Source of the DNA: Propionibacteriaceae bacterium
Lineage (GTDB): Bacteria; Actinomycetota; Actinomycetes; Propionibacteriales; Propionibacteriaceae
Assembly: GCA_025965155.1 (NCBI GenBank)
Contig: JAOPXN010000074.1
Location: forward strand, 1 to 49,217
Reading direction: 5' to 3'
DNA: 49,217 nucleotides
A model generated the notes under the pieces. The model worked only from the letters and a program-made list of their open reading frames with translations. It was not told where the DNA came from and made no database searches. This document shows, piece after piece, positions 1 to 49,217 of this stretch (positions are counted from its first letter, which is position 1; each line of letters begins with the position of its first letter). Made by a program: the position numbers and the translations under genes.

Positions 1-363
1 AAGAAGATCAGCAAGACCCAGGCCGTCACCTCACAGATACCGCACGAGATGCGGGACGCCGACGTGCATATCGGTCCGAGCGACTTTGTGCCGTTCCTTG
101 AGGATCGAAAGCATGCTCTGGTTCGGCTCGAAGGTAGAGGGTTTGGCGACGTACCGATTCTGCTGGAGTACAAGCTTGAGGTCTGGGACTCCCCCAACTC
201 CGCGGGCATCATCATCGACGCCATCCGTGCCTGCAAGATCGCCAAGGACCGCGCCATCGGCGGGCCCGTGTTGAGTGCCAGCTCCTACTTCATGAAGAGC
301 CCACCTCAGCAGTACGACGACTCGACCGCTCGCGATGAGGTCGAGCGCTTCATCAACGGCTGA
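1..363 (+). CDS. ino1: Inositol-3-phosphate synthase, C-terminal part (truncated by window edge)
   Basis: The reading frame is open from base 1 to a TGA at 361-363, so this is the last 120 residues of a protein starting upstream of the window. The residues [18 protein letters not shown] followed by [16 protein letters not shown] are the conserved C-terminal block of myo-inositol-1-phosphate synthase, which converts glucose-6-phosphate to inositol-3-phosphate using NAD. In actinobacteria this cytoplasmic enzyme feeds phosphatidylinositol and mycothiol synthesis. The tail motif FMKSPPQQ also fits the actinobacterial family. The N-terminal NAD-binding domain lies outside the window, so its neighbours and regulation cannot be judged. 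Family assignment is secure. Confidence 0.93.
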
Positions 364-469
364 TCCCGTTCGGTGGTCGCTGCAAGATCCGCCTGACGAC
401 AACCCGGCCGGATCGGTGGACGCCGACCTTGGAGTGCCTGGCCCAACCGACGTACTGCGTGCAGCAGTA

Positions 470-630
470 GGGGTTGCGGCAGCACGCCGAGCGGGGCATT
501 GTGGGTTCCGGTGAGGAAGAGCCGGTGCGAGATCGACGGGGCTCCCGCGCTGACTCTCCTCATCGCCAAAGCAAAGCATCGGGTTGGAAGCGCTAGCCCG
601 TAGCGCACAGCAGTGAAGTAATGGACCGTG
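470..630 (+). ncRNA. Possible cobalamin-riboswitch-like leader (degenerate)
   Basis: The 264-base gap after ino1 contains, in order, several blocks that resemble the conserved boxes of the cobalamin aptamer. GAGGAAGAGCCGGTGCGAG lies near 511-531, GGGCTCCCGCGCTGA near 538-553, GCCAAAGC near 564-571, GGGTTGGAAGC near 580-591, and GAAGTAATGGACC near 615-626. These recall AGGGAA...CCGGTGCGA, the GC-rich CCCGC.ACTG box, GCCA...GGGAAGG and AAGTCAGGAgACC. Several invariant positions differ, including the missing perfect CCCGCCACTG and AGTCAGGA. The last box abuts the GTG at 628. It may be a diverged or decayed riboswitch, or a chance resemblance; covariance scoring was not possible. Confidence 0.33.
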
Positions 631-1614
631 CACGAATCTTCACGTCATTCGCGGACGCTCCCGGCGTCGCCGGCCCCGGCGGGGCTTGTCATCCCCGGCG
701 CACTTAGCGCCTCCTCCAGCAAGTACTTTGGTGCGGCCGGGCGTCGCTGGATCGCCGCCTTGCCCGGCTTGGCCGCCGACTGCCTTGACCGGTGGCAGCT
801 GCGGATCGACGGCGTCCCATCCTTCGGAGCCGTTGCGCTCGTAGTGCCTGTCACCCGGGCCGACGGAACCGTGGCGGCTCTGAAGCTGCAACCTGTCGAT
901 GAGCAGACCGGCGGTGAGGCGGGCGCCTTGAGGCTCTGGGCCGGGCTTGGTGCGGTGCGGCTGCTGGAGCATGACGCCGGCTCCGGTTCGATGCTGCTGG
1001 ACAGGCTCGACGCGCAGCGTCCCCTTGCTACCGTCGAAGACGACCTTGCGGCGTTGGAGGTCATCGCCGGGCTGCTGGCCCGTCTCAACGCCGTACCGGC
1101 GCCGCCCGGCTTGCGCCGCCTGGGCGACATAGCGGCCGCGATGCTTGATGAGGTGCCGCCGACCCTGCGGCTGCTCTCGAACCCGGATGAGCGGAGGCTG
1201 CTGAACACCTGCGCTGCCCAGGTACGCGAGCTACTCGGAGACCCCGTTGACAATCGGCTGCTGCATTGGGACCTGCACTACTCCAACGTGTTGGCTACCG
1301 ACCCGTTCGACGACGTCCAGCCCTGGCTCGCAATCGACCCCAAACCGCTCGCCGGCGATCCAGGCTTCGAGCTGCTTCCGGCCCTGTGGAACCGCTGGGG
1401 GGACGTAGTCGCCACCAACGACGTGACCCGGGGGGTACTTCGACGCTTCGACCTGATGATCGACATCCTTGACCTCGACTGGCAGCGGGCACGCGCCTGG
1501 ACCTTGGCTCGGGTTCTGCAGAACGCGCTGTGGGACGTCGGTCGGTTCGGTGAGACCACCCTTGCGCCGTCTCACCGCTGGATCGCGGAGTCTCTGCTGC
1601 GCAGGAGAGGTTGA
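628..1614 (+). CDS. Aminoglycoside phosphotransferase family protein (streptomycin 6-kinase-like)
   Basis: The 328-residue protein has the kinase-like fold of the APH(6)/hydroxyurea phosphotransferase group. The catalytic loop LLHWDLHYSNVL (about residues 211-222) holds the HxDxxxxN signature with the catalytic Asp, and WLAIDPKPLAGDPGFEL (about 232-248) holds the metal-binding Asp. The N-terminal region (about 60-110) forms the nucleotide-binding lobe with a VAALKLQ lysine. Members phosphorylate streptomycin-type aminoglycosides with ATP in the cytoplasm, but many chromosomal homologues have unknown substrates. The GTG at 628 has no good ribosome site and sits against a structured leader, so the true start may lie a little downstream. 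Family is clear; actual resistance is not shown. Confidence 0.82.
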   Translation: MHESSRHSRTLPASPAPAGLVIPGALSASSSKYFGAAGRRWIAALPGLAADCLDRWQLRIDGVPSFGAVALVVPVTRADGTVAALKLQPVDEQTGGEAGALRLWAGLGAVRLLEHDAGSGSMLLDRLDAQRPLATVEDDLAALEVIAGLLARLNAVPAPPGLRRLGDIAAAMLDEVPPTLRLLSNPDERRLLNTCAAQVRELLGDPVDNRLLHWDLHYSNVLATDPFDDVQPWLAIDPKPLAGDPGFELLPALWNRWGDVVATNDVTRGVLRRFDLMIDILDLDWQRARAWTLARVLQNALWDVGRFGETTLAPSHRWIAESLLRRRG

Positions 1615-1615
1615 C

Positions 1616-1804
1616 TCAGCGGAGCGGGTGATGCCCGAGCGTCACAGGCTCCATGCTCCATTCGACCCAATAGTCGTCATCGTCGGTGGTGGCCCAGGTA
1701 ACGGGAGTCTCGACCGTCCGGGACACATCAGTGCGCGCTGCCACCGGCTCCGACTGCCGGCGTGCTGCCTCCAGCTGCAGTCGGCTGTCGCCCAAGTTGT
1801 TCAT
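1616..1804 (-). CDS. Possible small acidic hypothetical protein, 62 aa
   Basis: The ATG at 1804 follows a purine-rich GGGGGG at 6-7 bases and reads 62 codons to a stop two bases past the aph-like gene, which is convergent. The peptide is polar with an acidic stretch TTDDDDYWVEWSMEP and no membrane segment. Upstream the DNA becomes AT-rich with TAGAAT as a possible -10 and a perfect palindrome, which looks like a real promoter. I do not recognise the family. The spacing, ribosome site and promoter favour a gene; the short length keeps confidence low. Confidence 0.4.
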   Translation of the reverse strand: MNNLGDSRLQLEAARRQSEPVAARTDVSRTVETPVTWATTDDDDYWVEWSMEPVTLGHHPLR

Positions 1805-1824
1805 GTAGGCCCCCCGGCCATAGT

Positions 1825-1837
1825 TGAAACAGTTTCA
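1825..1837. promoter_or_regulatory. Palindrome TGAAACAGTTTCA upstream of the small minus-strand ORF
   Basis: A perfect 6-bp inverted repeat around a single base lies about 20-33 bases upstream of the start at 1804. A minus-strand TAGAAT at about 1846-1851 would place the transcription start at or next to the palindrome, the usual position for a repressor site. The flanking 1838-1875 is AT-rich against a GC-rich background. The regulator is unknown. Confidence 0.35.
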
Positions 1838-2049
1838 TTGAAAATTCTAATTGGCGCGGGAACTTTTCGCCTAATTCACACTGCCACGCTGCCCTTCCCA
1901 ACGCGAGTCGCACATTAGAGGCTCCGGCCGCCTCCGCACAACCCCTAATGTTGCGCAACTGCGCCCAAGGCTTCGGCGATTGGCTCCGATCTTGGCCGGC
2001 CGGCCCTGGTCTTCGGTTAATCCGGCCTAGTCCGCAATCGATGTCGCAG
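1838..2049. other. Intergenic stretch between a small ORF and the RemA-like gene
   Basis: No convincing gene is visible on either strand. It holds AT-rich promoter-like sequence for the small minus-strand ORF and a perfect palindrome GTTGCGCAAC at 1950-1959 of unknown role. Candidate reading frames here have no ribosome sites. Confidence 0.5.
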
Positions 2050-2370
2050 TCAGTCGCGCGTCGTGGTGGCGGCCAGCAGGCGTCGGGCCCGCCGCCCGAG
2101 ATCGCTCAGGTCGACCCGGCCAGCGTCGGCGGCGGCGGCCAGCCTTGACGCCAGGTCCAACGCCTCGTCGACAAGAGGCGCATCCGCGGCGGCGTCCTGA
2201 CCCATGTCACGCAAGATCGTTCCCTGAGTTCGCGAGGCGATCACCGGCTCAGAAATGCCTTCCACCCAGACCTTCGTCCGGCGACCGTCGCCGCGTTCTT
2301 CGCCCAGCAGAGGCTCTAGCGCGAATATCCGATCAGCACGTGCGAACTTGCCGAAGCCCAAGGAGATCAT
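2050..2370 (-). CDS. RemA/DUF370-like regulatory protein, about 106 aa
   Basis: The N-terminus MISLGFGKFARADRIFAL followed by a GRRTKVWVEG segment and SEPVIASRTQGTIL matches the pattern of the RemA/DUF370 family (INIGFGN...NRLIAIVSP...GRRTRAVIITDSDHVILS). RemA is a small DNA-binding protein that activates matrix genes in Bacillus. The C-terminal half (about residues 60-106) is an Ala/Asp/Arg-rich helical tail that RemA lacks. The ATG at 2370 starts exactly where the family motif begins; an in-frame GTG at 2388 adds six residues. The gene stands alone, with the divergent hydrolase beyond. The assignment rests on pattern recognition, so a DNA-binding role is inference. Confidence 0.6.
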   Translation of the reverse strand: MISLGFGKFARADRIFALEPLLGEERGDGRRTKVWVEGISEPVIASRTQGTILRDMGQDAAADAPLVDEALDLASRLAAAADAGRVDLSDLGRRARRLLAATTTRD

Positions 2371-2567
2371 GCGGGATTCTGTAGGCACGATCTGATCATC
2401 GCAGCCACCGAAACCAGATGCCAGTTCGGCGCCCTGAATGGTGCATCGCCGACCTCCAGAGCGGCCGATGAGTCTCGTGCACCAGCGTGGTCTGATGGGT
2501 GGGGACCGATTGTTGCAGCGTCACCCACCCGGAGCAGGACCTTGCCATCACCATCGAAGGGATCTCG

Positions 2568-3407
2568 ATGACCGTAACTGTCGCCAGCCATTACCTTGAG
2601 GTACCGGGCGCAATTATCTACTACGAGCTCCGCGGTTCAGGGCCGCTACTCGCCATGATCGGCGCACCGATGGGCAGTGCGGGCTTCGCCCCGCTGGCCG
2701 ACCTGATGGCGTCGGAGTACACAGTGCTGACCTACGATCCGCGCGGCAGCGAGCACAGCACGGTCACTGACCGGACGCAGCCGACCACACCCGAGCTTCT
2801 AGCCGACGACGTGCAGCGGGTACTGGCCAGCGTCTCCGACCAACCGGCCGCGGTTCTGGGTAGCAGCGGCGGTGCCATCACCGGATTGGCGCTGGTCGCC
2901 GCGCACCCCGAGCAGGTGCGCGTCCTGGTCGCTCACGAGCCGCCCGTCCTGACTCTGCTGGACAATGCCGAAGAGGAGCTGTCCGGGGTGGAGGACATCT
3001 ACCAGACGTACCTGCGGGCCGGTGGTGACGCCGCGATGCGGCAGTTCCTGCTGTCGATCGGAGTACTGGGCGAGGAAGGCTCACGACAGTTTGCCGCCGG
3101 CCCTGAACCAGAACCGGTGCCCGCACCGCAGGTCCCACAAACAGACAACGACTTCTTCTATGCCAACCAGATCCGCGCCACCACGAGCTTCCGTCCCGAC
3201 CTGGAGGCGCTGAGCGCGGCACCGACCAGGATCGTGGTGGGCGTTGGCGCTACGTCACGTGGTCAGCTGGCGCACCGCGGTGGACTGGCCATGGCTGCGC
3301 AGCTGGGTCTCCCTGCGACCGAGTTCCCCGGAGACCACGGCGGCTTTGCCGGTGAGGCGGCGGCTTTCGCGAGCCGGCTCCGCGACGTACTCGGCGGTGC
3401 AGCCTAG
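2568..3407 (+). CDS. Alpha/beta hydrolase
   Basis: The protein has 279 residues from the ATG at 2568, preceded by GAAGGG. It shows the alpha/beta hydrolase order: oxyanion region AMIGAPMG, YDPRGSEHS, a nucleophile elbow VLGSSGGAI (Ser in GSSGG), and a late acid/His region ending FPGDHGGF, where the His is the likely catalytic base. Substrate is unknown; relatives include lactonases, esterases and haloperoxidase-like enzymes. It is probably cytoplasmic as no signal peptide is visible. It is a single gene, convergent with the CtaG-like gene. A short hairpin (AGACG...CGTCT, 3406-3421) follows the stop and may help termination. Confidence 0.85.
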   Translation: MTVTVASHYLEVPGAIIYYELRGSGPLLAMIGAPMGSAGFAPLADLMASEYTVLTYDPRGSEHSTVTDRTQPTTPELLADDVQRVLASVSDQPAAVLGSSGGAITGLALVAAHPEQVRVLVAHEPPVLTLLDNAEEELSGVEDIYQTYLRAGGDAAMRQFLLSIGVLGEEGSRQFAAGPEPEPVPAPQVPQTDNDFFYANQIRATTSFRPDLEALSAAPTRIVVGVGATSRGQLAHRGGLAMAAQLGLPATEFPGDHGGFAGEAAAFASRLRDVLGGAA

Positions 3408-3523
3408 ACGGCAGTGCGTCTGGGACGCCCTTGTGCAGGTCATCCACAGCACGGGCAACGTCGGTCGCCAATGCGATGAAAATGATGGGAGATCGCAGCG
3501 GCTACTGCTTCACCGCGCGGGCG

Positions 3524-4321
3524 CTAGCCGCGGGTGAGCCGGGTTGGCGACAGTAGCCTCGCTGGACGGCCGGAATGCCATTGGTAGCAAAGGATCACAA
3601 TGACAATCACATCGAGGATGTCACCGCCGTAGTACATGACCATCGCCCCCTGCTGTGCCTCGTCCACCGGCACACCCACCGGCGGGTGAGCAAAGATCCG
3701 CTTCGCCAGGATCCTGTGCCCAGCCATGAACAGCACGAGAACGACGGCCCGGTAGCCCACATTCAGGCGGTGCCGGTTCGGGTCAACCCCGATGATGGCG
3801 GCGGTAAACAGATAAGCGGATACGAGGATGTGCACGTGGACAGCGGCGTGCACCGCCACGTTTTCATGGGTAGCCGAGAACAGGCTTGTCGAGTAGAGGA
3901 TCCACAGTCCTGAGAGGCTGAGCGTGGCAGCAGTCACTGGATGGGCTACGAAGCCGAGCGGCGCACTGGCGAGCACCTTCACCAGGCGGCGCGCCCAGAC
4001 CACATCGAGTGTTCGAAGCGCCAGGGTGATGGGGGCGGATAGCACCAGCGCTACCGGCCCGAGCATGCCCATCACGAGGTGACTCACCATGTGTGCTGGG
4101 AAACTGGTGTGTCCTCGTTCGGCCAGGGGACCGACCACTCCGGCAAGGCAGGCGGCAACGCCGACGGTCCACAGCACAGACCGGTACCACGGCCAGTGTC
4201 CGCGGGAACGGCTGAGACGCACCGCTTCCAGATAGAGAATCACCGCCACGAGAGCGGAGAGTCCCGCCATCAGGCCCGACAGATCCTCGGCTCCACCAGC
4301 CGGGTGAAGGTGCTCATCCAT
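3524..4321 (-). CDS. CtaG-like cytochrome c oxidase assembly family membrane protein
   Basis: The 265-residue protein has about seven hydrophobic segments and the histidine pattern of the caa3_CtaG family: FPAHMVSHLVMGML in one helix, HAAVHVHI in a later helix and MAGHRILA near the end. The family is linked to copper delivery to cytochrome oxidase in the cytoplasmic membrane. It starts at an ATG overlapping the upstream membrane gene by 8 bases, so the two are translated together. A second CtaG domain occurs at 10412-12457 fused to CopD. The family is clear; the metal role of this copy is inferred from conserved histidines. Confidence 0.85.
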   Translation of the reverse strand: MDEHLHPAGGAEDLSGLMAGLSALVAVILYLEAVRLSRSRGHWPWYRSVLWTVGVAACLAGVVGPLAERGHTSFPAHMVSHLVMGMLGPVALVLSAPITLALRTLDVVWARRLVKVLASAPLGFVAHPVTAATLSLSGLWILYSTSLFSATHENVAVHAAVHVHILVSAYLFTAAIIGVDPNRHRLNVGYRAVVLVLFMAGHRILAKRIFAHPPVGVPVDEAQQGAMVMYYGGDILDVIVIVILCYQWHSGRPARLLSPTRLTRG

Positions 4322-4877
4322 GTCGCGGTCGGCGAAGTGGGACAGACATGCCCTCGGCGCGACGACGAAGTCGACGACGGCGCGGGTCAGTGTTGATCAT
4401 GAACCAGAACGGCACCACGACTGCCGCGTAAGTGATCGCGTTGTAGAAGAAGTGCAGGATCGTGTCAGGAATGCCCGTCGCAGCGTCGAGTATTCCTGGG
4501 CAAGGACAGCCGTTGTTTGCCAGCGCATGGGAGATGATCACGACGTGCTCAACCATGTGCCAGGTTTCCAGACCGACCGCGGCCACCGCGAATGTCGTGA
4601 ACGCCCAGACCGGGATCGGGCGGGGCATTCGCCGCCGGAGTGGAACGAGGAGGACAAACAGTGCGAGTAGGTAGGTTGCGTTGAACCCTAGATGGAGGAA
4701 CTCTTCGGTACCTTTGAACTGGTAGACGTAGCCGAGCAGCCCAAGAGCGTCGTCTTCAGGCACATTCAGGACGAAGACCTGAACAAGCTGGATGATGTGC
4801 TCGATGACGTGGACGCCCTGGATCAGCATCACGGCCGCGAAGAAAGTGAAGAAAGACGACCTCTCGGACTGCAACAT
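4314..4877 (-). CDS. Four-helix membrane protein with paired histidines, partner of CtaG-like protein
   Basis: The 187-residue protein has about four or five hydrophobic helices. Histidines sit inside or at the ends of helices: GVHVIEHIIQ, EEFLHLGFN, ETWHMVEHVVIISH and TILHFFYN. This resembles haem or copper ligand patterns, but I do not recognise a named family. The ATG at 4877 is preceded by AAAGGTCGGG; an in-frame TTG at 4919 is less likely because it falls in a palindrome and lacks a ribosome site. Its end overlaps the CtaG-like gene by 8 bases, suggesting a membrane complex or a shared metal-handling task. A Cys pair, CPCP, lies in the loop before the last helix. Confidence 0.75.
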   Translation of the reverse strand: MLQSERSSFFTFFAAVMLIQGVHVIEHIIQLVQVFVLNVPEDDALGLLGYVYQFKGTEEFLHLGFNATYLLALFVLLVPLRRRMPRPIPVWAFTTFAVAAVGLETWHMVEHVVIISHALANNGCPCPGILDAATGIPDTILHFFYNAITYAAVVVPFWFMINTDPRRRRLRRRAEGMSVPLRRPRHG

Positions 4878-4895
4878 GTCAGTACCCGACCTTTG

Positions 4896-4917
4896 GCCTT
4901 CCCTGCATGCGGAAGGC
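4896..4917. promoter_or_regulatory. Inverted repeat upstream of the membrane-protein/CtaG operon
   Basis: GCCTTCC (4896-4902) and GGAAGGC (4911-4917) are perfect 7-bp arms around CTGCATGC. It ends 18 bases from the ATG at 4877. It could be an operator or an RNA hairpin next to the ribosome site. No regulator gene is adjacent. Confidence 0.35.
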
Positions 4918-5131
4918 AATCGTTGAAGTGATCAACGTCCACACGGTACCGCCGAAAACCCAATGAGGTACGCGATGCGGGCAGCAGCGCGACTTTCTTT
5001 TCTTGCGGGTGCCTTCCAACTCAGGTTCAGGCGCTTACGTGAATCTCTTCCCTGGCAGGAATCTGAGAGTCCAAGCGTTGTCGGCGCGACGTTTCTGGGA
5101 GTACGGTGAAAGACGAGCTCAAGGAGGAGCC

Positions 5132-5719
5132 ATGCCAGCACCGCGAAAACTGATCGGTCCGCTCGTCATCGGTTTGCTGATCTTGTTCGCGGTGCCCGCC
5201 AACTCCGGCGCCTCTCCAGCGACCCAGACCCGTACAGACTCCTCGTCCCAGGCGACACAGCGCCAAACGGTACGTGGAACCGTGACTTGGACCCTGCCCG
5301 CCAACCAGTGCCCTAGCATCCCGGACAAGCTGTCTGTGGCAGGCGCCGGCCAGCGGGTGATGCACACTCGTACCCGAACGGGGGACAAGGGCACCAAGCA
5401 GGTGAGGATCGAAGACACGGTGAAAGGCCCGGCCATCGACAGCGCCGGCCGCGAGTACCGATTCTTCTACTACAACCTCTCCACCCAGGTCATCCCAGCT
5501 TCAGGGGGGCCGATCAAGGTGCACATGATCGACATCTTCCTTTTGCGCAGGACCCAACACTCCAACCACCACGGATCACATCGTGACGGCTTCAGAGGAT
5601 TCCGCGTCGACTTCGACTGGACCTGGACCTTCACACCGCCGCATGAGCTCTGGCCACCCCAGAACAACCTGAAGAAGTCGAGCACCCACGGCGACCCGTT
5701 CCTCTGTGATCCCATCTAG
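5132..5719 (+). CDS. Secreted hypothetical protein with signal peptide
   Basis: The ATG at 5132 follows AAGGAGGAG, an excellent ribosome site, giving 195 residues. The N-terminus MPAPRKLIGPLVIGLLILFAVPANSGAS is a signal peptide with cleavage likely after ANSGA or SGAS. The mature part is a basic, beta-rich protein with one Cys pair (NQCPSI near residue 59 and LCDP at the end), which could form a disulphide. I do not recognise the family. It is a single gene convergent with the SDR at 6571-5804. Export is well supported; function is unknown. Confidence 0.8.
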   Translation: MPAPRKLIGPLVIGLLILFAVPANSGASPATQTRTDSSSQATQRQTVRGTVTWTLPANQCPSIPDKLSVAGAGQRVMHTRTRTGDKGTKQVRIEDTVKGPAIDSAGREYRFFYYNLSTQVIPASGGPIKVHMIDIFLLRRTQHSNHHGSHRDGFRGFRVDFDWTWTFTPPHELWPPQNNLKKSSTHGDPFLCDPI

Positions 5720-5803
5720 CCGGGCAGATAGCTGAAGCACTGGCACTAGACCCGCGCTACCCGACTGGAGGTCGACAGCGCCGGCTGAGCCCGACACCGG
5801 CTC

Positions 5804-6571
5804 CTACGCGACGCTCCAACCGCCGTCGACGGTCAGACAGGAGCCGGTGACGTAGCTGGCCGAAGTCGACGCCAGGAACGCCGCCGCATTACCGATATCC
5901 TGCGGCGAACCTGTCGTTCCCAGCGGTACCCGGGACACCAGCGCACGGCGAGCCGGAAGCTGATCCACATCGTGGGTCAGCTCGGTCTCGACAAAGCCGA
6001 CAAGGATGGCGTTGGAGCGGATGCGGTGCGGCGCCCATTCCACCGCAAGGGTCCGCATCAGACCGAGCAGCCCGCTCTTGGCGGCCGCATACGCGACGAT
6101 GTCCGGCAGTCCCAGCCGTTCACTGGTCATCGAACCGATGAAGATCAGGCTGCCTGGTCGTCCGGCAGCAACGAGTGAGCGGCCGACGGCCTGGGACAGG
6201 CAGAACGCAGCGCGGAGATGAAGCCCTTGAATGGCGTCCCACTTAGCCATCGGAAAGTCCAGCGCCGGGGTGCGGTGCTGGTTCCCGGCAGCGTGCACCA
6301 GTACCTCAACAGTGCCCAGCGTTGACTCGATGTGCTGCACCAGTTGACCGGCAGAGTCGCCGTTGCCGATATCCCACGGCACGGAATGCGCGTCCAGCCC
6401 GAGCTGCCGAATCTGATCTTGGGTCTGAGCAAGCGCCTCCGCCCTGCGTCCGACCAGAACCGGTGTCACGCCGGTGCGGGCCAGCGCATGCGCAATACCG
6501 GAACCGATCCCGCTACCGCCACCGGTCACCAGCGCCAGCGACGGCTGCGGGTGCGGCTGCGAGACGGTCAT
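5804..6571 (-). CDS. SDR family NAD(P)-dependent oxidoreductase
   Basis: The protein has 255 residues, typical for a classical short-chain dehydrogenase. TGGGSGIG (16-23) is the cofactor loop, HAAGNQ replaces the usual NNAG at 93-98, Ser147 sits in FIGSMTS, and Tyr161/Lys165 form YAAAK. The C-terminal GSCLTVDGGW is the standard ending. LVGRRAE after the second strand suggests NADPH preference through its arginines. Relatives are gluconate 5-dehydrogenase-like and 3-oxoacyl-ACP reductase-like enzymes; substrate is unknown. Its ATG overlaps the TGA of the PPOX gene upstream by 4 bases, so the two form an operon. Confidence 0.9.
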   Translation of the reverse strand: MTVSQPHPQPSLALVTGGGSGIGSGIAHALARTGVTPVLVGRRAEALAQTQDQIRQLGLDAHSVPWDIGNGDSAGQLVQHIESTLGTVEVLVHAAGNQHRTPALDFPMAKWDAIQGLHLRAAFCLSQAVGRSLVAAGRPGSLIFIGSMTSERLGLPDIVAYAAAKSGLLGLMRTLAVEWAPHRIRSNAILVGFVETELTHDVDQLPARRALVSRVPLGTTGSPQDIGNAAAFLASTSASYVTGSCLTVDGGWSVA

Positions 6572-7080
6572 CTGCTGGATTCCTTGCTATTCGTTGGATC
6601 GGCGATGGCTCGGTCGAGGGTGAACCGCGTGGCGTCCTGGAACAGCACGTTCCAGGCGAGCACCACCTGCGGCAGCAGCCGCCAGGTGCGGGCAGTGTGG
6701 GACTCCGGCGATGTTGCGTATCCGTACTTTGCCTGGGTGGCCTGAGCCAGTCGGCTGGCCTGCTCGGCACTCGGTGCATACCAATCCGCTGTGCCCTCTG
6801 CGATGACGGGCGACTCACCGGATTCGGTGTGTACGACGGCGCGCGGATCCGCCTGGAGGTTCCGGATGTGCACCGTGGCGGGATCGCCGCCGAAGTAGAG
6901 GGCGCCGTCCTGCCAGATGCCGTCGACCGGAACCGTGTGAGGGCGGCCGTCGTGGCGAGTGGTGGCGAGCCAGTAGGTCTTCGCCGCGGCCAGCTTCTGC
7001 TCCACCTCCTGCCAGGTCAGCACCCGAGTCGGTGCGCCGTACGGCTGGGGCAACGCCAGCTGCGTTCCAACGACCTTCAT
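6568..7080 (-). CDS. Pyridoxamine 5'-phosphate oxidase family (PPOX) flavin/F420-binding protein
   Basis: The 170-residue protein has the split-barrel pattern KTYWLATTRHDGRPHTVPVDGIWQDGALYF followed by HIRNLQADPRAVVHTES and VIAEGTADWY. These are typical of actinobacterial PPOX-fold proteins that bind FMN, F420 or haem and reduce or oxidise small substrates. It is probably cytoplasmic and dimeric. It precedes and overlaps an SDR gene by 4 bases (ATGA), which suggests consecutive redox steps on one compound. The ligand cannot be told from the sequence. Confidence 0.85.
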   Translation of the reverse strand: MKVVGTQLALPQPYGAPTRVLTWQEVEQKLAAAKTYWLATTRHDGRPHTVPVDGIWQDGALYFGGDPATVHIRNLQADPRAVVHTESGESPVIAEGTADWYAPSAEQASRLAQATQAKYGYATSPESHTARTWRLLPQVVLAWNVLFQDATRFTLDRAIADPTNSKESSR

Positions 7081-7130
7081 CCCAGCAGCATCGGCGTACC
7101 CGCCGACGATGTCAACGCGCCAGCAACGGC

Positions 7131-7193
7131 CCCGGAGCGATTGGCCCGGAGTCGATCAGGCCCGGAAGCCGATCAAGCCCGGAGTCGATCAAG
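7131..7193. repeat. Short tandem repeat, four units of about 16 bp
   Basis: Four consecutive units begin with CCCGGA: 7131-7144, 7145-7160, 7161-7177 and 7178-7193. The second and fourth differ at one base (CCCGGAGTCGATCAGG or CCCGGAGTCGATCAAG); the others carry indels. The repeat lies between the PPOX start and the lipid kinase stop. Confidence 0.8.
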
Positions 7194-7201
7194 CAGGAGC
7201 T

Positions 7202-8161
7202 CTAGTGATCGTTGGAAGGCCGATCATGATGCAGATGGGTGACGTGCTCCGGTACGACAACCTCGATGGCGTTGCGCTGGACCCAGAACGTGACCGGAGT
7301 GATCGCCCGGATCTCGCCGTCCAGGTTGACCGGTTGCGGCTGGTCCGTGGAGATGGTCAGCGAGTGGGTGACCAGGTGCTGAACGTGCTCGTGTTCGATC
7401 AGCGTCCCGTCGCGAAGCAGCCGAGCCACGCTCAAGTGATCGCGCAGCCGGCCAGCCTTGATCGCATTCACGTCGAGCCGGGCGTCATCGATGCCGGCGT
7501 CGGGCGCAACCGTGGCGCCGCCGCCGAAGTGCCGCCCGTTGCCGACCGCGACCATGAGCAGGTCGCCGAGATCAAGTGGCTCCCGGTCGCCCTCGGGAAG
7601 CTCCAGCCGAGCCCGGAAGGGCCGGTGTCGTCGGTACGCAAGCAGCGCCGCCACGGGGTACGCGGCCGGTCCGAGGGCGCGCTTGAGGCCCGGTCGTAAT
7701 GCTTGGATGACCTCGACGGACAAGCCGAGGGACGCAACGTTGAGGAAGGCTGCCCCGTTGGCGCGACCGACGTCGATATCCACCACCTTGCCGGTCGACA
7801 AGACCGTGACGGCCGCCGCCAGATCCGGCGGCAGGTCCAGCGTGCGCGCGAAGTCGTTCGCAGTGCCTAGTGGCAGCACCCCGAGCACCGGCCGTCGGGC
7901 TGCCGGCAGGTCCGTCAGCACACCGGCAACCGCGCCGATCGTCCCATCACCCCCGCCGACCACGAGCAGCCTGCAGCCGGCCTCCACGGCGGCGGCCACC
8001 TCGTCGGGGAGGCGCGCCGGCTCCTGCACCAAGGTGGACCGCACAAGCTGGATGCCGGCGGTTTGGATCGCCTGCCTGGCCGGTTCGTAGCACCGGGCTC
8101 CCTTGCGGGAAGAGCCGTTCACGATGAGGGCGGCATTCTCGCGGAGTGGTGCACTGGTCAT
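7202..8161 (-). CDS. Diacylglycerol kinase family lipid kinase
   Basis: The protein has 319 residues from the ATG at 8161; a longer open frame upstream has no domain support. GGGDGT (69-74) is the nucleotide-binding motif of the DAGK/YegS/sphingosine kinase fold, with VLPLGTANDFARTLDLP following. The C-terminal beta domain carries VAVGNGRHFGGG and APDAGIDDARLDV, and it ends with NLDGEIRAITPVTFWV. It phosphorylates a lipid such as diacylglycerol at the membrane using ATP. The last residues are His/Asp-rich. It is alone on the minus strand, 92 bases downstream of the CopC-like gene. Confidence 0.92.
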   Translation of the reverse strand: MTSAPLRENAALIVNGSSRKGARCYEPARQAIQTAGIQLVRSTLVQEPARLPDEVAAAVEAGCRLLVVGGGDGTIGAVAGVLTDLPAARRPVLGVLPLGTANDFARTLDLPPDLAAAVTVLSTGKVVDIDVGRANGAAFLNVASLGLSVEVIQALRPGLKRALGPAAYPVAALLAYRRHRPFRARLELPEGDREPLDLGDLLMVAVGNGRHFGGGATVAPDAGIDDARLDVNAIKAGRLRDHLSVARLLRDGTLIEHEHVQHLVTHSLTISTDQPQPVNLDGEIRAITPVTFWVQRNAIEVVVPEHVTHLHHDRPSNDH

Positions 8162-8253
8162 GGAGCCCACCGTAGACGCGCTCGCTGTGCCGTTCCCGTG
8201 CGGAGCCTGTGACGAAACGACACGAGTCTGTGCGCGGCGATGTATCGGAGGTG

Positions 8254-8877
8254 TTAGCTGGCGGCCCGGCGCCTGCCGCGCTTGGCGAGAACGAACAGGG
8301 CAGCAACCACCGCCACCCCGGCCAGCAACCAACCCCAGGTGGGGATGCCGCCGCTGCCCGGTTGCTGATCTTGGTCTGAGGCCGACCCGGCAGGGTTCGG
8401 AGTCGAGCTGGCCCCTTGTCTGTCCCCCATTGCCGGTGCCTTCGCCCTGAAGGTGAACCGGCCCGAGATGGGGTGCCCGTCGGCGGAGGTGACCCGCCAC
8501 GTCACCGCATATTCTCCGGCCGGGATACCCGGTTGGAGAGCTTGGCTCACGGTCGTGTCGACGAGGCTGGCAGAGCCGGCCTGGACTTGCTGACCGGCGG
8601 AGTCGGTGACGACCAACGCGGTACCAAGAGCGAGGGCGGGTTCATCAAACGTCAGCGCGACAGCCGATGGCGCACGAGCAACGGTTGCGCCGTCGGTGGG
8701 AGTGGTGGAGACCAGCCCGTTGTGCGCGGCCGCAGGGCCGGCGGCCACCACCGAGGTGACCACCGCCCCCGCGATACTCGTCAGTGCCGCGAGGAAGATC
8801 GACACCAGCCGCTGCCGGCTCAGCCTCCTGACGCTCCGACGATCCCTCCCAGCGAGCTCGCTAGCTGTTGGCGCCAC
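8254..8877 (-). CDS. CopC-domain copper resistance protein
   Basis: The protein has 207 residues starting at a GTG. A signal peptide ends near PAAAHNGLV, so the mature chain begins at His52, the classic N-terminal Cu(II) ligand of CopC. The CopC beta-sandwich spans about 52-147 with TPTDGATV, VALTFDEP, TWRVTSADGHPISG (His of DGHP is a second ligand) and FTF. A linker of Ser/Gly/Gln leads to a C-terminal membrane helix, WGWLLAGVAVVAALFVL, then RRGRRR. It is therefore a membrane-anchored extracellular copper binder. Its start overlaps the YcnI-like gene end by 17 bases, so they are co-translated. Family is clear. Confidence 0.93.
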   Translation of the reverse strand: MAPTASELAGRDRRSVRRLSRQRLVSIFLAALTSIAGAVVTSVVAAGPAAAHNGLVSTTPTDGATVARAPSAVALTFDEPALALGTALVVTDSAGQQVQAGSASLVDTTVSQALQPGIPAGEYAVTWRVTSADGHPISGRFTFRAKAPAMGDRQGASSTPNPAGSASDQDQQPGSGGIPTWGWLLAGVAVVAALFVLAKRGRRRAAS

Positions 8878-9613
8878 GGCGCCGGCCTGTCACTGCGAGG
8901 GCGACAGCAACCAGGGCAGCGAGGAGTGCAGCCCCGCCGAGCCATCGGGCGGTCGTGTCGGACTGGCTGGCAGCGGTTGCCGGCGCCGTGTCAGCCGCCG
9001 GGCTGGCCGGCGCCTCGGACGGGTTGGCGCTGTGCCCATGCTCAGTTGCTACCGCCCCCACCTCGAGCTCCGGAGCTGGGTGTTCGGGTTCCTCACCGGA
9101 GGCGGGGGTGGGCTCGTCCCAGTTGACGACCGTGTCGTCGGAGTACGTCTGGGTGGCCGGTAACTGCAGCTTTCCTGATTCCGGCAGCGGCCCTACCGAG
9201 ATGGCGAACTCCTGATACTGCTTGGGGGCGATCTGGATGCCGCTCGCCGCCGCCCAGGTCACGGTGCGGGCGGCCTTCGTAATGGTCGTGCCCTCGAACT
9301 CGACCGGTTTGGGCAGCGGCGCCTCCTGGATGTTGACCTTCCACCCCGGCACCGGCTTGGCGCTGACATTGAGGAACGGCTTGTCCTGCGGCAGCTGGAC
9401 CGCGACCTTGACCGTACCGGCCGTCGAAGACTCGTTGGGTACTCGGAACGTCAGCTGGCTGAACGATCCTGGTTCGGTGCTGTCGGGTAGGACTCGGACG
9501 TGCGCCTGTGCTACTCCAGTGGTGAGCGAGACCAGGCCGGCGGCCAGCACGCCGACGGCGACTGAGCGGCACCGTGCCCGGTTTGAATAGGTAATCCGAC
9601 GTTGTGACGACAT
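8861..9613 (-). CDS. YcnI-like copper-binding membrane protein (DUF1775)
   Basis: The ATG at 9613 is preceded by AGGAG at 6 bases, giving 250 residues. The signal peptide ends AQA, leaving His38 (HVRVLPDSTEPGS) at the mature N-terminus; with Trp91 (PVPGWKV) this matches the monohistidine brace copper site described for YcnI. DEPTP, QTYSDDTVVNW and a long acidic/Pro/Ala linker follow. A C-terminal helix WLGGAALLAALVAVALAV ends in RRRGANS. It acts outside the membrane as a copper chaperone with the CopC-like product encoded just after it. Confidence 0.93.
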   Translation of the reverse strand: MSSQRRITYSNRARCRSVAVGVLAAGLVSLTTGVAQAHVRVLPDSTEPGSFSQLTFRVPNESSTAGTVKVAVQLPQDKPFLNVSAKPVPGWKVNIQEAPLPKPVEFEGTTITKAARTVTWAAASGIQIAPKQYQEFAISVGPLPESGKLQLPATQTYSDDTVVNWDEPTPASGEEPEHPAPELEVGAVATEHGHSANPSEAPASPAADTAPATAASQSDTTARWLGGAALLAALVAVALAVTGRRRGANS

Positions 9614-9740
9614 GAAATCTCCTGCATGAGCGTGAGGTCGCAGCCAGAGGCGACCAAGGAAGAAGGGTGGCCGACGCAGTACGCGTCGGGGTGCGGCTCG
9701 TTGCGGCAGCACCGAGCGACTCGCTTCTTACCAAGCGGGC
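9614..9740. other. Leader between the membrane gene and the YcnI-like gene, with hairpin
   Basis: A perfect 7-bp stem, CCGACGC (9671-9677) and GCGTCGG (9683-9689) around AGTAC, lies in the 127-base gap upstream of the YcnI-like gene. It could attenuate read-through between the two halves of the copper module or be part of a promoter leader. No known riboswitch is apparent. Confidence 0.4.
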
Positions 9741-10415
9741 TCAGGCAGCTGCGAATACGGGGGCCGGCGGCCCGCGGGGCGACGCGGTGTCCCAGGTAGG
9801 TGGCAGGTACAGCGGTGCGAGCGGCCCGACCGACAGCACGCGGAACGCGGCGGCTGGCCATAGTGCCGCCGGCGGCAGGCTTGCTCGGACGATCTGGTCG
9901 GCGAGCTGCCACAGCAGAGCCTCACCGCGGGCAAGGATCCAGGCGGTCACTACCGTCGCCAGCACGTGTCCGCCGACCATAGGCAACCAGGTCGCATGCA
10001 CCAGCGTGTCGGTAGCGCCCGCCACGAAGTCGGTGTGGCAGACCATGGCTCTGGCCATCCCGACATGGTCGGCCATTCCGACCTGGTGCGCGGCGGCTAC
10101 GGTCCCAGGCACGCACCCGACGTCCCCACCGGCCAACGCGGACTGCCCCCCAGCGGCTAACAGATAGTGCAGTACCAGCTGCTCGCCGCCCAGCACTGCC
10201 AGCAGGCCCGGCAGTCGACACTGGCGCGCGGTGGCCACGATGGCGACCATCCCGACTAACACGGTGAGGACAGCGATGGGTCCGATACCCGGAAGCAGGC
10301 CACCGCTGGCGACGTGGGCCGCGCAGGCAAGCACCATTGAGCTGCCGCCAAGGACGACGACCCGCACGACGCGCTGCAATCCCGAGGTTGGCAGCTGTTG
10401 GCCTGAAGCGGTCAC
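9741..10415 (-). CDS. Multi-helix membrane protein of the copper module
   Basis: The GTG at 10415 overlaps the stop of the CopD-CtaG gene by 4 bases (GTGA), giving 224 residues; a longer upstream frame has no support. Hydrophobic helices include VVVLGGSSMVLACAAHVA, IAVLTVLVGMVAIV, LLAVLGGEQLVLHYLLA and GGHVLATVVTAWILARGEALLWQLADQIV. A central loop carries His and Met (VGMADHVGMARAMVCH). The tail AWILARGEALLWQLA is typical of small membrane proteins found in actinobacterial copper clusters. No named family is certain; a role in copper handling is inferred from position. Confidence 0.8.
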   Translation of the reverse strand: MTASGQQLPTSGLQRVVRVVVLGGSSMVLACAAHVASGGLLPGIGPIAVLTVLVGMVAIVATARQCRLPGLLAVLGGEQLVLHYLLAAGGQSALAGGDVGCVPGTVAAAHQVGMADHVGMARAMVCHTDFVAGATDTLVHATWLPMVGGHVLATVVTAWILARGEALLWQLADQIVRASLPPAALWPAAAFRVLSVGPLAPLYLPPTWDTASPRGPPAPVFAAA

Positions 10416-12457
10416 CGGTGCTGCACCGTGCCCGCCAGCACGCCGCTGTGAGCGCGCCGAGTCGCTACGGCGATGCCCAGTACGAGCAGCGGAAGGAATC
10501 CGGCCGCGGCGGCGATCTTGCCGCCGGCCTGCTGGTCGTGCAACAGCGAAGCCTGGTCCACCAGGCCGAGCTGCGCCCACCAGTCGATCGCCAGCACGGT
10601 CTCCGAGCCCATCAAGGTGAACCCGAACGCAGCGAAGAACAAGCCGGTCAGACCCAACAACAACAGCCGGAGTCGCGGCGTGCCGGGGCGACTCGCCGGT
10701 CCCCGGTCAACTCCGAGGAAGGCCCACATGGACAGGTATCCGGTGAGCAGGAAGAGCGCCGTCATCAGCACGTGTCCCGTGTGGGTGAACATCGAGAACG
10801 TGAATGCGCCCGTGTAGTAGTAGGAGGCGACAAGAGTTCCGATGATCAACTGGGCAGCCACGATGGGGTCGCCCAGCACCCGTAGCGGCCTCGAATGCAG
10901 CACCGTCAGCAGCGTCTCACGCACCCCGACACTTCCGTCGGGTCGTGGCGCGATGCTCCGCAGGGCCAGCTTGATCGGCTCCGCCGGGACAAGCAGCAGT
11001 GGCACGACGATCATCAGGCCCAGGTGCTGCAGCATGTGTCCGCTGAAGCTAACCCGCCCGTACACCGCAGGACCGCCGCTGGTGAGGAAGACGAGCGCCA
11101 GGCACCCGGCAACCCAGGACACCGTCCGCAGCGGTGCCCATGATTCACCCCGCCGCCGTAGCCGAAGAGCGGCCAGGAGATACCAGCCCAGCGCAGCGGC
11201 GGCGACCGAAAGCCACAGCAGGTCAACATGGGACTTCGTCAGGTAGGTCACTGCAGTCATCGGTGGCGGGACCGGGAACCCAAGCAATGCTTCGCCGCCG
11301 TGCTGAACAACGTGCTCCCCGAGCGGCGGTGCGCTTCGAGACAGCGCTACCGCCAACCCCATGGTCGCGCCCATCACGAGCAGTTCGACCCCGGCCAGTC
11401 GCAGGAACGCGCGTCGCCCTCCGCTACCGTCGAGCCGGGGAATCACTGCGGTGCGGTGCCGCCAGCCAGCCAACCCGAGCAGGCCCAGTGCGGCGATCTT
11501 GCCGAGCACCAGAAGCCCGTACACGCTCGTCAGCGCGCTGAGCGACCCCAGCCGCAGCCACGCGTTGACCAGCCCCGACAGCGTTACCAGGACGAAGCAC
11601 CAGCCTGCCAAGGTGGAGTATCGGCGGACGACCGCCGGCAGCTGGGATCCCAAGGTGCGGGCCATCAACAAGAGCGCGCCCAGACCGCCCACCCACACCG
11701 CTACACCGATCAGGTGCAGTGCCAGGCTGCTGACCGAGTTCTGGTGATCGGTGGAGCCCGAGGCATGACCGGTCAAGGCCAACGGCAGCAACGCCAACAG
11801 CGCCAGCCCTGCGGCCCACGCTGCCGTGACAACCCGAGAGGACATGGTTGTGACGGCGGCAACGACGATGACCAACAGCACGCTGACCCACAGTGCCCGG
11901 CCCAGATCCACTGTCGAAGCGAAGCTCGCCAACACCTCGAGGAATCCGGCGGAGCGTACGGACACACCGGCGATATCGGCCACGGTGAACACCAGTACTG
12001 CTACCGCCGACATCAACCAGGCGCCGGCGCTGACCGAGGCCGCTCGCACCATGGCCAACCGGACACCGGCCAGCCTGGTCGGCGCCGTCCTCGGTTCGGG
12101 GGCAACCGCCCACACTGCGAGTACCAACAGTCCAACGGTCAGCGACGCAGTCAGGTCGTGCACCGTACGGGCCACCGGCAGTCCGAACCGCACCAGCGGA
12201 TCCGGCCCCGGCAGGCCGGGAGGAGGTGCGGCCAGCTCACCGGTACCTGCCAAGATCCCGACTACCACGACCACAGCCGCTGCCACCATGCCGGCGAAAA
12301 GGCCGACCAGCCGAGCCTTGGCCTGACCTGCGCCGACCTGTCTCGGCGAGCCAGGAGGTCCGATCGGATTCTGGCGTAACAGCCTGGATGCTGCCGGCGT
12401 TGCCACAGCGGCCGCGGCCACATCCTCGCCAATACCAACGCGTAGCGTTTCACTCAT
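10412..12457 (-). CDS. CopD-CtaG fusion: copper import/oxidase assembly membrane protein
   Basis: The ATG at 12457 follows GGGGGGA and gives 681 residues. The N-terminal half (about 40-390) is a CopD-type domain with eight or so helices; LALHLIGVAVWVGGLGALLLMART is its signature. The C-terminal half (about 405-660) is a caa3_CtaG domain with SHVDLLWLSVAAAALGWY, FSGHMLQHLGLMIVVPLLL and a TGHVLMTALFLLTGY helix. Such fusions are known in actinobacteria and are taken to move copper across the membrane for periplasmic-side cuproenzymes. It leads an operon with the small membrane protein (4-base overlap), YcnI-like and CopC-like genes. A palindrome upstream may be the copper operator. Confidence 0.93.
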   Translation of the reverse strand: MSETLRVGIGEDVAAAAVATPAASRLLRQNPIGPPGSPRQVGAGQAKARLVGLFAGMVAAAVVVVVGILAGTGELAAPPPGLPGPDPLVRFGLPVARTVHDLTASLTVGLLVLAVWAVAPEPRTAPTRLAGVRLAMVRAASVSAGAWLMSAVAVLVFTVADIAGVSVRSAGFLEVLASFASTVDLGRALWVSVLLVIVVAAVTTMSSRVVTAAWAAGLALLALLPLALTGHASGSTDHQNSVSSLALHLIGVAVWVGGLGALLLMARTLGSQLPAVVRRYSTLAGWCFVLVTLSGLVNAWLRLGSLSALTSVYGLLVLGKIAALGLLGLAGWRHRTAVIPRLDGSGGRRAFLRLAGVELLVMGATMGLAVALSRSAPPLGEHVVQHGGEALLGFPVPPPMTAVTYLTKSHVDLLWLSVAAAALGWYLLAALRLRRRGESWAPLRTVSWVAGCLALVFLTSGGPAVYGRVSFSGHMLQHLGLMIVVPLLLVPAEPIKLALRSIAPRPDGSVGVRETLLTVLHSRPLRVLGDPIVAAQLIIGTLVASYYYTGAFTFSMFTHTGHVLMTALFLLTGYLSMWAFLGVDRGPASRPGTPRLRLLLLGLTGLFFAAFGFTLMGSETVLAIDWWAQLGLVDQASLLHDQQAGGKIAAAAGFLPLLVLGIAVATRRAHSGVLAGTVQHR

Positions 12458-12484
12458 GAGTCCCCCCGGAGCTACATAATTGCG

Positions 12485-12498
12485 CCCCAGCCTAGGGG
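12485..12498. promoter_or_regulatory. CCCC-N6-GGGG palindrome upstream of the copper module
   Basis: On the minus strand it reads TTCCCCTAGGCTGGGGCG, 28-41 bases upstream of the CopD-CtaG start. The paired C and G tracts recall operators of the CsoR copper repressor, although the spacer is six bases. A second CCTAGGGA lies at 12525-12532. No csoR gene is in the window. TATGTA, between this site and the start, could be a -10. Confidence 0.35.
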
Positions 12499-12538
12499 AA
12501 CCGCACGGTGGCTCACAGACCTTTCCTAGGGAGGCCAT

Positions 12539-12557
12539 GACCCCCAAAGGAGGGGTC
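12539..12557. terminator. Hairpin after the EF-G-like gene
   Basis: GACCCC (12539-12544) and GGGGTC (12552-12557) flank CAAAGGA, 24 bases beyond the EF-G-like stop on the minus strand. There is no clear U-tract on the minus side, so it is a GC-rich stem of uncertain strength. It separates the EF-G-like gene from the copper operon. Confidence 0.45.
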
Positions 12558-12580
12558 TTTGAAGCCCTCTGTACCTCCGG

Positions 12581-14677
12581 TCAGGCCTCGATGACGTCCC
12601 GCGCCAACGCGGTCGGCAGATAGTCGTACCGGACAAACGAGCGAGTGAAGGTGCCGGTCCCGTGCGAGACGGAGCGCAGGTCGATCGGGTACCGGGACAG
12701 CTCATGCGCCGGAACCTCGGCATGGATGACGGCGTGACCCGGCAACTGCGACGTTTCGGTGCCGTGCACCTGACCGCGGCGGCCTCTCAGATCGGCGAGC
12801 ACCGACCCGACCCAGTCGTCTGCAACGGTGATGTCGATCGCGTCAATCGGCTCGAGGATGGCGACGGTGGTCGCGTTGGCTGCCTCACGGACGGCCATGG
12901 CGCCGGCCGTCTGGAACGCCATGTCCGACGAGTCCACTGAATGCGCCTTGCCGTCCACCAGGGTGACCCGGACATCGACCATCGGGTAGCCGGCCAGCAC
13001 ACCCTTCTCCAGCTGTGTGCGGACGCCCTTCTCCACCGACGCGATGAAGTGCCGGGGCACCGCGCCACCCACCACGCGCTGGCCGAACTCGATGCCGGCG
13101 CCCCGCTCCAGCGGTTCGATCTCGACCCGGCACACCGCGTACTGACCGTGCCCTCCGGACTGCTTGACCAGGCGACCCTGCGCCGCCGTCGGCCGGACGA
13201 AGGTCTCCCGAAAGGAGGTTCGCAGTGGCTCAACCTGCACCTGGACGTGCCAGGCCTCCTGCAGCGTGCTGAGCAGCTTGTCGACGTGCGCCGGACCCAT
13301 TGCCCACAGGACGACCTGATGGGTCTCGGCGTTGTGTTCGAGGCGCATCGTTACGTCTTCTGCCACCAGGCGTTGCAGCGCGGACGCGAGTTTCTCCTCC
13401 TCGCCTCGCGCGGTGGCGTGGATGGCCACCGGCAGCAGCGGCTCGGGCAGCACCCAGGGCTCCACCAGGGCTGGCCGCGCCCGGCTCGACAGGGTGTCCG
13501 AGGTCTCGGCGGCGGTCATTTTGGACACCAGCACAAGATCGCCGGCGACGGCCTGCGGCTTCGGACGAGTCTCGTCGCCGAGCGGCGAGGACAGCGGCCC
13601 GGCCCGATCGTCATCGCTGTCGTGGTCGGCGTGGCCGTCGACCTTGCGGTCGGCGAAGCGCGGGAGGTGACCGGACACATGCAGCGGCGTGTCCGGACGC
13701 AGGGTGCCCGAGAAGACCCGGACCAGCGAGAGCCGGCCCACGAACGGGTCGCTCGTTGTCCGCACCACCTCGGCGACCAGAGGTCCCTCGGGGTCGCAGC
13801 TCAGCTTGCCGAAGGGCTTCCCAGTGGTCGTGTACACGGTCGGCATGGGCGCTGCCGCGGGGGATGGGAACCCCTCCTCGAACAGGTCGTACAGCGATTC
13901 CACGCCCATCCCGGACGGGGCATGCGTTGGCACAACCGGAAAGAACCGGGCAGTGGCGATCGCCGCCCGCAGATCACCGATCACCGTCTCAAGCTCCACC
14001 TCCTCACCACTGAGATGACGATCCAGTAGGACCTCGTCTTCGGACTCCTCGATGATCGACTCCATCAAGGCGGCCCGGCGCTCCTCGATCAAGGCTTCCT
14101 CGTCGGCGTCGACCTCCCGGCTCGAAGGCTCACCGAGCTGGTCTTCCAGCACGGTGCGCCGCAGCAGGTTGATCACGCCCTTGACACTGCCGTCGACTAG
14201 CAACGGCACTTGCAGCGGCTGCGCATCGCCGAAGGTTTGCCGGCACCGCTCGACGGTTTGATCGAAGTCGCCGCGGGCGTGCTCCAGCCTGGTCACCGCC
14301 ACGGCCCGCGGCATACCGATCGCCGCGCACTCCTGCCACAGCAGCCGGGTCGCCTCATCAATTGCGTCATTGGCGGGCAGCACGAACAAGACCGCGTCGG
14401 CTGCCCGAAGACCGGCCCGTACCTCGCCGACGAAGTCGTGGTTTCCCGGAGTGTCGAGCAGGTTCACCCGCACCCCGCCGCTGGTCACTGACGCCACCCC
14501 CAGCGACTGCGATGACCGGGGCTCGCCGCGGAATTGCCGACCGGGCGTGCGCGCCGCGATCAGCCGTTCGAAAAGTGTGGTCTTGCCAGCCCCCGAGGGT
14601 CCGACGAGGACGACGTTGCGAATCTGCTCCGGCGACAGAGGTCGCTCAAGGCCGGCTGTCCCGGCACCGCTAGCCAT
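12581..14677 (-). CDS. Elongation factor G-like protein (EF-G2 type)
   Basis: The 698-residue protein has the EF-G domain order: G domain (1-270), domain II (about 290-400), then domains III to V with LRTSFRETFVRP, GRLVKQSGGHGQYAVCRVEIEPL, HSVDSSDMAFQTAGAMAVREA and LRGRRGQVHGTE. The P-loop is GPSGAGKT (26-33) and switch II is DTPGNHDF (75-82; EF-G has DTPGHVDF). The guanine motif NKxD is replaced by TRLE (129-132). It belongs to the actinobacterial EF-G2 class, whose function is not settled; full translocation activity should not be assumed. It is divergent from the SDR gene at 14805. Confidence 0.88.
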   Translation of the reverse strand: MASGAGTAGLERPLSPEQIRNVVLVGPSGAGKTTLFERLIAARTPGRQFRGEPRSSQSLGVASVTSGGVRVNLLDTPGNHDFVGEVRAGLRAADAVLFVLPANDAIDEATRLLWQECAAIGMPRAVAVTRLEHARGDFDQTVERCRQTFGDAQPLQVPLLVDGSVKGVINLLRRTVLEDQLGEPSSREVDADEEALIEERRAALMESIIEESEDEVLLDRHLSGEEVELETVIGDLRAAIATARFFPVVPTHAPSGMGVESLYDLFEEGFPSPAAAPMPTVYTTTGKPFGKLSCDPEGPLVAEVVRTTSDPFVGRLSLVRVFSGTLRPDTPLHVSGHLPRFADRKVDGHADHDSDDDRAGPLSSPLGDETRPKPQAVAGDLVLVSKMTAAETSDTLSSRARPALVEPWVLPEPLLPVAIHATARGEEEKLASALQRLVAEDVTMRLEHNAETHQVVLWAMGPAHVDKLLSTLQEAWHVQVQVEPLRTSFRETFVRPTAAQGRLVKQSGGHGQYAVCRVEIEPLERGAGIEFGQRVVGGAVPRHFIASVEKGVRTQLEKGVLAGYPMVDVRVTLVDGKAHSVDSSDMAFQTAGAMAVREAANATTVAILEPIDAIDITVADDWVGSVLADLRGRRGQVHGTETSQLPGHAVIHAEVPAHELSRYPIDLRSVSHGTGTFTRSFVRYDYLPTALARDVIEA

Positions 14678-14804
14678 CCCTCACCATTGCGCCCGAAGCA
14701 TCATTAGCACAAGAGTCAAGCTCAAACCGAACGCACTGCGACCGCGGCTCTGTCAGTTCTCCGACCCCTGATCGCATCACGACCAAGACAAGAAGGTGCA
14801 TGCT

Positions 14805-15572
14805 GTGAGCAACCCGAACTTCCGCCTGGACCAGCGAACCGCCCTGGTGACCGGTGCCGCCAGCGGCATCGGCCGCCGGATCGCCACCGGGCTCGCAGCA
14901 GCCGGAGCCAGCGTGGCCTGCCTCGACCTTCCCAGTGCAGGGCTCGAGGAGGTCGTGGACGAGATCGAACGGATCGGCAGACGCGCCCTCGCTGTTCCCG
15001 GTGATGTCACCGACAGCGCGGACCTCAGCGCGGCAGTGCAGCGCACGGAGGCCGAACTAGGCCCACTGCGCCTTGCGGTGAACAGTGCCGGGATAGCGAA
15101 CGCGGCGGCCGCCGAGGAGATGGAGGTGACGCAATGGCAACGCGTCATCGACATCAATCTCACTGGCGTCTTCCTCTCCTGCCAAGCGGAAGCCCGCGCG
15201 ATGCTGGACCATCGGAACGGCTCCATCGTGAACATCGCGTCGATGTCCGGGTCGATCGTGAACCGAGACCTCATGCAGGCGCATTACAACGCATCCAAGG
15301 CGGCCGTCATCCACCTCACCAAGAGTCTGGCCATGGAGTGGGCCCGACGCGGTGTCCGGGTCAACTCCATCAGCCCGGGGTACACCGCCACGCCCATGAA
15401 CCGCCGACCCGAGGTTGCAGACCAGGTGGCGAAGTTCGAGTCCGATACTCCCCTCGGCCGGATGGCCACGGTGGACGAGCTCGTCGGCCCAGCGATCTTC
15501 CTGCTGAGCGACGCCGCCAGCTTCTGTACCGGAGTCGATCTTGTCGTCGATGGCGGTTTCACCTGTTGGTGA
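14805..15572 (+). CDS. SDR family oxidoreductase (sugar/polyol dehydrogenase-like)
   Basis: The GTG at 14805 is 8 bases past AGAAGG and starts MSNPNFRLDQRTALVTG, the normal N-terminus, so it is preferred over GTG at 14796. The protein has 255 residues with TGAASGIG (16-23), Asp41 after the second strand (NAD preference), NSAGIAN, Ser146, and Tyr161/Lys165 in YNASK. The ending FCTGVDLVVDGGFTCW is standard. SISPGYTATPMN and the MSGSIVNRD loop resemble D-arabinitol/mannitol 2-dehydrogenase-type members. It is a cytoplasmic single gene; the exact substrate is not determined. Confidence 0.9.
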   Translation: MSNPNFRLDQRTALVTGAASGIGRRIATGLAAAGASVACLDLPSAGLEEVVDEIERIGRRALAVPGDVTDSADLSAAVQRTEAELGPLRLAVNSAGIANAAAAEEMEVTQWQRVIDINLTGVFLSCQAEARAMLDHRNGSIVNIASMSGSIVNRDLMQAHYNASKAAVIHLTKSLAMEWARRGVRVNSISPGYTATPMNRRPEVADQVAKFESDTPLGRMATVDELVGPAIFLLSDAASFCTGVDLVVDGGFTCW

Positions 15573-15708
15573 TGTTGAGGCCCCGCTGAAAATGCTCCAC
15601 GACTGGCGCCAGCCGGCCCAGAAAAGCCTTCAGCGTCACCGGTGGTAGCAGGTTGTCAGCGGGTCGGCGTGTTGTCCCAGAACCTGCTCTTCAGGCAAGC
15701 TGGGCGCC

Positions 15709-16392
15709 ATGGCGATCTCCCCTGCTACCGGCGAGCCACCGGCAGGCCCATGGCGTGTTGCGCCCGTGGAGGACCTTGTCGCTTCGGTGCTCGGTATGGC
15801 CGGCTCAGCGGATGGACGGCCCGTCGTCGTCGCGGTGGACGGCCGCAGCGGTGGCGGCAAGTCGACTCTCGCTTCCCGGCTGCATGAAGCCGTGCCATCT
15901 TCGGCGGTGGTTCACACCGACGACGTCGCCTGGAACCACTCCATGTTCGGCTGGGCCGATCTGCTCGCGACCGGTGTGTTGGAGCCGCTCCGCAACGGTC
16001 TGCCAGTTCGCTACCGCCCGCCGAGCTGGGACCGGCACGGCCGCGCCGGAGCGATCGAACTCCCAGCCGGACTCGACCTGGTGATTGTCGAGGGTGTCGG
16101 CGCGGGGCGGCGTGAGTTCGGCGACCTCATCGACGCCATCCTGTGGGTGCAGTCCGACTACGCGGAAGCGGAGCGCCGCGGGATTGCCCGGGACGTCGCC
16201 TCTGGGGTCAACGGCGGTGCCGAGGCGGCGACGGCTTTCTGGCACTCCTGGATGGCTGAGGAGCTGCCCTTTGTAGAACGTGACCGCCCGTGGGAGCGCG
16301 CCGCGATCATCGTCGCCGGTACCGCAGATGTCTCCCCCAACGAAGATCAGGTGCTGATTGCGCCGCCGCTGGCCCAGACGCAACACCACTAG
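15709..16392 (+). CDS. Uridine kinase-like P-loop protein
   Basis: The 227-residue protein has Walker A GRSGGGKST (45-53) in VVVAVDGRSGGGKSTLASRL and a DDVAW motif (TDDVAWNHSM, about 72-81), like the Asp-rich substrate loop of uridine kinases. LVIVEGVGAGRRE (about 124-136) corresponds to the EG(V) Walker B-type strand, and RRGIARD to the lid arginines. It likely phosphorylates a nucleoside or another small alcohol in the cytoplasm. Actinobacterial genomes carry this form as a lone gene. The start has only a weak ribosome site. Nucleoside specificity is unproven. Confidence 0.82.
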   Translation: MAISPATGEPPAGPWRVAPVEDLVASVLGMAGSADGRPVVVAVDGRSGGGKSTLASRLHEAVPSSAVVHTDDVAWNHSMFGWADLLATGVLEPLRNGLPVRYRPPSWDRHGRAGAIELPAGLDLVIVEGVGAGRREFGDLIDAILWVQSDYAEAERRGIARDVASGVNGGAEAATAFWHSWMAEELPFVERDRPWERAAIIVAGTADVSPNEDQVLIAPPLAQTQHH

Positions 16393-16419
16393 CTGAGGGG
16401 CTAGGAGGTGGGCCGGGGG

Positions 16420-16818
16420 CTACGAGGGCCGATCCGTTGGCGGGACTGCTCCGCTCCGCCGGTAATCGACCTGCAACTGCGCCGGAGCGCGCATCTGCCA
16501 CGCGTCAATAAGCAGTTCCTGTAGTCGGGTGACGTCGATCGACTCCAGCCGCACCATGACCAGCGGCAACCAGTCATAGGCCGACGTGGTGAAGAACACC
16601 CCGGGCTCGCTCAGCAGCAGCGCCTGCTTCTCCGCCTCATCGCCGACATACACGACGGCGATGTCGGTACGGATGACCCGCCGGTGACCCGGCACCTGTT
16701 CTGGGTACGACCAGACGAACCCACGGTTGCCCACTCGAAAGTCGAAACCGTCGCTGTCCATCTCCACCGTGTGCGGAAGGCTCAGCGCGACCCGTCGGAC
16801 ATCGTCAGCATCAACCAA
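16420..16818 (-). CDS. MmcQ/YjbR family protein
   Basis: The protein has 132 residues with the YjbR fold: DVRRVALSLPHTVEMDS at the start, FDFRVGNRGFVWSYPE in the beta sheet, VVYVGDEAEKQALLLSEPGVFFTTSAYDWLPLVMVRLESID, and a final helix RLQELLIDAWQ. Family members are small cytoplasmic proteins called DNA-binding by structural similarity; their biochemical role is unclear. The start is TTG at 16818 behind GGGAGGGA inside the end of the rhodanese gene, only 3 bases apart, so both are in one operon. Confidence 0.88.
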   Translation of the reverse strand: MVDADDVRRVALSLPHTVEMDSDGFDFRVGNRGFVWSYPEQVPGHRRVIRTDIAVVYVGDEAEKQALLLSEPGVFFTTSAYDWLPLVMVRLESIDVTRLQELLIDAWQMRAPAQLQVDYRRSGAVPPTDRPS

Positions 16819-16821
16819 CCC

Positions 16822-17349
16822 TTATCCCTCCCGTCCGGCGGAGCCGCGGCATCGGTTGCGTCTCGCGTGCTCGACTAGCCGGCGGCCGGCGGCGACCTTT
16901 CCGAGCAGTCCGGCGAGGAAACCGATGACGGAGTTGCCCGAAGGCGGAGCGACCGTCTGGGTCACCGCCTTCCACTCCTGAAATCCACCCACCAGATCGG
17001 TCGTGCCCCAGAGTCCCAGCTGCTGCAAGCTAGCCGCCGCGAGGCTCGAACTGTAGCCCTCGTTACAGACCAGGATGACCCGTCGACCGGGATCGTCTGC
17101 CAGCGGCAGCCGATAACAACACGTCGGATCCAGCCGCCATTCAAGAACGTTCCGGTCGACAACGATCGCACCCGGAAGATCACCATCGCGCCGGCGCTGG
17201 TCGACCGGCCTGATGTCGACCGCTAGGGCCCCCGCAGCAACCTCAGCCGCAAGGTCCGCAGCATGCACCCGGTCCAGCCCGGCCTGCACCCGCTGCAGCA
17301 TCAGGTCGATCGCCGCCGGCCCGTCGCCGGGAGTAACTGAGGAATGCAC
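16822..17349 (-). CDS. Rhodanese-like domain protein
   Basis: The 175-residue protein holds one rhodanese domain at about 25-130: AVDIRPVDQRRRDGDLPGAIVVDRNVLEWRLD is the early block and VILVCNEGYSSSLAA contains the active-site Cys95 in a six-residue loop CNEGYS. GTTDLVGGFQEWKA is the standard C-terminal end. It likely transfers sulfur or senses thiols in the cytoplasm. The tail ends in Arg/Gly. It starts at GTG 17349, with a YjbR-family gene 3 bases behind its stop, and is divergent from the lysozyme gene. Confidence 0.9.
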   Translation of the reverse strand: MHSSVTPGDGPAAIDLMLQRVQAGLDRVHAADLAAEVAAGALAVDIRPVDQRRRDGDLPGAIVVDRNVLEWRLDPTCCYRLPLADDPGRRVILVCNEGYSSSLAAASLQQLGLWGTTDLVGGFQEWKAVTQTVAPPSGNSVIGFLAGLLGKVAAGRRLVEHARRNRCRGSAGREG

Positions 17350-17658
17350 GCCACGAGAATAAGGTCTCCGCCAGCCGCAGTTGGGTACCTACACAAAGTT
17401 TGCAACGTCTTCAGCGACTGCAAATGACGAACAACCACCGAGGGCGTTCCGCGGCGCCGACGGCCGTTATGTCGCGCCCTCACGCATCATATTGGCTAAT
17501 CCGTGCTTGCGTTCGTCCGCCTCTCGAGCCGCGACCGCTGTACACCGTCTTTCCCGCTCCACAAGGTTCTTCATCACCTGGAAGGAGGAATACCGACAGC
17601 CAGCAGATTGCCTCCCCATCCGCCTCAAAGGCGTCGATTCAGAAAGCAGGCACAACTC
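17350..17658. other. Intergenic region between divergent rhodanese and lysozyme genes
   Basis: These 309 bases must contain both promoters. A strong Shine-Dalgarno-like GGAAGGAGGAAT at 17580-17591 is not followed by a start codon at usable distance. CATATTGGCTAATCC near 17487-17501 is the most AT-rich part. I see no RNA gene or known riboswitch (I looked for the ydaO pattern common before actinobacterial wall hydrolases). Confidence 0.5.
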
Positions 17659-18492
17659 ATGATCAGCTCAGAACCGACTCGCTTCGTGCACAGAAGGTCA
17701 GCCCGGGCCACTGTGGCTGCGGCCACCCTGGTTGCGGCCACAGTTCCGTTAGGCGCTGGGAGCGCAGTTGCCGGAGCCACCGTTCCGGGAACCGCCGGCT
17801 GGGGCACTAGTCACCCGGCAAGTTTCTACGGGCTCAGACAGGCCAGCACGCCAACGGTGCGCGGAATCGACGTTTCCCACTATCAGGGTTGGATTAACTG
17901 GCCGGCTGTCCGCCGCAGCGGAGTGCAGTTCACCTACATCAAGGCGACGGAGGGCATCAGGTTGAGGGATCCCCGGTTCAGCCAGAACTATCTCGGAGCG
18001 TATCGGGCGGGGGTCATCCGCGGCGCCTATCACTACGCCCGGCCGAACCGTTCGGGCGGCGTTCGACAGGCCGACCACCTCGTCAACAATGGCGGGGCGT
18101 GGTCGCGGGACAACCGGACACTGCCAGCCATGCTGGATCTCGAGGGTGGCGGCCGTGCCTGCTACGGGCTCGGGCGGGGGGCGATGGTGAGATGGATCGC
18201 TGCCTTCCTGAACCGCTATCACGCACGGACGGGCAGGTGGGCCATGATCTACACGACCAGGAGTTGGTGGATCCACTGCACCGGCAACTACACCGGATTC
18301 ACCGCTCGGCATCGGCTCATGCTGGCGAGATACAGCAGCAGCCCCGGTACACCGCCGGGTGGCTGGCGCGCCTTCACGATCTGGCAGCACACAGCGAAGG
18401 GGCGAGTCCCCGGAATTGCGGGGGATGTCGATCGTGACCTCTTCAACGGCTCCAGGCGGTGGCTGATCGCCATCGCCAACAACACCCGCTGA
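17659..18492 (+). CDS. Secreted GH25 lysozyme (muramidase)
   Basis: The ATG at 17659, 9 bases after AGCAGG, gives 277 residues. The signal peptide RRSARATVAAATLVAATVPLG ends near AVAGA. The GH25 domain starts at GIDVSHYQGWINW (Asp71 is the conserved first catalytic-face Asp) and continues with FTYIKATEGIRLRDPRF, GAYHYARPN and LPAMLDLEGG, where Asp160 and Glu162 form the DxE pair. AMIYTTRSWW and AFTIWQHTA-KGRVPGIAGDVDRDLFNG complete the barrel. It cleaves the beta-1,4 bond of peptidoglycan outside the cell. No wall-binding repeats are present, so it is a single-domain enzyme. Confidence 0.93.
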   Translation: MISSEPTRFVHRRSARATVAAATLVAATVPLGAGSAVAGATVPGTAGWGTSHPASFYGLRQASTPTVRGIDVSHYQGWINWPAVRRSGVQFTYIKATEGIRLRDPRFSQNYLGAYRAGVIRGAYHYARPNRSGGVRQADHLVNNGGAWSRDNRTLPAMLDLEGGGRACYGLGRGAMVRWIAAFLNRYHARTGRWAMIYTTRSWWIHCTGNYTGFTARHRLMLARYSSSPGTPPGGWRAFTIWQHTAKGRVPGIAGDVDRDLFNGSRRWLIAIANNTR

Positions 18493-18520
18493 CCGGCCGG
18501 CGTGGCGCCGACGGACGCGC

Positions 18521-19816
18521 CTAGGTGACCAGTTCCATGTCTCGCGCCCGACGTATGCCGAGCGATCCGGCGATCAGGACGGCGGCGACGGGCAGCAGCA
18601 GCGTCCACGCCAGTCCCGGGTAACCAAGCAGGGCGAGCAGCGGACCGGACACGGCACCGCCAAGGGCGCCAGCAAGGTTCATCGTCAGATCGCTGCGCCC
18701 TTGCAGGCGGACGCGCTGAGCCGCCGGCGCTGCGTCGCTGAGCAACGCCGATCCGGCCACCGTCGACGCGCTCCAGCCCAGTCCGAGCAAGGTGAGCCCC
18801 AGCATGACCACCGCAGTCTGATGCGACCCGAGGGCCGTGATCACCGCCGACGCCAAGAGCAGCACCTGCCCCAACACGATGGTGGGAAAGCGACCTAGCC
18901 GGTCGGCCAGCACGCCGAACACCGGCGAGAGCGCAAACATCCCTGCAATGTGCAGACTCAGGGTCAAGCCGACGACTGAGAGCGTCGCACCGCCGTGCAC
19001 CAGGTGCACCGGAGTCATCGACATCAACGCCACCATGATGGCGTGGCTCAGCGACACGGTGACGATCGCCACCCGAACCAGGGTCTTGTTACCGAGGCCA
19101 GCGTCGCTCCCTCTGTGGCTCGGCGATGTTGCCTCGGCCAGCGTGGCGAGACGACGGCTCTCCAGTAACGGATCGGGCCGCATCCAGACCAGGTAGGCGC
19201 CGGCCGCCAGCAGCTGGGTCACCACCGGGAAGACGAAGACCGCCGCCAGCGGCTGGAGGCCGAGTGCCGCGCCGAGCACGCTTCCGGGCTCAGCCAGGTT
19301 GGGTCCCGCCACGGCGCCGATCGTGGTCGACCACACCACGAGAGAAAGGTCGCGACCGCGGGTGGTCGCTGAGGCCAGGTCGGTGGCCGCGAACCGGGAC
19401 TGCAGACTCGCTGCGGTCCCGGCGCCGGTCAGACCGAGCCCGGTGAACAACAGCACCACACTTCCCACTGACAGCCCGAGCACGCACACCGTCGCCCCCG
19501 CGGCCGCGATCAGCGCAGCGCTGCTCAGCGACACGCGCCGACCACGCCGGTCGGCCAGCTGGGCCAGCGGGATGGCTAGCAGCGCCGCGCCCAGGGTCGT
19601 CACCGTCGCTGCGAGCCCGGACCACCCGGCACCTGCCAGCTCACTGGCCGCCAGCGCACCGACCGAGAGCGAGGCCCCCATACCGAGTCCACCGAGGATC
19701 TGACCAGCGGTGAGCAGTACGAGGGTGCGCCGTCGTAGCCGCGCCAACGGGTACGACTCGACGCCAGCCAGGGCATCTGCTGGCCTTGGGGACCGCTGCG
19801 TCAGTGAGGGTCTCAT
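18521..19816 (-). CDS. MFS transporter
   Basis: The ATG at 19816 gives 431 residues with twelve hydrophobic segments and the loop 2-3 motif ADRRGRRVSLSS (motif A), repeated in the second half as GVLADRLGRFPTIV. No signal peptide; it is an inner-membrane carrier. The substrate is unknown: the sequence resembles drug-proton antiporters and sugar efflux carriers. An upstream in-frame extension to 19903 lacks a ribosome site. The neighbour at 19891 is divergent, so the shared 74 bases hold both promoters. Confidence 0.88.
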   Translation of the reverse strand: MRPSLTQRSPRPADALAGVESYPLARLRRRTLVLLTAGQILGGLGMGASLSVGALAASELAGAGWSGLAATVTTLGAALLAIPLAQLADRRGRRVSLSSAALIAAAGATVCVLGLSVGSVVLLFTGLGLTGAGTAASLQSRFAATDLASATTRGRDLSLVVWSTTIGAVAGPNLAEPGSVLGAALGLQPLAAVFVFPVVTQLLAAGAYLVWMRPDPLLESRRLATLAEATSPSHRGSDAGLGNKTLVRVAIVTVSLSHAIMVALMSMTPVHLVHGGATLSVVGLTLSLHIAGMFALSPVFGVLADRLGRFPTIVLGQVLLLASAVITALGSHQTAVVMLGLTLLGLGWSASTVAGSALLSDAAPAAQRVRLQGRSDLTMNLAGALGGAVSGPLLALLGYPGLAWTLLLPVAAVLIAGSLGIRRARDMELVT

Positions 19817-19890
19817 GGCGTGATCACATCTCGCTACCTTAATGGTGCCGAGTCCGATGAGTTTCGTCCGCCGGGTTGGTCGTAACCGGC

Positions 19891-20649
19891 ATGGACGCGA
19901 CATCGGGTTACGCAGACGTCAACGGCCTGCACATGTACTACGAAGAGCAGGGCGAGAGATCACCGCTGGTGATGCTACATGGCGGGATGCTCAACATCGA
20001 CCTGAGCTTCGCAGATCTCATTCCCGACCTCGCTCTGCGACACCGGGTGATCGGCGTTGAGCTGCAGGGCCACGGCCGGACGGCGGACATCGACCGTCGG
20101 ATTTCACCTGCGGCGCTGGCCAGCGATGTGGTCGGGCTTCTTGACCACCTGGGTATTGACCGCTCGCACGTGCTGGGGCACAGCCTCGGCGCGGCCGTGG
20201 CACTTGAGCTGGCCGTGTCCTACCCCGATCGGGTGCGCTCCATCGTCCCGATCTCCGGATCCGTACGGCCTGAGGGAATGCACCAGGACCTGACCGACCC
20301 AGCGAGGCAGGCCACGTCGACTCGGATGCCGACGGCACAGGACTTCGCGGACATGCAGGCGACCTATCAGCGTCTCTCACCGCACCCGGACCATTTCGAC
20401 GAGTTCCTCGCCGAGCTGTCGCAGTCGGCGGCCGATCTGCGGGGCTGGTCCGACGAAGAGCTCGCCGGCATCACGGCGCCGACCTTGCTGGTGATTGGCG
20501 ACCGGGACTTCACCACGATCGAGCACGGCGCGCTGATGGTCGAGCTCATCCCTGGCTCGTCCCTGGCGGTGCTGCCCGGCACCACTCACATGGAGGCCAC
20601 CCGGCGCAGCCACCTGCTGCTGCCGATGCTGGACGCCTTCCTGGACTGA
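19891..20649 (+). CDS. Alpha/beta hydrolase
   Basis: The ATG at 19891 gives 252 residues. The fold signature runs VMLHGGMLN (oxyanion region), GHGRT, nucleophile elbow VLGHSLGAAVALELA (Ser in GHSLG), an acid strand LLVIGDRDFTTIEHG and catalytic His in LPGTTHMEA. It is probably cytoplasmic, hydrolysing an ester, lactone or related bond; the exact substrate is not visible. It is divergent from an MFS gene. The stop lies inside the first of two duplicated hairpins. Confidence 0.88.
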   Translation: MDATSGYADVNGLHMYYEEQGERSPLVMLHGGMLNIDLSFADLIPDLALRHRVIGVELQGHGRTADIDRRISPAALASDVVGLLDHLGIDRSHVLGHSLGAAVALELAVSYPDRVRSIVPISGSVRPEGMHQDLTDPARQATSTRMPTAQDFADMQATYQRLSPHPDHFDEFLAELSQSAADLRGWSDEELAGITAPTLLVIGDRDFTTIEHGALMVELIPGSSLAVLPGTTHMEATRRSHLLLPMLDAFLD

Positions 20650-20687
20650 GAACCCGGTTCAGTCTGGGACTGAGAACCCGGTTCAGT
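20643..20687. terminator. Two direct copies of a 21-bp hairpin element between convergent genes
   Basis: GGACTGAGAACCCGGTTCAGT occurs at 20643-20663 and again at 20667-20687, 24 bases apart. Each copy folds into a stem (ACTGA..ACC with GGTTCAGT, two bases bulged). The hydrolase stop codon sits within copy 1, and copy 2 is followed by GTTTT on the plus strand, so copy 2 fits a plus-strand terminator. Confidence 0.6.
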
Positions 20688-20702
20688 GTTTTCGAGGCTG
20701 CC

Positions 20703-21467
20703 TCACGCCGGTGTGCCCAGTGGCTGCGGAGCGGCCGGGGCAACCGGCATTACCTCCTCGCCGTCACGCTGGCCCTGGTCCAGATTGAACGGTGGGTACT
20801 CGTCGCGCATCAAGGCCACATAGGCGAGGACTCGGTAGACCCAACGGTTGATGCCCATGATCAGGTCGAAGAGGGCACGTGGGTACTGCCGGGTGACCAA
20901 GAGGAAGAATCCAGCGACCAATGCCAGCAACCCGATGAGCGAGATGCCCGCGCTGCTCTGGTACGCGGTTGCCATGTCGTCCCTCGTGGTCCACCAAAAA
21001 GGCAGGTTGGCGGTAAAGAGGCTCACGATGATCAAGTGCGGGATGGCGAGTAGCCAGGACTTGACCAACACCAGGCCACGGGATAGATGCTCGGGGTAGT
21101 CAACCTCGAAGTCGGCCGGATAGTCGGTCCGGGCCAGAGTGAAGGGTGGGTAGCGATCGGTGCCCAGTGCGGCGTAGGCGTAGAAGCCGACCCGCCAGCT
21201 CCACCGCAGCACTCCGACGTTGAAGTCGAACAGCGGGCGTGGATAGCGGCCCGTGAAGAGGATGGCGAAGCCTGCGATGACCGTAGCCACCACAAACCCA
21301 ACCCACAAGAACGCTAACAAGATGTAGTGCGGGATGGCGAGGAGCCATTTGACCAGCCAGAGCCCGCGCGAAAGCTGGGGATCGAACTCCCCGCTCAGGT
21401 GAGCCGGATAGGGGGCTTGCGTTGGTGAAACCATCCCGGCAGGGCTGGCGGTTGTCTCTGTTGTCAT
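20703..21467 (-). CDS. DUF4389 membrane protein with internal duplication
   Basis: The 254-residue protein contains two homologous halves. PQLSRGLWLVKWLLAIPHYILLAFLW and PEHLSRGLVLVKSWLLAIPHLIIVSLF head each half, and each ends with a GRYPRPLFDFNVGVLRW or RQYPRALFDLIMGINRW segment followed by DRYPPF or DEYPPF. This is the DUF4389 pattern. Each half has two helices (four in total), so it is an integral membrane protein. Function is unknown; actinobacteria carry many copies. Upstream is the oxidoreductase at 21565-22602, 97 bases away on the same strand, so it may be co-transcribed with it. Confidence 0.9.
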   Translation of the reverse strand: MTTETTASPAGMVSPTQAPYPAHLSGEFDPQLSRGLWLVKWLLAIPHYILLAFLWVGFVVATVIAGFAILFTGRYPRPLFDFNVGVLRWSWRVGFYAYAALGTDRYPPFTLARTDYPADFEVDYPEHLSRGLVLVKSWLLAIPHLIIVSLFTANLPFWWTTRDDMATAYQSSAGISLIGLLALVAGFFLLVTRQYPRALFDLIMGINRWVYRVLAYVALMRDEYPPFNLDQGQRDGEEVMPVAPAAPQPLGTPA

Positions 21468-21538
21468 GGCCTTGTCTCTCTCGATAGCTAAGAAGCGGTT
21501 GTCGTGGGACCTGATCGGTCGCGGGGACGCGTTGTCGC

Positions 21539-21562
21539 GCGGGTGCGCGGGTGCACGGGTGC
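21539..21562. repeat. Three tandem 8-bp units (GCGGGTGC)
   Basis: GCGGGTGC, GCGGGTGC and ACGGGTGC follow each other at 21539-21562, directly behind the oxidoreductase stop on the minus strand. It is a low-complexity short repeat with no visible role. Confidence 0.7.
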
Positions 21563-21564
21563 GC

Positions 21565-22602
21565 TCAGATGGTGATCGCGATTTTCCCTCGGACCTCGCC
21601 GGAGTCCAGGTGGCGCATGGCTTCCGGAGCCCGGTCCAGCGGGTAGGTCCTGTCGATGCTGGGCGTCACCTTGCCGGCCTCAAGCAGGTCGGCGATCGGT
21701 TCGAGGTCACTGCCACGTTCCTTGGAGATGCAGACGGTCAGCCGCTGGCGTACGAACAACGACAAGATCAGCGCCCGTAGCTGACGGTCCATCCCTCCAG
21801 TCAGGTTGCCGCCCTCCTCTCCGCCGACGATGACAGCGGTCCCGGTGGGGGTCAGCGCCCGGCGGAGCCGGGCCGGTCCTGGGTTGCCGGCGATGTCCAA
21901 GATCAAGTCGTAGTGGTGGACCCCGTCGGCGAAGTCGTCCTTGGTGTAGTCGAGAACGTGGTCCGCGCCCAGGGACCGCACCAGGTCGGCCTTGGCACCG
22001 CTGCAGACGCCGGTGACCTCCGCGCCAAAGGCCTTGGCCAGCTGTACGGCATAGCTTCCGACGCCACCGGAGGCGCCGGTGATCAACACCTTCTGCCCGC
22101 GCTCAAGGTGACCGACGTGGGTCAGCGCCTGGAAGGCAGTCAGGGCTGAGATCGCGATGACGGCAGCCTGCTCGAACGACAGGTTGACCGGCTTGCGGGC
22201 GAGCTTGCGCTCGGGGGCTGCGGCGTACTCGGCGAATGAGCCTGGCGCGATCCCGAACACCTCATCCCCCACGGCGAACTTGGTTACCGCAGACCCGACC
22301 TCGACGACGGTGCCCGCAACATCGCGCCCGAGGACCGGGTTCTTCGGTCGGCGGATGCCAAAGGCCAGTCGGAGCAGGTACGGCCGGCCCTCCATCAGGT
22401 GCCAGGTGCCCCGGTCCAGCCCGGCCGCGTGCACCCGGAGGAGCACCTCGTCGGCGCCGATCTCGGGGCGCGCGATTCGCGTCACGCCGAGGACGTCGGC
22501 CGATCCGTACCCATCCTGCACGACGGCAGTCATCAGTCCCTCCCCGGTCGCCGCGCGGTTCTCGTCGGCGCTCGTCGTGGTGTGCTGATCTTCAGCTGTC
22601 AT
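21565..22602 (-). CDS. NAD(P)-dependent medium-chain oxidoreductase (quinone oxidoreductase type)
   Basis: The 345-residue protein has the medium-chain fold: GroES-like part (24-150) with RVHAAGLDRGTWHLMEG and NPVLGRDVAGTVVEVGSAV, then a Rossmann domain with ITGASGGVGSYAVQLAKAFGAEVTGVCS (about 175-200). The zinc-binding Cys and His residues of alcohol dehydrogenases are absent, so it belongs to the zinc-free enone/quinone reductase group. A second good start, ATG 22533 behind GGGAGGGA, would remove a polar 23-residue extension and fits the family better. It is divergent from the TetR gene, which probably represses it through palindromes in the gap. Confidence 0.9.
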   Translation of the reverse strand: MTAEDQHTTTSADENRAATGEGLMTAVVQDGYGSADVLGVTRIARPEIGADEVLLRVHAAGLDRGTWHLMEGRPYLLRLAFGIRRPKNPVLGRDVAGTVVEVGSAVTKFAVGDEVFGIAPGSFAEYAAAPERKLARKPVNLSFEQAAVIAISALTAFQALTHVGHLERGQKVLITGASGGVGSYAVQLAKAFGAEVTGVCSGAKADLVRSLGADHVLDYTKDDFADGVHHYDLILDIAGNPGPARLRRALTPTGTAVIVGGEEGGNLTGGMDRQLRALILSLFVRQRLTVCISKERGSDLEPIADLLEAGKVTPSIDRTYPLDRAPEAMRHLDSGEVRGKIAITI

Positions 22603-22641
22603 GGCCGTCCCCCTCGGACTTCGGTGAAGCGACGCCGCACC

Positions 22642-22674
22642 GTACTTAGTATGGGAGCATACAGTACAATGTAC
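22642..22674. promoter_or_regulatory. Palindromic operator candidate between oxidoreductase and TetR genes
   Basis: GTATG-GGAG-CATAC (22649-22662) and GTAC-AAT-GTAC (22664-22674) lie side by side, with another GTAC at 22642-22645 flanking the first. The stretch is AT-rich and sits in the 97-base gap between divergent starts, the usual place for TetR autoregulation. Which palindrome is bound is not known. Confidence 0.6.
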
Positions 22675-22699
22675 GAAAGTGCTATGGTGCCGGATCGAG

Positions 22700-23395
22700 A
22701 TGGCAAAACAGGTGAATCAGATTCGTAGGGAACGTGCCCCGCTCAGCCGCGACCGCGTACTGCGCGGCGCCGTGGCAGTCGCCGACGCTGCGGGCATCGG
22801 ATCGCTGACGATGCGCTCGCTCGCACAAGAGCTCGGCGTCAAGCCGATGTCGCTGTACCACTACTTCGCCAACAAGGATGAGATCCTCGACGGCATCGTC
22901 GACCTTGTCTTCGAGGAGATCGAACTGCCTGACCCTCACGGCGACTGGCGGTCGGAGATGCGCAGGCGCGCCAACTCAACACGTCGTGCGCTCAGACGCC
23001 ACCCCTGGGCGATCGGTCTCTTGGAGTCGCGAACCTCTCCCGGCCCGGCGACGCTGCGACACCACGACGCGGTGATCGGTGCCCTGCGTAGCGCCGGCTT
23101 CTCGGTGGAGCTGACTGCCCACGCCTACGCCCTGTTGGACAGCTACGTGTACGGGTTCGCGCTTCAGGAGGCCGCGCTGCCTTTCGAGGGCCCCGACACC
23201 GCCGCCGGAGTGGCCGAACCGATGATGGAGCAGTTCCCAGTTGACGAGTATCCCAACCTCGTCGAAATGGCGGCTGAGTACATCCTCAAACCCGGCTATG
23301 ACTTCGGCAACGAGTTCGAGTTCGGGCTGGGTGTGATCCTCGATGCGCTCAGTCGGTGGGTTCCAGACAGCGGCCGGATCAAGGAAATGCGATGA
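22700..23395 (+). CDS. TetR/AcrR family transcriptional regulator
   Basis: The ATG at 22700 gives 231 residues. The N-terminal helix-turn-helix is SLTMRSLAQELGVKPMSLYHYFANKDEILDGIVD (about 33-68). The C-terminal part resembles the TetR_C_1 (tetracycline-repressor-like) ligand domain, with a long helical core from HPWAIGLLESRTSPGPA to GLGVILDAL. It binds DNA as a dimer and releases when a small ligand binds. It overlaps the glycosyltransferase start by 4 bases, so it is co-transcribed with it, and it is divergent from the oxidoreductase it likely controls. Confidence 0.92.
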   Translation: MAKQVNQIRRERAPLSRDRVLRGAVAVADAAGIGSLTMRSLAQELGVKPMSLYHYFANKDEILDGIVDLVFEEIELPDPHGDWRSEMRRRANSTRRALRRHPWAIGLLESRTSPGPATLRHHDAVIGALRSAGFSVELTAHAYALLDSYVYGFALQEAALPFEGPDTAAGVAEPMMEQFPVDEYPNLVEMAAEYILKPGYDFGNEFEFGLGVILDALSRWVPDSGRIKEMR

Positions 23396-24684
23396 AGGCC
23401 TTGGTGACGGTCATGCCGATCGCCGGCCACGTCGCTCCGGTCACGGGGGTAGTTGCGGAGCTCCTGAGGCGTGGACATGAGGTGACGGTCTATACCGGTT
23501 CACGCTATTGCGCGAGGTTCGCCGACCTGGGTGCCAAGGTCGTCCCCTGGTCGGCGGCCGCGGACTTCGACGAGGATGACCTCGCCGGAGCGGCCGCCGG
23601 GCCCCTCGGTGTGTTCCGCCTGATGGTCACGGTCAAAGAGGTCTTTCTGCTGACCGGCAACGGACAGGTGCAGGACTTGGCGCGAGAGCTCGACCGTTCG
23701 CCGGCCGATGTTGTTGTCGGCGATGTTCTCAGCATCGGCGCCGGACTTGTCGGCGAGGTCCGCGGCATACCGTGGGCCGGCATCAATGCGCTGCCCTTCA
23801 ACCTGCCGGGCAAGGATCTGCCGCCGCCAGGGTTTCGTGTTCCGCTCGCTCGCGGGCCGCTCGGACGGGTGCGTGATCGCGTGTTGTGGGCCGCTTACCG
23901 TGCGCTGACCTTCGGCTACAAGCGTGCGTACAACGACGTTCGGACGGGATTGGGCCTACCCCGCGACTCCGAGCCGTACGGCGTATCACTGATGTCTGGG
24001 TCGCTGGTGCTGGCGACCGGGTGTCCCAGCCTGGAGCAGCCGCGGACCGATCTGCCGTCCCAGGTGCACTTCGTCGGCCGGCTCGCTCCGGCTGGAGGTG
24101 CCGAGCTCCAGCGCCCTCCTACTCCGGCCCCGGACCGGCCTCGTGTGGTGGTCACCCAGGGCACGCACAACCTCGACCCGACCGACTTGATCCAGCCGGC
24201 GCTGACCGGACTTGCCGACCTCGAGGTCGACGTAATCGCCACTACCGGACGACGAGGTGAAACCGAGGTCGGCATCACGGTGCCGGAGAACGCCCGGGTC
24301 GTGGACTTCCTCGACTTCGACTCGGCGTTCGCCGACACTGCGGTGTTCATCACCAACGGCGGGTGGGGTGGTGTGCTCCATGGTCTGTCGGCCGGCGTGC
24401 CGTTAGTTGTGGCTGGTGGGGATATCGACAAGCCCGAAAACGCTGCCCGGGTAGCCCGATCGGGCGCCGGGATCAACCTGCGCACGGGCCGTCCGAAACC
24501 CGATGCGGTCGCTGCCGCGGTTTGTCGAGTGCTCGCGGATCCCGGCTATGCAGATCGTGCGCGCCAGATCGGCGCCGAACTCGACCAGCTTGGTGGCGTG
24601 GGTGTGGCGGTGGACCTGCTCGAACAGTTGGCCGAGACGGGTGCACCCGTTCGGCGGATGGCCGACCCGTGGTTTAAGCGGTAG
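23392..24684 (+). CDS. Macrolide-type glycosyltransferase (GT1/MGT family)
   Basis: The ATG at 23392 overlaps the TetR stop (ATGA) and gives 430 residues. The N-terminal domain begins MKALVTVMPIAGHVAPVTGVVAELLRRGHEVTVYTG, where the glycine-His motif is the acceptor site with a likely catalytic His. The C-terminal donor domain carries VVTQGT-HNLDP and VDFLDFDSAFADTAVFITNGGWGGVLHGLSAGVPLVV, the UGT signature. It transfers a sugar from a nucleotide donor to a small hydrophobic acceptor in the cytoplasm. Control by an adjacent TetR suggests inactivation or tailoring of a drug-like compound. Acceptor unknown. Confidence 0.9.
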   Translation: MKALVTVMPIAGHVAPVTGVVAELLRRGHEVTVYTGSRYCARFADLGAKVVPWSAAADFDEDDLAGAAAGPLGVFRLMVTVKEVFLLTGNGQVQDLARELDRSPADVVVGDVLSIGAGLVGEVRGIPWAGINALPFNLPGKDLPPPGFRVPLARGPLGRVRDRVLWAAYRALTFGYKRAYNDVRTGLGLPRDSEPYGVSLMSGSLVLATGCPSLEQPRTDLPSQVHFVGRLAPAGGAELQRPPTPAPDRPRVVVTQGTHNLDPTDLIQPALTGLADLEVDVIATTGRRGETEVGITVPENARVVDFLDFDSAFADTAVFITNGGWGGVLHGLSAGVPLVVAGGDIDKPENAARVARSGAGINLRTGRPKPDAVAAAVCRVLADPGYADRARQIGAELDQLGGVGVAVDLLEQLAETGAPVRRMADPWFKR

Positions 24685-24708
24685 CGCAGCCAACGCGGAC
24701 CACAAGCC

Positions 24709-25437
24709 TCAGTCGGGCCGTCGTGCGATGAACACGAACTCTCGAGCCGGTCGGTCAGGGGCGTCGCGTACCTCGTCCACCGAATATCCATGGGCAGCCA
24801 GATCAGCTTCAATCTCCTCGCGCTGGCGGAAGCGGAGGGTGGACTCCGATGTCAGCACAGCCCCGTCGGCGGCGAACACCCACGTCGCCCGGAAGGTCAC
24901 CAGCGGCCCATCCACGTCAGTCACCTCCACCCAGCTTTGCACCGCACCGGTGTGAGGAATCTCAGTGGTGCGTTCCGACGCGGCCCGGTTCCATTCCTGC
25001 CACGCACGATTTGCAGGGTCGCGTGACTCGAACACGAGCCGGCCACCAGGCCGGAGCGCGTCATGGACGCCACGCAACGTTTGGTCCCACACCTGCGGGT
25101 CGGCTATCGCCTGTGCCACGTTGCCGGTCATGGTGGCGAGGTCCACGCGGACCGGGGGGAGCGTCAGCGCGTCACCGTGGATCCACTGCACTCGCTCCGC
25201 CCCTGGCTTCGCCTTGGCAATCGTGAGCGATCCACCCGCCGGGTCAACACCGAGAACCTCCACGCCGCGTCGGGCCAGGAGGAGCGCGAAGGTGCCTGTC
25301 CCGCAGCCCAAGTCGAGCACCCGGCGGGCGCCGAACTCCTCAACCATGGCGGCATACACGTCCAGGTCGCTACGGTCCGAATCGAGGGCGTCGTAGATGG
25401 CTACCAGCCGTGGATGCTCGAAGATGGCGTCAGGCAC
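24709..25437 (-). CDS. Class I SAM-dependent methyltransferase
   Basis: The GTG at 25437 is 6-7 bases from AAGGTGG, giving 242 residues. RRVLDLGCGTGTFALLLARRGVEVLGVDPAGG (about 38-69) is motif I with the acidic end of strand 2. HGDALTLPPVRVDLATMTGN holds motif II and the substrate loop; LRPGGRLVFESRD is the post-core strand. The N-terminus EHPRLVAIYDALDSDRSD is typical of this subgroup. The methyl acceptor is not known. Convergent with the glycosyltransferase with 24 bases between. Confidence 0.9.
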   Translation of the reverse strand: MPDAIFEHPRLVAIYDALDSDRSDLDVYAAMVEEFGARRVLDLGCGTGTFALLLARRGVEVLGVDPAGGSLTIAKAKPGAERVQWIHGDALTLPPVRVDLATMTGNVAQAIADPQVWDQTLRGVHDALRPGGRLVFESRDPANRAWQEWNRAASERTTEIPHTGAVQSWVEVTDVDGPLVTFRATWVFAADGAVLTSESTLRFRQREEIEADLAAHGYSVDEVRDAPDRPAREFVFIARRPD

Positions 25438-25729
25438 GCTGCCACCTTAAAGTGCCCGCCACCAAAGGGGGCATCCGTGGCTTGTTGTCGGTGATGTCCC
25501 GGAAACGTCGCAAGCGATAAAGTTTGTCGAAGCGGTTCAACCCCACTCAGTTCGACGTCGAGCATCCGGGTGCAGTTCGAGGACCGCCAGCGAGTCGTAG
25601 CGACGCCCCTTGCTCTCACCGTCGAGCCAGCGAGTCCCGGCCGGGTTGTGAGCACACTACTCACCCACCTCGCCCCTCATACCGGGGCCGTCCCGCACAG
25701 TCAGTCTCTTTAACACTCGAGGAGCCCCC
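25438..25729. other. Gene-free stretch between the methyltransferase and DoxX genes
   Basis: No convincing reading frame. It must hold the divergent promoters. AGCGGTTCAACCCCACT at 25533-25549 looks like a tRNA T-arm but no matching D-arm, anticodon arm or acceptor stem exists around it. Confidence 0.5.
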
Positions 25730-26173
25730 ATGAACAGAGCCCCGATGTACGATCTTGCCGTACTAGTCGGGCGAGTAGCGATTGGCGTCATTTTCATCGC
25801 CCACGGATGGCAGAAAGTGGCCGACATGGGCCTCAACGGCACCGCCGCCGCCTTCGACCAGATGGGGGTCCCGCTGCCCACGCTGAGTGCCTGGTTCGCC
25901 GGCCTGGTGGAGCTGATCGGGGGCGCAGCGCTGGTCGTCGGCTTCGCAGTACCGGTGTTCGGGGTGCTCCTCGCGCTCGACATGCTCGGCGCCTTCCTCA
26001 TCGTCCACGCCGGCAACGGCCTCTTCATCGCCGACAACGGTTTCGAACTTGTTCTTGCGCTCGGGGCCGCCGCCCTGTTGTTTGCCGCCATTGGCGCGGG
26101 GCGCTTCAGCCTGGACTACCTCATCGCACCCAAGCTGTCCCGCAGCGTTACCCGGCACGCATTCGCGGCCTGA
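25730..26173 (+). CDS. DoxX family membrane protein
   Basis: The ATG at 25730 follows GAGGAG at a normal distance and gives 147 residues with four hydrophobic helices. LVGRVAIGVIFIAHGWQKVADMG is the family start, with LSAWFAGLVELIGGAALVVGF and VFGVLLALDMLGAFLIVH later. DoxX-like proteins are small integral membrane proteins, some linked to thiosulfate or thiol redox. No partner is obvious; the dioxygenase gene follows by 85 bases on the same strand, so they may share a transcript. Confidence 0.92.
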   Translation: MNRAPMYDLAVLVGRVAIGVIFIAHGWQKVADMGLNGTAAAFDQMGVPLPTLSAWFAGLVELIGGAALVVGFAVPVFGVLLALDMLGAFLIVHAGNGLFIADNGFELVLALGAAALLFAAIGAGRFSLDYLIAPKLSRSVTRHAFAA

Positions 26174-26258
26174 ACTCCAGCGGAGTTGCACCGGCCTGGG
26201 AAGATCGTGGGCGGGCCCTGATGCCCTCCCACGGCACCCAAGATCGGAGAGGAACAGC

Positions 26259-27131
26259 ATGAGCACAGCGGCCGGGACCGACCTCATGCCGGCGGCGTTT
26301 CTCGGGCATGGCAACCCGATGAATGCGCTGGACGACAACCGGTACACCCAAGCCTGGCGCTCCTTCGGCTCCGCGGTTCCGCGACCGCGCGCCATCCTTG
26401 TCGTCTCGGCCCACTGGTACATCAACGCCACCGCCGTGACGGCGATGCCCAAGCCGCGAACCATTCACGACTTCTACGGGTTCCCCAAGCCGCTGTTCGA
26501 CATCGACTACCCGGCACCCGGGCTGCCCGAATTGGCGACGGAGGTCAGCGACGTGGTCAAGCCGACCTGGGTGGGCGCCGATGTCGACAGCTGGGGTATC
26601 GACCACGGAACCTGGTCGGTACTGCTGCACGCTTTTCCGAACGCTGACATTCCAGTGGTGCAGCTGAGCATCAACGCAGACAAGGACTTCGACTACCACC
26701 TGGAGCTCGGTGCGAAGCTGTCGACCCTCCGTGAGCGAGGCGTCTTGATCATCGGCAGCGGGAACGTCGTCCACAACCTCCGTGGGATGAGCCATACCCT
26801 TCCCGAGAGCGGGTACGACTGGGCGCAGCGCTTCGACGAGCAGGTGAAGGAAACGATGCAGACCGAGCCCACCGAGACTCTTGCACTAGACCGGCACCAA
26901 GACTTCGGCCATGCGGTACCAACCCCGGACCACTTCCTGCCGTTGCTCTACCTCGCCGGGTTGGCCGGCGCTGCTGACCAGGGTGCCGATGTGCTGATCG
27001 ACGGGTACGCCTACGGCTCGCTCTCAATGACCGCCTACACCCTGGGACTTCAGTGCCCGGGCGCGGCGACTGGGACGGGACCGGCAGCCGACCTGCCCGC
27101 AGACGTGCCGCCCGACGGAACCAATATCTAG
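26259..27131 (+). CDS. ygiD: 4,5-DOPA extradiol dioxygenase family protein
   Basis: The ATG at 26259 follows GAGAGGAA and gives 290 residues. AAFLGHGNPMNAL (His17), ILVVSAHWYIN (His52), GIDHGTWSVL and IIGSGNVVHNLRG carry the histidines of the LigB-like class III ring-cleaving dioxygenase fold of YgiD/DODA proteins. Members cleave catechols such as DOPA between carbons 4 and 5 using a divalent metal. Cytoplasmic. The C-terminus ends in a proline-rich tail. The physiological substrate in this organism is unknown. Confidence 0.92.
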   Translation: MSTAAGTDLMPAAFLGHGNPMNALDDNRYTQAWRSFGSAVPRPRAILVVSAHWYINATAVTAMPKPRTIHDFYGFPKPLFDIDYPAPGLPELATEVSDVVKPTWVGADVDSWGIDHGTWSVLLHAFPNADIPVVQLSINADKDFDYHLELGAKLSTLRERGVLIIGSGNVVHNLRGMSHTLPESGYDWAQRFDEQVKETMQTEPTETLALDRHQDFGHAVPTPDHFLPLLYLAGLAGAADQGADVLIDGYAYGSLSMTAYTLGLQCPGAATGTGPAADLPADVPPDGTNI

Positions 27132-27253
27132 CCGGACCGGGCTTGCCCCCCGTACGTCCGCATGCCGACTCTCAGCAGTAAGCCAAAGCGGACTCTGGGG
27201 TGGACGAGTACGGACCCGCGGTAGGAGTATCGAGGTAAGCCAGGGAGGAGACC

Positions 27254-27385
27254 ATGACGATGCCACCGACCGAACCGCGTCCCGTACCGCCCGGGCCCGA
27301 GCCCATCCCGACACCGGATCCGGGTCCGCCCATCAGTCCGCCGGGTGATCCCCAGCCCATCCCTGATCCCGGTCCGATCGACTAG
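27254..27385 (+). CDS. Small proline-rich protein, 43 aa
   Basis: The ATG at 27254 lies 4 bases from GGAGGAG, an ideal ribosome site, and reads 43 codons to TAG. The product is nearly half proline with a repeated P-x-P pattern (PPGPEPIPTPDPGP, PGDPQPIPDPGP) and no Cys or long hydrophobic segment, so it should be extended and disordered. Similar proline-rich mini-proteins occur in many actinobacteria with no assigned function. It stands alone between the dioxygenase and the convergent acetyltransferase. The ribosome site and biased composition make it a likely gene. Confidence 0.75.
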   Translation: MTMPPTEPRPVPPGPEPIPTPDPGPPISPPGDPQPIPDPGPID

Positions 27386-27388
27386 GCC

Positions 27389-27889
27389 CTACCGCTTTCG
27401 GGTGGATGAGCCCGCGGCCTGCCAAGCCCGACGGGTCAGCCTGTACTGACGGAAGCGGGCGCCGCCGTAGCTGACCTCACCGTCCGGCGCGAATCCGAGC
27501 CGGGCCACAACGCGGTCCGGGCTGCGGCTAAACGGCAGCGCAATGATCACCTCGTTGAGACCCAGCTGGTTGAAGCCTCGATCCAGCGCGGCTCTGGTGA
27601 TGTCGGCACCGTGTCCCCAGTACTCGGGCGAGAGCACCAACGCGAAGTCCGCACCGTTGTCCTCACGTTGAAAGCCGCCCCAGCCGGCGAACTCCCCGTT
27701 CAGCAGCACGGCCCACGGTCCGTAGCCGTTGCTTTCCCACTGGCCGTCTTTCGCAACCACCCACTCGGCCGCCGCCTCCTCGGTCGTCCTGCCAGCCAAC
27801 GGCATATGCCGCGCATTGCGGGGCTCATTGAGGAGCTTGACCACAGCCTCTTGTGGCACGTCGGTGAGCCGGACAAACTCGATCCGCAT
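27389..27889 (-). CDS. GNAT family N-acetyltransferase
   Basis: The ATG at 27889 gives 166 residues starting MRIEFVRLTDVP, a normal first strand; an open frame runs further upstream without support. The fold is visible as WAVLLNGEFAGWGGFQREDNGADFALVLSPEYWGHGADITRAALDRGFNQLGLNEVIIALPFSRS, with the acetyl-CoA loop around YWGHGADI, a variant of RxxGxG. RVVARLGFAPDGEV is the last strand-turn. It transfers an acetyl group to an unknown amine or ribosomal protein (RimJ/RimL-like). It is convergent with the proline-rich gene, stops 3 bases apart. Confidence 0.87.
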   Translation of the reverse strand: MRIEFVRLTDVPQEAVVKLLNEPRNARHMPLAGRTTEEAAAEWVVAKDGQWESNGYGPWAVLLNGEFAGWGGFQREDNGADFALVLSPEYWGHGADITRAALDRGFNQLGLNEVIIALPFSRSPDRVVARLGFAPDGEVSYGGARFRQYRLTRRAWQAAGSSTRKR

Positions 27890-28037
27890 CTCTGACACGA
27901 CACAGACGTTAGCGGCAAGAACCTCGATGTGCGGGTCGCATCGTGTCCTCGCGGCTAGCCCCACGGCCGCCGGCCGCAGTGAGCGAGATCGACCAGTGAT
28001 CCGCTCCGGTGTCGACACACTGCCACAGGGGTTGTCG

Positions 28038-29096
28038 CTAGCGGACGACGGGCCAGCCCTCCACCCAGTCGATCGTGTTCATAGCCAGCCGGGCCGCACC
28101 CGGGTTGAACTCGTCGAAGTAGTAGTGGTAGATCAGCAGCCAGTCCGAGCCATCCTGCAGGACCGCGGGATGGCCGGGTCCGAGGATGCTGCCGTGCGAA
28201 GCGAGGACTTCTGTGCCGCCACCGTCGGACATCTTTTGTCCGTCCCTGTCGACGTACGGGCCGGTGACCGATGTGGACCTGCCCACCATGGTCCGGTAGG
28301 TGCTGCTGGTGCCCTGGCAGCAGGCGTCGAAGGACGCAAAGAGGTAGTAGTAGCCGTCGTGACGGACGACGTAGGGCGCCTCGACAGCCCCGTCGACACT
28401 CGCGGGCCGGGTGGCGAGGCTGTACAGCGTCTGATCTTTGGAGTGCTGCTTACCGGTTTCCGGGTCGAGTCGGATCATCTTCAGGCCCGACCAGAAGGAT
28501 CCGAAACTCAACCACCAGCCGGTGTCGTCAACGACAAGATTCGGGTCGATCGAGTTGTACTCATCGTCCTCGCGGGTCTGCCACACCTTGCCGCGGTTCT
28601 TCCAGGTGCCCGACAGTCCGGTGCTGCTGGTGGCCAGGAAGATCGCCGAGTTCCGCGAGCCGAACGAGGAGGCCGAGTAGTACAGATAGAAAGTGCCGTC
28701 ATGGAAGGAGATGTCCGGTGCCCACAAGATCGAAGGGTCGTTGGGCGACGTGAACGGCTCGGTCCACGGCGCCCCGTCCGGCCAGACCGACCCTGCCGCC
28801 GTGAAGCTCGTTCGATCCGGTGAGGTGCGGATCTGCAGGTTGTGACCGGTGGAGTACAGCAGGTAGGTGCCGTCGGACGTACGGACCATGGACGGGTCAT
28901 GGACAAAATCAAGGTCACCGTTCAGCGGCAACGGGTCCGGATAGCCTCCCGGCGTGGCCGATGCACTGGCCGGGTCCACGGATGCCTCCGACGCGACCGG
29001 CTGGCTCTGCGTGCAGGCAGCGAGCAGCGCGGCGGTAAGGACACCCGGCAGCAGCAGGCGAAGGCGTAATGAAATCCCGATGTTGTCCGTCCTCAC
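28038..29096 (-). CDS. GH43 arabinanase-like lipoprotein
   Basis: The 352-residue protein starts at GTG 29096. A lipobox LLAAC (Cys28) marks a lipoprotein on the outer face of the membrane. The five-bladed GH43 propeller has Asp67 (FVHDPSM, catalytic base), Asp184 (SIDPNLV, pKa helper) and Glu239 (VEAPYVV, general acid). The motifs SPNDPSILWAPDISF and WLLIYHYYFDEFNPG match arabinan endo-1,5-alpha-L-arabinanases, which cut plant arabinan. It is alone in the window; no arabinose transporter is adjacent. Confidence 0.92.
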   Translation of the reverse strand: MRTDNIGISLRLRLLLPGVLTAALLAACTQSQPVASEASVDPASASATPGGYPDPLPLNGDLDFVHDPSMVRTSDGTYLLYSTGHNLQIRTSPDRTSFTAAGSVWPDGAPWTEPFTSPNDPSILWAPDISFHDGTFYLYYSASSFGSRNSAIFLATSSTGLSGTWKNRGKVWQTREDDEYNSIDPNLVVDDTGWWLSFGSFWSGLKMIRLDPETGKQHSKDQTLYSLATRPASVDGAVEAPYVVRHDGYYYLFASFDACCQGTSSTYRTMVGRSTSVTGPYVDRDGQKMSDGGGTEVLASHGSILGPGHPAVLQDGSDWLLIYHYYFDEFNPGAARLAMNTIDWVEGWPVVR

Positions 29097-29290
29097 AATC
29101 GTTGGACCGAATGACCCGGGGCCAGACTACGGGAGCATCCCTTAGTCGACCCGCATCCGTCGGCACGTGACAGAGTTGTTCTTATGAGCCAACCAGCCCT
29201 CCCGTCGAGCGACTGGTTGTCAGCAACCGATGCTCCGGCTCGGATGAGGCTCGCATCCATGGGTGGCGCACCGTGAGCGGTGAGGTTGAC

Positions 29291-29764
29291 ATGGTGAAGC
29301 CCGGTCTGCGCGCCTCAGCCGCTGTCGTGGCCCTGATCGCCGCCGTTGCAGGTTGCGCCTACGCCGTGCCGTTGATCGGGCTACCGCTCTCCTTGATCTT
29401 GCCGTTGCTCACCCACCGGCTGCGGAGATATCTGTGGAGTCCCGTGCCGTCGCGCCGCAGCCTGACCTGGTCACTCGTCGCCTGGGCTGGGTTGTGGTGG
29501 CCTGCGTTGCTGGGCCTCTTCACACCGCTGTCCTCTTGGGCTGGCCTAGAGATCTCGACCAGCTGGCTGATCATTCCTCTCTGCGGCCCCGACCACCTTG
29601 CGGCCGTGATCGTTCCCGCCCTGGCGGCCGCGGTTGTGTGTGCATTGGGGGCGGCGTGGGCGTCAGTGATCCGCCATCCTTGGCCCTGGGTCCTGGCCGC
29701 ATGGCTAGCACCCTTGGCACACCAGCTGACACTGGCGCTGCTCCCGCACGAGATGGTCTGCTGA
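29291..29764 (+). CDS. Small multi-helix membrane protein
   Basis: The ATG at 29291 is 5-6 bases past GGTGAGG, giving 157 residues with four to five hydrophobic segments (AAVVALIAAVAGCAYAVPLIGL, WSLVAWAGLWWPALLGLF, AAVIVPALAAAVVCALGAAWAS and WPWVLAAWLAPLAHQLTLALL). An alternative GTG at 29273 overlaps the stop of a 30-codon upstream ORF (29184-29276) in GTGA fashion. I do not recognise the family. It shares the promoter gap with the divergent GH43 gene. Confidence 0.7.
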   Translation: MVKPGLRASAAVVALIAAVAGCAYAVPLIGLPLSLILPLLTHRLRRYLWSPVPSRRSLTWSLVAWAGLWWPALLGLFTPLSSWAGLEISTSWLIIPLCGPDHLAAVIVPALAAAVVCALGAAWASVIRHPWPWVLAAWLAPLAHQLTLALLPHEMVC

Positions 29765-29920
29765 GCCCACCGAAATCCCGGCCGCCCGCAGAGCGCCGAT
29801 GGTCACGTCATGGTGTCGCAGGGTCGCCGGCCCAGGACCGGTTCACCACTACAACAGCGCGATAGCCGACGGGTTGCTCAGTCAAGCCCTAGCACGTTCG
29901 TATTGACGACAGAGACGCGT

Positions 29921-29951
29921 GAGTTCACATATAAGAAAGCTAGTTCCCATA
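29921..29951. promoter_or_regulatory. Two direct repeats (AGTTCACATA, AGTTCCCATA) 20 bp apart upstream of the amidohydrolase
   Basis: AGTTCACATA starts at 29922 and AGTTCCCATA at 29942, exactly 20 bp apart and thus on the same face of the helix. The 16-mer at 29922-29937 matches 14 of 16 bases of the element in front of the ABC transporter (33568-33583). They lie 51-80 bases upstream of the ATG at 30002. An IclR-family regulator is encoded in the same cluster (38790-39572). Confidence 0.65.
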
Positions 29952-30001
29952 CTCGTCCGAGGCCGCTAGTGTGACCGCAACGTTGTCAACAGGAGGTGAG
30001 T

Positions 30002-31141
30002 ATGGGCATCACCCTCAGGGGTGGCTCTGTCTTTGACCCGGACATCGGATCTCAGGTCCGAACGGACCTGCGGTTGGCGGACGGCCTCATCTCAAGCCCC
30101 GAGGAGCACGAGCCCAACGACGAGGTCATTGATGTCACAGGTCTGTTGGTGACACCGGGCCTGGTGGACCTGCATACGCACGTCTTCGATGGTCAGGACC
30201 TCGGTCTGTCGCCGGACCTCGTGGCCGCGCCCTCGGGCACGACAACCCTGATCGACGCGGGCAGCGCGGGTGGTCACCTCTTCGGCGCGTTTCGGTTCGC
30301 CGCCGTGGATCGCTCGGCTGCCCGCATTCGGGCCTTTGTGAACATCGCGTCGATCGGCACGACGAGTATCCGACTCGGCGGTGAACTGAGAACGTCTGCC
30401 TACATTGACGACGGTGTTGCCGTCGAGTGCATCGAGCGCAACCGGGACATTGCGATCGGCGTCAAGGTCCGAGCATCGGGAGACGTCGGAGGAGAGAACA
30501 GCCTGGAGGCGCTGCGGCGAGCCCGTCGCGCGGCTGATCGCGTTCAGCTTCCGCTGATGGTGCATCTTGGTCCCGCTCCCGCTGCTATCGATGACATCGC
30601 GGACACGCTCCGTGCCGGCGACATCCTCACGCACGCGTTCACCGGCTGGGAGGACAACCGCATCGTCCTGGGCGGTCGGCTCCGACCATCGGTGCGGGAG
30701 GCGAGGCAGCGCGGCGTGCTGCTGGACATCGGGCACGGGATGTCCGGCTTCAGCTCGGCGGTCGCGCGAGCGCTGATTGACCAGGGCGAGTTTCCCGACA
30801 CGATCAGCAGCGATCTGCACACGTACTCACGATCCCTTGTCGTGGACCTGCCCACGGTGCTTTCGAAACTGATGGGCCTCGGGATGTCGCTCGACGAGGT
30901 CCTGATGCGGGCAACCCTCGCTCCCGCACGGACTGCAGCGATGGCTGATGGCATCGGTACCGTTCGTCCCGGCGCGCCTGCGGATGTCGCCGTCTTCCGC
31001 CGGGTGCACGGTCCAGTGACCTTCACCGACGGGTTCGGAGGGACCTCCCGAGGATCGGAGCGGCTCGAGGTCGTGCTCACGATCATCGGCGGACGAATCG
31101 CCTTCGATGCTCGCGCAGACATGATCAAGGAAACGCGATGA
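30002..31141 (+). CDS. Amidohydrolase/deacetylase family metallohydrolase (EF_0837 type)
   Basis: The ATG at 30002 follows AGGAGG by 5 bases and gives 379 residues. The metal-binding motif is VDLHTHVFDGQDLG (HxH), with IGVKVRASGD for the carbamylated lysine strand, LPLMVHLG and LTHAFTGW for later histidines and SSDLHTYS for the catalytic Asp. It belongs to the amidohydrolase/deacetylase family often paired with a SelA-like PLP enzyme, as here (ATGA overlap with the next gene). It should hydrolyse a C-N bond in a cyclic amide or N-acyl compound in the cytoplasm. Substrate not established. Confidence 0.9.
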   Translation: MGITLRGGSVFDPDIGSQVRTDLRLADGLISSPEEHEPNDEVIDVTGLLVTPGLVDLHTHVFDGQDLGLSPDLVAAPSGTTTLIDAGSAGGHLFGAFRFAAVDRSAARIRAFVNIASIGTTSIRLGGELRTSAYIDDGVAVECIERNRDIAIGVKVRASGDVGGENSLEALRRARRAADRVQLPLMVHLGPAPAAIDDIADTLRAGDILTHAFTGWEDNRIVLGGRLRPSVREARQRGVLLDIGHGMSGFSSAVARALIDQGEFPDTISSDLHTYSRSLVVDLPTVLSKLMGLGMSLDEVLMRATLAPARTAAMADGIGTVRPGAPADVAVFRRVHGPVTFTDGFGGTSRGSERLEVVLTIIGGRIAFDARADMIKETR

Positions 31142-32322
31142 GCGTCTACGAAAGACTTGGTGTGCCCACAGCACTGAACGGGGTGGGCCCTGCAACGCGA
31201 CTGGGCGGGTTGCCGTTGCATCCATCGGTACTCGAGGCCATGAACGAAGCTGTTGCTCAACCAGTGCGGATGGATGCCCTCCAGGCTGCAGTGGGCCGAC
31301 GCCTCGCCGGGTTGCTAGAGGTCCCGGCTGTGTATGTCACCTCCGGCGCATCGGCCGCACTCTTCCTCGCCACAGCAGCGGTGATGGCCCGCGGTCACGC
31401 AGATCTGATCGACCGGCTTCCTGACACCACCGGGATGAAGAACAAGGTGATCATCCAGGCTGCCCACCGCGACCCGTACGACCACGCCGTAACCTCGGTC
31501 GGGGCGACGTTGATCGAGATCGGCTACCCGGAGTCGACTCATCCAGGTGAGCTGGAGCGGGTCATCGACGACCGTGTCGCTGCGGTGCTCTTTCGGCCCG
31601 GCCGGCACGGCAACCTGCTGGATCTCGAAAGCACCGCCCGCATCGCGCATCAGCACGGGGTGCCGGTGATCATCGACGGCGCACTGTTCGTACCACCTGT
31701 CGACCGGCTCAGAGCTTTCTTCGCGGCGGGGGCCGACCTCGTAGCGGTGAGTGGAGGCAAAGGGTTCCGCGGCCCGCAAGCGAGTGGGCTGCTGTGCGGA
31801 CGTCGCGAGCTGATCGAGGTGGTCGGACTACACCACCAGGACATGGACGAGCGCGACACGACCTGGCCGTCCAACCAGGCGACGAGCACTCCCGCCACTC
31901 CCCCGCGCCACGGCGTCGGCCGTCCGATGAAGGTCGGCCGCGAGCAGGTGATCGGTTTGCTCGCCGCGATCGAGCGCTACATGGCTAATCCGGGAGCCGA
32001 CGAGGAGTGCGGGATAGCCGAGCTCGGGCACTCCGAGGAAGTCCTACGCACTGCAGGGATACCGGTGACCCGGCACCACGAGGCCGCCCTCGACGTACCG
32101 TACCTCCGCCTTGACCTCGCTGCCACCGGCCAGCGGGTCGACGACGTCGTGCGTGCCTTGGCTGCACGCCCCGTGCCTGTCTACCTGGGTGAAGCTGAGG
32201 CATGGTGCCAGGCGGTGACTATCAACCCCATGGCCCTCAGTCACGGCGACGGGCGCCAACTCGGCGAAGCGGTGGTGGAAACCCTCGCCGACCTTCGGGG
32301 ACAACCAGCAAGGAGAGATTGA
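31138..32322 (+). CDS. SelA-like PLP-dependent enzyme (amino-sugar-acid ammonia-lyase-like)
   Basis: The 394-residue protein overlaps the amidohydrolase by 4 bases. It has the aminotransferase fold of the selenocysteine-synthase-related family: YVTSGASAALFLATAA binds phosphate, VIIDGALF holds Asp180 facing the pyridine nitrogen, and AVSGGKGFRGPQASG holds Lys208 that forms the internal aldimine. Relatives include D-glucosaminate-6-phosphate ammonia-lyase, which makes a 2-keto-3-deoxy acid and ammonia. It is not a selenocysteine synthase, since no selB or tRNA-Sec is near. Exact substrate is unknown; the pairing with the upstream hydrolase suggests deacylation then deamination. Confidence 0.9.
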   Translation: MSVYERLGVPTALNGVGPATRLGGLPLHPSVLEAMNEAVAQPVRMDALQAAVGRRLAGLLEVPAVYVTSGASAALFLATAAVMARGHADLIDRLPDTTGMKNKVIIQAAHRDPYDHAVTSVGATLIEIGYPESTHPGELERVIDDRVAAVLFRPGRHGNLLDLESTARIAHQHGVPVIIDGALFVPPVDRLRAFFAAGADLVAVSGGKGFRGPQASGLLCGRRELIEVVGLHHQDMDERDTTWPSNQATSTPATPPRHGVGRPMKVGREQVIGLLAAIERYMANPGADEECGIAELGHSEEVLRTAGIPVTRHHEAALDVPYLRLDLAATGQRVDDVVRALAARPVPVYLGEAEAWCQAVTINPMALSHGDGRQLGEAVVETLADLRGQPARRD

Positions 32323-32324
32323 TC

Positions 32325-32354
32325 ATGAGCAGGCCGAGCGGAATACCGCGTTGA
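32325..32354 (+). CDS. Nine-codon leader ORF coupled to the lactonase start (or a frameshift scar)
   Basis: AAGGAGAGA (32310-32318) is followed at normal distance by ATG at 32325, opening nine codons (MSRPSGIPR) and ending at TGA 32352-32354. The TTG proposed for the lactonase begins at 32351, so stop and start overlap as TTGA. Either the mini-ORF couples translation to the lactonase, or a small indel has cut the true N-terminus from its ribosome site. Confidence 0.4.
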   Translation: MSRPSGIPR

Positions 32355-33430
32355 CCGCCGGCTCGGCCGGTACCTCGATGACCGGAGCAGAACCTGCCGG
32401 TGCACTCTTCGTCGCCGGCCGCGGCACCGCGGTGACCGATGGATTGCACTACTTCGCACCGTCAGTGGACGGTTGGACCGGCACCCAGCTAGCGACGGTG
32501 GATGAGCTCGCCGCGCTGTGCTGGCATCCGACGCTTCCGATCATCTACGGACTGTCCGGGTTGGGCCGTGGGCTGATGCACGCCTGGCACGTGGAAGCGG
32601 TGCCGTCCGGTCCAGCGCTGAGCCTGGCCAAGCAGGATTGCCTGGGTGAGATCCCCTGCGACCTCGCGGTCGATCCGAGCGGCCGATTGCTGGTGGCCGC
32701 GAACTTCGGCTCCGGCACCTTGACGGTATGGAGCCTGGACGAACGCGGGGTGCCGGGTAGCGACGGTGAGATCGTACGGCTGGAGGGCCCGTCTCTTGCT
32801 GAGCTGCCTCAGCAAGCGGGACCGCACCCGCACCAGATCGTCTTCGACCAGGCGCTCCTCTATGTGCCCGACTACGGGGCGGATCTCCTCAGGCGCTTCG
32901 CCGTAGAACCTGAGCTGGGTGCTGCGGCGGCGCTCCAAGAGATTGACGGGCTGCCCGTGCCGGCCGGGACGGCACCAAGACACATGGTTCTCTGGCGGAC
33001 TACGTCGGCCGCAACCCGGCTGGCGCTCAGCGGGGAACTCGCCTCATCCTTCCTCGTCGGGCCGCGGGACGGCTCAGCGTGGGGAGTCGCGTCCAGCACC
33101 CGGCGCACAGGTGCCGCCAGAACGCGGCATCCGCGCAACTATCCGGGCGACCTCAAGCTCTCCATCGACGGGCGCCATGTCTACTTCGCCAACCGCGGGT
33201 ATGACACGATCGCCGTGTTCGCACTGGAGGATGATCAACCGCGGCTGCTGACCGAAGTCGAAGCACTCGCGGCCTGGCCGCAGCACCTCCTCGTTCAAGA
33301 TCATTTTCTACTGGTTGCGGGGTGGGACAGTTCGACCGTCGTAGCCCTCCCGCTGACGAACGGTCTCCCCGGGGAGCCACATGTGCTTTTTGAGTGCCCG
33401 GGCGCAGCCTGGCTGCTGCCGTCGCGCTAG
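32351..33430 (+). CDS. Lactonase family beta-propeller protein
   Basis: The 359-residue protein shows repeated propeller blades of the 6-phosphogluconolactonase (YbhE/Pgl) type: IIYGLSGLGRGLMHAWHVE, DLAVDPSGRLLVAANFGSGTLTVWSLDERG, HPHQIVFDQALLYVPDYGADLLRRFAVEPELG and DLKLSIDGRHVYFANRGYDTIAVFALE. Family members open sugar lactones. No signal peptide, so cytoplasmic. The TTG start at 32351 overlaps a nine-codon leader ORF; ATG 32378 is the next option but has no ribosome site. As third gene of the amidohydrolase unit, it probably opens a lactone intermediate. Confidence 0.88.
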   Translation: MTAGSAGTSMTGAEPAGALFVAGRGTAVTDGLHYFAPSVDGWTGTQLATVDELAALCWHPTLPIIYGLSGLGRGLMHAWHVEAVPSGPALSLAKQDCLGEIPCDLAVDPSGRLLVAANFGSGTLTVWSLDERGVPGSDGEIVRLEGPSLAELPQQAGPHPHQIVFDQALLYVPDYGADLLRRFAVEPELGAAAALQEIDGLPVPAGTAPRHMVLWRTTSAATRLALSGELASSFLVGPRDGSAWGVASSTRRTGAARTRHPRNYPGDLKLSIDGRHVYFANRGYDTIAVFALEDDQPRLLTEVEALAAWPQHLLVQDHFLLVAGWDSSTVVALPLTNGLPGEPHVLFECPGAAWLLPSR

Positions 33431-33547
33431 ATCCAGGCGGACCGCGCTCGGCGCCTGAGATTCCTTTGTCCCTTGGCGTTCTAGCGCTCGGCAAGCCTGA
33501 TCAGAAGTGCGGCTAACCCTTGGCGAGGGAGGCGCTAGCATGGTATG

Positions 33548-33583
33548 AATTCTCATATGAATACTTAAGTTCATATATGAGAA
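33548..33583. promoter_or_regulatory. Palindromic operator candidate with two direct half-sites, upstream of the ABC transporter
   Basis: TTCTCATATGAA (33550-33561) and TTCATATATGAGAA (33570-33583) form a large inverted repeat around TACTTAAG. As direct repeats the elements AATTCTCATA (33548) and AGTTCATATA (33568) are exactly 20 bp apart, as in the promoter at 29922/29942. The sequence is strongly AT-rich and ends 16 bases from the preferred start at 33600, so a bound protein could block the promoter or translation start. Confidence 0.7.
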
Positions 33584-33599
33584 CAGAATGGAGATCGTC

Positions 33600-34958
33600 A
33601 TGATCAACCAAGGCCCAGGTCGGGACCAGAGTCAGCTTCTCAGTTCGACGCTTTCCCGCCGCAGCGTGCTCCGCGGCGCACTCGTAGCCGGCCTGGCGCT
33701 TCCGAGCATCGGCGCGCTCGCCGGCTGCTCCGCCGACGACCCATCGTCGAGCTACAACGGCAGGCTTTCGATGACCGCGTGGGAGGCGTACCCGGACCAG
33801 ATCCGGTCGAACCTCAAGGCATTCACCGACGTGTCCGGGGTCAATGTCGATCTGACGCTGATTCCCAACGTCGGGTATGTCTCCGCCCTGCAGACGCGAC
33901 TGCTCGGCGGGACGGCGATCGACGTGTTCTACAACTTCGCGTACGCGTCCACCAAGTATGCCGACCAAGGCTGGGCCGCCAAGCTCAACGACTTCGAGGG
34001 CGCTGAGGACATGATCGCGGACATGTTCGCCTCGTCCCGCGGGCTGTACCAGCTCCAGGACGGGCGCATCATCAACGCGCCCTACTTCTCTGCTCTGTAT
34101 TCGCTGTTTTACAACAAGAGCCAGGTCAAGTCGGTCGGCGGAGCAGCGGAGCCGCAGTCGAAGGATGAGCTCTACAGCCTCAGCGAGAAGCTCAAGAACT
34201 CAGGCGTCAAGGCGCCGTACGCCGCGTACTGGACCAAGCAGTTCTGTGAGGAGTACTTCATCAACTACCTTCTCGCGGACGGCGTCACACCGTTCGATGA
34301 GAAGGGCGCGCCCGTGTTCGCCGACGACGCCAAGACCAAGGACGTTCTCAGGTGGTGGCAGGCGATGTACCAGGACGGGCTGACGTCCAAGGGAATCCTG
34401 ACCGCTGACCCCGGCGTGCACGTGACCGCCATGGCCCAGGGCACCTCGAGCTTTTTCGAGCTGCACCACTACTTCCTCAAGGAGATCCGGGGCACGAAGG
34501 GCCCGCAGTCGGCGAATGTCGACATCGCCTACCGCAGCCCGGGCACTGCCGGGACAGCACTGCAGATCGGAGAAGTCATCCAGATGGGTAGCGGCCTGGA
34601 GGGTGATCGGGCTCGTGACGCGTGGCGGCTGCTCAAGTCCTACGGCTGGAAGGACGAAGCCGGCGCCTACTCGACCTTCATCTCCTGGGCCAAGTCTGCT
34701 GCGCTACTCGCCCCCTATCCAAACCTGTTCGCTGACCAGGAGTTCCGGTCGGCTTTCCCGAAGTACTACGACATGGACAAGCTCAAGGACGGGTTCGAGA
34801 ACAACAGCGCCGCCGTCTCAGCCCGGGTGGCGCCGTGGTACTCCACCTTCCAGACGAACGTCGGTGACCGCATCCAGGCGATGTTGATCGGAGAGGCCGA
34901 TGTGGACGCCACCGTCTCAGGTCTTGCGTCGGACGCCACGACAGCCGCCGGCGCCTAG
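33600..34958 (+). CDS. ABC transporter sugar-binding lipoprotein (Tat-exported)
   Basis: The ATG at 33600 is 5 bases past GGAG and gives 452 residues. LSRRSVLRGALVAGLALPSIGALAGC carries a twin-arginine motif (Arg20-Arg21) and a lipobox ending at Cys43, so it is a lipid-anchored, Tat-exported protein. The rest is a family 1 extracellular solute-binding protein: LSMTAWEAYPDQIRSNLKAFTDVSGVNVDLTLIP, LQTRLLGGTAIDVFYNFAY and FYNKSQVKSVG are typical. It captures the substrate outside the cell for the two permeases that follow. Ligand unknown, probably a saccharide or sugar-acid derivative. Confidence 0.93.
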   Translation: MINQGPGRDQSQLLSSTLSRRSVLRGALVAGLALPSIGALAGCSADDPSSSYNGRLSMTAWEAYPDQIRSNLKAFTDVSGVNVDLTLIPNVGYVSALQTRLLGGTAIDVFYNFAYASTKYADQGWAAKLNDFEGAEDMIADMFASSRGLYQLQDGRIINAPYFSALYSLFYNKSQVKSVGGAAEPQSKDELYSLSEKLKNSGVKAPYAAYWTKQFCEEYFINYLLADGVTPFDEKGAPVFADDAKTKDVLRWWQAMYQDGLTSKGILTADPGVHVTAMAQGTSSFFELHHYFLKEIRGTKGPQSANVDIAYRSPGTAGTALQIGEVIQMGSGLEGDRARDAWRLLKSYGWKDEAGAYSTFISWAKSAALLAPYPNLFADQEFRSAFPKYYDMDKLKDGFENNSAAVSARVAPWYSTFQTNVGDRIQAMLIGEADVDATVSGLASDATTAAGA

Positions 34959-34962
34959 CCTG

Positions 34963-35898
34963 ATGGCACAGCACACGTCTGTCATCCGCGGTTCTCGCCG
35001 GGCTGCTCCGCTGACCCGGTCCGGCCGTCGGTTCGGTGCACTGCTGGCCCTGCCTGCACTGGTGCTGGTGCTGGGGCTCATCGCCGTGCCCGCAGTGCAG
35101 ACGTTGGTGTACTCGCTCCAGGACGGCACGTTCGTGCGAGCCGGGAGCTGGAACGGGTTCGAGAACTTCACCAAGCTGTTCAGCAGCGAGAAGTTCCGCA
35201 ACTCGCTCTGGCTCACCACGGTGTATGCCCTGGGGTACCTGGTGCTGTCCACGGCTTTGGGCCTTGCGTTCGCGCTTCTGCTCAACCAGCGGTTTCGGGG
35301 CCGGTGGCTCGCCCGCGGACTGCTGATCGTGCCGTGGGCCTTCCCCTGGGTCATGGTTGGCATCATCTGGAAGTGGTTTGTGGACGGTGACGTTGGCGTA
35401 CTGCGTGCGCTGGTCGTCGACACCGGGCTCTCAGACACCTTCGTCGCGCCACTGTCCACCCAGAACGGCGCGGTCGTTGTGGCCATTCTTGCGGCCGCCT
35501 GGCGGCAGTCGTCCCTGGCCGCCCTGCTCTTCCTCGCCGGCCTGCAGAGCATGCCGCAGGAGATCCATGAGGCTTCCCTGGTGGACGGAGCCGGGATCTG
35601 GCAGCGATTCGTGCACATGACCCTTGCGTGGCTGCGCCCAGTGGTTGCGGTTGTCGTCATCCTCAGCACGATCTCCGGCTTCATGCAGTTCGACGTGATC
35701 TGGGCCATGACGCAGGGCGGTCCCGGCAATGCCACCACGGTGCTGTCCATCTATCTCTACCAACAGCTGTTCGTGGACACCAATCTTGGGCTCGCCTCAG
35801 CCACCTCGGTCGTGCTCGGCATCCTGGCTCTGGGACTCGGCTTCCTCTCGGTCAAACTCATGTACCGGTCGAACGGCGTATCGGAAGGTGTCCAGTGA
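34963..35898 (+). CDS. ABC transporter sugar permease (MalF type)
   Basis: The ATG at 34963 is 4 bases past the binding-protein stop, giving 311 residues with six helices. The EAA loop EIHEASLVDGAGIWQRFVHMTLAWLRP (about 210-236), which touches the ATPase, and GFMQFDVIWAMTQGGPGNATTVLSIYLYQQLF are MalF-type signatures. It forms half of the membrane channel. The GTGA overlap with the next permease shows tight coupling. No ATPase gene occurs in the window; carbohydrate importers of this type in actinobacteria often share one MsiK-like ATPase encoded elsewhere. Confidence 0.93.
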   Translation: MAQHTSVIRGSRRAAPLTRSGRRFGALLALPALVLVLGLIAVPAVQTLVYSLQDGTFVRAGSWNGFENFTKLFSSEKFRNSLWLTTVYALGYLVLSTALGLAFALLLNQRFRGRWLARGLLIVPWAFPWVMVGIIWKWFVDGDVGVLRALVVDTGLSDTFVAPLSTQNGAVVVAILAAAWRQSSLAALLFLAGLQSMPQEIHEASLVDGAGIWQRFVHMTLAWLRPVVAVVVILSTISGFMQFDVIWAMTQGGPGNATTVLSIYLYQQLFVDTNLGLASATSVVLGILALGLGFLSVKLMYRSNGVSEGVQ

Positions 35899-36773
35899 GG
35901 CGTTCCCGCGCACAGACGGTGTTGATCTACGGCGGGTTCGCGCTGTTCCTGGTCTGGATCTTGTTCCCGCTGTACTTCACGGTTCTCAGTAGTTTCATGA
36001 GGCCCTCCGAGATCGGCTCGGTGCCGTTCCATTGGCTGCCCGAGAGCCCGACCTTGATCAACTACGTGGCGATCTTCACCGGCAACAGCACTCCGTACGG
36101 CGAGGGCATGAGCCAGGGTCTGGTCTCCAGCACTGATGCCGTTGAGCGCATCCTGCCGGCGATGGGCAGGAGCCTGTTGGTTGGTGGCATGGTCGCTTTG
36201 ATCAACGTGGTCATTGGAGGGCTGGCCGGCTACGCGTTTGCCAGATTCCCGTTCCGTGGTGCCAGCCTGGGCTACTTCCTGCTGATCGCATCACGCGTCG
36301 TGCCGGGTCTCGCCATCGTGCTGCCCTTCTTCATCGTGTTCCGAAAAGTGGGCCTCCTCAACACGACGGGCGGACTCACGATCGCCTACATCGCATTCAC
36401 GTTGCCGATCTCGGTGTGGGTGCTGAAGACATACTTTGACACCGTACCGATCGAGATCGAGGAAGCCGCCCGGGTCGACGGCGCGTCCCGGCTGCGGTCC
36501 CTCCTGGTCATCGTCGCTCCCCTCGCCAAGCCCGGGCTCATCGCGGCCGGGCTGCTGGCGTTCCTCGAGGCCTGGAGCGAGTTCTTCTATGCCTTGGTGC
36601 TTACCGACAGCCTGACCGCCCCGCCGGTCGTGTCGGGGTTACAAAGCCTGCAGCAGTTCTCCTGGACGACGCTGGCGGCGGCAACTGTAGTCACGGTCAT
36701 CCCACCGGTGATCATCGCAATCGTGTTCCAGCGGTACATAGTCAGCGGCCTCGCAGCCGGCAGCGTCAAGTAG
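35895..36773 (+). CDS. ABC transporter sugar permease (MalG type)
   Basis: The GTG at 35895 overlaps the preceding stop (GTGA) and gives 292 residues with six helices. The EAA motif EIEEAARVDGASRLRSLLVIVAPLAKPG is the ATPase contact, and LIYGGFALFLVWILFPLYFTVLSSF is the first helix. LINYVAIFTGNSTPYGEGMSQGLVSS is an unusually long extracellular first loop before helix 2. It pairs with the MalF-type permease to import the ligand of the Tat lipoprotein. Confidence 0.93.
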   Translation: MRRSRAQTVLIYGGFALFLVWILFPLYFTVLSSFMRPSEIGSVPFHWLPESPTLINYVAIFTGNSTPYGEGMSQGLVSSTDAVERILPAMGRSLLVGGMVALINVVIGGLAGYAFARFPFRGASLGYFLLIASRVVPGLAIVLPFFIVFRKVGLLNTTGGLTIAYIAFTLPISVWVLKTYFDTVPIEIEEAARVDGASRLRSLLVIVAPLAKPGLIAAGLLAFLEAWSEFFYALVLTDSLTAPPVVSGLQSLQQFSWTTLAAATVVTVIPPVIIAIVFQRYIVSGLAAGSVK

Positions 36774-36784
36774 GCGGGAGCAGC

Positions 36785-37744
36785 ATGTTTGCCGGAAAAG
36801 TCGTCACCGTCCTCGGTGAGATCGAGCCATCCGAGATGGGCAACACACTGACCCATGATCACCTGCTGGTCGACGGGTGGGGCTTGCGCAACCTGTACGA
36901 GGCGATCCTCGACGATGAGGGCATCGCGATCGATGAGGTACGGCGGTTCAAAGAAGCGGGCGGTGGCACGATCTGCGACCCGACCAACATCGGCCTGGGT
37001 CGTGATCCCCGCGCACTCGCCCGGCTCAGTGCCGCCACCGGGGTGCATGTCGTCATGGGGGCCGGGTGGTACCGAGAGGTCGTCTATCCCGACTACATCA
37101 GCTCGACATCCACTGAAGTGCTGGCACAGATCCTGGTTAACGAGATCCGCGACGGCGTCGACGGTACCGGTATCCGCCCTGGGTTCATCGGCGAGATCGG
37201 TACCGAGCGTGGACACATCACCCCAGCCGTCGAGCGCGTCTTCCGAGCGGCGGCCCGGGCACACGTACGCACCGGAATCCCGATCCTTACTCACACGACC
37301 CACTGGGGCGAGCTGGCCCTGGAGCAGCTCGACCTGCTAGCCGAGGAGGGTGTCGCGCCCTCGGTGGTGATCGTGTCGCACCTCGGGGACCGCAAAGGTG
37401 TCGCCAACATCCTGCCGATCGCGGAACGAGGAGCCTGGATCAACGTGGACAACATCGGGTTCGTCGGCGGGTATGCGCCGCTGGAGTTCCGGGCCGACAA
37501 CGTTGCGGAGCTGTGCAGCCTCGGCCTGGCCGACCGGGTCATGCTGTCGAACGACATCTGTGAGCTCGGCCAGCTGAGCGCGTACGGCGGTGCAGGCTAC
37601 GCGAACGTCATCCTCAACTTCTTGCCACTGCTTCGCGACCGCGGCGTCAGCGAGGACCACATCCAACAGATGATGGTGCTGAACCCATCGCTCGCCTTCG
37701 CGTTCACTGAGCCTGCAGACGCTGCGACCGTGGTGCAGCCATGA
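36785..37744 (+). CDS. Phosphotriesterase-family metallohydrolase (likely lactonase)
   Basis: The ATG at 36785 follows GGGAG and gives 319 residues. The barrel carries His24/His26 (LTHDHLL), His170 or His173 (ILTHTTHWG), His199 (VSHLGD) and Asp257 (MLSNDIC), all metal-site residues. The bridging lysine is replaced by Glu137 (FIGEIGTERG), as in the PHP subgroup. Family members hydrolyse lactones or phosphate esters. In a sugar cluster the best guess is opening a sugar lactone. Its stop overlaps the dehydrogenase gene by 4 bases, suggesting sequential steps. Confidence 0.9.
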   Translation: MFAGKVVTVLGEIEPSEMGNTLTHDHLLVDGWGLRNLYEAILDDEGIAIDEVRRFKEAGGGTICDPTNIGLGRDPRALARLSAATGVHVVMGAGWYREVVYPDYISSTSTEVLAQILVNEIRDGVDGTGIRPGFIGEIGTERGHITPAVERVFRAAARAHVRTGIPILTHTTHWGELALEQLDLLAEEGVAPSVVIVSHLGDRKGVANILPIAERGAWINVDNIGFVGGYAPLEFRADNVAELCSLGLADRVMLSNDICELGQLSAYGGAGYANVILNFLPLLRDRGVSEDHIQQMMVLNPSLAFAFTEPADAATVVQP

Positions 37745-38715
37745 CGCTACGGCTGGGAGTTGTCGGTGCGGGAGTCATGGGCCGCAAGGTCGCCGCGGCC
37801 GCCGCTCAGATCGACGGTGTGCGGGTGAGCGCGGTGGTGGACCGAGATGACAACCGCGCCACCGCTCTGGCCGGAACCCACGACACCCACGCGCACGAGA
37901 GCATCGCCGACCTTGTCGACTCCGACGTCGTCGACGCCGTCTACATCGGTGTCCCCCACCACCAGCACCTGTCCGCATGTCTCGAGGCGGCCGGAGCCGG
38001 TTTCCATGTCCTCATCGACAAGCCGCTGTGCAACACCTTGGAGGAGGCGGACCAGATTATGGCGGCACGCGACGCCGCCGGCATCAAGCTGATGGTCGGC
38101 TTCAGCTACCGGTTCCGAGCGGAATGGATCGCCGCCCGCGATGCCGTTGCGGCGGGCGAGATCGGGGCGCCGCGGCTGGTGGTCGACACCATCATCGAGG
38201 CGGAAACCAGCACGCCGGGCTGGTACTGGGATGGCGCCGCTGGCGGGGGCGTGCTGCAGCTGCAGTCGCACCACTGCTTCGACCGTCTGGCCTGGGTTCT
38301 CGGTGAACGGTTCGCCTCGGTGGGTTGTCAGGTTTCTGCGACCGCGGCTGCCGCCGAAGACATCGCGATCATCAACGGCACAACCGGCGCCGGTACCCTC
38401 GTCAGCATCAACCTCGGGTTCGGCCGGTCGTACCGATCGGCATCACGCGCAACCACGATCATCCAGGGAGAACTGGGACATATCGTGATCGACACTGCTC
38501 GTAACGTCTCGGTTGCCTCTGGAGACGGCCGGCTGCGGAGCCTGTCCTACGCGGACGACGACTGGCTGCTGCAGGAGGTCACCGCCTTCGTGGGACTATG
38601 CACAGGAGCCGATGGGGCCGTCCCCGGTGCCGAAGATGGCCGGGCTGCGCTCGCCTGTGCACTGGCGGCCACACGGTCTGCGCGCGCCGGCGGTCCCGCA
38701 TTGAGCCTGTTCTGA
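37741..38715 (+). CDS. Gfo/Idh/MocA family oxidoreductase
   Basis: The ATG at 37741 overlaps the previous stop and gives 324 residues. The Rossmann loop is GVVGAGVMGRKVAAAAAQ (5-22) and HVLIDKPLCNTLEEAD (about 90-105) carries the EKP-type lysine that binds both cofactor and substrate (here DKP). The C-terminal half GFSYRFRAEWIAAR and GGGVLQLQSHHCFDRLAWVLGE bears the catalytic His region (family form GGG...DxxxH; here HHCFD). It oxidises a sugar or inositol with NAD(P), for example C1 to a lactone or C3 to a ketone. Directly downstream of the hydrolase and upstream of the IclR gene. Confidence 0.92.
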   Translation: MTLRLGVVGAGVMGRKVAAAAAQIDGVRVSAVVDRDDNRATALAGTHDTHAHESIADLVDSDVVDAVYIGVPHHQHLSACLEAAGAGFHVLIDKPLCNTLEEADQIMAARDAAGIKLMVGFSYRFRAEWIAARDAVAAGEIGAPRLVVDTIIEAETSTPGWYWDGAAGGGVLQLQSHHCFDRLAWVLGERFASVGCQVSATAAAAEDIAIINGTTGAGTLVSINLGFGRSYRSASRATTIIQGELGHIVIDTARNVSVASGDGRLRSLSYADDDWLLQEVTAFVGLCTGADGAVPGAEDGRAALACALAATRSARAGGPALSLF

Positions 38716-38789
38716 ACCGCACTGAGGCAGTCATGATGTGCGAGCCAGGCGACTTCGACCGCATTACTCTCACCTGAGGAGGAGGACCC

Positions 38790-39572
38790 ATGAGCACTGA
38801 CATCCCGAACGTCAAGTCGGCACAGCGCGCGTTGGAGATTCTCGAGGTCGTCTCCCGCCACAGCGGCGGCGTCGGTTTCGTCGAGCTCTCTGCACAGCTG
38901 CCATACCCGAAGAGCAGCCTGCACGGCTTGCTGCAGACGATTGTCAGCATGCGGTGGCTGACGTTCGATCCGGTGAAGCGCGTGTACTCCATCGGCGTGA
39001 AGCCGTGGGAGGTTGGGCAGTCTTTCCTGCGCAGCCGGGAGATCGTCGTCCGAGCTCGCCGGTTCTTGCGGGATGCGCTCCAAGAGCTCGGGGAGACAGT
39101 TCAGCTGGGCATCCTCGACGATCTCGATGTCGTGTACATCGACAAGGTGGAAGGTACCCGCCCACTTCGGCTGATCTCCAACATTGGCAGCAGGCTGCCC
39201 GCATACGTGACAGGGATCGGCAAGGCGCTCCTCGCAGGCCTGGATGACGAGGTGCTCAATGCCCGCTTCAAAGGCACGGTGCTTGAGGGTTACACCAACC
39301 AGACCATCACCTCCGGCGACCAGCTGATCCGGGTGCTGCACAACGTGCGCCGCCAGGGCTACGCGATCGACGACGGCGAGTACACGCTCGGGGTCTACTG
39401 CGTCGCCGTTCCGATCCGCGATCTTGGAGGAAGCGTGGTGGCAGCGATGAGCTGCTCGGTGCCGAAGGCACGCATCGACCTCGGTGAGCTTGAGAAGAAG
39501 CAGATGATCGAGGTGCTGGTGCGTCAGGCCGGGCTCATCTCGCGGGCGCTCGACGCACGGATCGCGGACTGA
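38790..39572 (+). CDS. IclR family transcriptional regulator
   Basis: The ATG at 38790 follows GAGGAGGAGG and gives 260 residues. The winged HTH (about 6-70) has NVKSAQRALEILEVVSRHSGGVGFVELSAQLPYPKSSLHGLLQTIV and the wing FDPVKRVYSIG. The ligand domain (about 85-255) contains RPLRLISNIGSRLPAYVTGIGKALLAGL, QGYAIDDGEYTLGVYCVAVPIRDLGGSVVAAMSCSV and the C-terminal LVRQAGLISRAL. IclR proteins sense small organic acids or sugars. Its position suggests that it controls the surrounding catabolic genes, possibly by the repeated motif at 29922/29942 and 33548/33568. Confidence 0.94.
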   Translation: MSTDIPNVKSAQRALEILEVVSRHSGGVGFVELSAQLPYPKSSLHGLLQTIVSMRWLTFDPVKRVYSIGVKPWEVGQSFLRSREIVVRARRFLRDALQELGETVQLGILDDLDVVYIDKVEGTRPLRLISNIGSRLPAYVTGIGKALLAGLDDEVLNARFKGTVLEGYTNQTITSGDQLIRVLHNVRRQGYAIDDGEYTLGVYCVAVPIRDLGGSVVAAMSCSVPKARIDLGELEKKQMIEVLVRQAGLISRALDARIAD

Positions 39573-39575
39573 TCA

Positions 39576-40700
39576 GTGAGTGGCTGGCTCGACGTGTCGG
39601 TACCTACTCCGGCCCTGCTCTTGGACCAACGGCGTCTGGAACACAACCTCGATGCGATGAGCGCCGTGGTCCGCGAGCACGGGGTCGAACTGCTGCCGCA
39701 TGCCAAGACCCATCGGATGGCGGAAATCGGGCTGCTCCAGGTGGCCCGAGGTGCCGCTGGACTGTGCGTCGCCAAGCTCGGCGAAGCCGAGTTCTTCGCC
39801 GCTGCGGGAATCAAACGGATCTTCGTCGCCTATCCGGTTGTCGGCGACGACAAGGCCCGGCGCGCCGTCGTGCTGGATGAGTCCGTCGATCTCACGCTCG
39901 GCGCGGACAGCGAAGCGGGCGCCGCCAGCGTAGGGCGAGTGTTCGCTGCCGCTGGGCGCACCGCCCGCGTACTGCTCGCCATTGACACCGGGCTCGCACG
40001 GGAGGGGGTGGCGGCTGGTCAAGCAGTCGAGGTCGCGCAGCGGATCGCCTCGATCGACGGGCTCGAACTTGTTGGCATCTACACCCACGAAGGCACCGTC
40101 TACGAGGCATCGGACAGAGCCGACCTCGAGTTCCGGGCTCGTACGGTCGCCGAAACCATGGTTGAGATCGCTGGCCAGATCCGAGCCAGAGGTATCCCCT
40201 TGCCCGTCGTATCCCTCGGCTGTTCGGCCTCGGCTCGGGTGGTCGCGTCGGTGCCTGGCGTGACTCAGCTGCGCCCCGGAATCTACGCAGTCAACGACCT
40301 CGGCCAGGTTGCCCTGGGCAATGCCGACCTAGGCTCTACAGCGATCCGTGTCGTCACCACAGTGGTCAGCCATCCGGAGCCCGGTCGCGCGTGTATCGAC
40401 GCCGGGTCGAAGGCGCTCAGCGCAGACCTGCTTCCTGCCTTGGCACACCGTGCCGCCTACCCGGGCCTCGGCCTGCTCGTTGGAGCACCAGGCTGGATCA
40501 TCGAACGGATGTCGGAAGAACACGGCTGGCTCCGCTGGACGGGCGCGGGCGAACCGAGCGCGTTGCCCATCGGGGTCCGTATCGAAGTGGTCCCGAATCA
40601 CGCCTGCATGGCCTTCGCCATGCTGCGTCGGGTCGTCGTAATCCAGGACGGCGTCGTGGTCGACGTCTGGGAAGGGATGGGTGCGGGCGCATCTGAGTAA
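39576..40700 (+). CDS. D-threonine aldolase/D-serine dehydratase family PLP enzyme
   Basis: The GTG at 39576 lies 4 bases past the IclR stop, giving 374 residues. It belongs to the COG3616 alanine-racemase-fold family: VELLPHAKTHRMAEIGLLQV holds Lys44, which binds PLP, and EVVPNHACMAFAML near the C-terminus holds His342 and Cys344, the zinc ligands of DSD1-type enzymes. LRPGIYAVNDLGQVALG and YTHEGTVYE are family blocks. Members cleave or dehydrate D-beta-hydroxy amino acids (D-threonine, D-serine, D-threo-3-hydroxyaspartate). In this cluster it may release an aldehyde or ammonia from a D-amino intermediate. Confidence 0.9.
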   Translation: MSGWLDVSVPTPALLLDQRRLEHNLDAMSAVVREHGVELLPHAKTHRMAEIGLLQVARGAAGLCVAKLGEAEFFAAAGIKRIFVAYPVVGDDKARRAVVLDESVDLTLGADSEAGAASVGRVFAAAGRTARVLLAIDTGLAREGVAAGQAVEVAQRIASIDGLELVGIYTHEGTVYEASDRADLEFRARTVAETMVEIAGQIRARGIPLPVVSLGCSASARVVASVPGVTQLRPGIYAVNDLGQVALGNADLGSTAIRVVTTVVSHPEPGRACIDAGSKALSADLLPALAHRAAYPGLGLLVGAPGWIIERMSEEHGWLRWTGAGEPSALPIGVRIEVVPNHACMAFAMLRRVVVIQDGVVVDVWEGMGAGASE

Positions 40701-40799
40701 GGGCGGCTCGCGGCCATTGTTAGTCGCCTCAGCTGCTATGGACATCGATTTCGGACCAGATCAAGACATGTCTCATTATTTCGAACAGTAAGGAAGCAC

Positions 40800-41831
40800 A
40801 TGCGCGCGTTGCAGCTCGAGGACTTCGGCAAGCTCGTCGTGACAGAGCTCCCCGAGCCCGACCCGGGACCCGGTGAGGTCGTACTTGACGTAATTGCAAC
40901 CGGCATCTGCGGTTCCGACATTCACGGCTTCACGGGCGAGAACGGGCGACGGGTCCCGGGTCAAGTGATGGGGCACGAGTCGGTCGGCAGGGTGCGCTCC
41001 CTTGGTCACGGCATCGACGCCACGCTGGCGCCGATCGGCCATCTGGCGACGTTCAACCCGGTGATCGTGTCAGCGCTGGGGCAGCGGGTCTTCGCTGGCC
41101 GGGAGCAGCACGATCCAGGTCGTACCGTTATCGGTGTCAGCACCGAACGCACCTCCGCGTTTGCGCAGCGCATCGTTGTACCGATTGAGAACGTGGTGCT
41201 GCTGCCCGAGGACATACCAGTGGCGTACGGCGCCCTGATCGAGCCGCTGGCCGTCGGGCTCAATGCGGTCCGTCGCGTACAGCTGCGACCCGGCGAGTCT
41301 GTGCTCGTTGTCGGAGGCGGCCCTATCGGTCAGTCCACGGTTCTCGCGGCGGTACACGAGGGTGCCGCCCAGGTCTATGTTAGTGAGCCGAACCTCGAGC
41401 GGCGCGCGCTCTGCGAGTCCATCGGGGCAATCGCACTTAACCCGGCCGACGGTCCACTGCCGGAACAGATCATTCAGCGCCATGGAGTTCTGCTCGACAT
41501 AGCCGTGGATGCCGTAGGGAGCTCAGCGTCCCTGGCCGATTGCCTCGGCTCAACGGCTTTCGGCGGTCGGGTCTGCTTGGTCGGCATGGGGAGCCGCCAG
41601 ATCTCGGTCGATGCATATCGCGTCAGCACTGAGGAGCGCTCGGTCGTGGGCAGCTTCTGCTACTCGTTCGACGTGTTCAGAGCCGCCGCCGAGTGGGTTG
41701 CCAGTGGTGAGGAGATCTTTGGTTGCTTGATCAGCGCCGAGGTGTCGCTCGACCACGCCCAGGACGCGTTCCAGCGCCTGGCAACAAAGGCGGACGTGCC
41801 TGGCAAGATCCTGGTGCGGCTTGATCACTAA
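40800..41831 (+). CDS. Zinc-type medium-chain dehydrogenase lacking the structural-zinc cysteines
   Basis: The ATG at 40800 follows AAGGAAG and gives 343 residues. Catalytic zinc residues are Cys37 (TGICGSDIHGF), His59/Glu60 (MGHESVG) and probably Glu148 (GALIEPLAVG). The cofactor loop is VVGGGPIGQSTVLAA (170-184). The four-cysteine structural lobe normally near 90-110 is replaced by NPVIVSALGQRVFAGREQHD with no cysteine. It resembles sorbitol/threonine-dehydrogenase-type enzymes oxidising a secondary alcohol with NAD. Last gene of the catabolic cluster, with its own 99-base upstream gap. Confidence 0.9.
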   Translation: MRALQLEDFGKLVVTELPEPDPGPGEVVLDVIATGICGSDIHGFTGENGRRVPGQVMGHESVGRVRSLGHGIDATLAPIGHLATFNPVIVSALGQRVFAGREQHDPGRTVIGVSTERTSAFAQRIVVPIENVVLLPEDIPVAYGALIEPLAVGLNAVRRVQLRPGESVLVVGGGPIGQSTVLAAVHEGAAQVYVSEPNLERRALCESIGAIALNPADGPLPEQIIQRHGVLLDIAVDAVGSSASLADCLGSTAFGGRVCLVGMGSRQISVDAYRVSTEERSVVGSFCYSFDVFRAAAEWVASGEEIFGCLISAEVSLDHAQDAFQRLATKADVPGKILVRLDH

Positions 41832-41980
41832 GGATTGATCTTCGTCCGGCTAGAGGTTCCTGGGTACCAGCCGCCGAGGCAGCCTTGCGAACGGGCTGGT
41901 AGCTCCCCCAGGTATCCCCTAGCATCGCTATTGAAGTTCAAAGTGCCGGTACCTGCAAGCAGCTAGCTAAGGAGAACCGA

Positions 41981-42538
41981 ATGACGACAGGCGCCACCGC
42001 CTCCCAGGATCTTGCTGGCGACTACCAGCTTGACCCGGCGCACACCAGCATCGGATTCGTCGCCCGGCATGCCATGGTGACCAAGGTTCGGGGCACGTTC
42101 GATGAGTTCGAAGGTCAGGTACACATTGACCCGGACATCTCCAAGTCGGTCGTGCGCGTGGTGATCAAGGCGGCGAGCATCGACACGCGGAACGAGATGC
42201 GCGACACCCATCTCCGAAGCAACGACTTCCTCGCGATGGAGGAATACCCAGAGATCACCTTCGACTCGACTGAAGTCGGCCTGGCCGATGAAGACACCGC
42301 ACGCATCACCGGCGACCTGACCATCAGGGGCGTCACCAAGTCGGTGACGTTCGAGATCACCTACACAGGCTCAGCCAAGGATCCCTTCGGCAACCTTCGG
42401 CTAGGGTTCGAGGGCTCATTCGTGATCAACCGCAAGGACTGGGGAGTTAGCTGGAACGCACCGCTCGAGGCTGGCGGCATGCTGGTCAGCGAGAAAGTCA
42501 CCGTGGAGTTCGACGTTTCGGCAATCAAGGTCACCTAA
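41981..42538 (+). CDS. YceI family lipid/polyisoprenoid-binding protein
   Basis: The ATG at 41981 follows AAGGAGA and gives 185 residues. The lipocalin-like beta-barrel shows YQLDPAHTSIGFVARHAMVTKVRGTFDEFEG at the start, RNEMRDTHLRSNDFLAMEEYPEITFDST, GDLTIRGVTKSVTFE and INRKDWGVSWN. Unlike many YceI proteins it has no signal peptide, so it is probably cytoplasmic, as usual in actinobacteria. It is taken to bind a polyisoprenoid or similar hydrophobic molecule. It is alone, 149 bases after the catabolic cluster. Confidence 0.93.
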   Translation: MTTGATASQDLAGDYQLDPAHTSIGFVARHAMVTKVRGTFDEFEGQVHIDPDISKSVVRVVIKAASIDTRNEMRDTHLRSNDFLAMEEYPEITFDSTEVGLADEDTARITGDLTIRGVTKSVTFEITYTGSAKDPFGNLRLGFEGSFVINRKDWGVSWNAPLEAGGMLVSEKVTVEFDVSAIKVT

Positions 42539-42626
42539 GGACGTAGATCGGAGCACCGAGGTTGGATCTGGGCCCAGCGGGCGGCTGCCGGATCGTGTAG
42601 TCGGCCCCCGGCAAACAAGGCTGCCG

Positions 42627-43199
42627 CTACCCAGCGAACGAGCAGCGCATGATGGGTCGCTCCGGCGACCGGCGTGCGACCTCGACAAACCCAGCGTTGG
42701 TAAATGTTGACGCATACCCGGTCGCCGTGGCGCTTGGCGAGACGGTGCCGTCGAGGGGGTAGGCCTCGAGCGCTGGGGCGCCGGCGGAGCGTGCCAGCTC
42801 AAGTGCTGAGGTAATAAGTGCGGACGTGATGCCCTCGCGGCGATGGCCTTTTCGCACGTAGAAGCAGGTAATCGCCCACACCGCGACATCGTCAACGCGC
42901 CGTACTCGCCACCCTTGCTCAAGCCCCGGGACCGCGTCGCGGGGAGTCACCTGGCACCACCCGACCGCTGTGCCCTCACCAAGCGCCAGCAGGCCTGGGG
43001 GCGGTCCTTGAAGGACGAGCTTGCGGAAATCTGTGCGGTTCCGTTGCGCGGTACGTCGCCGGTACTCTGACCCGATCCGGGTTGCCATGCACCAGCACCG
43101 GCTCGCAGGCCCACCTTGATCGATGAGATCCTCGAATGCCGGCCACAGCTCGCCCGTGAGGGGTGTGATGACAAGGTCGGTTGGCGCCGTTCGGGTCAC
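42627..43199 (-). CDS. GNAT family N-acetyltransferase
   Basis: The 190-residue protein begins at GTG 43199, with no strong ribosome site. The acetyl-CoA loop is FYVRKGHRREGITSALITSALELARSAGA (RxxGxxG/A form, about 114-142). An N-terminal Cys/Trp-rich block RCWCMATRIGSEYRRR and VGWCQVTPRDAVPGL appear before it. LEAYPLDGTVSPSATATGYASTFTNAGFVEVAR fits the last strands of a subgroup seen in actinobacteria. Substrate unknown. Convergent with the YceI gene. Confidence 0.87.
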   Translation of the reverse strand: MTRTAPTDLVITPLTGELWPAFEDLIDQGGPASRCWCMATRIGSEYRRRTAQRNRTDFRKLVLQGPPPGLLALGEGTAVGWCQVTPRDAVPGLEQGWRVRRVDDVAVWAITCFYVRKGHRREGITSALITSALELARSAGAPALEAYPLDGTVSPSATATGYASTFTNAGFVEVARRSPERPIMRCSFAG

Positions 43200-43808
43200 A
43201 AGATCTAAGCAACTACACTGTGGGCCCGCTGTCTAGGCGTGGGCGCGCCAAAGCACGAACAGCCACCCAGCGCCACGCCGGCCGCTCAAGGGTGGCTGCA
43301 CGGATCACGAGAAACTAGGCAGTTTGCCTCACGCCAGGTCGGTCGGTGCAACGCTCGAAAGCGCTTATGTGAACTCTTGAGAGTTCGGTGGGAGTCTCAA
43401 GGGCTGTTTCAAGATCGGGCCGCTGCGTGGGCGGGGCTGCTGCCGCGGCTGGCTGTGGAATGAAAGAAATGCGGCGGATCCGAGTGATCATGATCGCTTC
43501 CTTACGGTACGGGGTGCTTCCATGGGGACGATGACGGGAGGTCCGGTCCTGTTTGAGGGCTCAGGGTGCGCTGGCGATGATGCCGGTTGCATGTCGAAGA
43601 AACGCCGATCAGGTGGACTCTCCACCCATAACCTCGTCGTGACGACAGCGAAAGTGGAACATCATCGCACGAAAGCACTGGGGCCGGCCTGCCGGCGCAA
43701 GATCGCCGTCCGGTCGGTGACCGGCTGAGATCCGAGTGCAGAAATGATCCACTATTCCCCCTGCGTCTCTACAAAGAGTGACACCGAAAAGATTGGGACA
43801 CAACAGTC
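43200..43808. other. Gene-poor stretch with two short palindromes
   Basis: I find no convincing gene here: the short frames lack ribosome sites and family resemblance. It holds AAGCGCTT (43359-43366) and a perfect inverted repeat GAACTCT-TG-AGAGTTC (43371-43386). TATGTGAACT (43366-43375) is the exact reverse complement of the operator half-site AGTTCACATA at 29922. GC falls after about 43738. The stretch may be a decayed gene or an insertion remnant. Confidence 0.5.
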
Positions 43809-43964
43809 ATGGTTGTCAAGCCATCAAGCGGTTTTATCTCTCAGTGTCAGAATGATTGCTTCTTCAACAAAACAGATGGGGTCCAGGGACTCGGAAAAGG
43901 GAGGGAAATCTTCACCTACGACACTCCAGGTTTGGTAAATCTTGGCCTTGGAAGGCTCCGGTGA
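43809..43964 (+). CDS. Possible small ORF in a low-GC island, 51 aa
   Basis: The ATG at 43809 opens 51 codons (MVVKPSSGFISQCQND... ending GLVNLGLGRLR) with natural-looking composition: two Cys, several Phe and Gly, few Arg. Codon use is unlike the flanking genes, with A/T-ending codons (GGT, TTT, AAA, CCA) common. No ribosome site precedes it, and the frame stays open a few codons upstream of the ATG. It could be a fragment of a transferred gene. I do not recognise it. Confidence 0.2.
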   Translation: MVVKPSSGFISQCQNDCFFNKTDGVQGLGKGREIFTYDTPGLVNLGLGRLR

Positions 43965-44038
43965 GCATAGGCGCGCGGCTGCGGCGCGGGGGGCGTCATA
44001 CATACTGAGTCAGACAGGCCGACTGAACGGAGTGACCG

Positions 44039-44478
44039 ATGGACTGGACACCGGAAGTCGTAATGCTGCCGGTGAGTGACATCGACCGCTCGTCGCCTTC
44101 TACCGGGACCAGGTCGGATTCGACCTGGACCATCACACCGTGACTGAGCATATGGACGTGGCTCAGCCGACACCGCGAGGCTCCGGCTGTTCGATTGTCA
44201 TTGGTACGCTGCCGAGTCAGCAGCAGATGACACCCGGCTCAATGCATGGACTGCAGCTCGTCGTTGCGGACGCTGAGGCCGCGCAGCGGCAGCTTCTGGA
44301 CCGCGGTGTTGAGGCCAGCGAGATCACGGTGTTCGATGAGCGCGACGGCGGAACGTTCTTTGGCTTCACCGATCCCGATGGCAACAGCTGGGCCGTACAG
44401 CAGCTCAGGGCCCGCGGCGATCGGCCGCTGATCCCAGTTGAGGCCAGGGGTCGGTTCGGAGCTGACGCGTCGGACTAG
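44039..44478 (+). pseudogene. VOC (glyoxalase/bleomycin resistance) family protein, frameshifted by one missing base
   Basis: Translation from ATG 44039 reads MDWTPEVVMLPVSDIDRS, the normal first strand of a VOC protein, then runs off frame. The frame one base back continues VAFYRDQVGFDLDHHTVTEHMDVAQPTPRGSGCSIVIGT and so on to the stop at 44478, with LQLVVADAEAAQRQLLDRGVEAS, FFGFTDPDGNSWAVQQL as the second betaalphabetabetabeta unit. The break lies at about 44090-44092, where one base is missing from what should be a Ser-(Leu/Val)-Ala-Phe-Tyr run. It is either a pseudogene or a sequencing error. The intact family binds a metal and a small ligand, often an antibiotic or a glyoxal adduct. Confidence 0.85.
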
Positions 44479-44549
44479 CCGAAGAGTCCTGCACCAGAAC
44501 GCAACGGCTGGCATCAACGACATTCAAGGCGGGCACGCGCATCCGTCGG

Positions 44550-45176
44550 TCAGCGGGATCTGCGGACCAGGCCACAAGCAACGCGATCGCTTGCGTTGCC
44601 GGTTCGCGCCGTGAGGTCAGTTGCCGCGGCGCTGTTGGCGGTGTACTGATCGGGTTTGATGCCCATCGGGACGTTGCCAAAATTGTCCGGCTTCGCATGC
44701 AAGATCACCGCGCGTCCGCGCAGATCGTTCGGGTCGATCCGGTCGGTAGCGAACCTGAGACGGGCCGTACCGTCCGCCATGACAAGTGGACTAGGCATGT
44801 CGCCGTTGTGGGCGCCGTGAGTCTGCCCCTGAGCCGATAGGTGCCCGTCGGCGGAGACGAACCACGTCGACGCCGACGCCGATGGGTCGGCGACGCAGCC
44901 CTGCCCGTTGGCAGGGTCGTTGTTGGCGTGGACATGGAAACCATGGAACGCGCCGGGTGCTACGTATCGGTTCGGCCGGAGTACGGCGTCAACGCGCATC
45001 GAATCGTGTCCAATGCGAAACTTCACCGTCCCGACCACGCGTCCGCTCGGATCACGAAGTTTCGCGCGGAACTCGGCGTCATGCGCAGTCGCTGGATATC
45101 CGAAGACCAACACGCTCGTCACCGCCGTGGTGACCGTTGCTGCGCCAAGCGCAATTACTTTCCTGATCAACTTCAC
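44550..45176 (-). CDS. sodC: Secreted Cu/Zn superoxide dismutase
   Basis: The GTG at 45176 follows GAGGGAG and gives 208 residues. A signal peptide ends near YPATAHD. The copper ligands are His81 and His83 in GAFHGFHVHAN, His120 or His123 in QTHGAHNGDMPSP, and His160 in VILHAKPDNFG; Asp126 is a zinc ligand. Cys94 and Cys201 can form the family disulphide. It converts superoxide to peroxide outside the cell. The HAKPDN loop departs from the usual HEKADD, and the arginine of the active site is in a variant position near the C-terminus (VACGLVRRSR). The promoter gap has a hairpin. Confidence 0.9.
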   Translation of the reverse strand: MKLIRKVIALGAATVTTAVTSVLVFGYPATAHDAEFRAKLRDPSGRVVGTVKFRIGHDSMRVDAVLRPNRYVAPGAFHGFHVHANNDPANGQGCVADPSASASTWFVSADGHLSAQGQTHGAHNGDMPSPLVMADGTARLRFATDRIDPNDLRGRAVILHAKPDNFGNVPMGIKPDQYTANSAAATDLTARTGNASDRVACGLVRRSR

Positions 45177-45520
45177 CGACTCCCTCGATAGTCCTTTGTC
45201 TTATGGGCCCGGTTTTAGCCCATGGCTGACCATAGTCGAGAAGCGGAGGGCGGTAACGTAACGGTAAACCATAGACCACCATTGACCGTCCACTCGGCAA
45301 ATATTATCCTTCAGAACTCGTCAGATTGGGCCGTCGACGTCGGATCGACTTTCAGCCGGACTCTTTGCGCGGGACTTAGCAATCGCACGCTTTTGCGCGG
45401 GAGGCGGGCACGTTTATGGCGTTGCCCATCGCTGCACGCCTCTTCGTCCTCGGCCACGTCACACCGCCGTCCTAGCGCTCGTGCCGCGCGCGGCCACGGT
45501 TTCGTGGCAGTTGCCCGCGC
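45177..45520. other. Gap between sodC and the coiled-coil gene, with hairpin
   Basis: ATGGGC (45203-45208) and GCCCAT (45218-45223) form a 6-bp stem with a 9-base loop, 27-47 bases upstream of the sodC start; it may lie in the sodC 5' leader. The stretch 45240-45330 is AT-rich, consistent with a promoter. I see no gene in the rest: frames are short or simply mirror the coiled-coil gene. Confidence 0.5.
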
Positions 45521-47875
45521 TCAGCCGCCGAGCCGCTTAGCGAGCGCTTTGGCCTCCCGCGAGGGAGCGCGGGAGCCCCACACATCCCCGCTTCGCAAGC
45601 GGGCACTGGAGAGGTCTTCCAGTGCGCCTTGCAGCTGGGGCCCGTACCCCGCAAGGTCCGCTTCTGCGAGGGGCCGCAGCAGCTCGACCACCCGCTCGTT
45701 GGCACGCCGCGCAGCCCGCCGGTCGCCTTGGGCCTTGGCATCAAGCCAAGCCTGTTGGGCCAGGGCCAGCTCCTCCTGCGCTGCGGCCGGCGACTTTGCT
45801 TCCGGCGACTCCGCGTTGATCTGTGCGGGCTCCTGGCGCGCCGCCTCCGCCCGCTCAGCCTCCAGACGCGCCGCCTCCACCCGCTCAGCCTCGCGTTCCT
45901 GCTCGACCTTGATCCGTTCTGCCTGCTCCGCCTCAGCTTCTTCGGCCGCCAACCGGTCCGCTTGGAGGCGTTCAGCCTTGGCCCGCTCCTCGACGCGCTC
46001 GAGCTCAGCCAGCTCGGCCTGCAGACGCTCCAGTTCGAGGCGTTCTGCTTCGGCGAGGGCAGCGGACCGCCGCTCAGCTTCTAGTCGCTCGGCGTCGAGC
46101 CGCTCCGGCTCCCTTCGCTCCACCCCGAGCCGTTCCGCGTCACGCCGCTCGGTTTGGAGCCGCTCGGCCTCCTGCCGCTCGGCCTCTCGCCGCTCAACCT
46201 CCAACCGATGCTCCTCGAGGCGTTCCTCGCGCCGGCGCTTCCGCTCGACCCGCTCCGCCTCCTCGGCGGCGGCGCGCCGCTCAGCTTCCAGCCGCTGAGC
46301 CTCTTCTGCCTGGGCACGTTGCGCCGCCAGCCGGCTGGCGGCGGCGCGTTCGGCTTCGAGCCGTTCGGCTTCGCGGCGCTCGGTCTCGAGCCGCGCTTGC
46401 TCCTGCCGCTCCAGCTCCAGCCGGTGCGCCTCGGCACGCTCGGCCTCAAGCCAGGCGGCAGTCGCGCCCTGCAGCTCGGGCCGGAGCTCCGCCGAGCCCA
46501 CCTCTCCTGTGCCAGCAGCAGAGGTGGTCGTTGCGGCGTACGAGGCAGCCGGCTCCAGTGGCGCCCAGCTGACCGAACGCGTACCACGGCTTACGACGCC
46601 GCGGGCCAGATCCTCGACTGCGGTACGCGTCGGCACTCCCTGGAGCGCCTGCCCCGCCAGCCCTCGAGCCAGCTCATTGAACGCATCCTCGGCGGACCGG
46701 GCACTATCTAGGTCACCCCCCGCCTGCAGCGCCTCGGCCAACGCAAGCAGACCCACGGCGTGGGCGGCCGACCCAGAAGCCTCGGCAGGCATAAGCTCAC
46801 GCAGCATCTGCACCGCCTCACCGCTGCGTCCGATGCGGGTCAGCACCCGAGCCCGGACCGCGGCCACCAGCAGCCGGCTCGACTCCGAGCCGGATCCATT
46901 GACCGCGACCGCGACAGCTTCGGCAGCGGCGGTGTCCGCCTCGTCGACCCGGTCCGCTCGCAGCAGGTCACCGGCTAGATCGGCGAGAGCTAATGCCAGC
47001 TGCGCGCGCGCCGGGTCGCCCAGCCGCGCGGTGAGCCCCTGCAGCCGCTCGACCAGCGTCCGCCGGGTGACTAACCCGAGGTCGACCTGGTCGGAGGCGG
47101 CCAAGCGGTCGGCCAGATCCCGGTACAGGCCGAACAGCGGCTGAGCCAGGCGCTCCACCAGGGCCGGACTTAGTCGCGCCGGCTGTTGCAGCCGTCCGTC
47201 GACCTCGGCCTCGTACCGCTCCTGGGCTGAGTGCAGGTAGGTCAGCGCCTCGTCGGCCAGCCCGGCCGCCCAACGGGAGTCGGCGGCGAGCCGGTCCGTG
47301 CCCACCACCAGGTACGCGGCCGCGGGGTCCTCGCGAAGGCCGGAGTCGGCTAGCCGGGCGAGGGCGGCGTCGGCGTACGCGTTGGCTGCTGCGAGGTCAC
47401 CGGACGCCAGCGCGCCACGGGCGGTCGAGGAGAGTGCCCAGATCGCCGTTTGCGGCTCCACCTGCTCCGCCAGACCCAGCTCGCGCAGTTGCTGCTGAAT
47501 GTCCCGGAGCGATTCGATCGTTCGGCCTGCGGCGTCCGGCAGCCCCAGGCCAGCTTGGACGGTGGCGAGGTGGACGACCGCTGTCATATAGCGGGCGGCA
47601 TCCGACACCGAGGTGTAGGGCCCGATGGGCCCGTTGGCCGTCAGCAGCTGCGCAGCTCGTCGAACTGCCTCTTGAGCGTCCGTCGCGGCCGCGGCATAGC
47701 CGTTTCCGAGGAGCCGGTGCGCGGTGAGCTCAACCAAGGCGTCGGCCAGATCAGACGCCTTCGACGGGTCCGACCCCACCCAGCCGCGGAGCCGCTGCAC
47801 CGACGAGGCCAGGGTCTTGGCCTGTTTCGCGTACGGGTCCTGAGGCTGCTTTCCTGCCTTCTGTGCTTGGGCCAT
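45521..47875 (-). CDS. Large helical/coiled-coil protein, 784 aa
   Basis: The ATG at 47875 opens 784 residues. Residues 1-430 are all-alpha and repeat-like, with pieces such as ADALVELTAHRLLGNGYAAAATDAQEAVRRAAQLL and ALASGDLAAANAYADAALARLADSGL, suggesting TPR-type helical pairs. Residues about 465-700 are a long charged run of E-A-E-R-x-x-A-E/L-R heptads, a coiled coil or single alpha helix. Residues 705-784 form a short helical end. No membrane segment or signal peptide. Function is unknown; a scaffold or assembly role fits the architecture. The neighbour upstream (48046-48504) is separated by a strong hairpin. Confidence 0.82.
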   Translation of the reverse strand: MAQAQKAGKQPQDPYAKQAKTLASSVQRLRGWVGSDPSKASDLADALVELTAHRLLGNGYAAAATDAQEAVRRAAQLLTANGPIGPYTSVSDAARYMTAVVHLATVQAGLGLPDAAGRTIESLRDIQQQLRELGLAEQVEPQTAIWALSSTARGALASGDLAAANAYADAALARLADSGLREDPAAAYLVVGTDRLAADSRWAAGLADEALTYLHSAQERYEAEVDGRLQQPARLSPALVERLAQPLFGLYRDLADRLAASDQVDLGLVTRRTLVERLQGLTARLGDPARAQLALALADLAGDLLRADRVDEADTAAAEAVAVAVNGSGSESSRLLVAAVRARVLTRIGRSGEAVQMLRELMPAEASGSAAHAVGLLALAEALQAGGDLDSARSAEDAFNELARGLAGQALQGVPTRTAVEDLARGVVSRGTRSVSWAPLEPAASYAATTTSAAGTGEVGSAELRPELQGATAAWLEAERAEAHRLELERQEQARLETERREAERLEAERAAASRLAAQRAQAEEAQRLEAERRAAAEEAERVERKRRREERLEEHRLEVERREAERQEAERLQTERRDAERLGVERREPERLDAERLEAERRSAALAEAERLELERLQAELAELERVEERAKAERLQADRLAAEEAEAEQAERIKVEQEREAERVEAARLEAERAEAARQEPAQINAESPEAKSPAAAQEELALAQQAWLDAKAQGDRRAARRANERVVELLRPLAEADLAGYGPQLQGALEDLSSARLRSGDVWGSRAPSREAKALAKRLGG

Positions 47876-47972
47876 CGTGCCTTCCGGTGCGGGATCTCGG
47901 TGGCTGCCGACCAGCTCTTCGCCACCCGTGTCCTGTCAAAGGTGATCGGGTGCGACACATGTTAGTGCCCTC

Positions 47973-47997
47973 CCCGGCAGCCAGACGGGCTGCCGGG
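47973..47997. terminator. Strong 10-bp GC-rich hairpin between the coiled-coil gene and the small membrane gene
   Basis: CCCGGCAGCC (47973-47982) pairs perfectly with GGCTGCCGGG (47988-47997) around AGACG. It lies 49 bases past the stop of the small membrane gene at 48046 and upstream of the coiled-coil start, so on the minus strand it can end the first transcript. No T-run follows on the minus strand, so it is a stem without the usual U-tract. Confidence 0.6.
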
Positions 47998-48045
47998 CAG
48001 CCTCCGCCACCACGCGAGGCTCGTGGCGCAGTCGGCTGAACCAAC

Positions 48046-48504
48046 CTACAGCTCCAGCGTCTCGATATTCCGCGAGCGCGAGTCGCGACTCGTCATCAGG
48101 TTCGATGTGTCAATCGGCCGCGCCGTCGCGCTCCAGTCGGTGATGGCGCCGGCGGTGGGGACGACCTGCCACAGGTCGCCGCTGGCCTCCAGGTCACGCA
48201 GCACCCACGCGTACGCCAGCCGGTTGGCGATCTGACGAGTTGCAGACATCCACATATCGGTGGCGACGGTCCGCTGCAACCGTTCGACGTCGGAGCAAAG
48301 CCGCTCCCGCCGCCGGACCTTAGCTAAGTCGATGGCGAACTCATCAAGCTCAGCGACAGGGCTGAGCCGCTCAACCGTGTAGGTGCCCAGTTGGATCAGC
48401 CGTGCCCCGAAAATGCGACGGGCGAGGGGCGAATAAACGAGGACGGGGGTGAGGACGAAAATGGCACAGACGAACAGCCAGCCCCCAAGCTGGTGAAGGT
48501 CCAT
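48046..48504 (-). CDS. Small membrane protein with cytoplasmic helical domain
   Basis: The ATG at 48504 follows GGAGGGAG and gives 152 residues. One helix, LGGWLFVCAIFVLTPVLVYSPLA, is followed by about 110 soluble residues, mostly helical (FAIDLAKVRRRERLCSDVERLQRTVATDMWMSATRQIANRLAYAWVL). A polar Thr/Ser/Asp tail ends the protein. I do not recognise the family. A longer frame to 48591 lacks support. It sits between a P-loop kinase and the coiled-coil gene, all on the minus strand. Confidence 0.7.
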   Translation of the reverse strand: MDLHQLGGWLFVCAIFVLTPVLVYSPLARRIFGARLIQLGTYTVERLSPVAELDEFAIDLAKVRRRERLCSDVERLQRTVATDMWMSATRQIANRLAYAWVLRDLEASGDLWQVVPTAGAITDWSATARPIDTSNLMTSRDSRSRNIETLEL

Positions 48505-48645
48505 CACACTCCCTCCTCGTTGGGAGAGCACTGACGCTCCCGGCATGGGATGAACCTCAGAAACCCCTTGCCAGTCGCACTTCCTCGGCATCGCCCAATT
48601 TACCCGGTGAATTCTCAGCAGTGCCAGGTTCGGACGGTCTGGGCG

Positions 48646-49164
48646 TCACCGCGGTGCCTCGTGCGTCGCTGTTGCCCAAAGACGCTCGATGGCAGCAACC
48701 TGGCCGGCGAGGTCCAGGCCGTCCACTTTCAGTACGGCGTCCGCAGCCGGTGCCGCGTTCGCATCGAGCTGATGCAGATATTGGAACTCAGCCTCGGTGA
48801 TATGCCTCGGTCGTGTGACAGCGCGCGCTTCAGCCTCGCTCAGAGAGATCTGCAGGCGGATCAACACAACGCCGCCGAGCGTGCGATACACCGATGCGGT
48901 GCTGGCAGTCACGAAGTCGGCGACGACCGACTCGATTCCTCCCAATGCGAAGTTCCGGACCAGAGCACAGACGTTCTCCACGCCCAGCATCTGCTGTTGC
49001 GCACCGCCGTTGTCCTCCCATGGAGCCAGGTGCCCGCTGACGACCAGATGCCTGATGTCGTCGGCGTCAATGAACGCGCATCGGTCTCGTAACTCGGCGA
49101 CGAGGCGCCCGGTCGTACTCTTGCCCGCAGCCGGTCCCCCGGTCAGCACCAACGGAGGTCGCAT
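48646..49164 (-). CDS. P-loop kinase-like protein, 172 aa
   Basis: The ATG at 49164 opens 172 residues with Walker A GGPAAGKST (9-17) in LVLTGGPAAGKSTTGRLVAEL, followed by FIDADDIRHLV with the acidic switch. The layout resembles shikimate kinase or chloramphenicol/gluconate kinase-like small P-loop proteins, and RPRHITEAEFQYLHQLD may be a lid. Substrate unknown; cytoplasmic. The ribosome site is weak. The remaining 53 bases to the window edge show no gene. Confidence 0.8.
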   Translation of the reverse strand: MRPPLVLTGGPAAGKSTTGRLVAELRDRCAFIDADDIRHLVVSGHLAPWEDNGGAQQQMLGVENVCALVRNFALGGIESVVADFVTASTASVYRTLGGVVLIRLQISLSEAEARAVTRPRHITEAEFQYLHQLDANAAPAADAVLKVDGLDLAGQVAAIERLWATATHEAPR

Positions 49165-49217
49165 GATGTCCGATCTTAGGGACCGGACCGCCGCCGGCTC
49201 CTCTACGCGACCATGTC

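Follow-up and report, generated by a model that had tools for sequence, protein, structure and literature searches.

The analyzed window, the whole 49,217-nucleotide stretch of contig JAOPXN010000074.1 from a Propionibacteriaceae bacterium, contains an uptake and breakdown cluster of 11 intact genes, all on the + strand between positions 30002 and 41831. An earlier sequence-only reading had named these genes, and all of them were recovered intact on that strand, together with the claimed 4-base overlaps between the amidohydrolase (AmdH) and SelA-like genes and between the phosphotriesterase-family (PTE) and Gfo/Idh/MocA dehydrogenase genes. The MalF-type and MalG-type permease genes also overlap by 4 bases, an overlap missing from that reading's list. 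Both the gene set and the borders drawn for it are confirmed; genes 3′ of 41831 were excluded because the conserved block described below stops at the MDR dehydrogenase. As had been stated, the 11 genes gave no match to any kinase or aldolase family. GC content does not jump at the cluster borders and so does not favor a recent foreign origin. An empty-site test via the neighboring YceI gene was abandoned, owing to paralogues and to nothing closer than 56% in the genus.

AmdH (30002..31141, + strand), whose start is preceded by GGAGG, is an amidohydrolase/deacetylase-family metallohydrolase of the PRK09237/EF_0837 type, as assigned by NF006689 and 2ogj. Like the EF0837/Atu3266-type amidohydrolases (2ics, 2ogj), it aligns over the full length and keeps the metal-ligand motifs; different from them, it scores below the curated cut-offs (340.7 versus 371 bits for NF006689, and 237.9 versus 432.15 for a second EF_0837/PRK09237-type model). 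The best solved relative is 2ogj, with which the HxH, K, H, H and D motifs, which we take to be the metal ligands, are all aligned. Atu3266 has acetyl-mandelate esterase activity.

The SelA-like fold-I PLP enzyme (31138..32322, + strand) is predicted, from TIGR01437 and a fold model, to deaminate a non-phosphorylated amino sugar acid with loss of water. It stays below curated cut-offs, with 158.5 versus 385.3 bits for TIGR01437 and 144.2 versus 600 for another curated score. The model (pLDDT 82.4) matches the folds of Cap15 (8t7j) and ammonia-lyase (7lc0). In Foldseek, Cap15 ranks narrowly first (1.2e-23 versus 1.3e-23), whereas ammonia-lyase is higher in TM-score on the query (0.78 versus 0.76) and by sequence (107 versus 91.5 bits). 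Sequence and fold match thus place the enzyme in the ammonia-lyase fold family, in agreement with its earlier assignment as SelA-like. The PLP lysine is conserved in 72 of 72 aligned relatives, window included. His163 of the His162-His163 pair is kept and His162 is lost, the pair being R-H in the window and K-H in two other loci, L043 (from a Rhodoglobus MAG) and L044. In place of the phosphate arginines R301, R332 and R346 the window has Y/G/M, and L043 and L044 have G/G/M; Arg226, which is reported to sit close to the carboxylate of the substrate, is Thr in these two loci. The enzyme also contains one inserted loop with an HxDM...W motif. In the SelA tree, the window, L043 and L044 form one clade (support 1.0), to which L067, from a Nocardioides MAG, is sister (0.943). 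The lack of phosphate-binding arginines fits an unphosphorylated compound imported by the ABC transporter.

The fold-III PLP enzyme (39576..40700, + strand) is above cut-off for both PF01168 (Ala_racemase_N) and PF14031 (D-ser_dehydrat). It had been placed in the D-threonine-aldolase family; this identity was rejected, because the enzyme carries the dehydratase-type metal motif HAC, an HxC as in D-serine dehydratase 3anu, instead of HxD, presumably the metal motif of D-threonine aldolase 4v15. The PTE protein (36785..37744, + strand; PF02126, 251 bits) is of the Glu type (Php/3k2g/PTER-like). Aligned to 1bf6, 3k2g and 4kev, it has Glu as in Php (1bf6) and 3k2g, not the Lys of SsoPox-type lactonases, which we take to be the metal-bridging residue; the protein therefore does not fit an SsoPox-type phosphotriesterase-like lactonase. 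Judged by its family, PTE may be an N-deacylase rather than a lactonase. The Glu-type relative PTER hydrolyzes N-acetyltaurine. The remaining enzymes, all on the + strand, are one seven-bladed beta-propeller lactonase-family protein (32351..33430; PF10282, 137 bits), one Gfo/Idh/MocA dehydrogenase (37741..38715; PF01408, below the listed equivalog cut-offs) and one MDR zinc-type dehydrogenase (40800..41831; PF00107/PF08240).

The transporter genes lie on the same strand. The ABC solute-binding protein (33588..34958) has no Pfam match, weak carbohydrate solute-binding-protein matches and a poor structure model (pLDDT 47.8); its twin-arginine signal SRRSVLRG, consistent with the proposed Tat export, and its lipobox LAGC were read by eye. 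It is followed by the MalF-type permease (34963..35898) and the MalG-type permease (35895..36773, GTG start), both matching PF00528. One IclR-family regulator (PF01614/PF09339) is encoded at 38790..39572. Two candidate operators on the + strand, each with one mismatch to TTCAYNNNNRTGAA, were noted: TTCACATATAAGAA (29924..29937) 5′ of AmdH, overlapping a promoter-like match that is not above chance, and TTCATATATGAGAA (33570..33583) directly 5′ of the binding-protein gene. An exact TTCAYNNNNRTGAA site precedes the Rhodoglobus binding-protein gene; identical copies are also present, one per locus, in eight loci unlinked to the block, and the motif was defined post hoc. The IclR protein possibly controls the cluster through these candidate sites.

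In the Rhodoglobus MAG (L043/L137), all 11 cluster genes have counterparts, with identities of 51–86%, that form one block and share a strand. Ten of the 11 are in the same order, and only the beta-propeller gene (54%) is displaced. Identities to the L043 counterparts are 86% for the MalG-type and 80.5% for the MalF-type permease, 80% for PTE, 77% for IclR, 74% for the binding protein, 67% for AmdH, 65% for the fold-III enzyme and 51% for the Gfo/Idh/MocA dehydrogenase, which is the least conserved; the MDR dehydrogenase is 66% identical to its L137 counterpart. With this dehydrogenase both blocks end, and the L043/L137 genes past it gave no blastp match to window genes (E<=1e-5). The pN/pS values of the 11 genes against their counterparts are 0.19–0.55. 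The resemblance exceeds chance and the block is under purifying selection, in support of the view that the genes make up one catabolic and uptake unit. The Rhodoglobus block additionally contains one 3HCDH-type dehydrogenase, one FAH hydrolase and RidA, all three absent from the window cluster. The FAH is closest to 2,4-diketo-3-deoxyrhamnonate (2,4-didehydro-3-deoxy-L-rhamnonate) hydrolase (NF053535, PDB 8gsr). Homologues of the 4-dehydrogenase and 2,4-diketo-3-deoxy acid hydrolase of route 3 are present in L043 and L044, with scores below cut-off.

The conservation of the neighborhood holds in this block and, for four genes, in L067, and comes closer to failing among distant SelA relatives. 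In L067, PTE (61%), SelA (41%), AmdH (55%) and RidA are adjacent. At E<=1e-30, SelA matches were found in 8 of 96 close-relative genomes including its own, the best besides its own being 44%; AmdH had no match in any of the eight neighborhoods of close-relative SelA genes (L018–L025), some of which contain MalFG-type transporters, directly adjoining SelA in L023. Nor was AmdH found in the 1.3 kb before SelA in L044. Relatives of the fold-III enzyme occur in 9 of 57 genomes including its own, with none above 45% besides its own copy. Since few close relatives had good SelA matches, neighborhoods were examined by a scan of genome contigs. "Near" and "far" gene counts were compared across 79 SelA loci. 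These counts were 9 and 3 for AmdH, 1 and 5 for IclR, and 8 and 7 for RidA, which is therefore not clearly enriched near SelA. The remark that amidohydrolase/SelA-like pairs go with KDPG-type aldolases found no support, as such aldolases were near in 0 and far in 0 of these loci (four seeds; many loci incomplete). Plasmid searches gave no match of at least 60% identity for SelA, AmdH, PTE or the fold-III enzyme; one Aminobacter plasmid carries AmdH, RidA, IclR, SelA and ABC transporters, the sole such locus of six plasmid neighborhoods inspected. The block is rare, and the association of its genes among more distant relatives is sparse.

The cluster probably strips first an acyl group and afterwards the nitrogen off an unusual amino sugar, with no phosphate being added. 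Our leading reading, tentative and a little short of an even chance, is that the island serves the catabolism of an N-acyl amino sugar or of its acid, with a non-phosphorylating route and a diketo-acid ending. The ABC transporter would import this substrate unphosphorylated. Oxidation by the Gfo or MDR dehydrogenase, with opening of any lactone, would give the N-acyl-2-amino-2-deoxy-aldonate, and AmdH or the PTER-like PTE would remove the acyl group. The SelA-like enzyme, without phosphate site, would then eliminate water and ammonia to form the 2-keto-3-deoxy acid, and the fold-III dehydratase-type enzyme may act on a different isomer or on some related D-amino acid with a beta-hydroxy group. 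C4 oxidation of the keto acid would come next, after which a 2,4-diketo-acid hydrolase would split the product into pyruvate and a hydroxy acid. The IclR regulator would control the whole set. Several observations weigh against this reading: the NCBIfam equivalog scores of these enzymes fall short of cut-off, Cap15 narrowly leads the fold matches, Arg226 is Thr in L043 and L044, the Gfo/Idh/MocA gene is the least conserved one, and the window cluster has no RidA, FAH or 3HCDH. The missing AmdH in L044, the RidA and IclR counts in the 79 loci and the lack of LPMO_10 matches count the same way. The outline of the sequence-only reading is thus supported in part: import of an unphosphorylated compound fits the missing phosphate arginines, and ammonia elimination to a 2-keto-3-deoxy acid fits the RidA and diketo-acid-hydrolase relative of the Rhodoglobus block; its lactone and ring-opening steps derive from family names.

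Candidates for the ending are the Rhodoglobus cluster genes and one hydrolase homologue in the window's own genome, an FAH (50% identity) that lies on contig C112 beside an MDR dehydrogenase. A 3HCDH (40% identity) and four KDPG-type aldolases above cut-off are also encoded outside the window's contig. The suggestion that the route is finished by enzymes elsewhere thus suits the window, but not the Rhodoglobus block, in which the finishing enzymes are inside the cluster. A KDPG-aldolase ending was ranked lower because of the Rhodoglobus FAH and the result from the 79 SelA loci.

It is unlikely, in our estimate, that the substrates are instead N-acyl D-beta-hydroxy amino acids, or short peptides built from them, with deacylation by PTE or AmdH, deamination by the SelA-like and fold-III enzymes, and dehydrogenases acting on the products. 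The PTER activity would suit such non-sugar substrates, as would the oligopeptide-type permeases, near in 8 and far in 1 of the 79 loci, and the oligopeptide-type or similar ABC systems of L067 and the Aminobacter plasmid locus. However, the window and L043 transporters are MalFG-type with weak carbohydrate-type binding-protein matches, and the Rhodoglobus FAH is nearest to sugar-acid pathway enzymes. The nearest NCBIfam families of the IclR and fold-III proteins, BhcR and BhcC, belong to the beta-hydroxyaspartate cycle, but the scores (192.8 versus 350 and 123.9 versus 690) are far under cut-off, and membership in this cycle fails.

An ong-like N-acetylglucosaminate pathway, as in marine Pseudoalteromonas, would proceed through deacetylation, deamination to KDG, KDG kinase and KDPG aldolase; we likewise rate it as improbable. 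The ong cluster for oxidized chitin (PMC9537276) shares deacetylation followed by PLP deamination and a fold-III PLP enzyme, and the four KDPG-type aldolases could serve its ending. It differs in its SSS symporter, its KdgK and its OngB, closest to D-aminoacylase and unlike AmdH, and the enzymes listed there include no SelA-like member. Membership was rejected, as D-aminoacylase-type OngB, KdgK and RidA are all absent among the 11 window genes. The FAH and the dehydrogenase present in the Rhodoglobus block also speak against this pathway. Contig C120 of the window's own genome holds a set that resembles ong more closely, made up of RidA, a fold-III enzyme and an amidohydrolase of the PRK09061 type. 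LPMO as substrate source was rejected, since LPMO_10 (PF03067) has no match in G000 or G490 (a MAG).

A reading in which the SelA-like protein works as a Cap15-like, O2-using PLP oxygenase and the cluster degrades an amino-acyl nucleoside or related natural product is very improbable: Cap15 leads in Foldseek and acts on a beta-hydroxy-alpha-amino acid (PMC7497351), but ammonia-lyase leads by sequence and TM-score, RidA and FAH partners fit elimination better, and no Pfam match among window genes suggests nucleosides.

The phosphate-free amino sugar reading was compared with known systems. The SelA-type system of PMC9529869 shares the fold, PLP lysine, His163 equivalent and predicted dehydrative deamination to a 2-keto-3-deoxy acid. 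Different from it, the window has an ABC transporter instead of PTS, no DgaF-type aldolase in the cluster, and a SelA-like enzyme with the inserted loop and without the three phosphate arginines. The predicted GlcNAc route of Natrarchaeobius, chitinotrophic haloarchaea (PMC12343721), likewise places an ammonia-lyase homologue with IclR, RutC-family and glucose dehydrogenase genes, and oxidation to glucosaminate precedes deamination; however, its authors assume an unknown kinase that gives the 6-phosphate. In two other haloarchaea, the SelA homologues (L040, L042) have E/G/M at the three positions and hence no phosphate arginines either, so a kinase may be unneeded in the haloarchaeal route. 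Like L-fucose/L-rhamnose and pentose route 3 (PMC11199699; PMC6336799), the Rhodoglobus block pairs a dehydrogenase with an 8gsr-like hydrolase, with no phosphorylation; entry would be from an amino sugar by deamination, not by sugar-acid dehydratase, and the dehydrogenase is 3HCDH-type. A complete non-phosphorylating N-acyl amino sugar route is conceivable but, in our view, less likely than not; it would be the amino-sugar counterpart of route 3, and its operon would encode two PLP deaminases that are unrelated to each other. Full-text searches of open-access papers listed no description of such a pathway.

If the reading is true, it would supply a substrate class for an uncharacterized SelA-like branch and its amidohydrolase partner, and extend the known amino sugar routes by a phosphate-free one. 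The cluster, with two PLP deaminases, two metal hydrolases and one binding protein, would be a compact operon for substrate discovery, and doubt would fall on the kinase step that has been assumed for chitin-using haloarchaea.

The gene set read from sequence alone at 30002–41831 was confirmed by the window annotation and Pfam searches: eleven genes, all intact, lie on the plus strand in the order AmdH (amidohydrolase), SelA-like PLP enzyme, Prop (beta-propeller protein), SBP (binding protein), two MalFG-type permeases, PTE (phosphotriesterase-family protein), Gfo/Idh/MocA, IclR, DTA (fold-III PLP enzyme) and MDR dehydrogenase. The AmdH/SelA, permease/permease and PTE/Gfo junctions are 4-base overlaps; the remaining intergenic gaps are 3 to 157 bases. 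The proposed borders also hold; past MDR, no matches were found in either direction between genes of the window genome and those of the sister genome, a Rhodoglobus MAG (L043, continued by L137). The window is one entire contig of a 4.49 Mb genome. Elsewhere on its minus strand, 12581–14677 encodes a 698-residue EF-G-like protein, possibly an EF-G paralogue, with a domain II match under the Pfam cut-off. Two Caa3_CtaG domain proteins (3524–4321 and 8861–12547, also minus strand; one with an additional CopD domain) and a nearby DUF1775 protein look like a copper/oxidase assembly group. The 784-codon frame at 45521–47875 (minus strand) gave no match in the Pfam search and may not be a gene.

The block is rare. 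Among 96 genomes (own plus relatives), the closest SelA other than its own is 44% identical. In an even sample of 396 phylum genomes, own included, with four or five candidates scored per genome, SelA (E ≤ 1e-50) and AmdH (E ≤ 1e-45) were each found in two genomes, own included, the other protein being 44% and 35% identical, respectively; PTE (E ≤ 1e-75) was found in the own genome alone. Genome contigs were scanned with the SelA alignment and at least 79 loci were kept; SelA identity above 50% was seen, among the matches listed, in L043 (71%) and a Salinibacterium MAG (L044, 68%). L043 and L137 together carry counterparts of all eleven genes on a single strand. Ten keep the same order (AmdH 67, SelA 70, SBP 74, permeases 80.5 and 86, PTE 80, Gfo 51, IclR 77, DTA 65 and MDR 66% identical), and the Prop counterpart (54%) has moved to the block start, followed by a second transporter. 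Between the two blocks, pN/pS is 0.19 to 0.55 and pS 0.53 to 0.66. The 4.3-kb L044 contig contains SelA, 3HCDH (dehydrogenase family) and FAH (hydrolase family); AmdH was not found in the 1.3 kb preceding its SelA. In a Nocardioides MAG (L067), PTE (61%), SelA (41%), AmdH (55%) and RidA are adjacent, with an SBP_bac_5-type transporter alongside; no MDR homologue was found in that genome at E ≤ 1e-20. Since the tree of 73 SelA sequences groups those of the window, L043 and L044 together (support 1.0) with L067 as sister (0.943), the association of PTE and AmdH with SelA follows descent.

The gene-block association fades in more distant SelA relatives. Among the matches listed for 79 loci, loci with a gene near SelA (within ∼5 kb) and far from it (rest of the same locus) numbered, respectively, 9 and 3 for AmdH, 8 and 7 for RidA, 8 and 1 for Opp-type permeases, 4 and 3 for MalFG, 3 and 1 for FAH and for DTA, 2 and 1 for 3HCDH, 2 and 4 for Gfo, 1 and 5 for IclR, 1 and 1 for PTE, and 0 and 0 for KDPG aldolase; the seeds are few, full flanks on both sides occur in just 38 of the 79 loci, and PTE and DTA lie more than 5 kb from SelA, outside the near class, in L043 itself. 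Judged by these counts, the surroundings of the SelA-like family seem enriched in AmdH and Opp-type transporters but not in RidA or IclR.

A candidate operator, TTCAYNNNNRTGAA, was derived by comparing these very regions of the window and L043. Three exact sites lie in L043, immediately upstream of SBP2, SBP and MDR; sites with one mismatch precede AmdH (29924) and SBP (33570) in the window. The window count is weak support, with five sites at ≤1 mismatch, three of them intragenic, and 4 of 100 shuffles reaching five; the L043 count is stronger (nine, against 0 of 100 shuffles), its six one-mismatch sites all being intragenic. Eight further SelA loci contain one exact copy each, as does L135.

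The model of the SelA-like enzyme matches the folds of Cap15 (8t7j) and an ammonia-lyase (7lc0), both near E 1e-23. The substrate of Cap15 is a beta-hydroxy-alpha-amino acid (PMC7497351), as is, by its chemistry, that of the ammonia-lyase (PMC9529869). Residues were compared in predicted proteins of 340–430 residues at E < 1e-55, by which some of the at least 79 loci dropped out. The PLP lysine (Lys-217 in PMC9529869, 213 by 7lc0 chain numbering) and the proton donor His163 are both kept, whereas His162 is replaced by Arg or Lys in the window, L043 and L044 enzymes. The window enzyme also retains Arg226, for which both orthologues have Thr. The same paper places arginines 301, 332 and 346 at the phosphate; the window enzyme has Y/G/M at these positions, and those of L043 and L044 have G/G/M. 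Alignment towards the C-terminus is weak, though phmmer and the 73-sequence MAFFT alignment agree on the columns. An HxDM...W motif in an inserted loop is conserved in a 14-sequence alignment and aligned to no ammonia-lyase residue. We read the predicted substrate as unphosphorylated, which fits ABC uptake and the lack of a kinase. Two haloarchaeal homologues (L040, L042) likewise lack the phosphate arginines; a published account of a related haloarchaeal cluster assumes a kinase of unknown identity (PMC12343721). In an Aminobacter plasmid (L039, 7902–11752), where AmdH, RidA, IclR and the SelA-like gene occur with two ABC transporters adjacent, SelA retains two of the three.

The DTA metal motif is HAC, matching D-serine dehydratase 3anu; D-threonine aldolase 4v15 has HVD. 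OngC, a fold-III relative, converts glucosaminate to KDG (PMC9537276). PTE has the Glu of Php and 3k2g rather than the Lys of SsoPox. As PMC11374699 describes PTER as an N-acetyltaurine hydrolase (metal-site Glu169; top solved fold match 3k2g), PTE may be the deacylase with AmdH doing something else, or vice versa.

N-acetylglucosaminate is a possible substrate of the cluster. On another contig of the genome (C120), however, four genes stand in a row (L131, 5094–9841, minus strand), encoding RidA, a fold-III enzyme resembling BhcC, an amidohydrolase of the D-aminoacylase-like PRK09061 type and a protein similar to enolase-superfamily dehydratases. The presence of this ong-like set suggests that the window cluster serves a different amino sugar. 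In a Dehalococcoidia MAG (L096, 970–11203), a SelA-like gene lies with two genes for fold-III PLP enzymes; inspection by eye adds genes for a TRAP-type transporter and one resembling DHDPS/KDG aldolases. The set may represent a parallel route in a different phylum.

The overall route of the sequence-only reading, leading to a 2-keto-3-deoxy acid, is partly supported, and its ending is revised by the sister block. Between SelA and SBP, L043 carries a 3HCDH-type dehydrogenase, an FAH-family hydrolase and RidA. The hydrolase (closest PDB structure 8gsr) is closest to 2,4-didehydro-3-deoxy-L-rhamnonate hydrolase (264.6 bits, cut-off 500), the enzyme type which, according to PMC11199699 and PMC6336799, splits a 2,4-diketo-3-deoxy acid into pyruvate and lactate in fucose/rhamnose route 3. 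C4 oxidation and diketo hydrolysis are thus a more likely pathway end than kinase and aldolase. Other contigs of the own genome encode four KDPG-type aldolases, as well as homologues of FAH (50% and 38%), of 3HCDH (one, 40%) and of RidA (two, 45% and 31%); the 50% FAH protein (327 bits to the same hydrolase, cut-off 500) adjoins an MDR dehydrogenase on C112 (L129, 8419–10321, minus strand). The organism itself could be capable of either pathway end.
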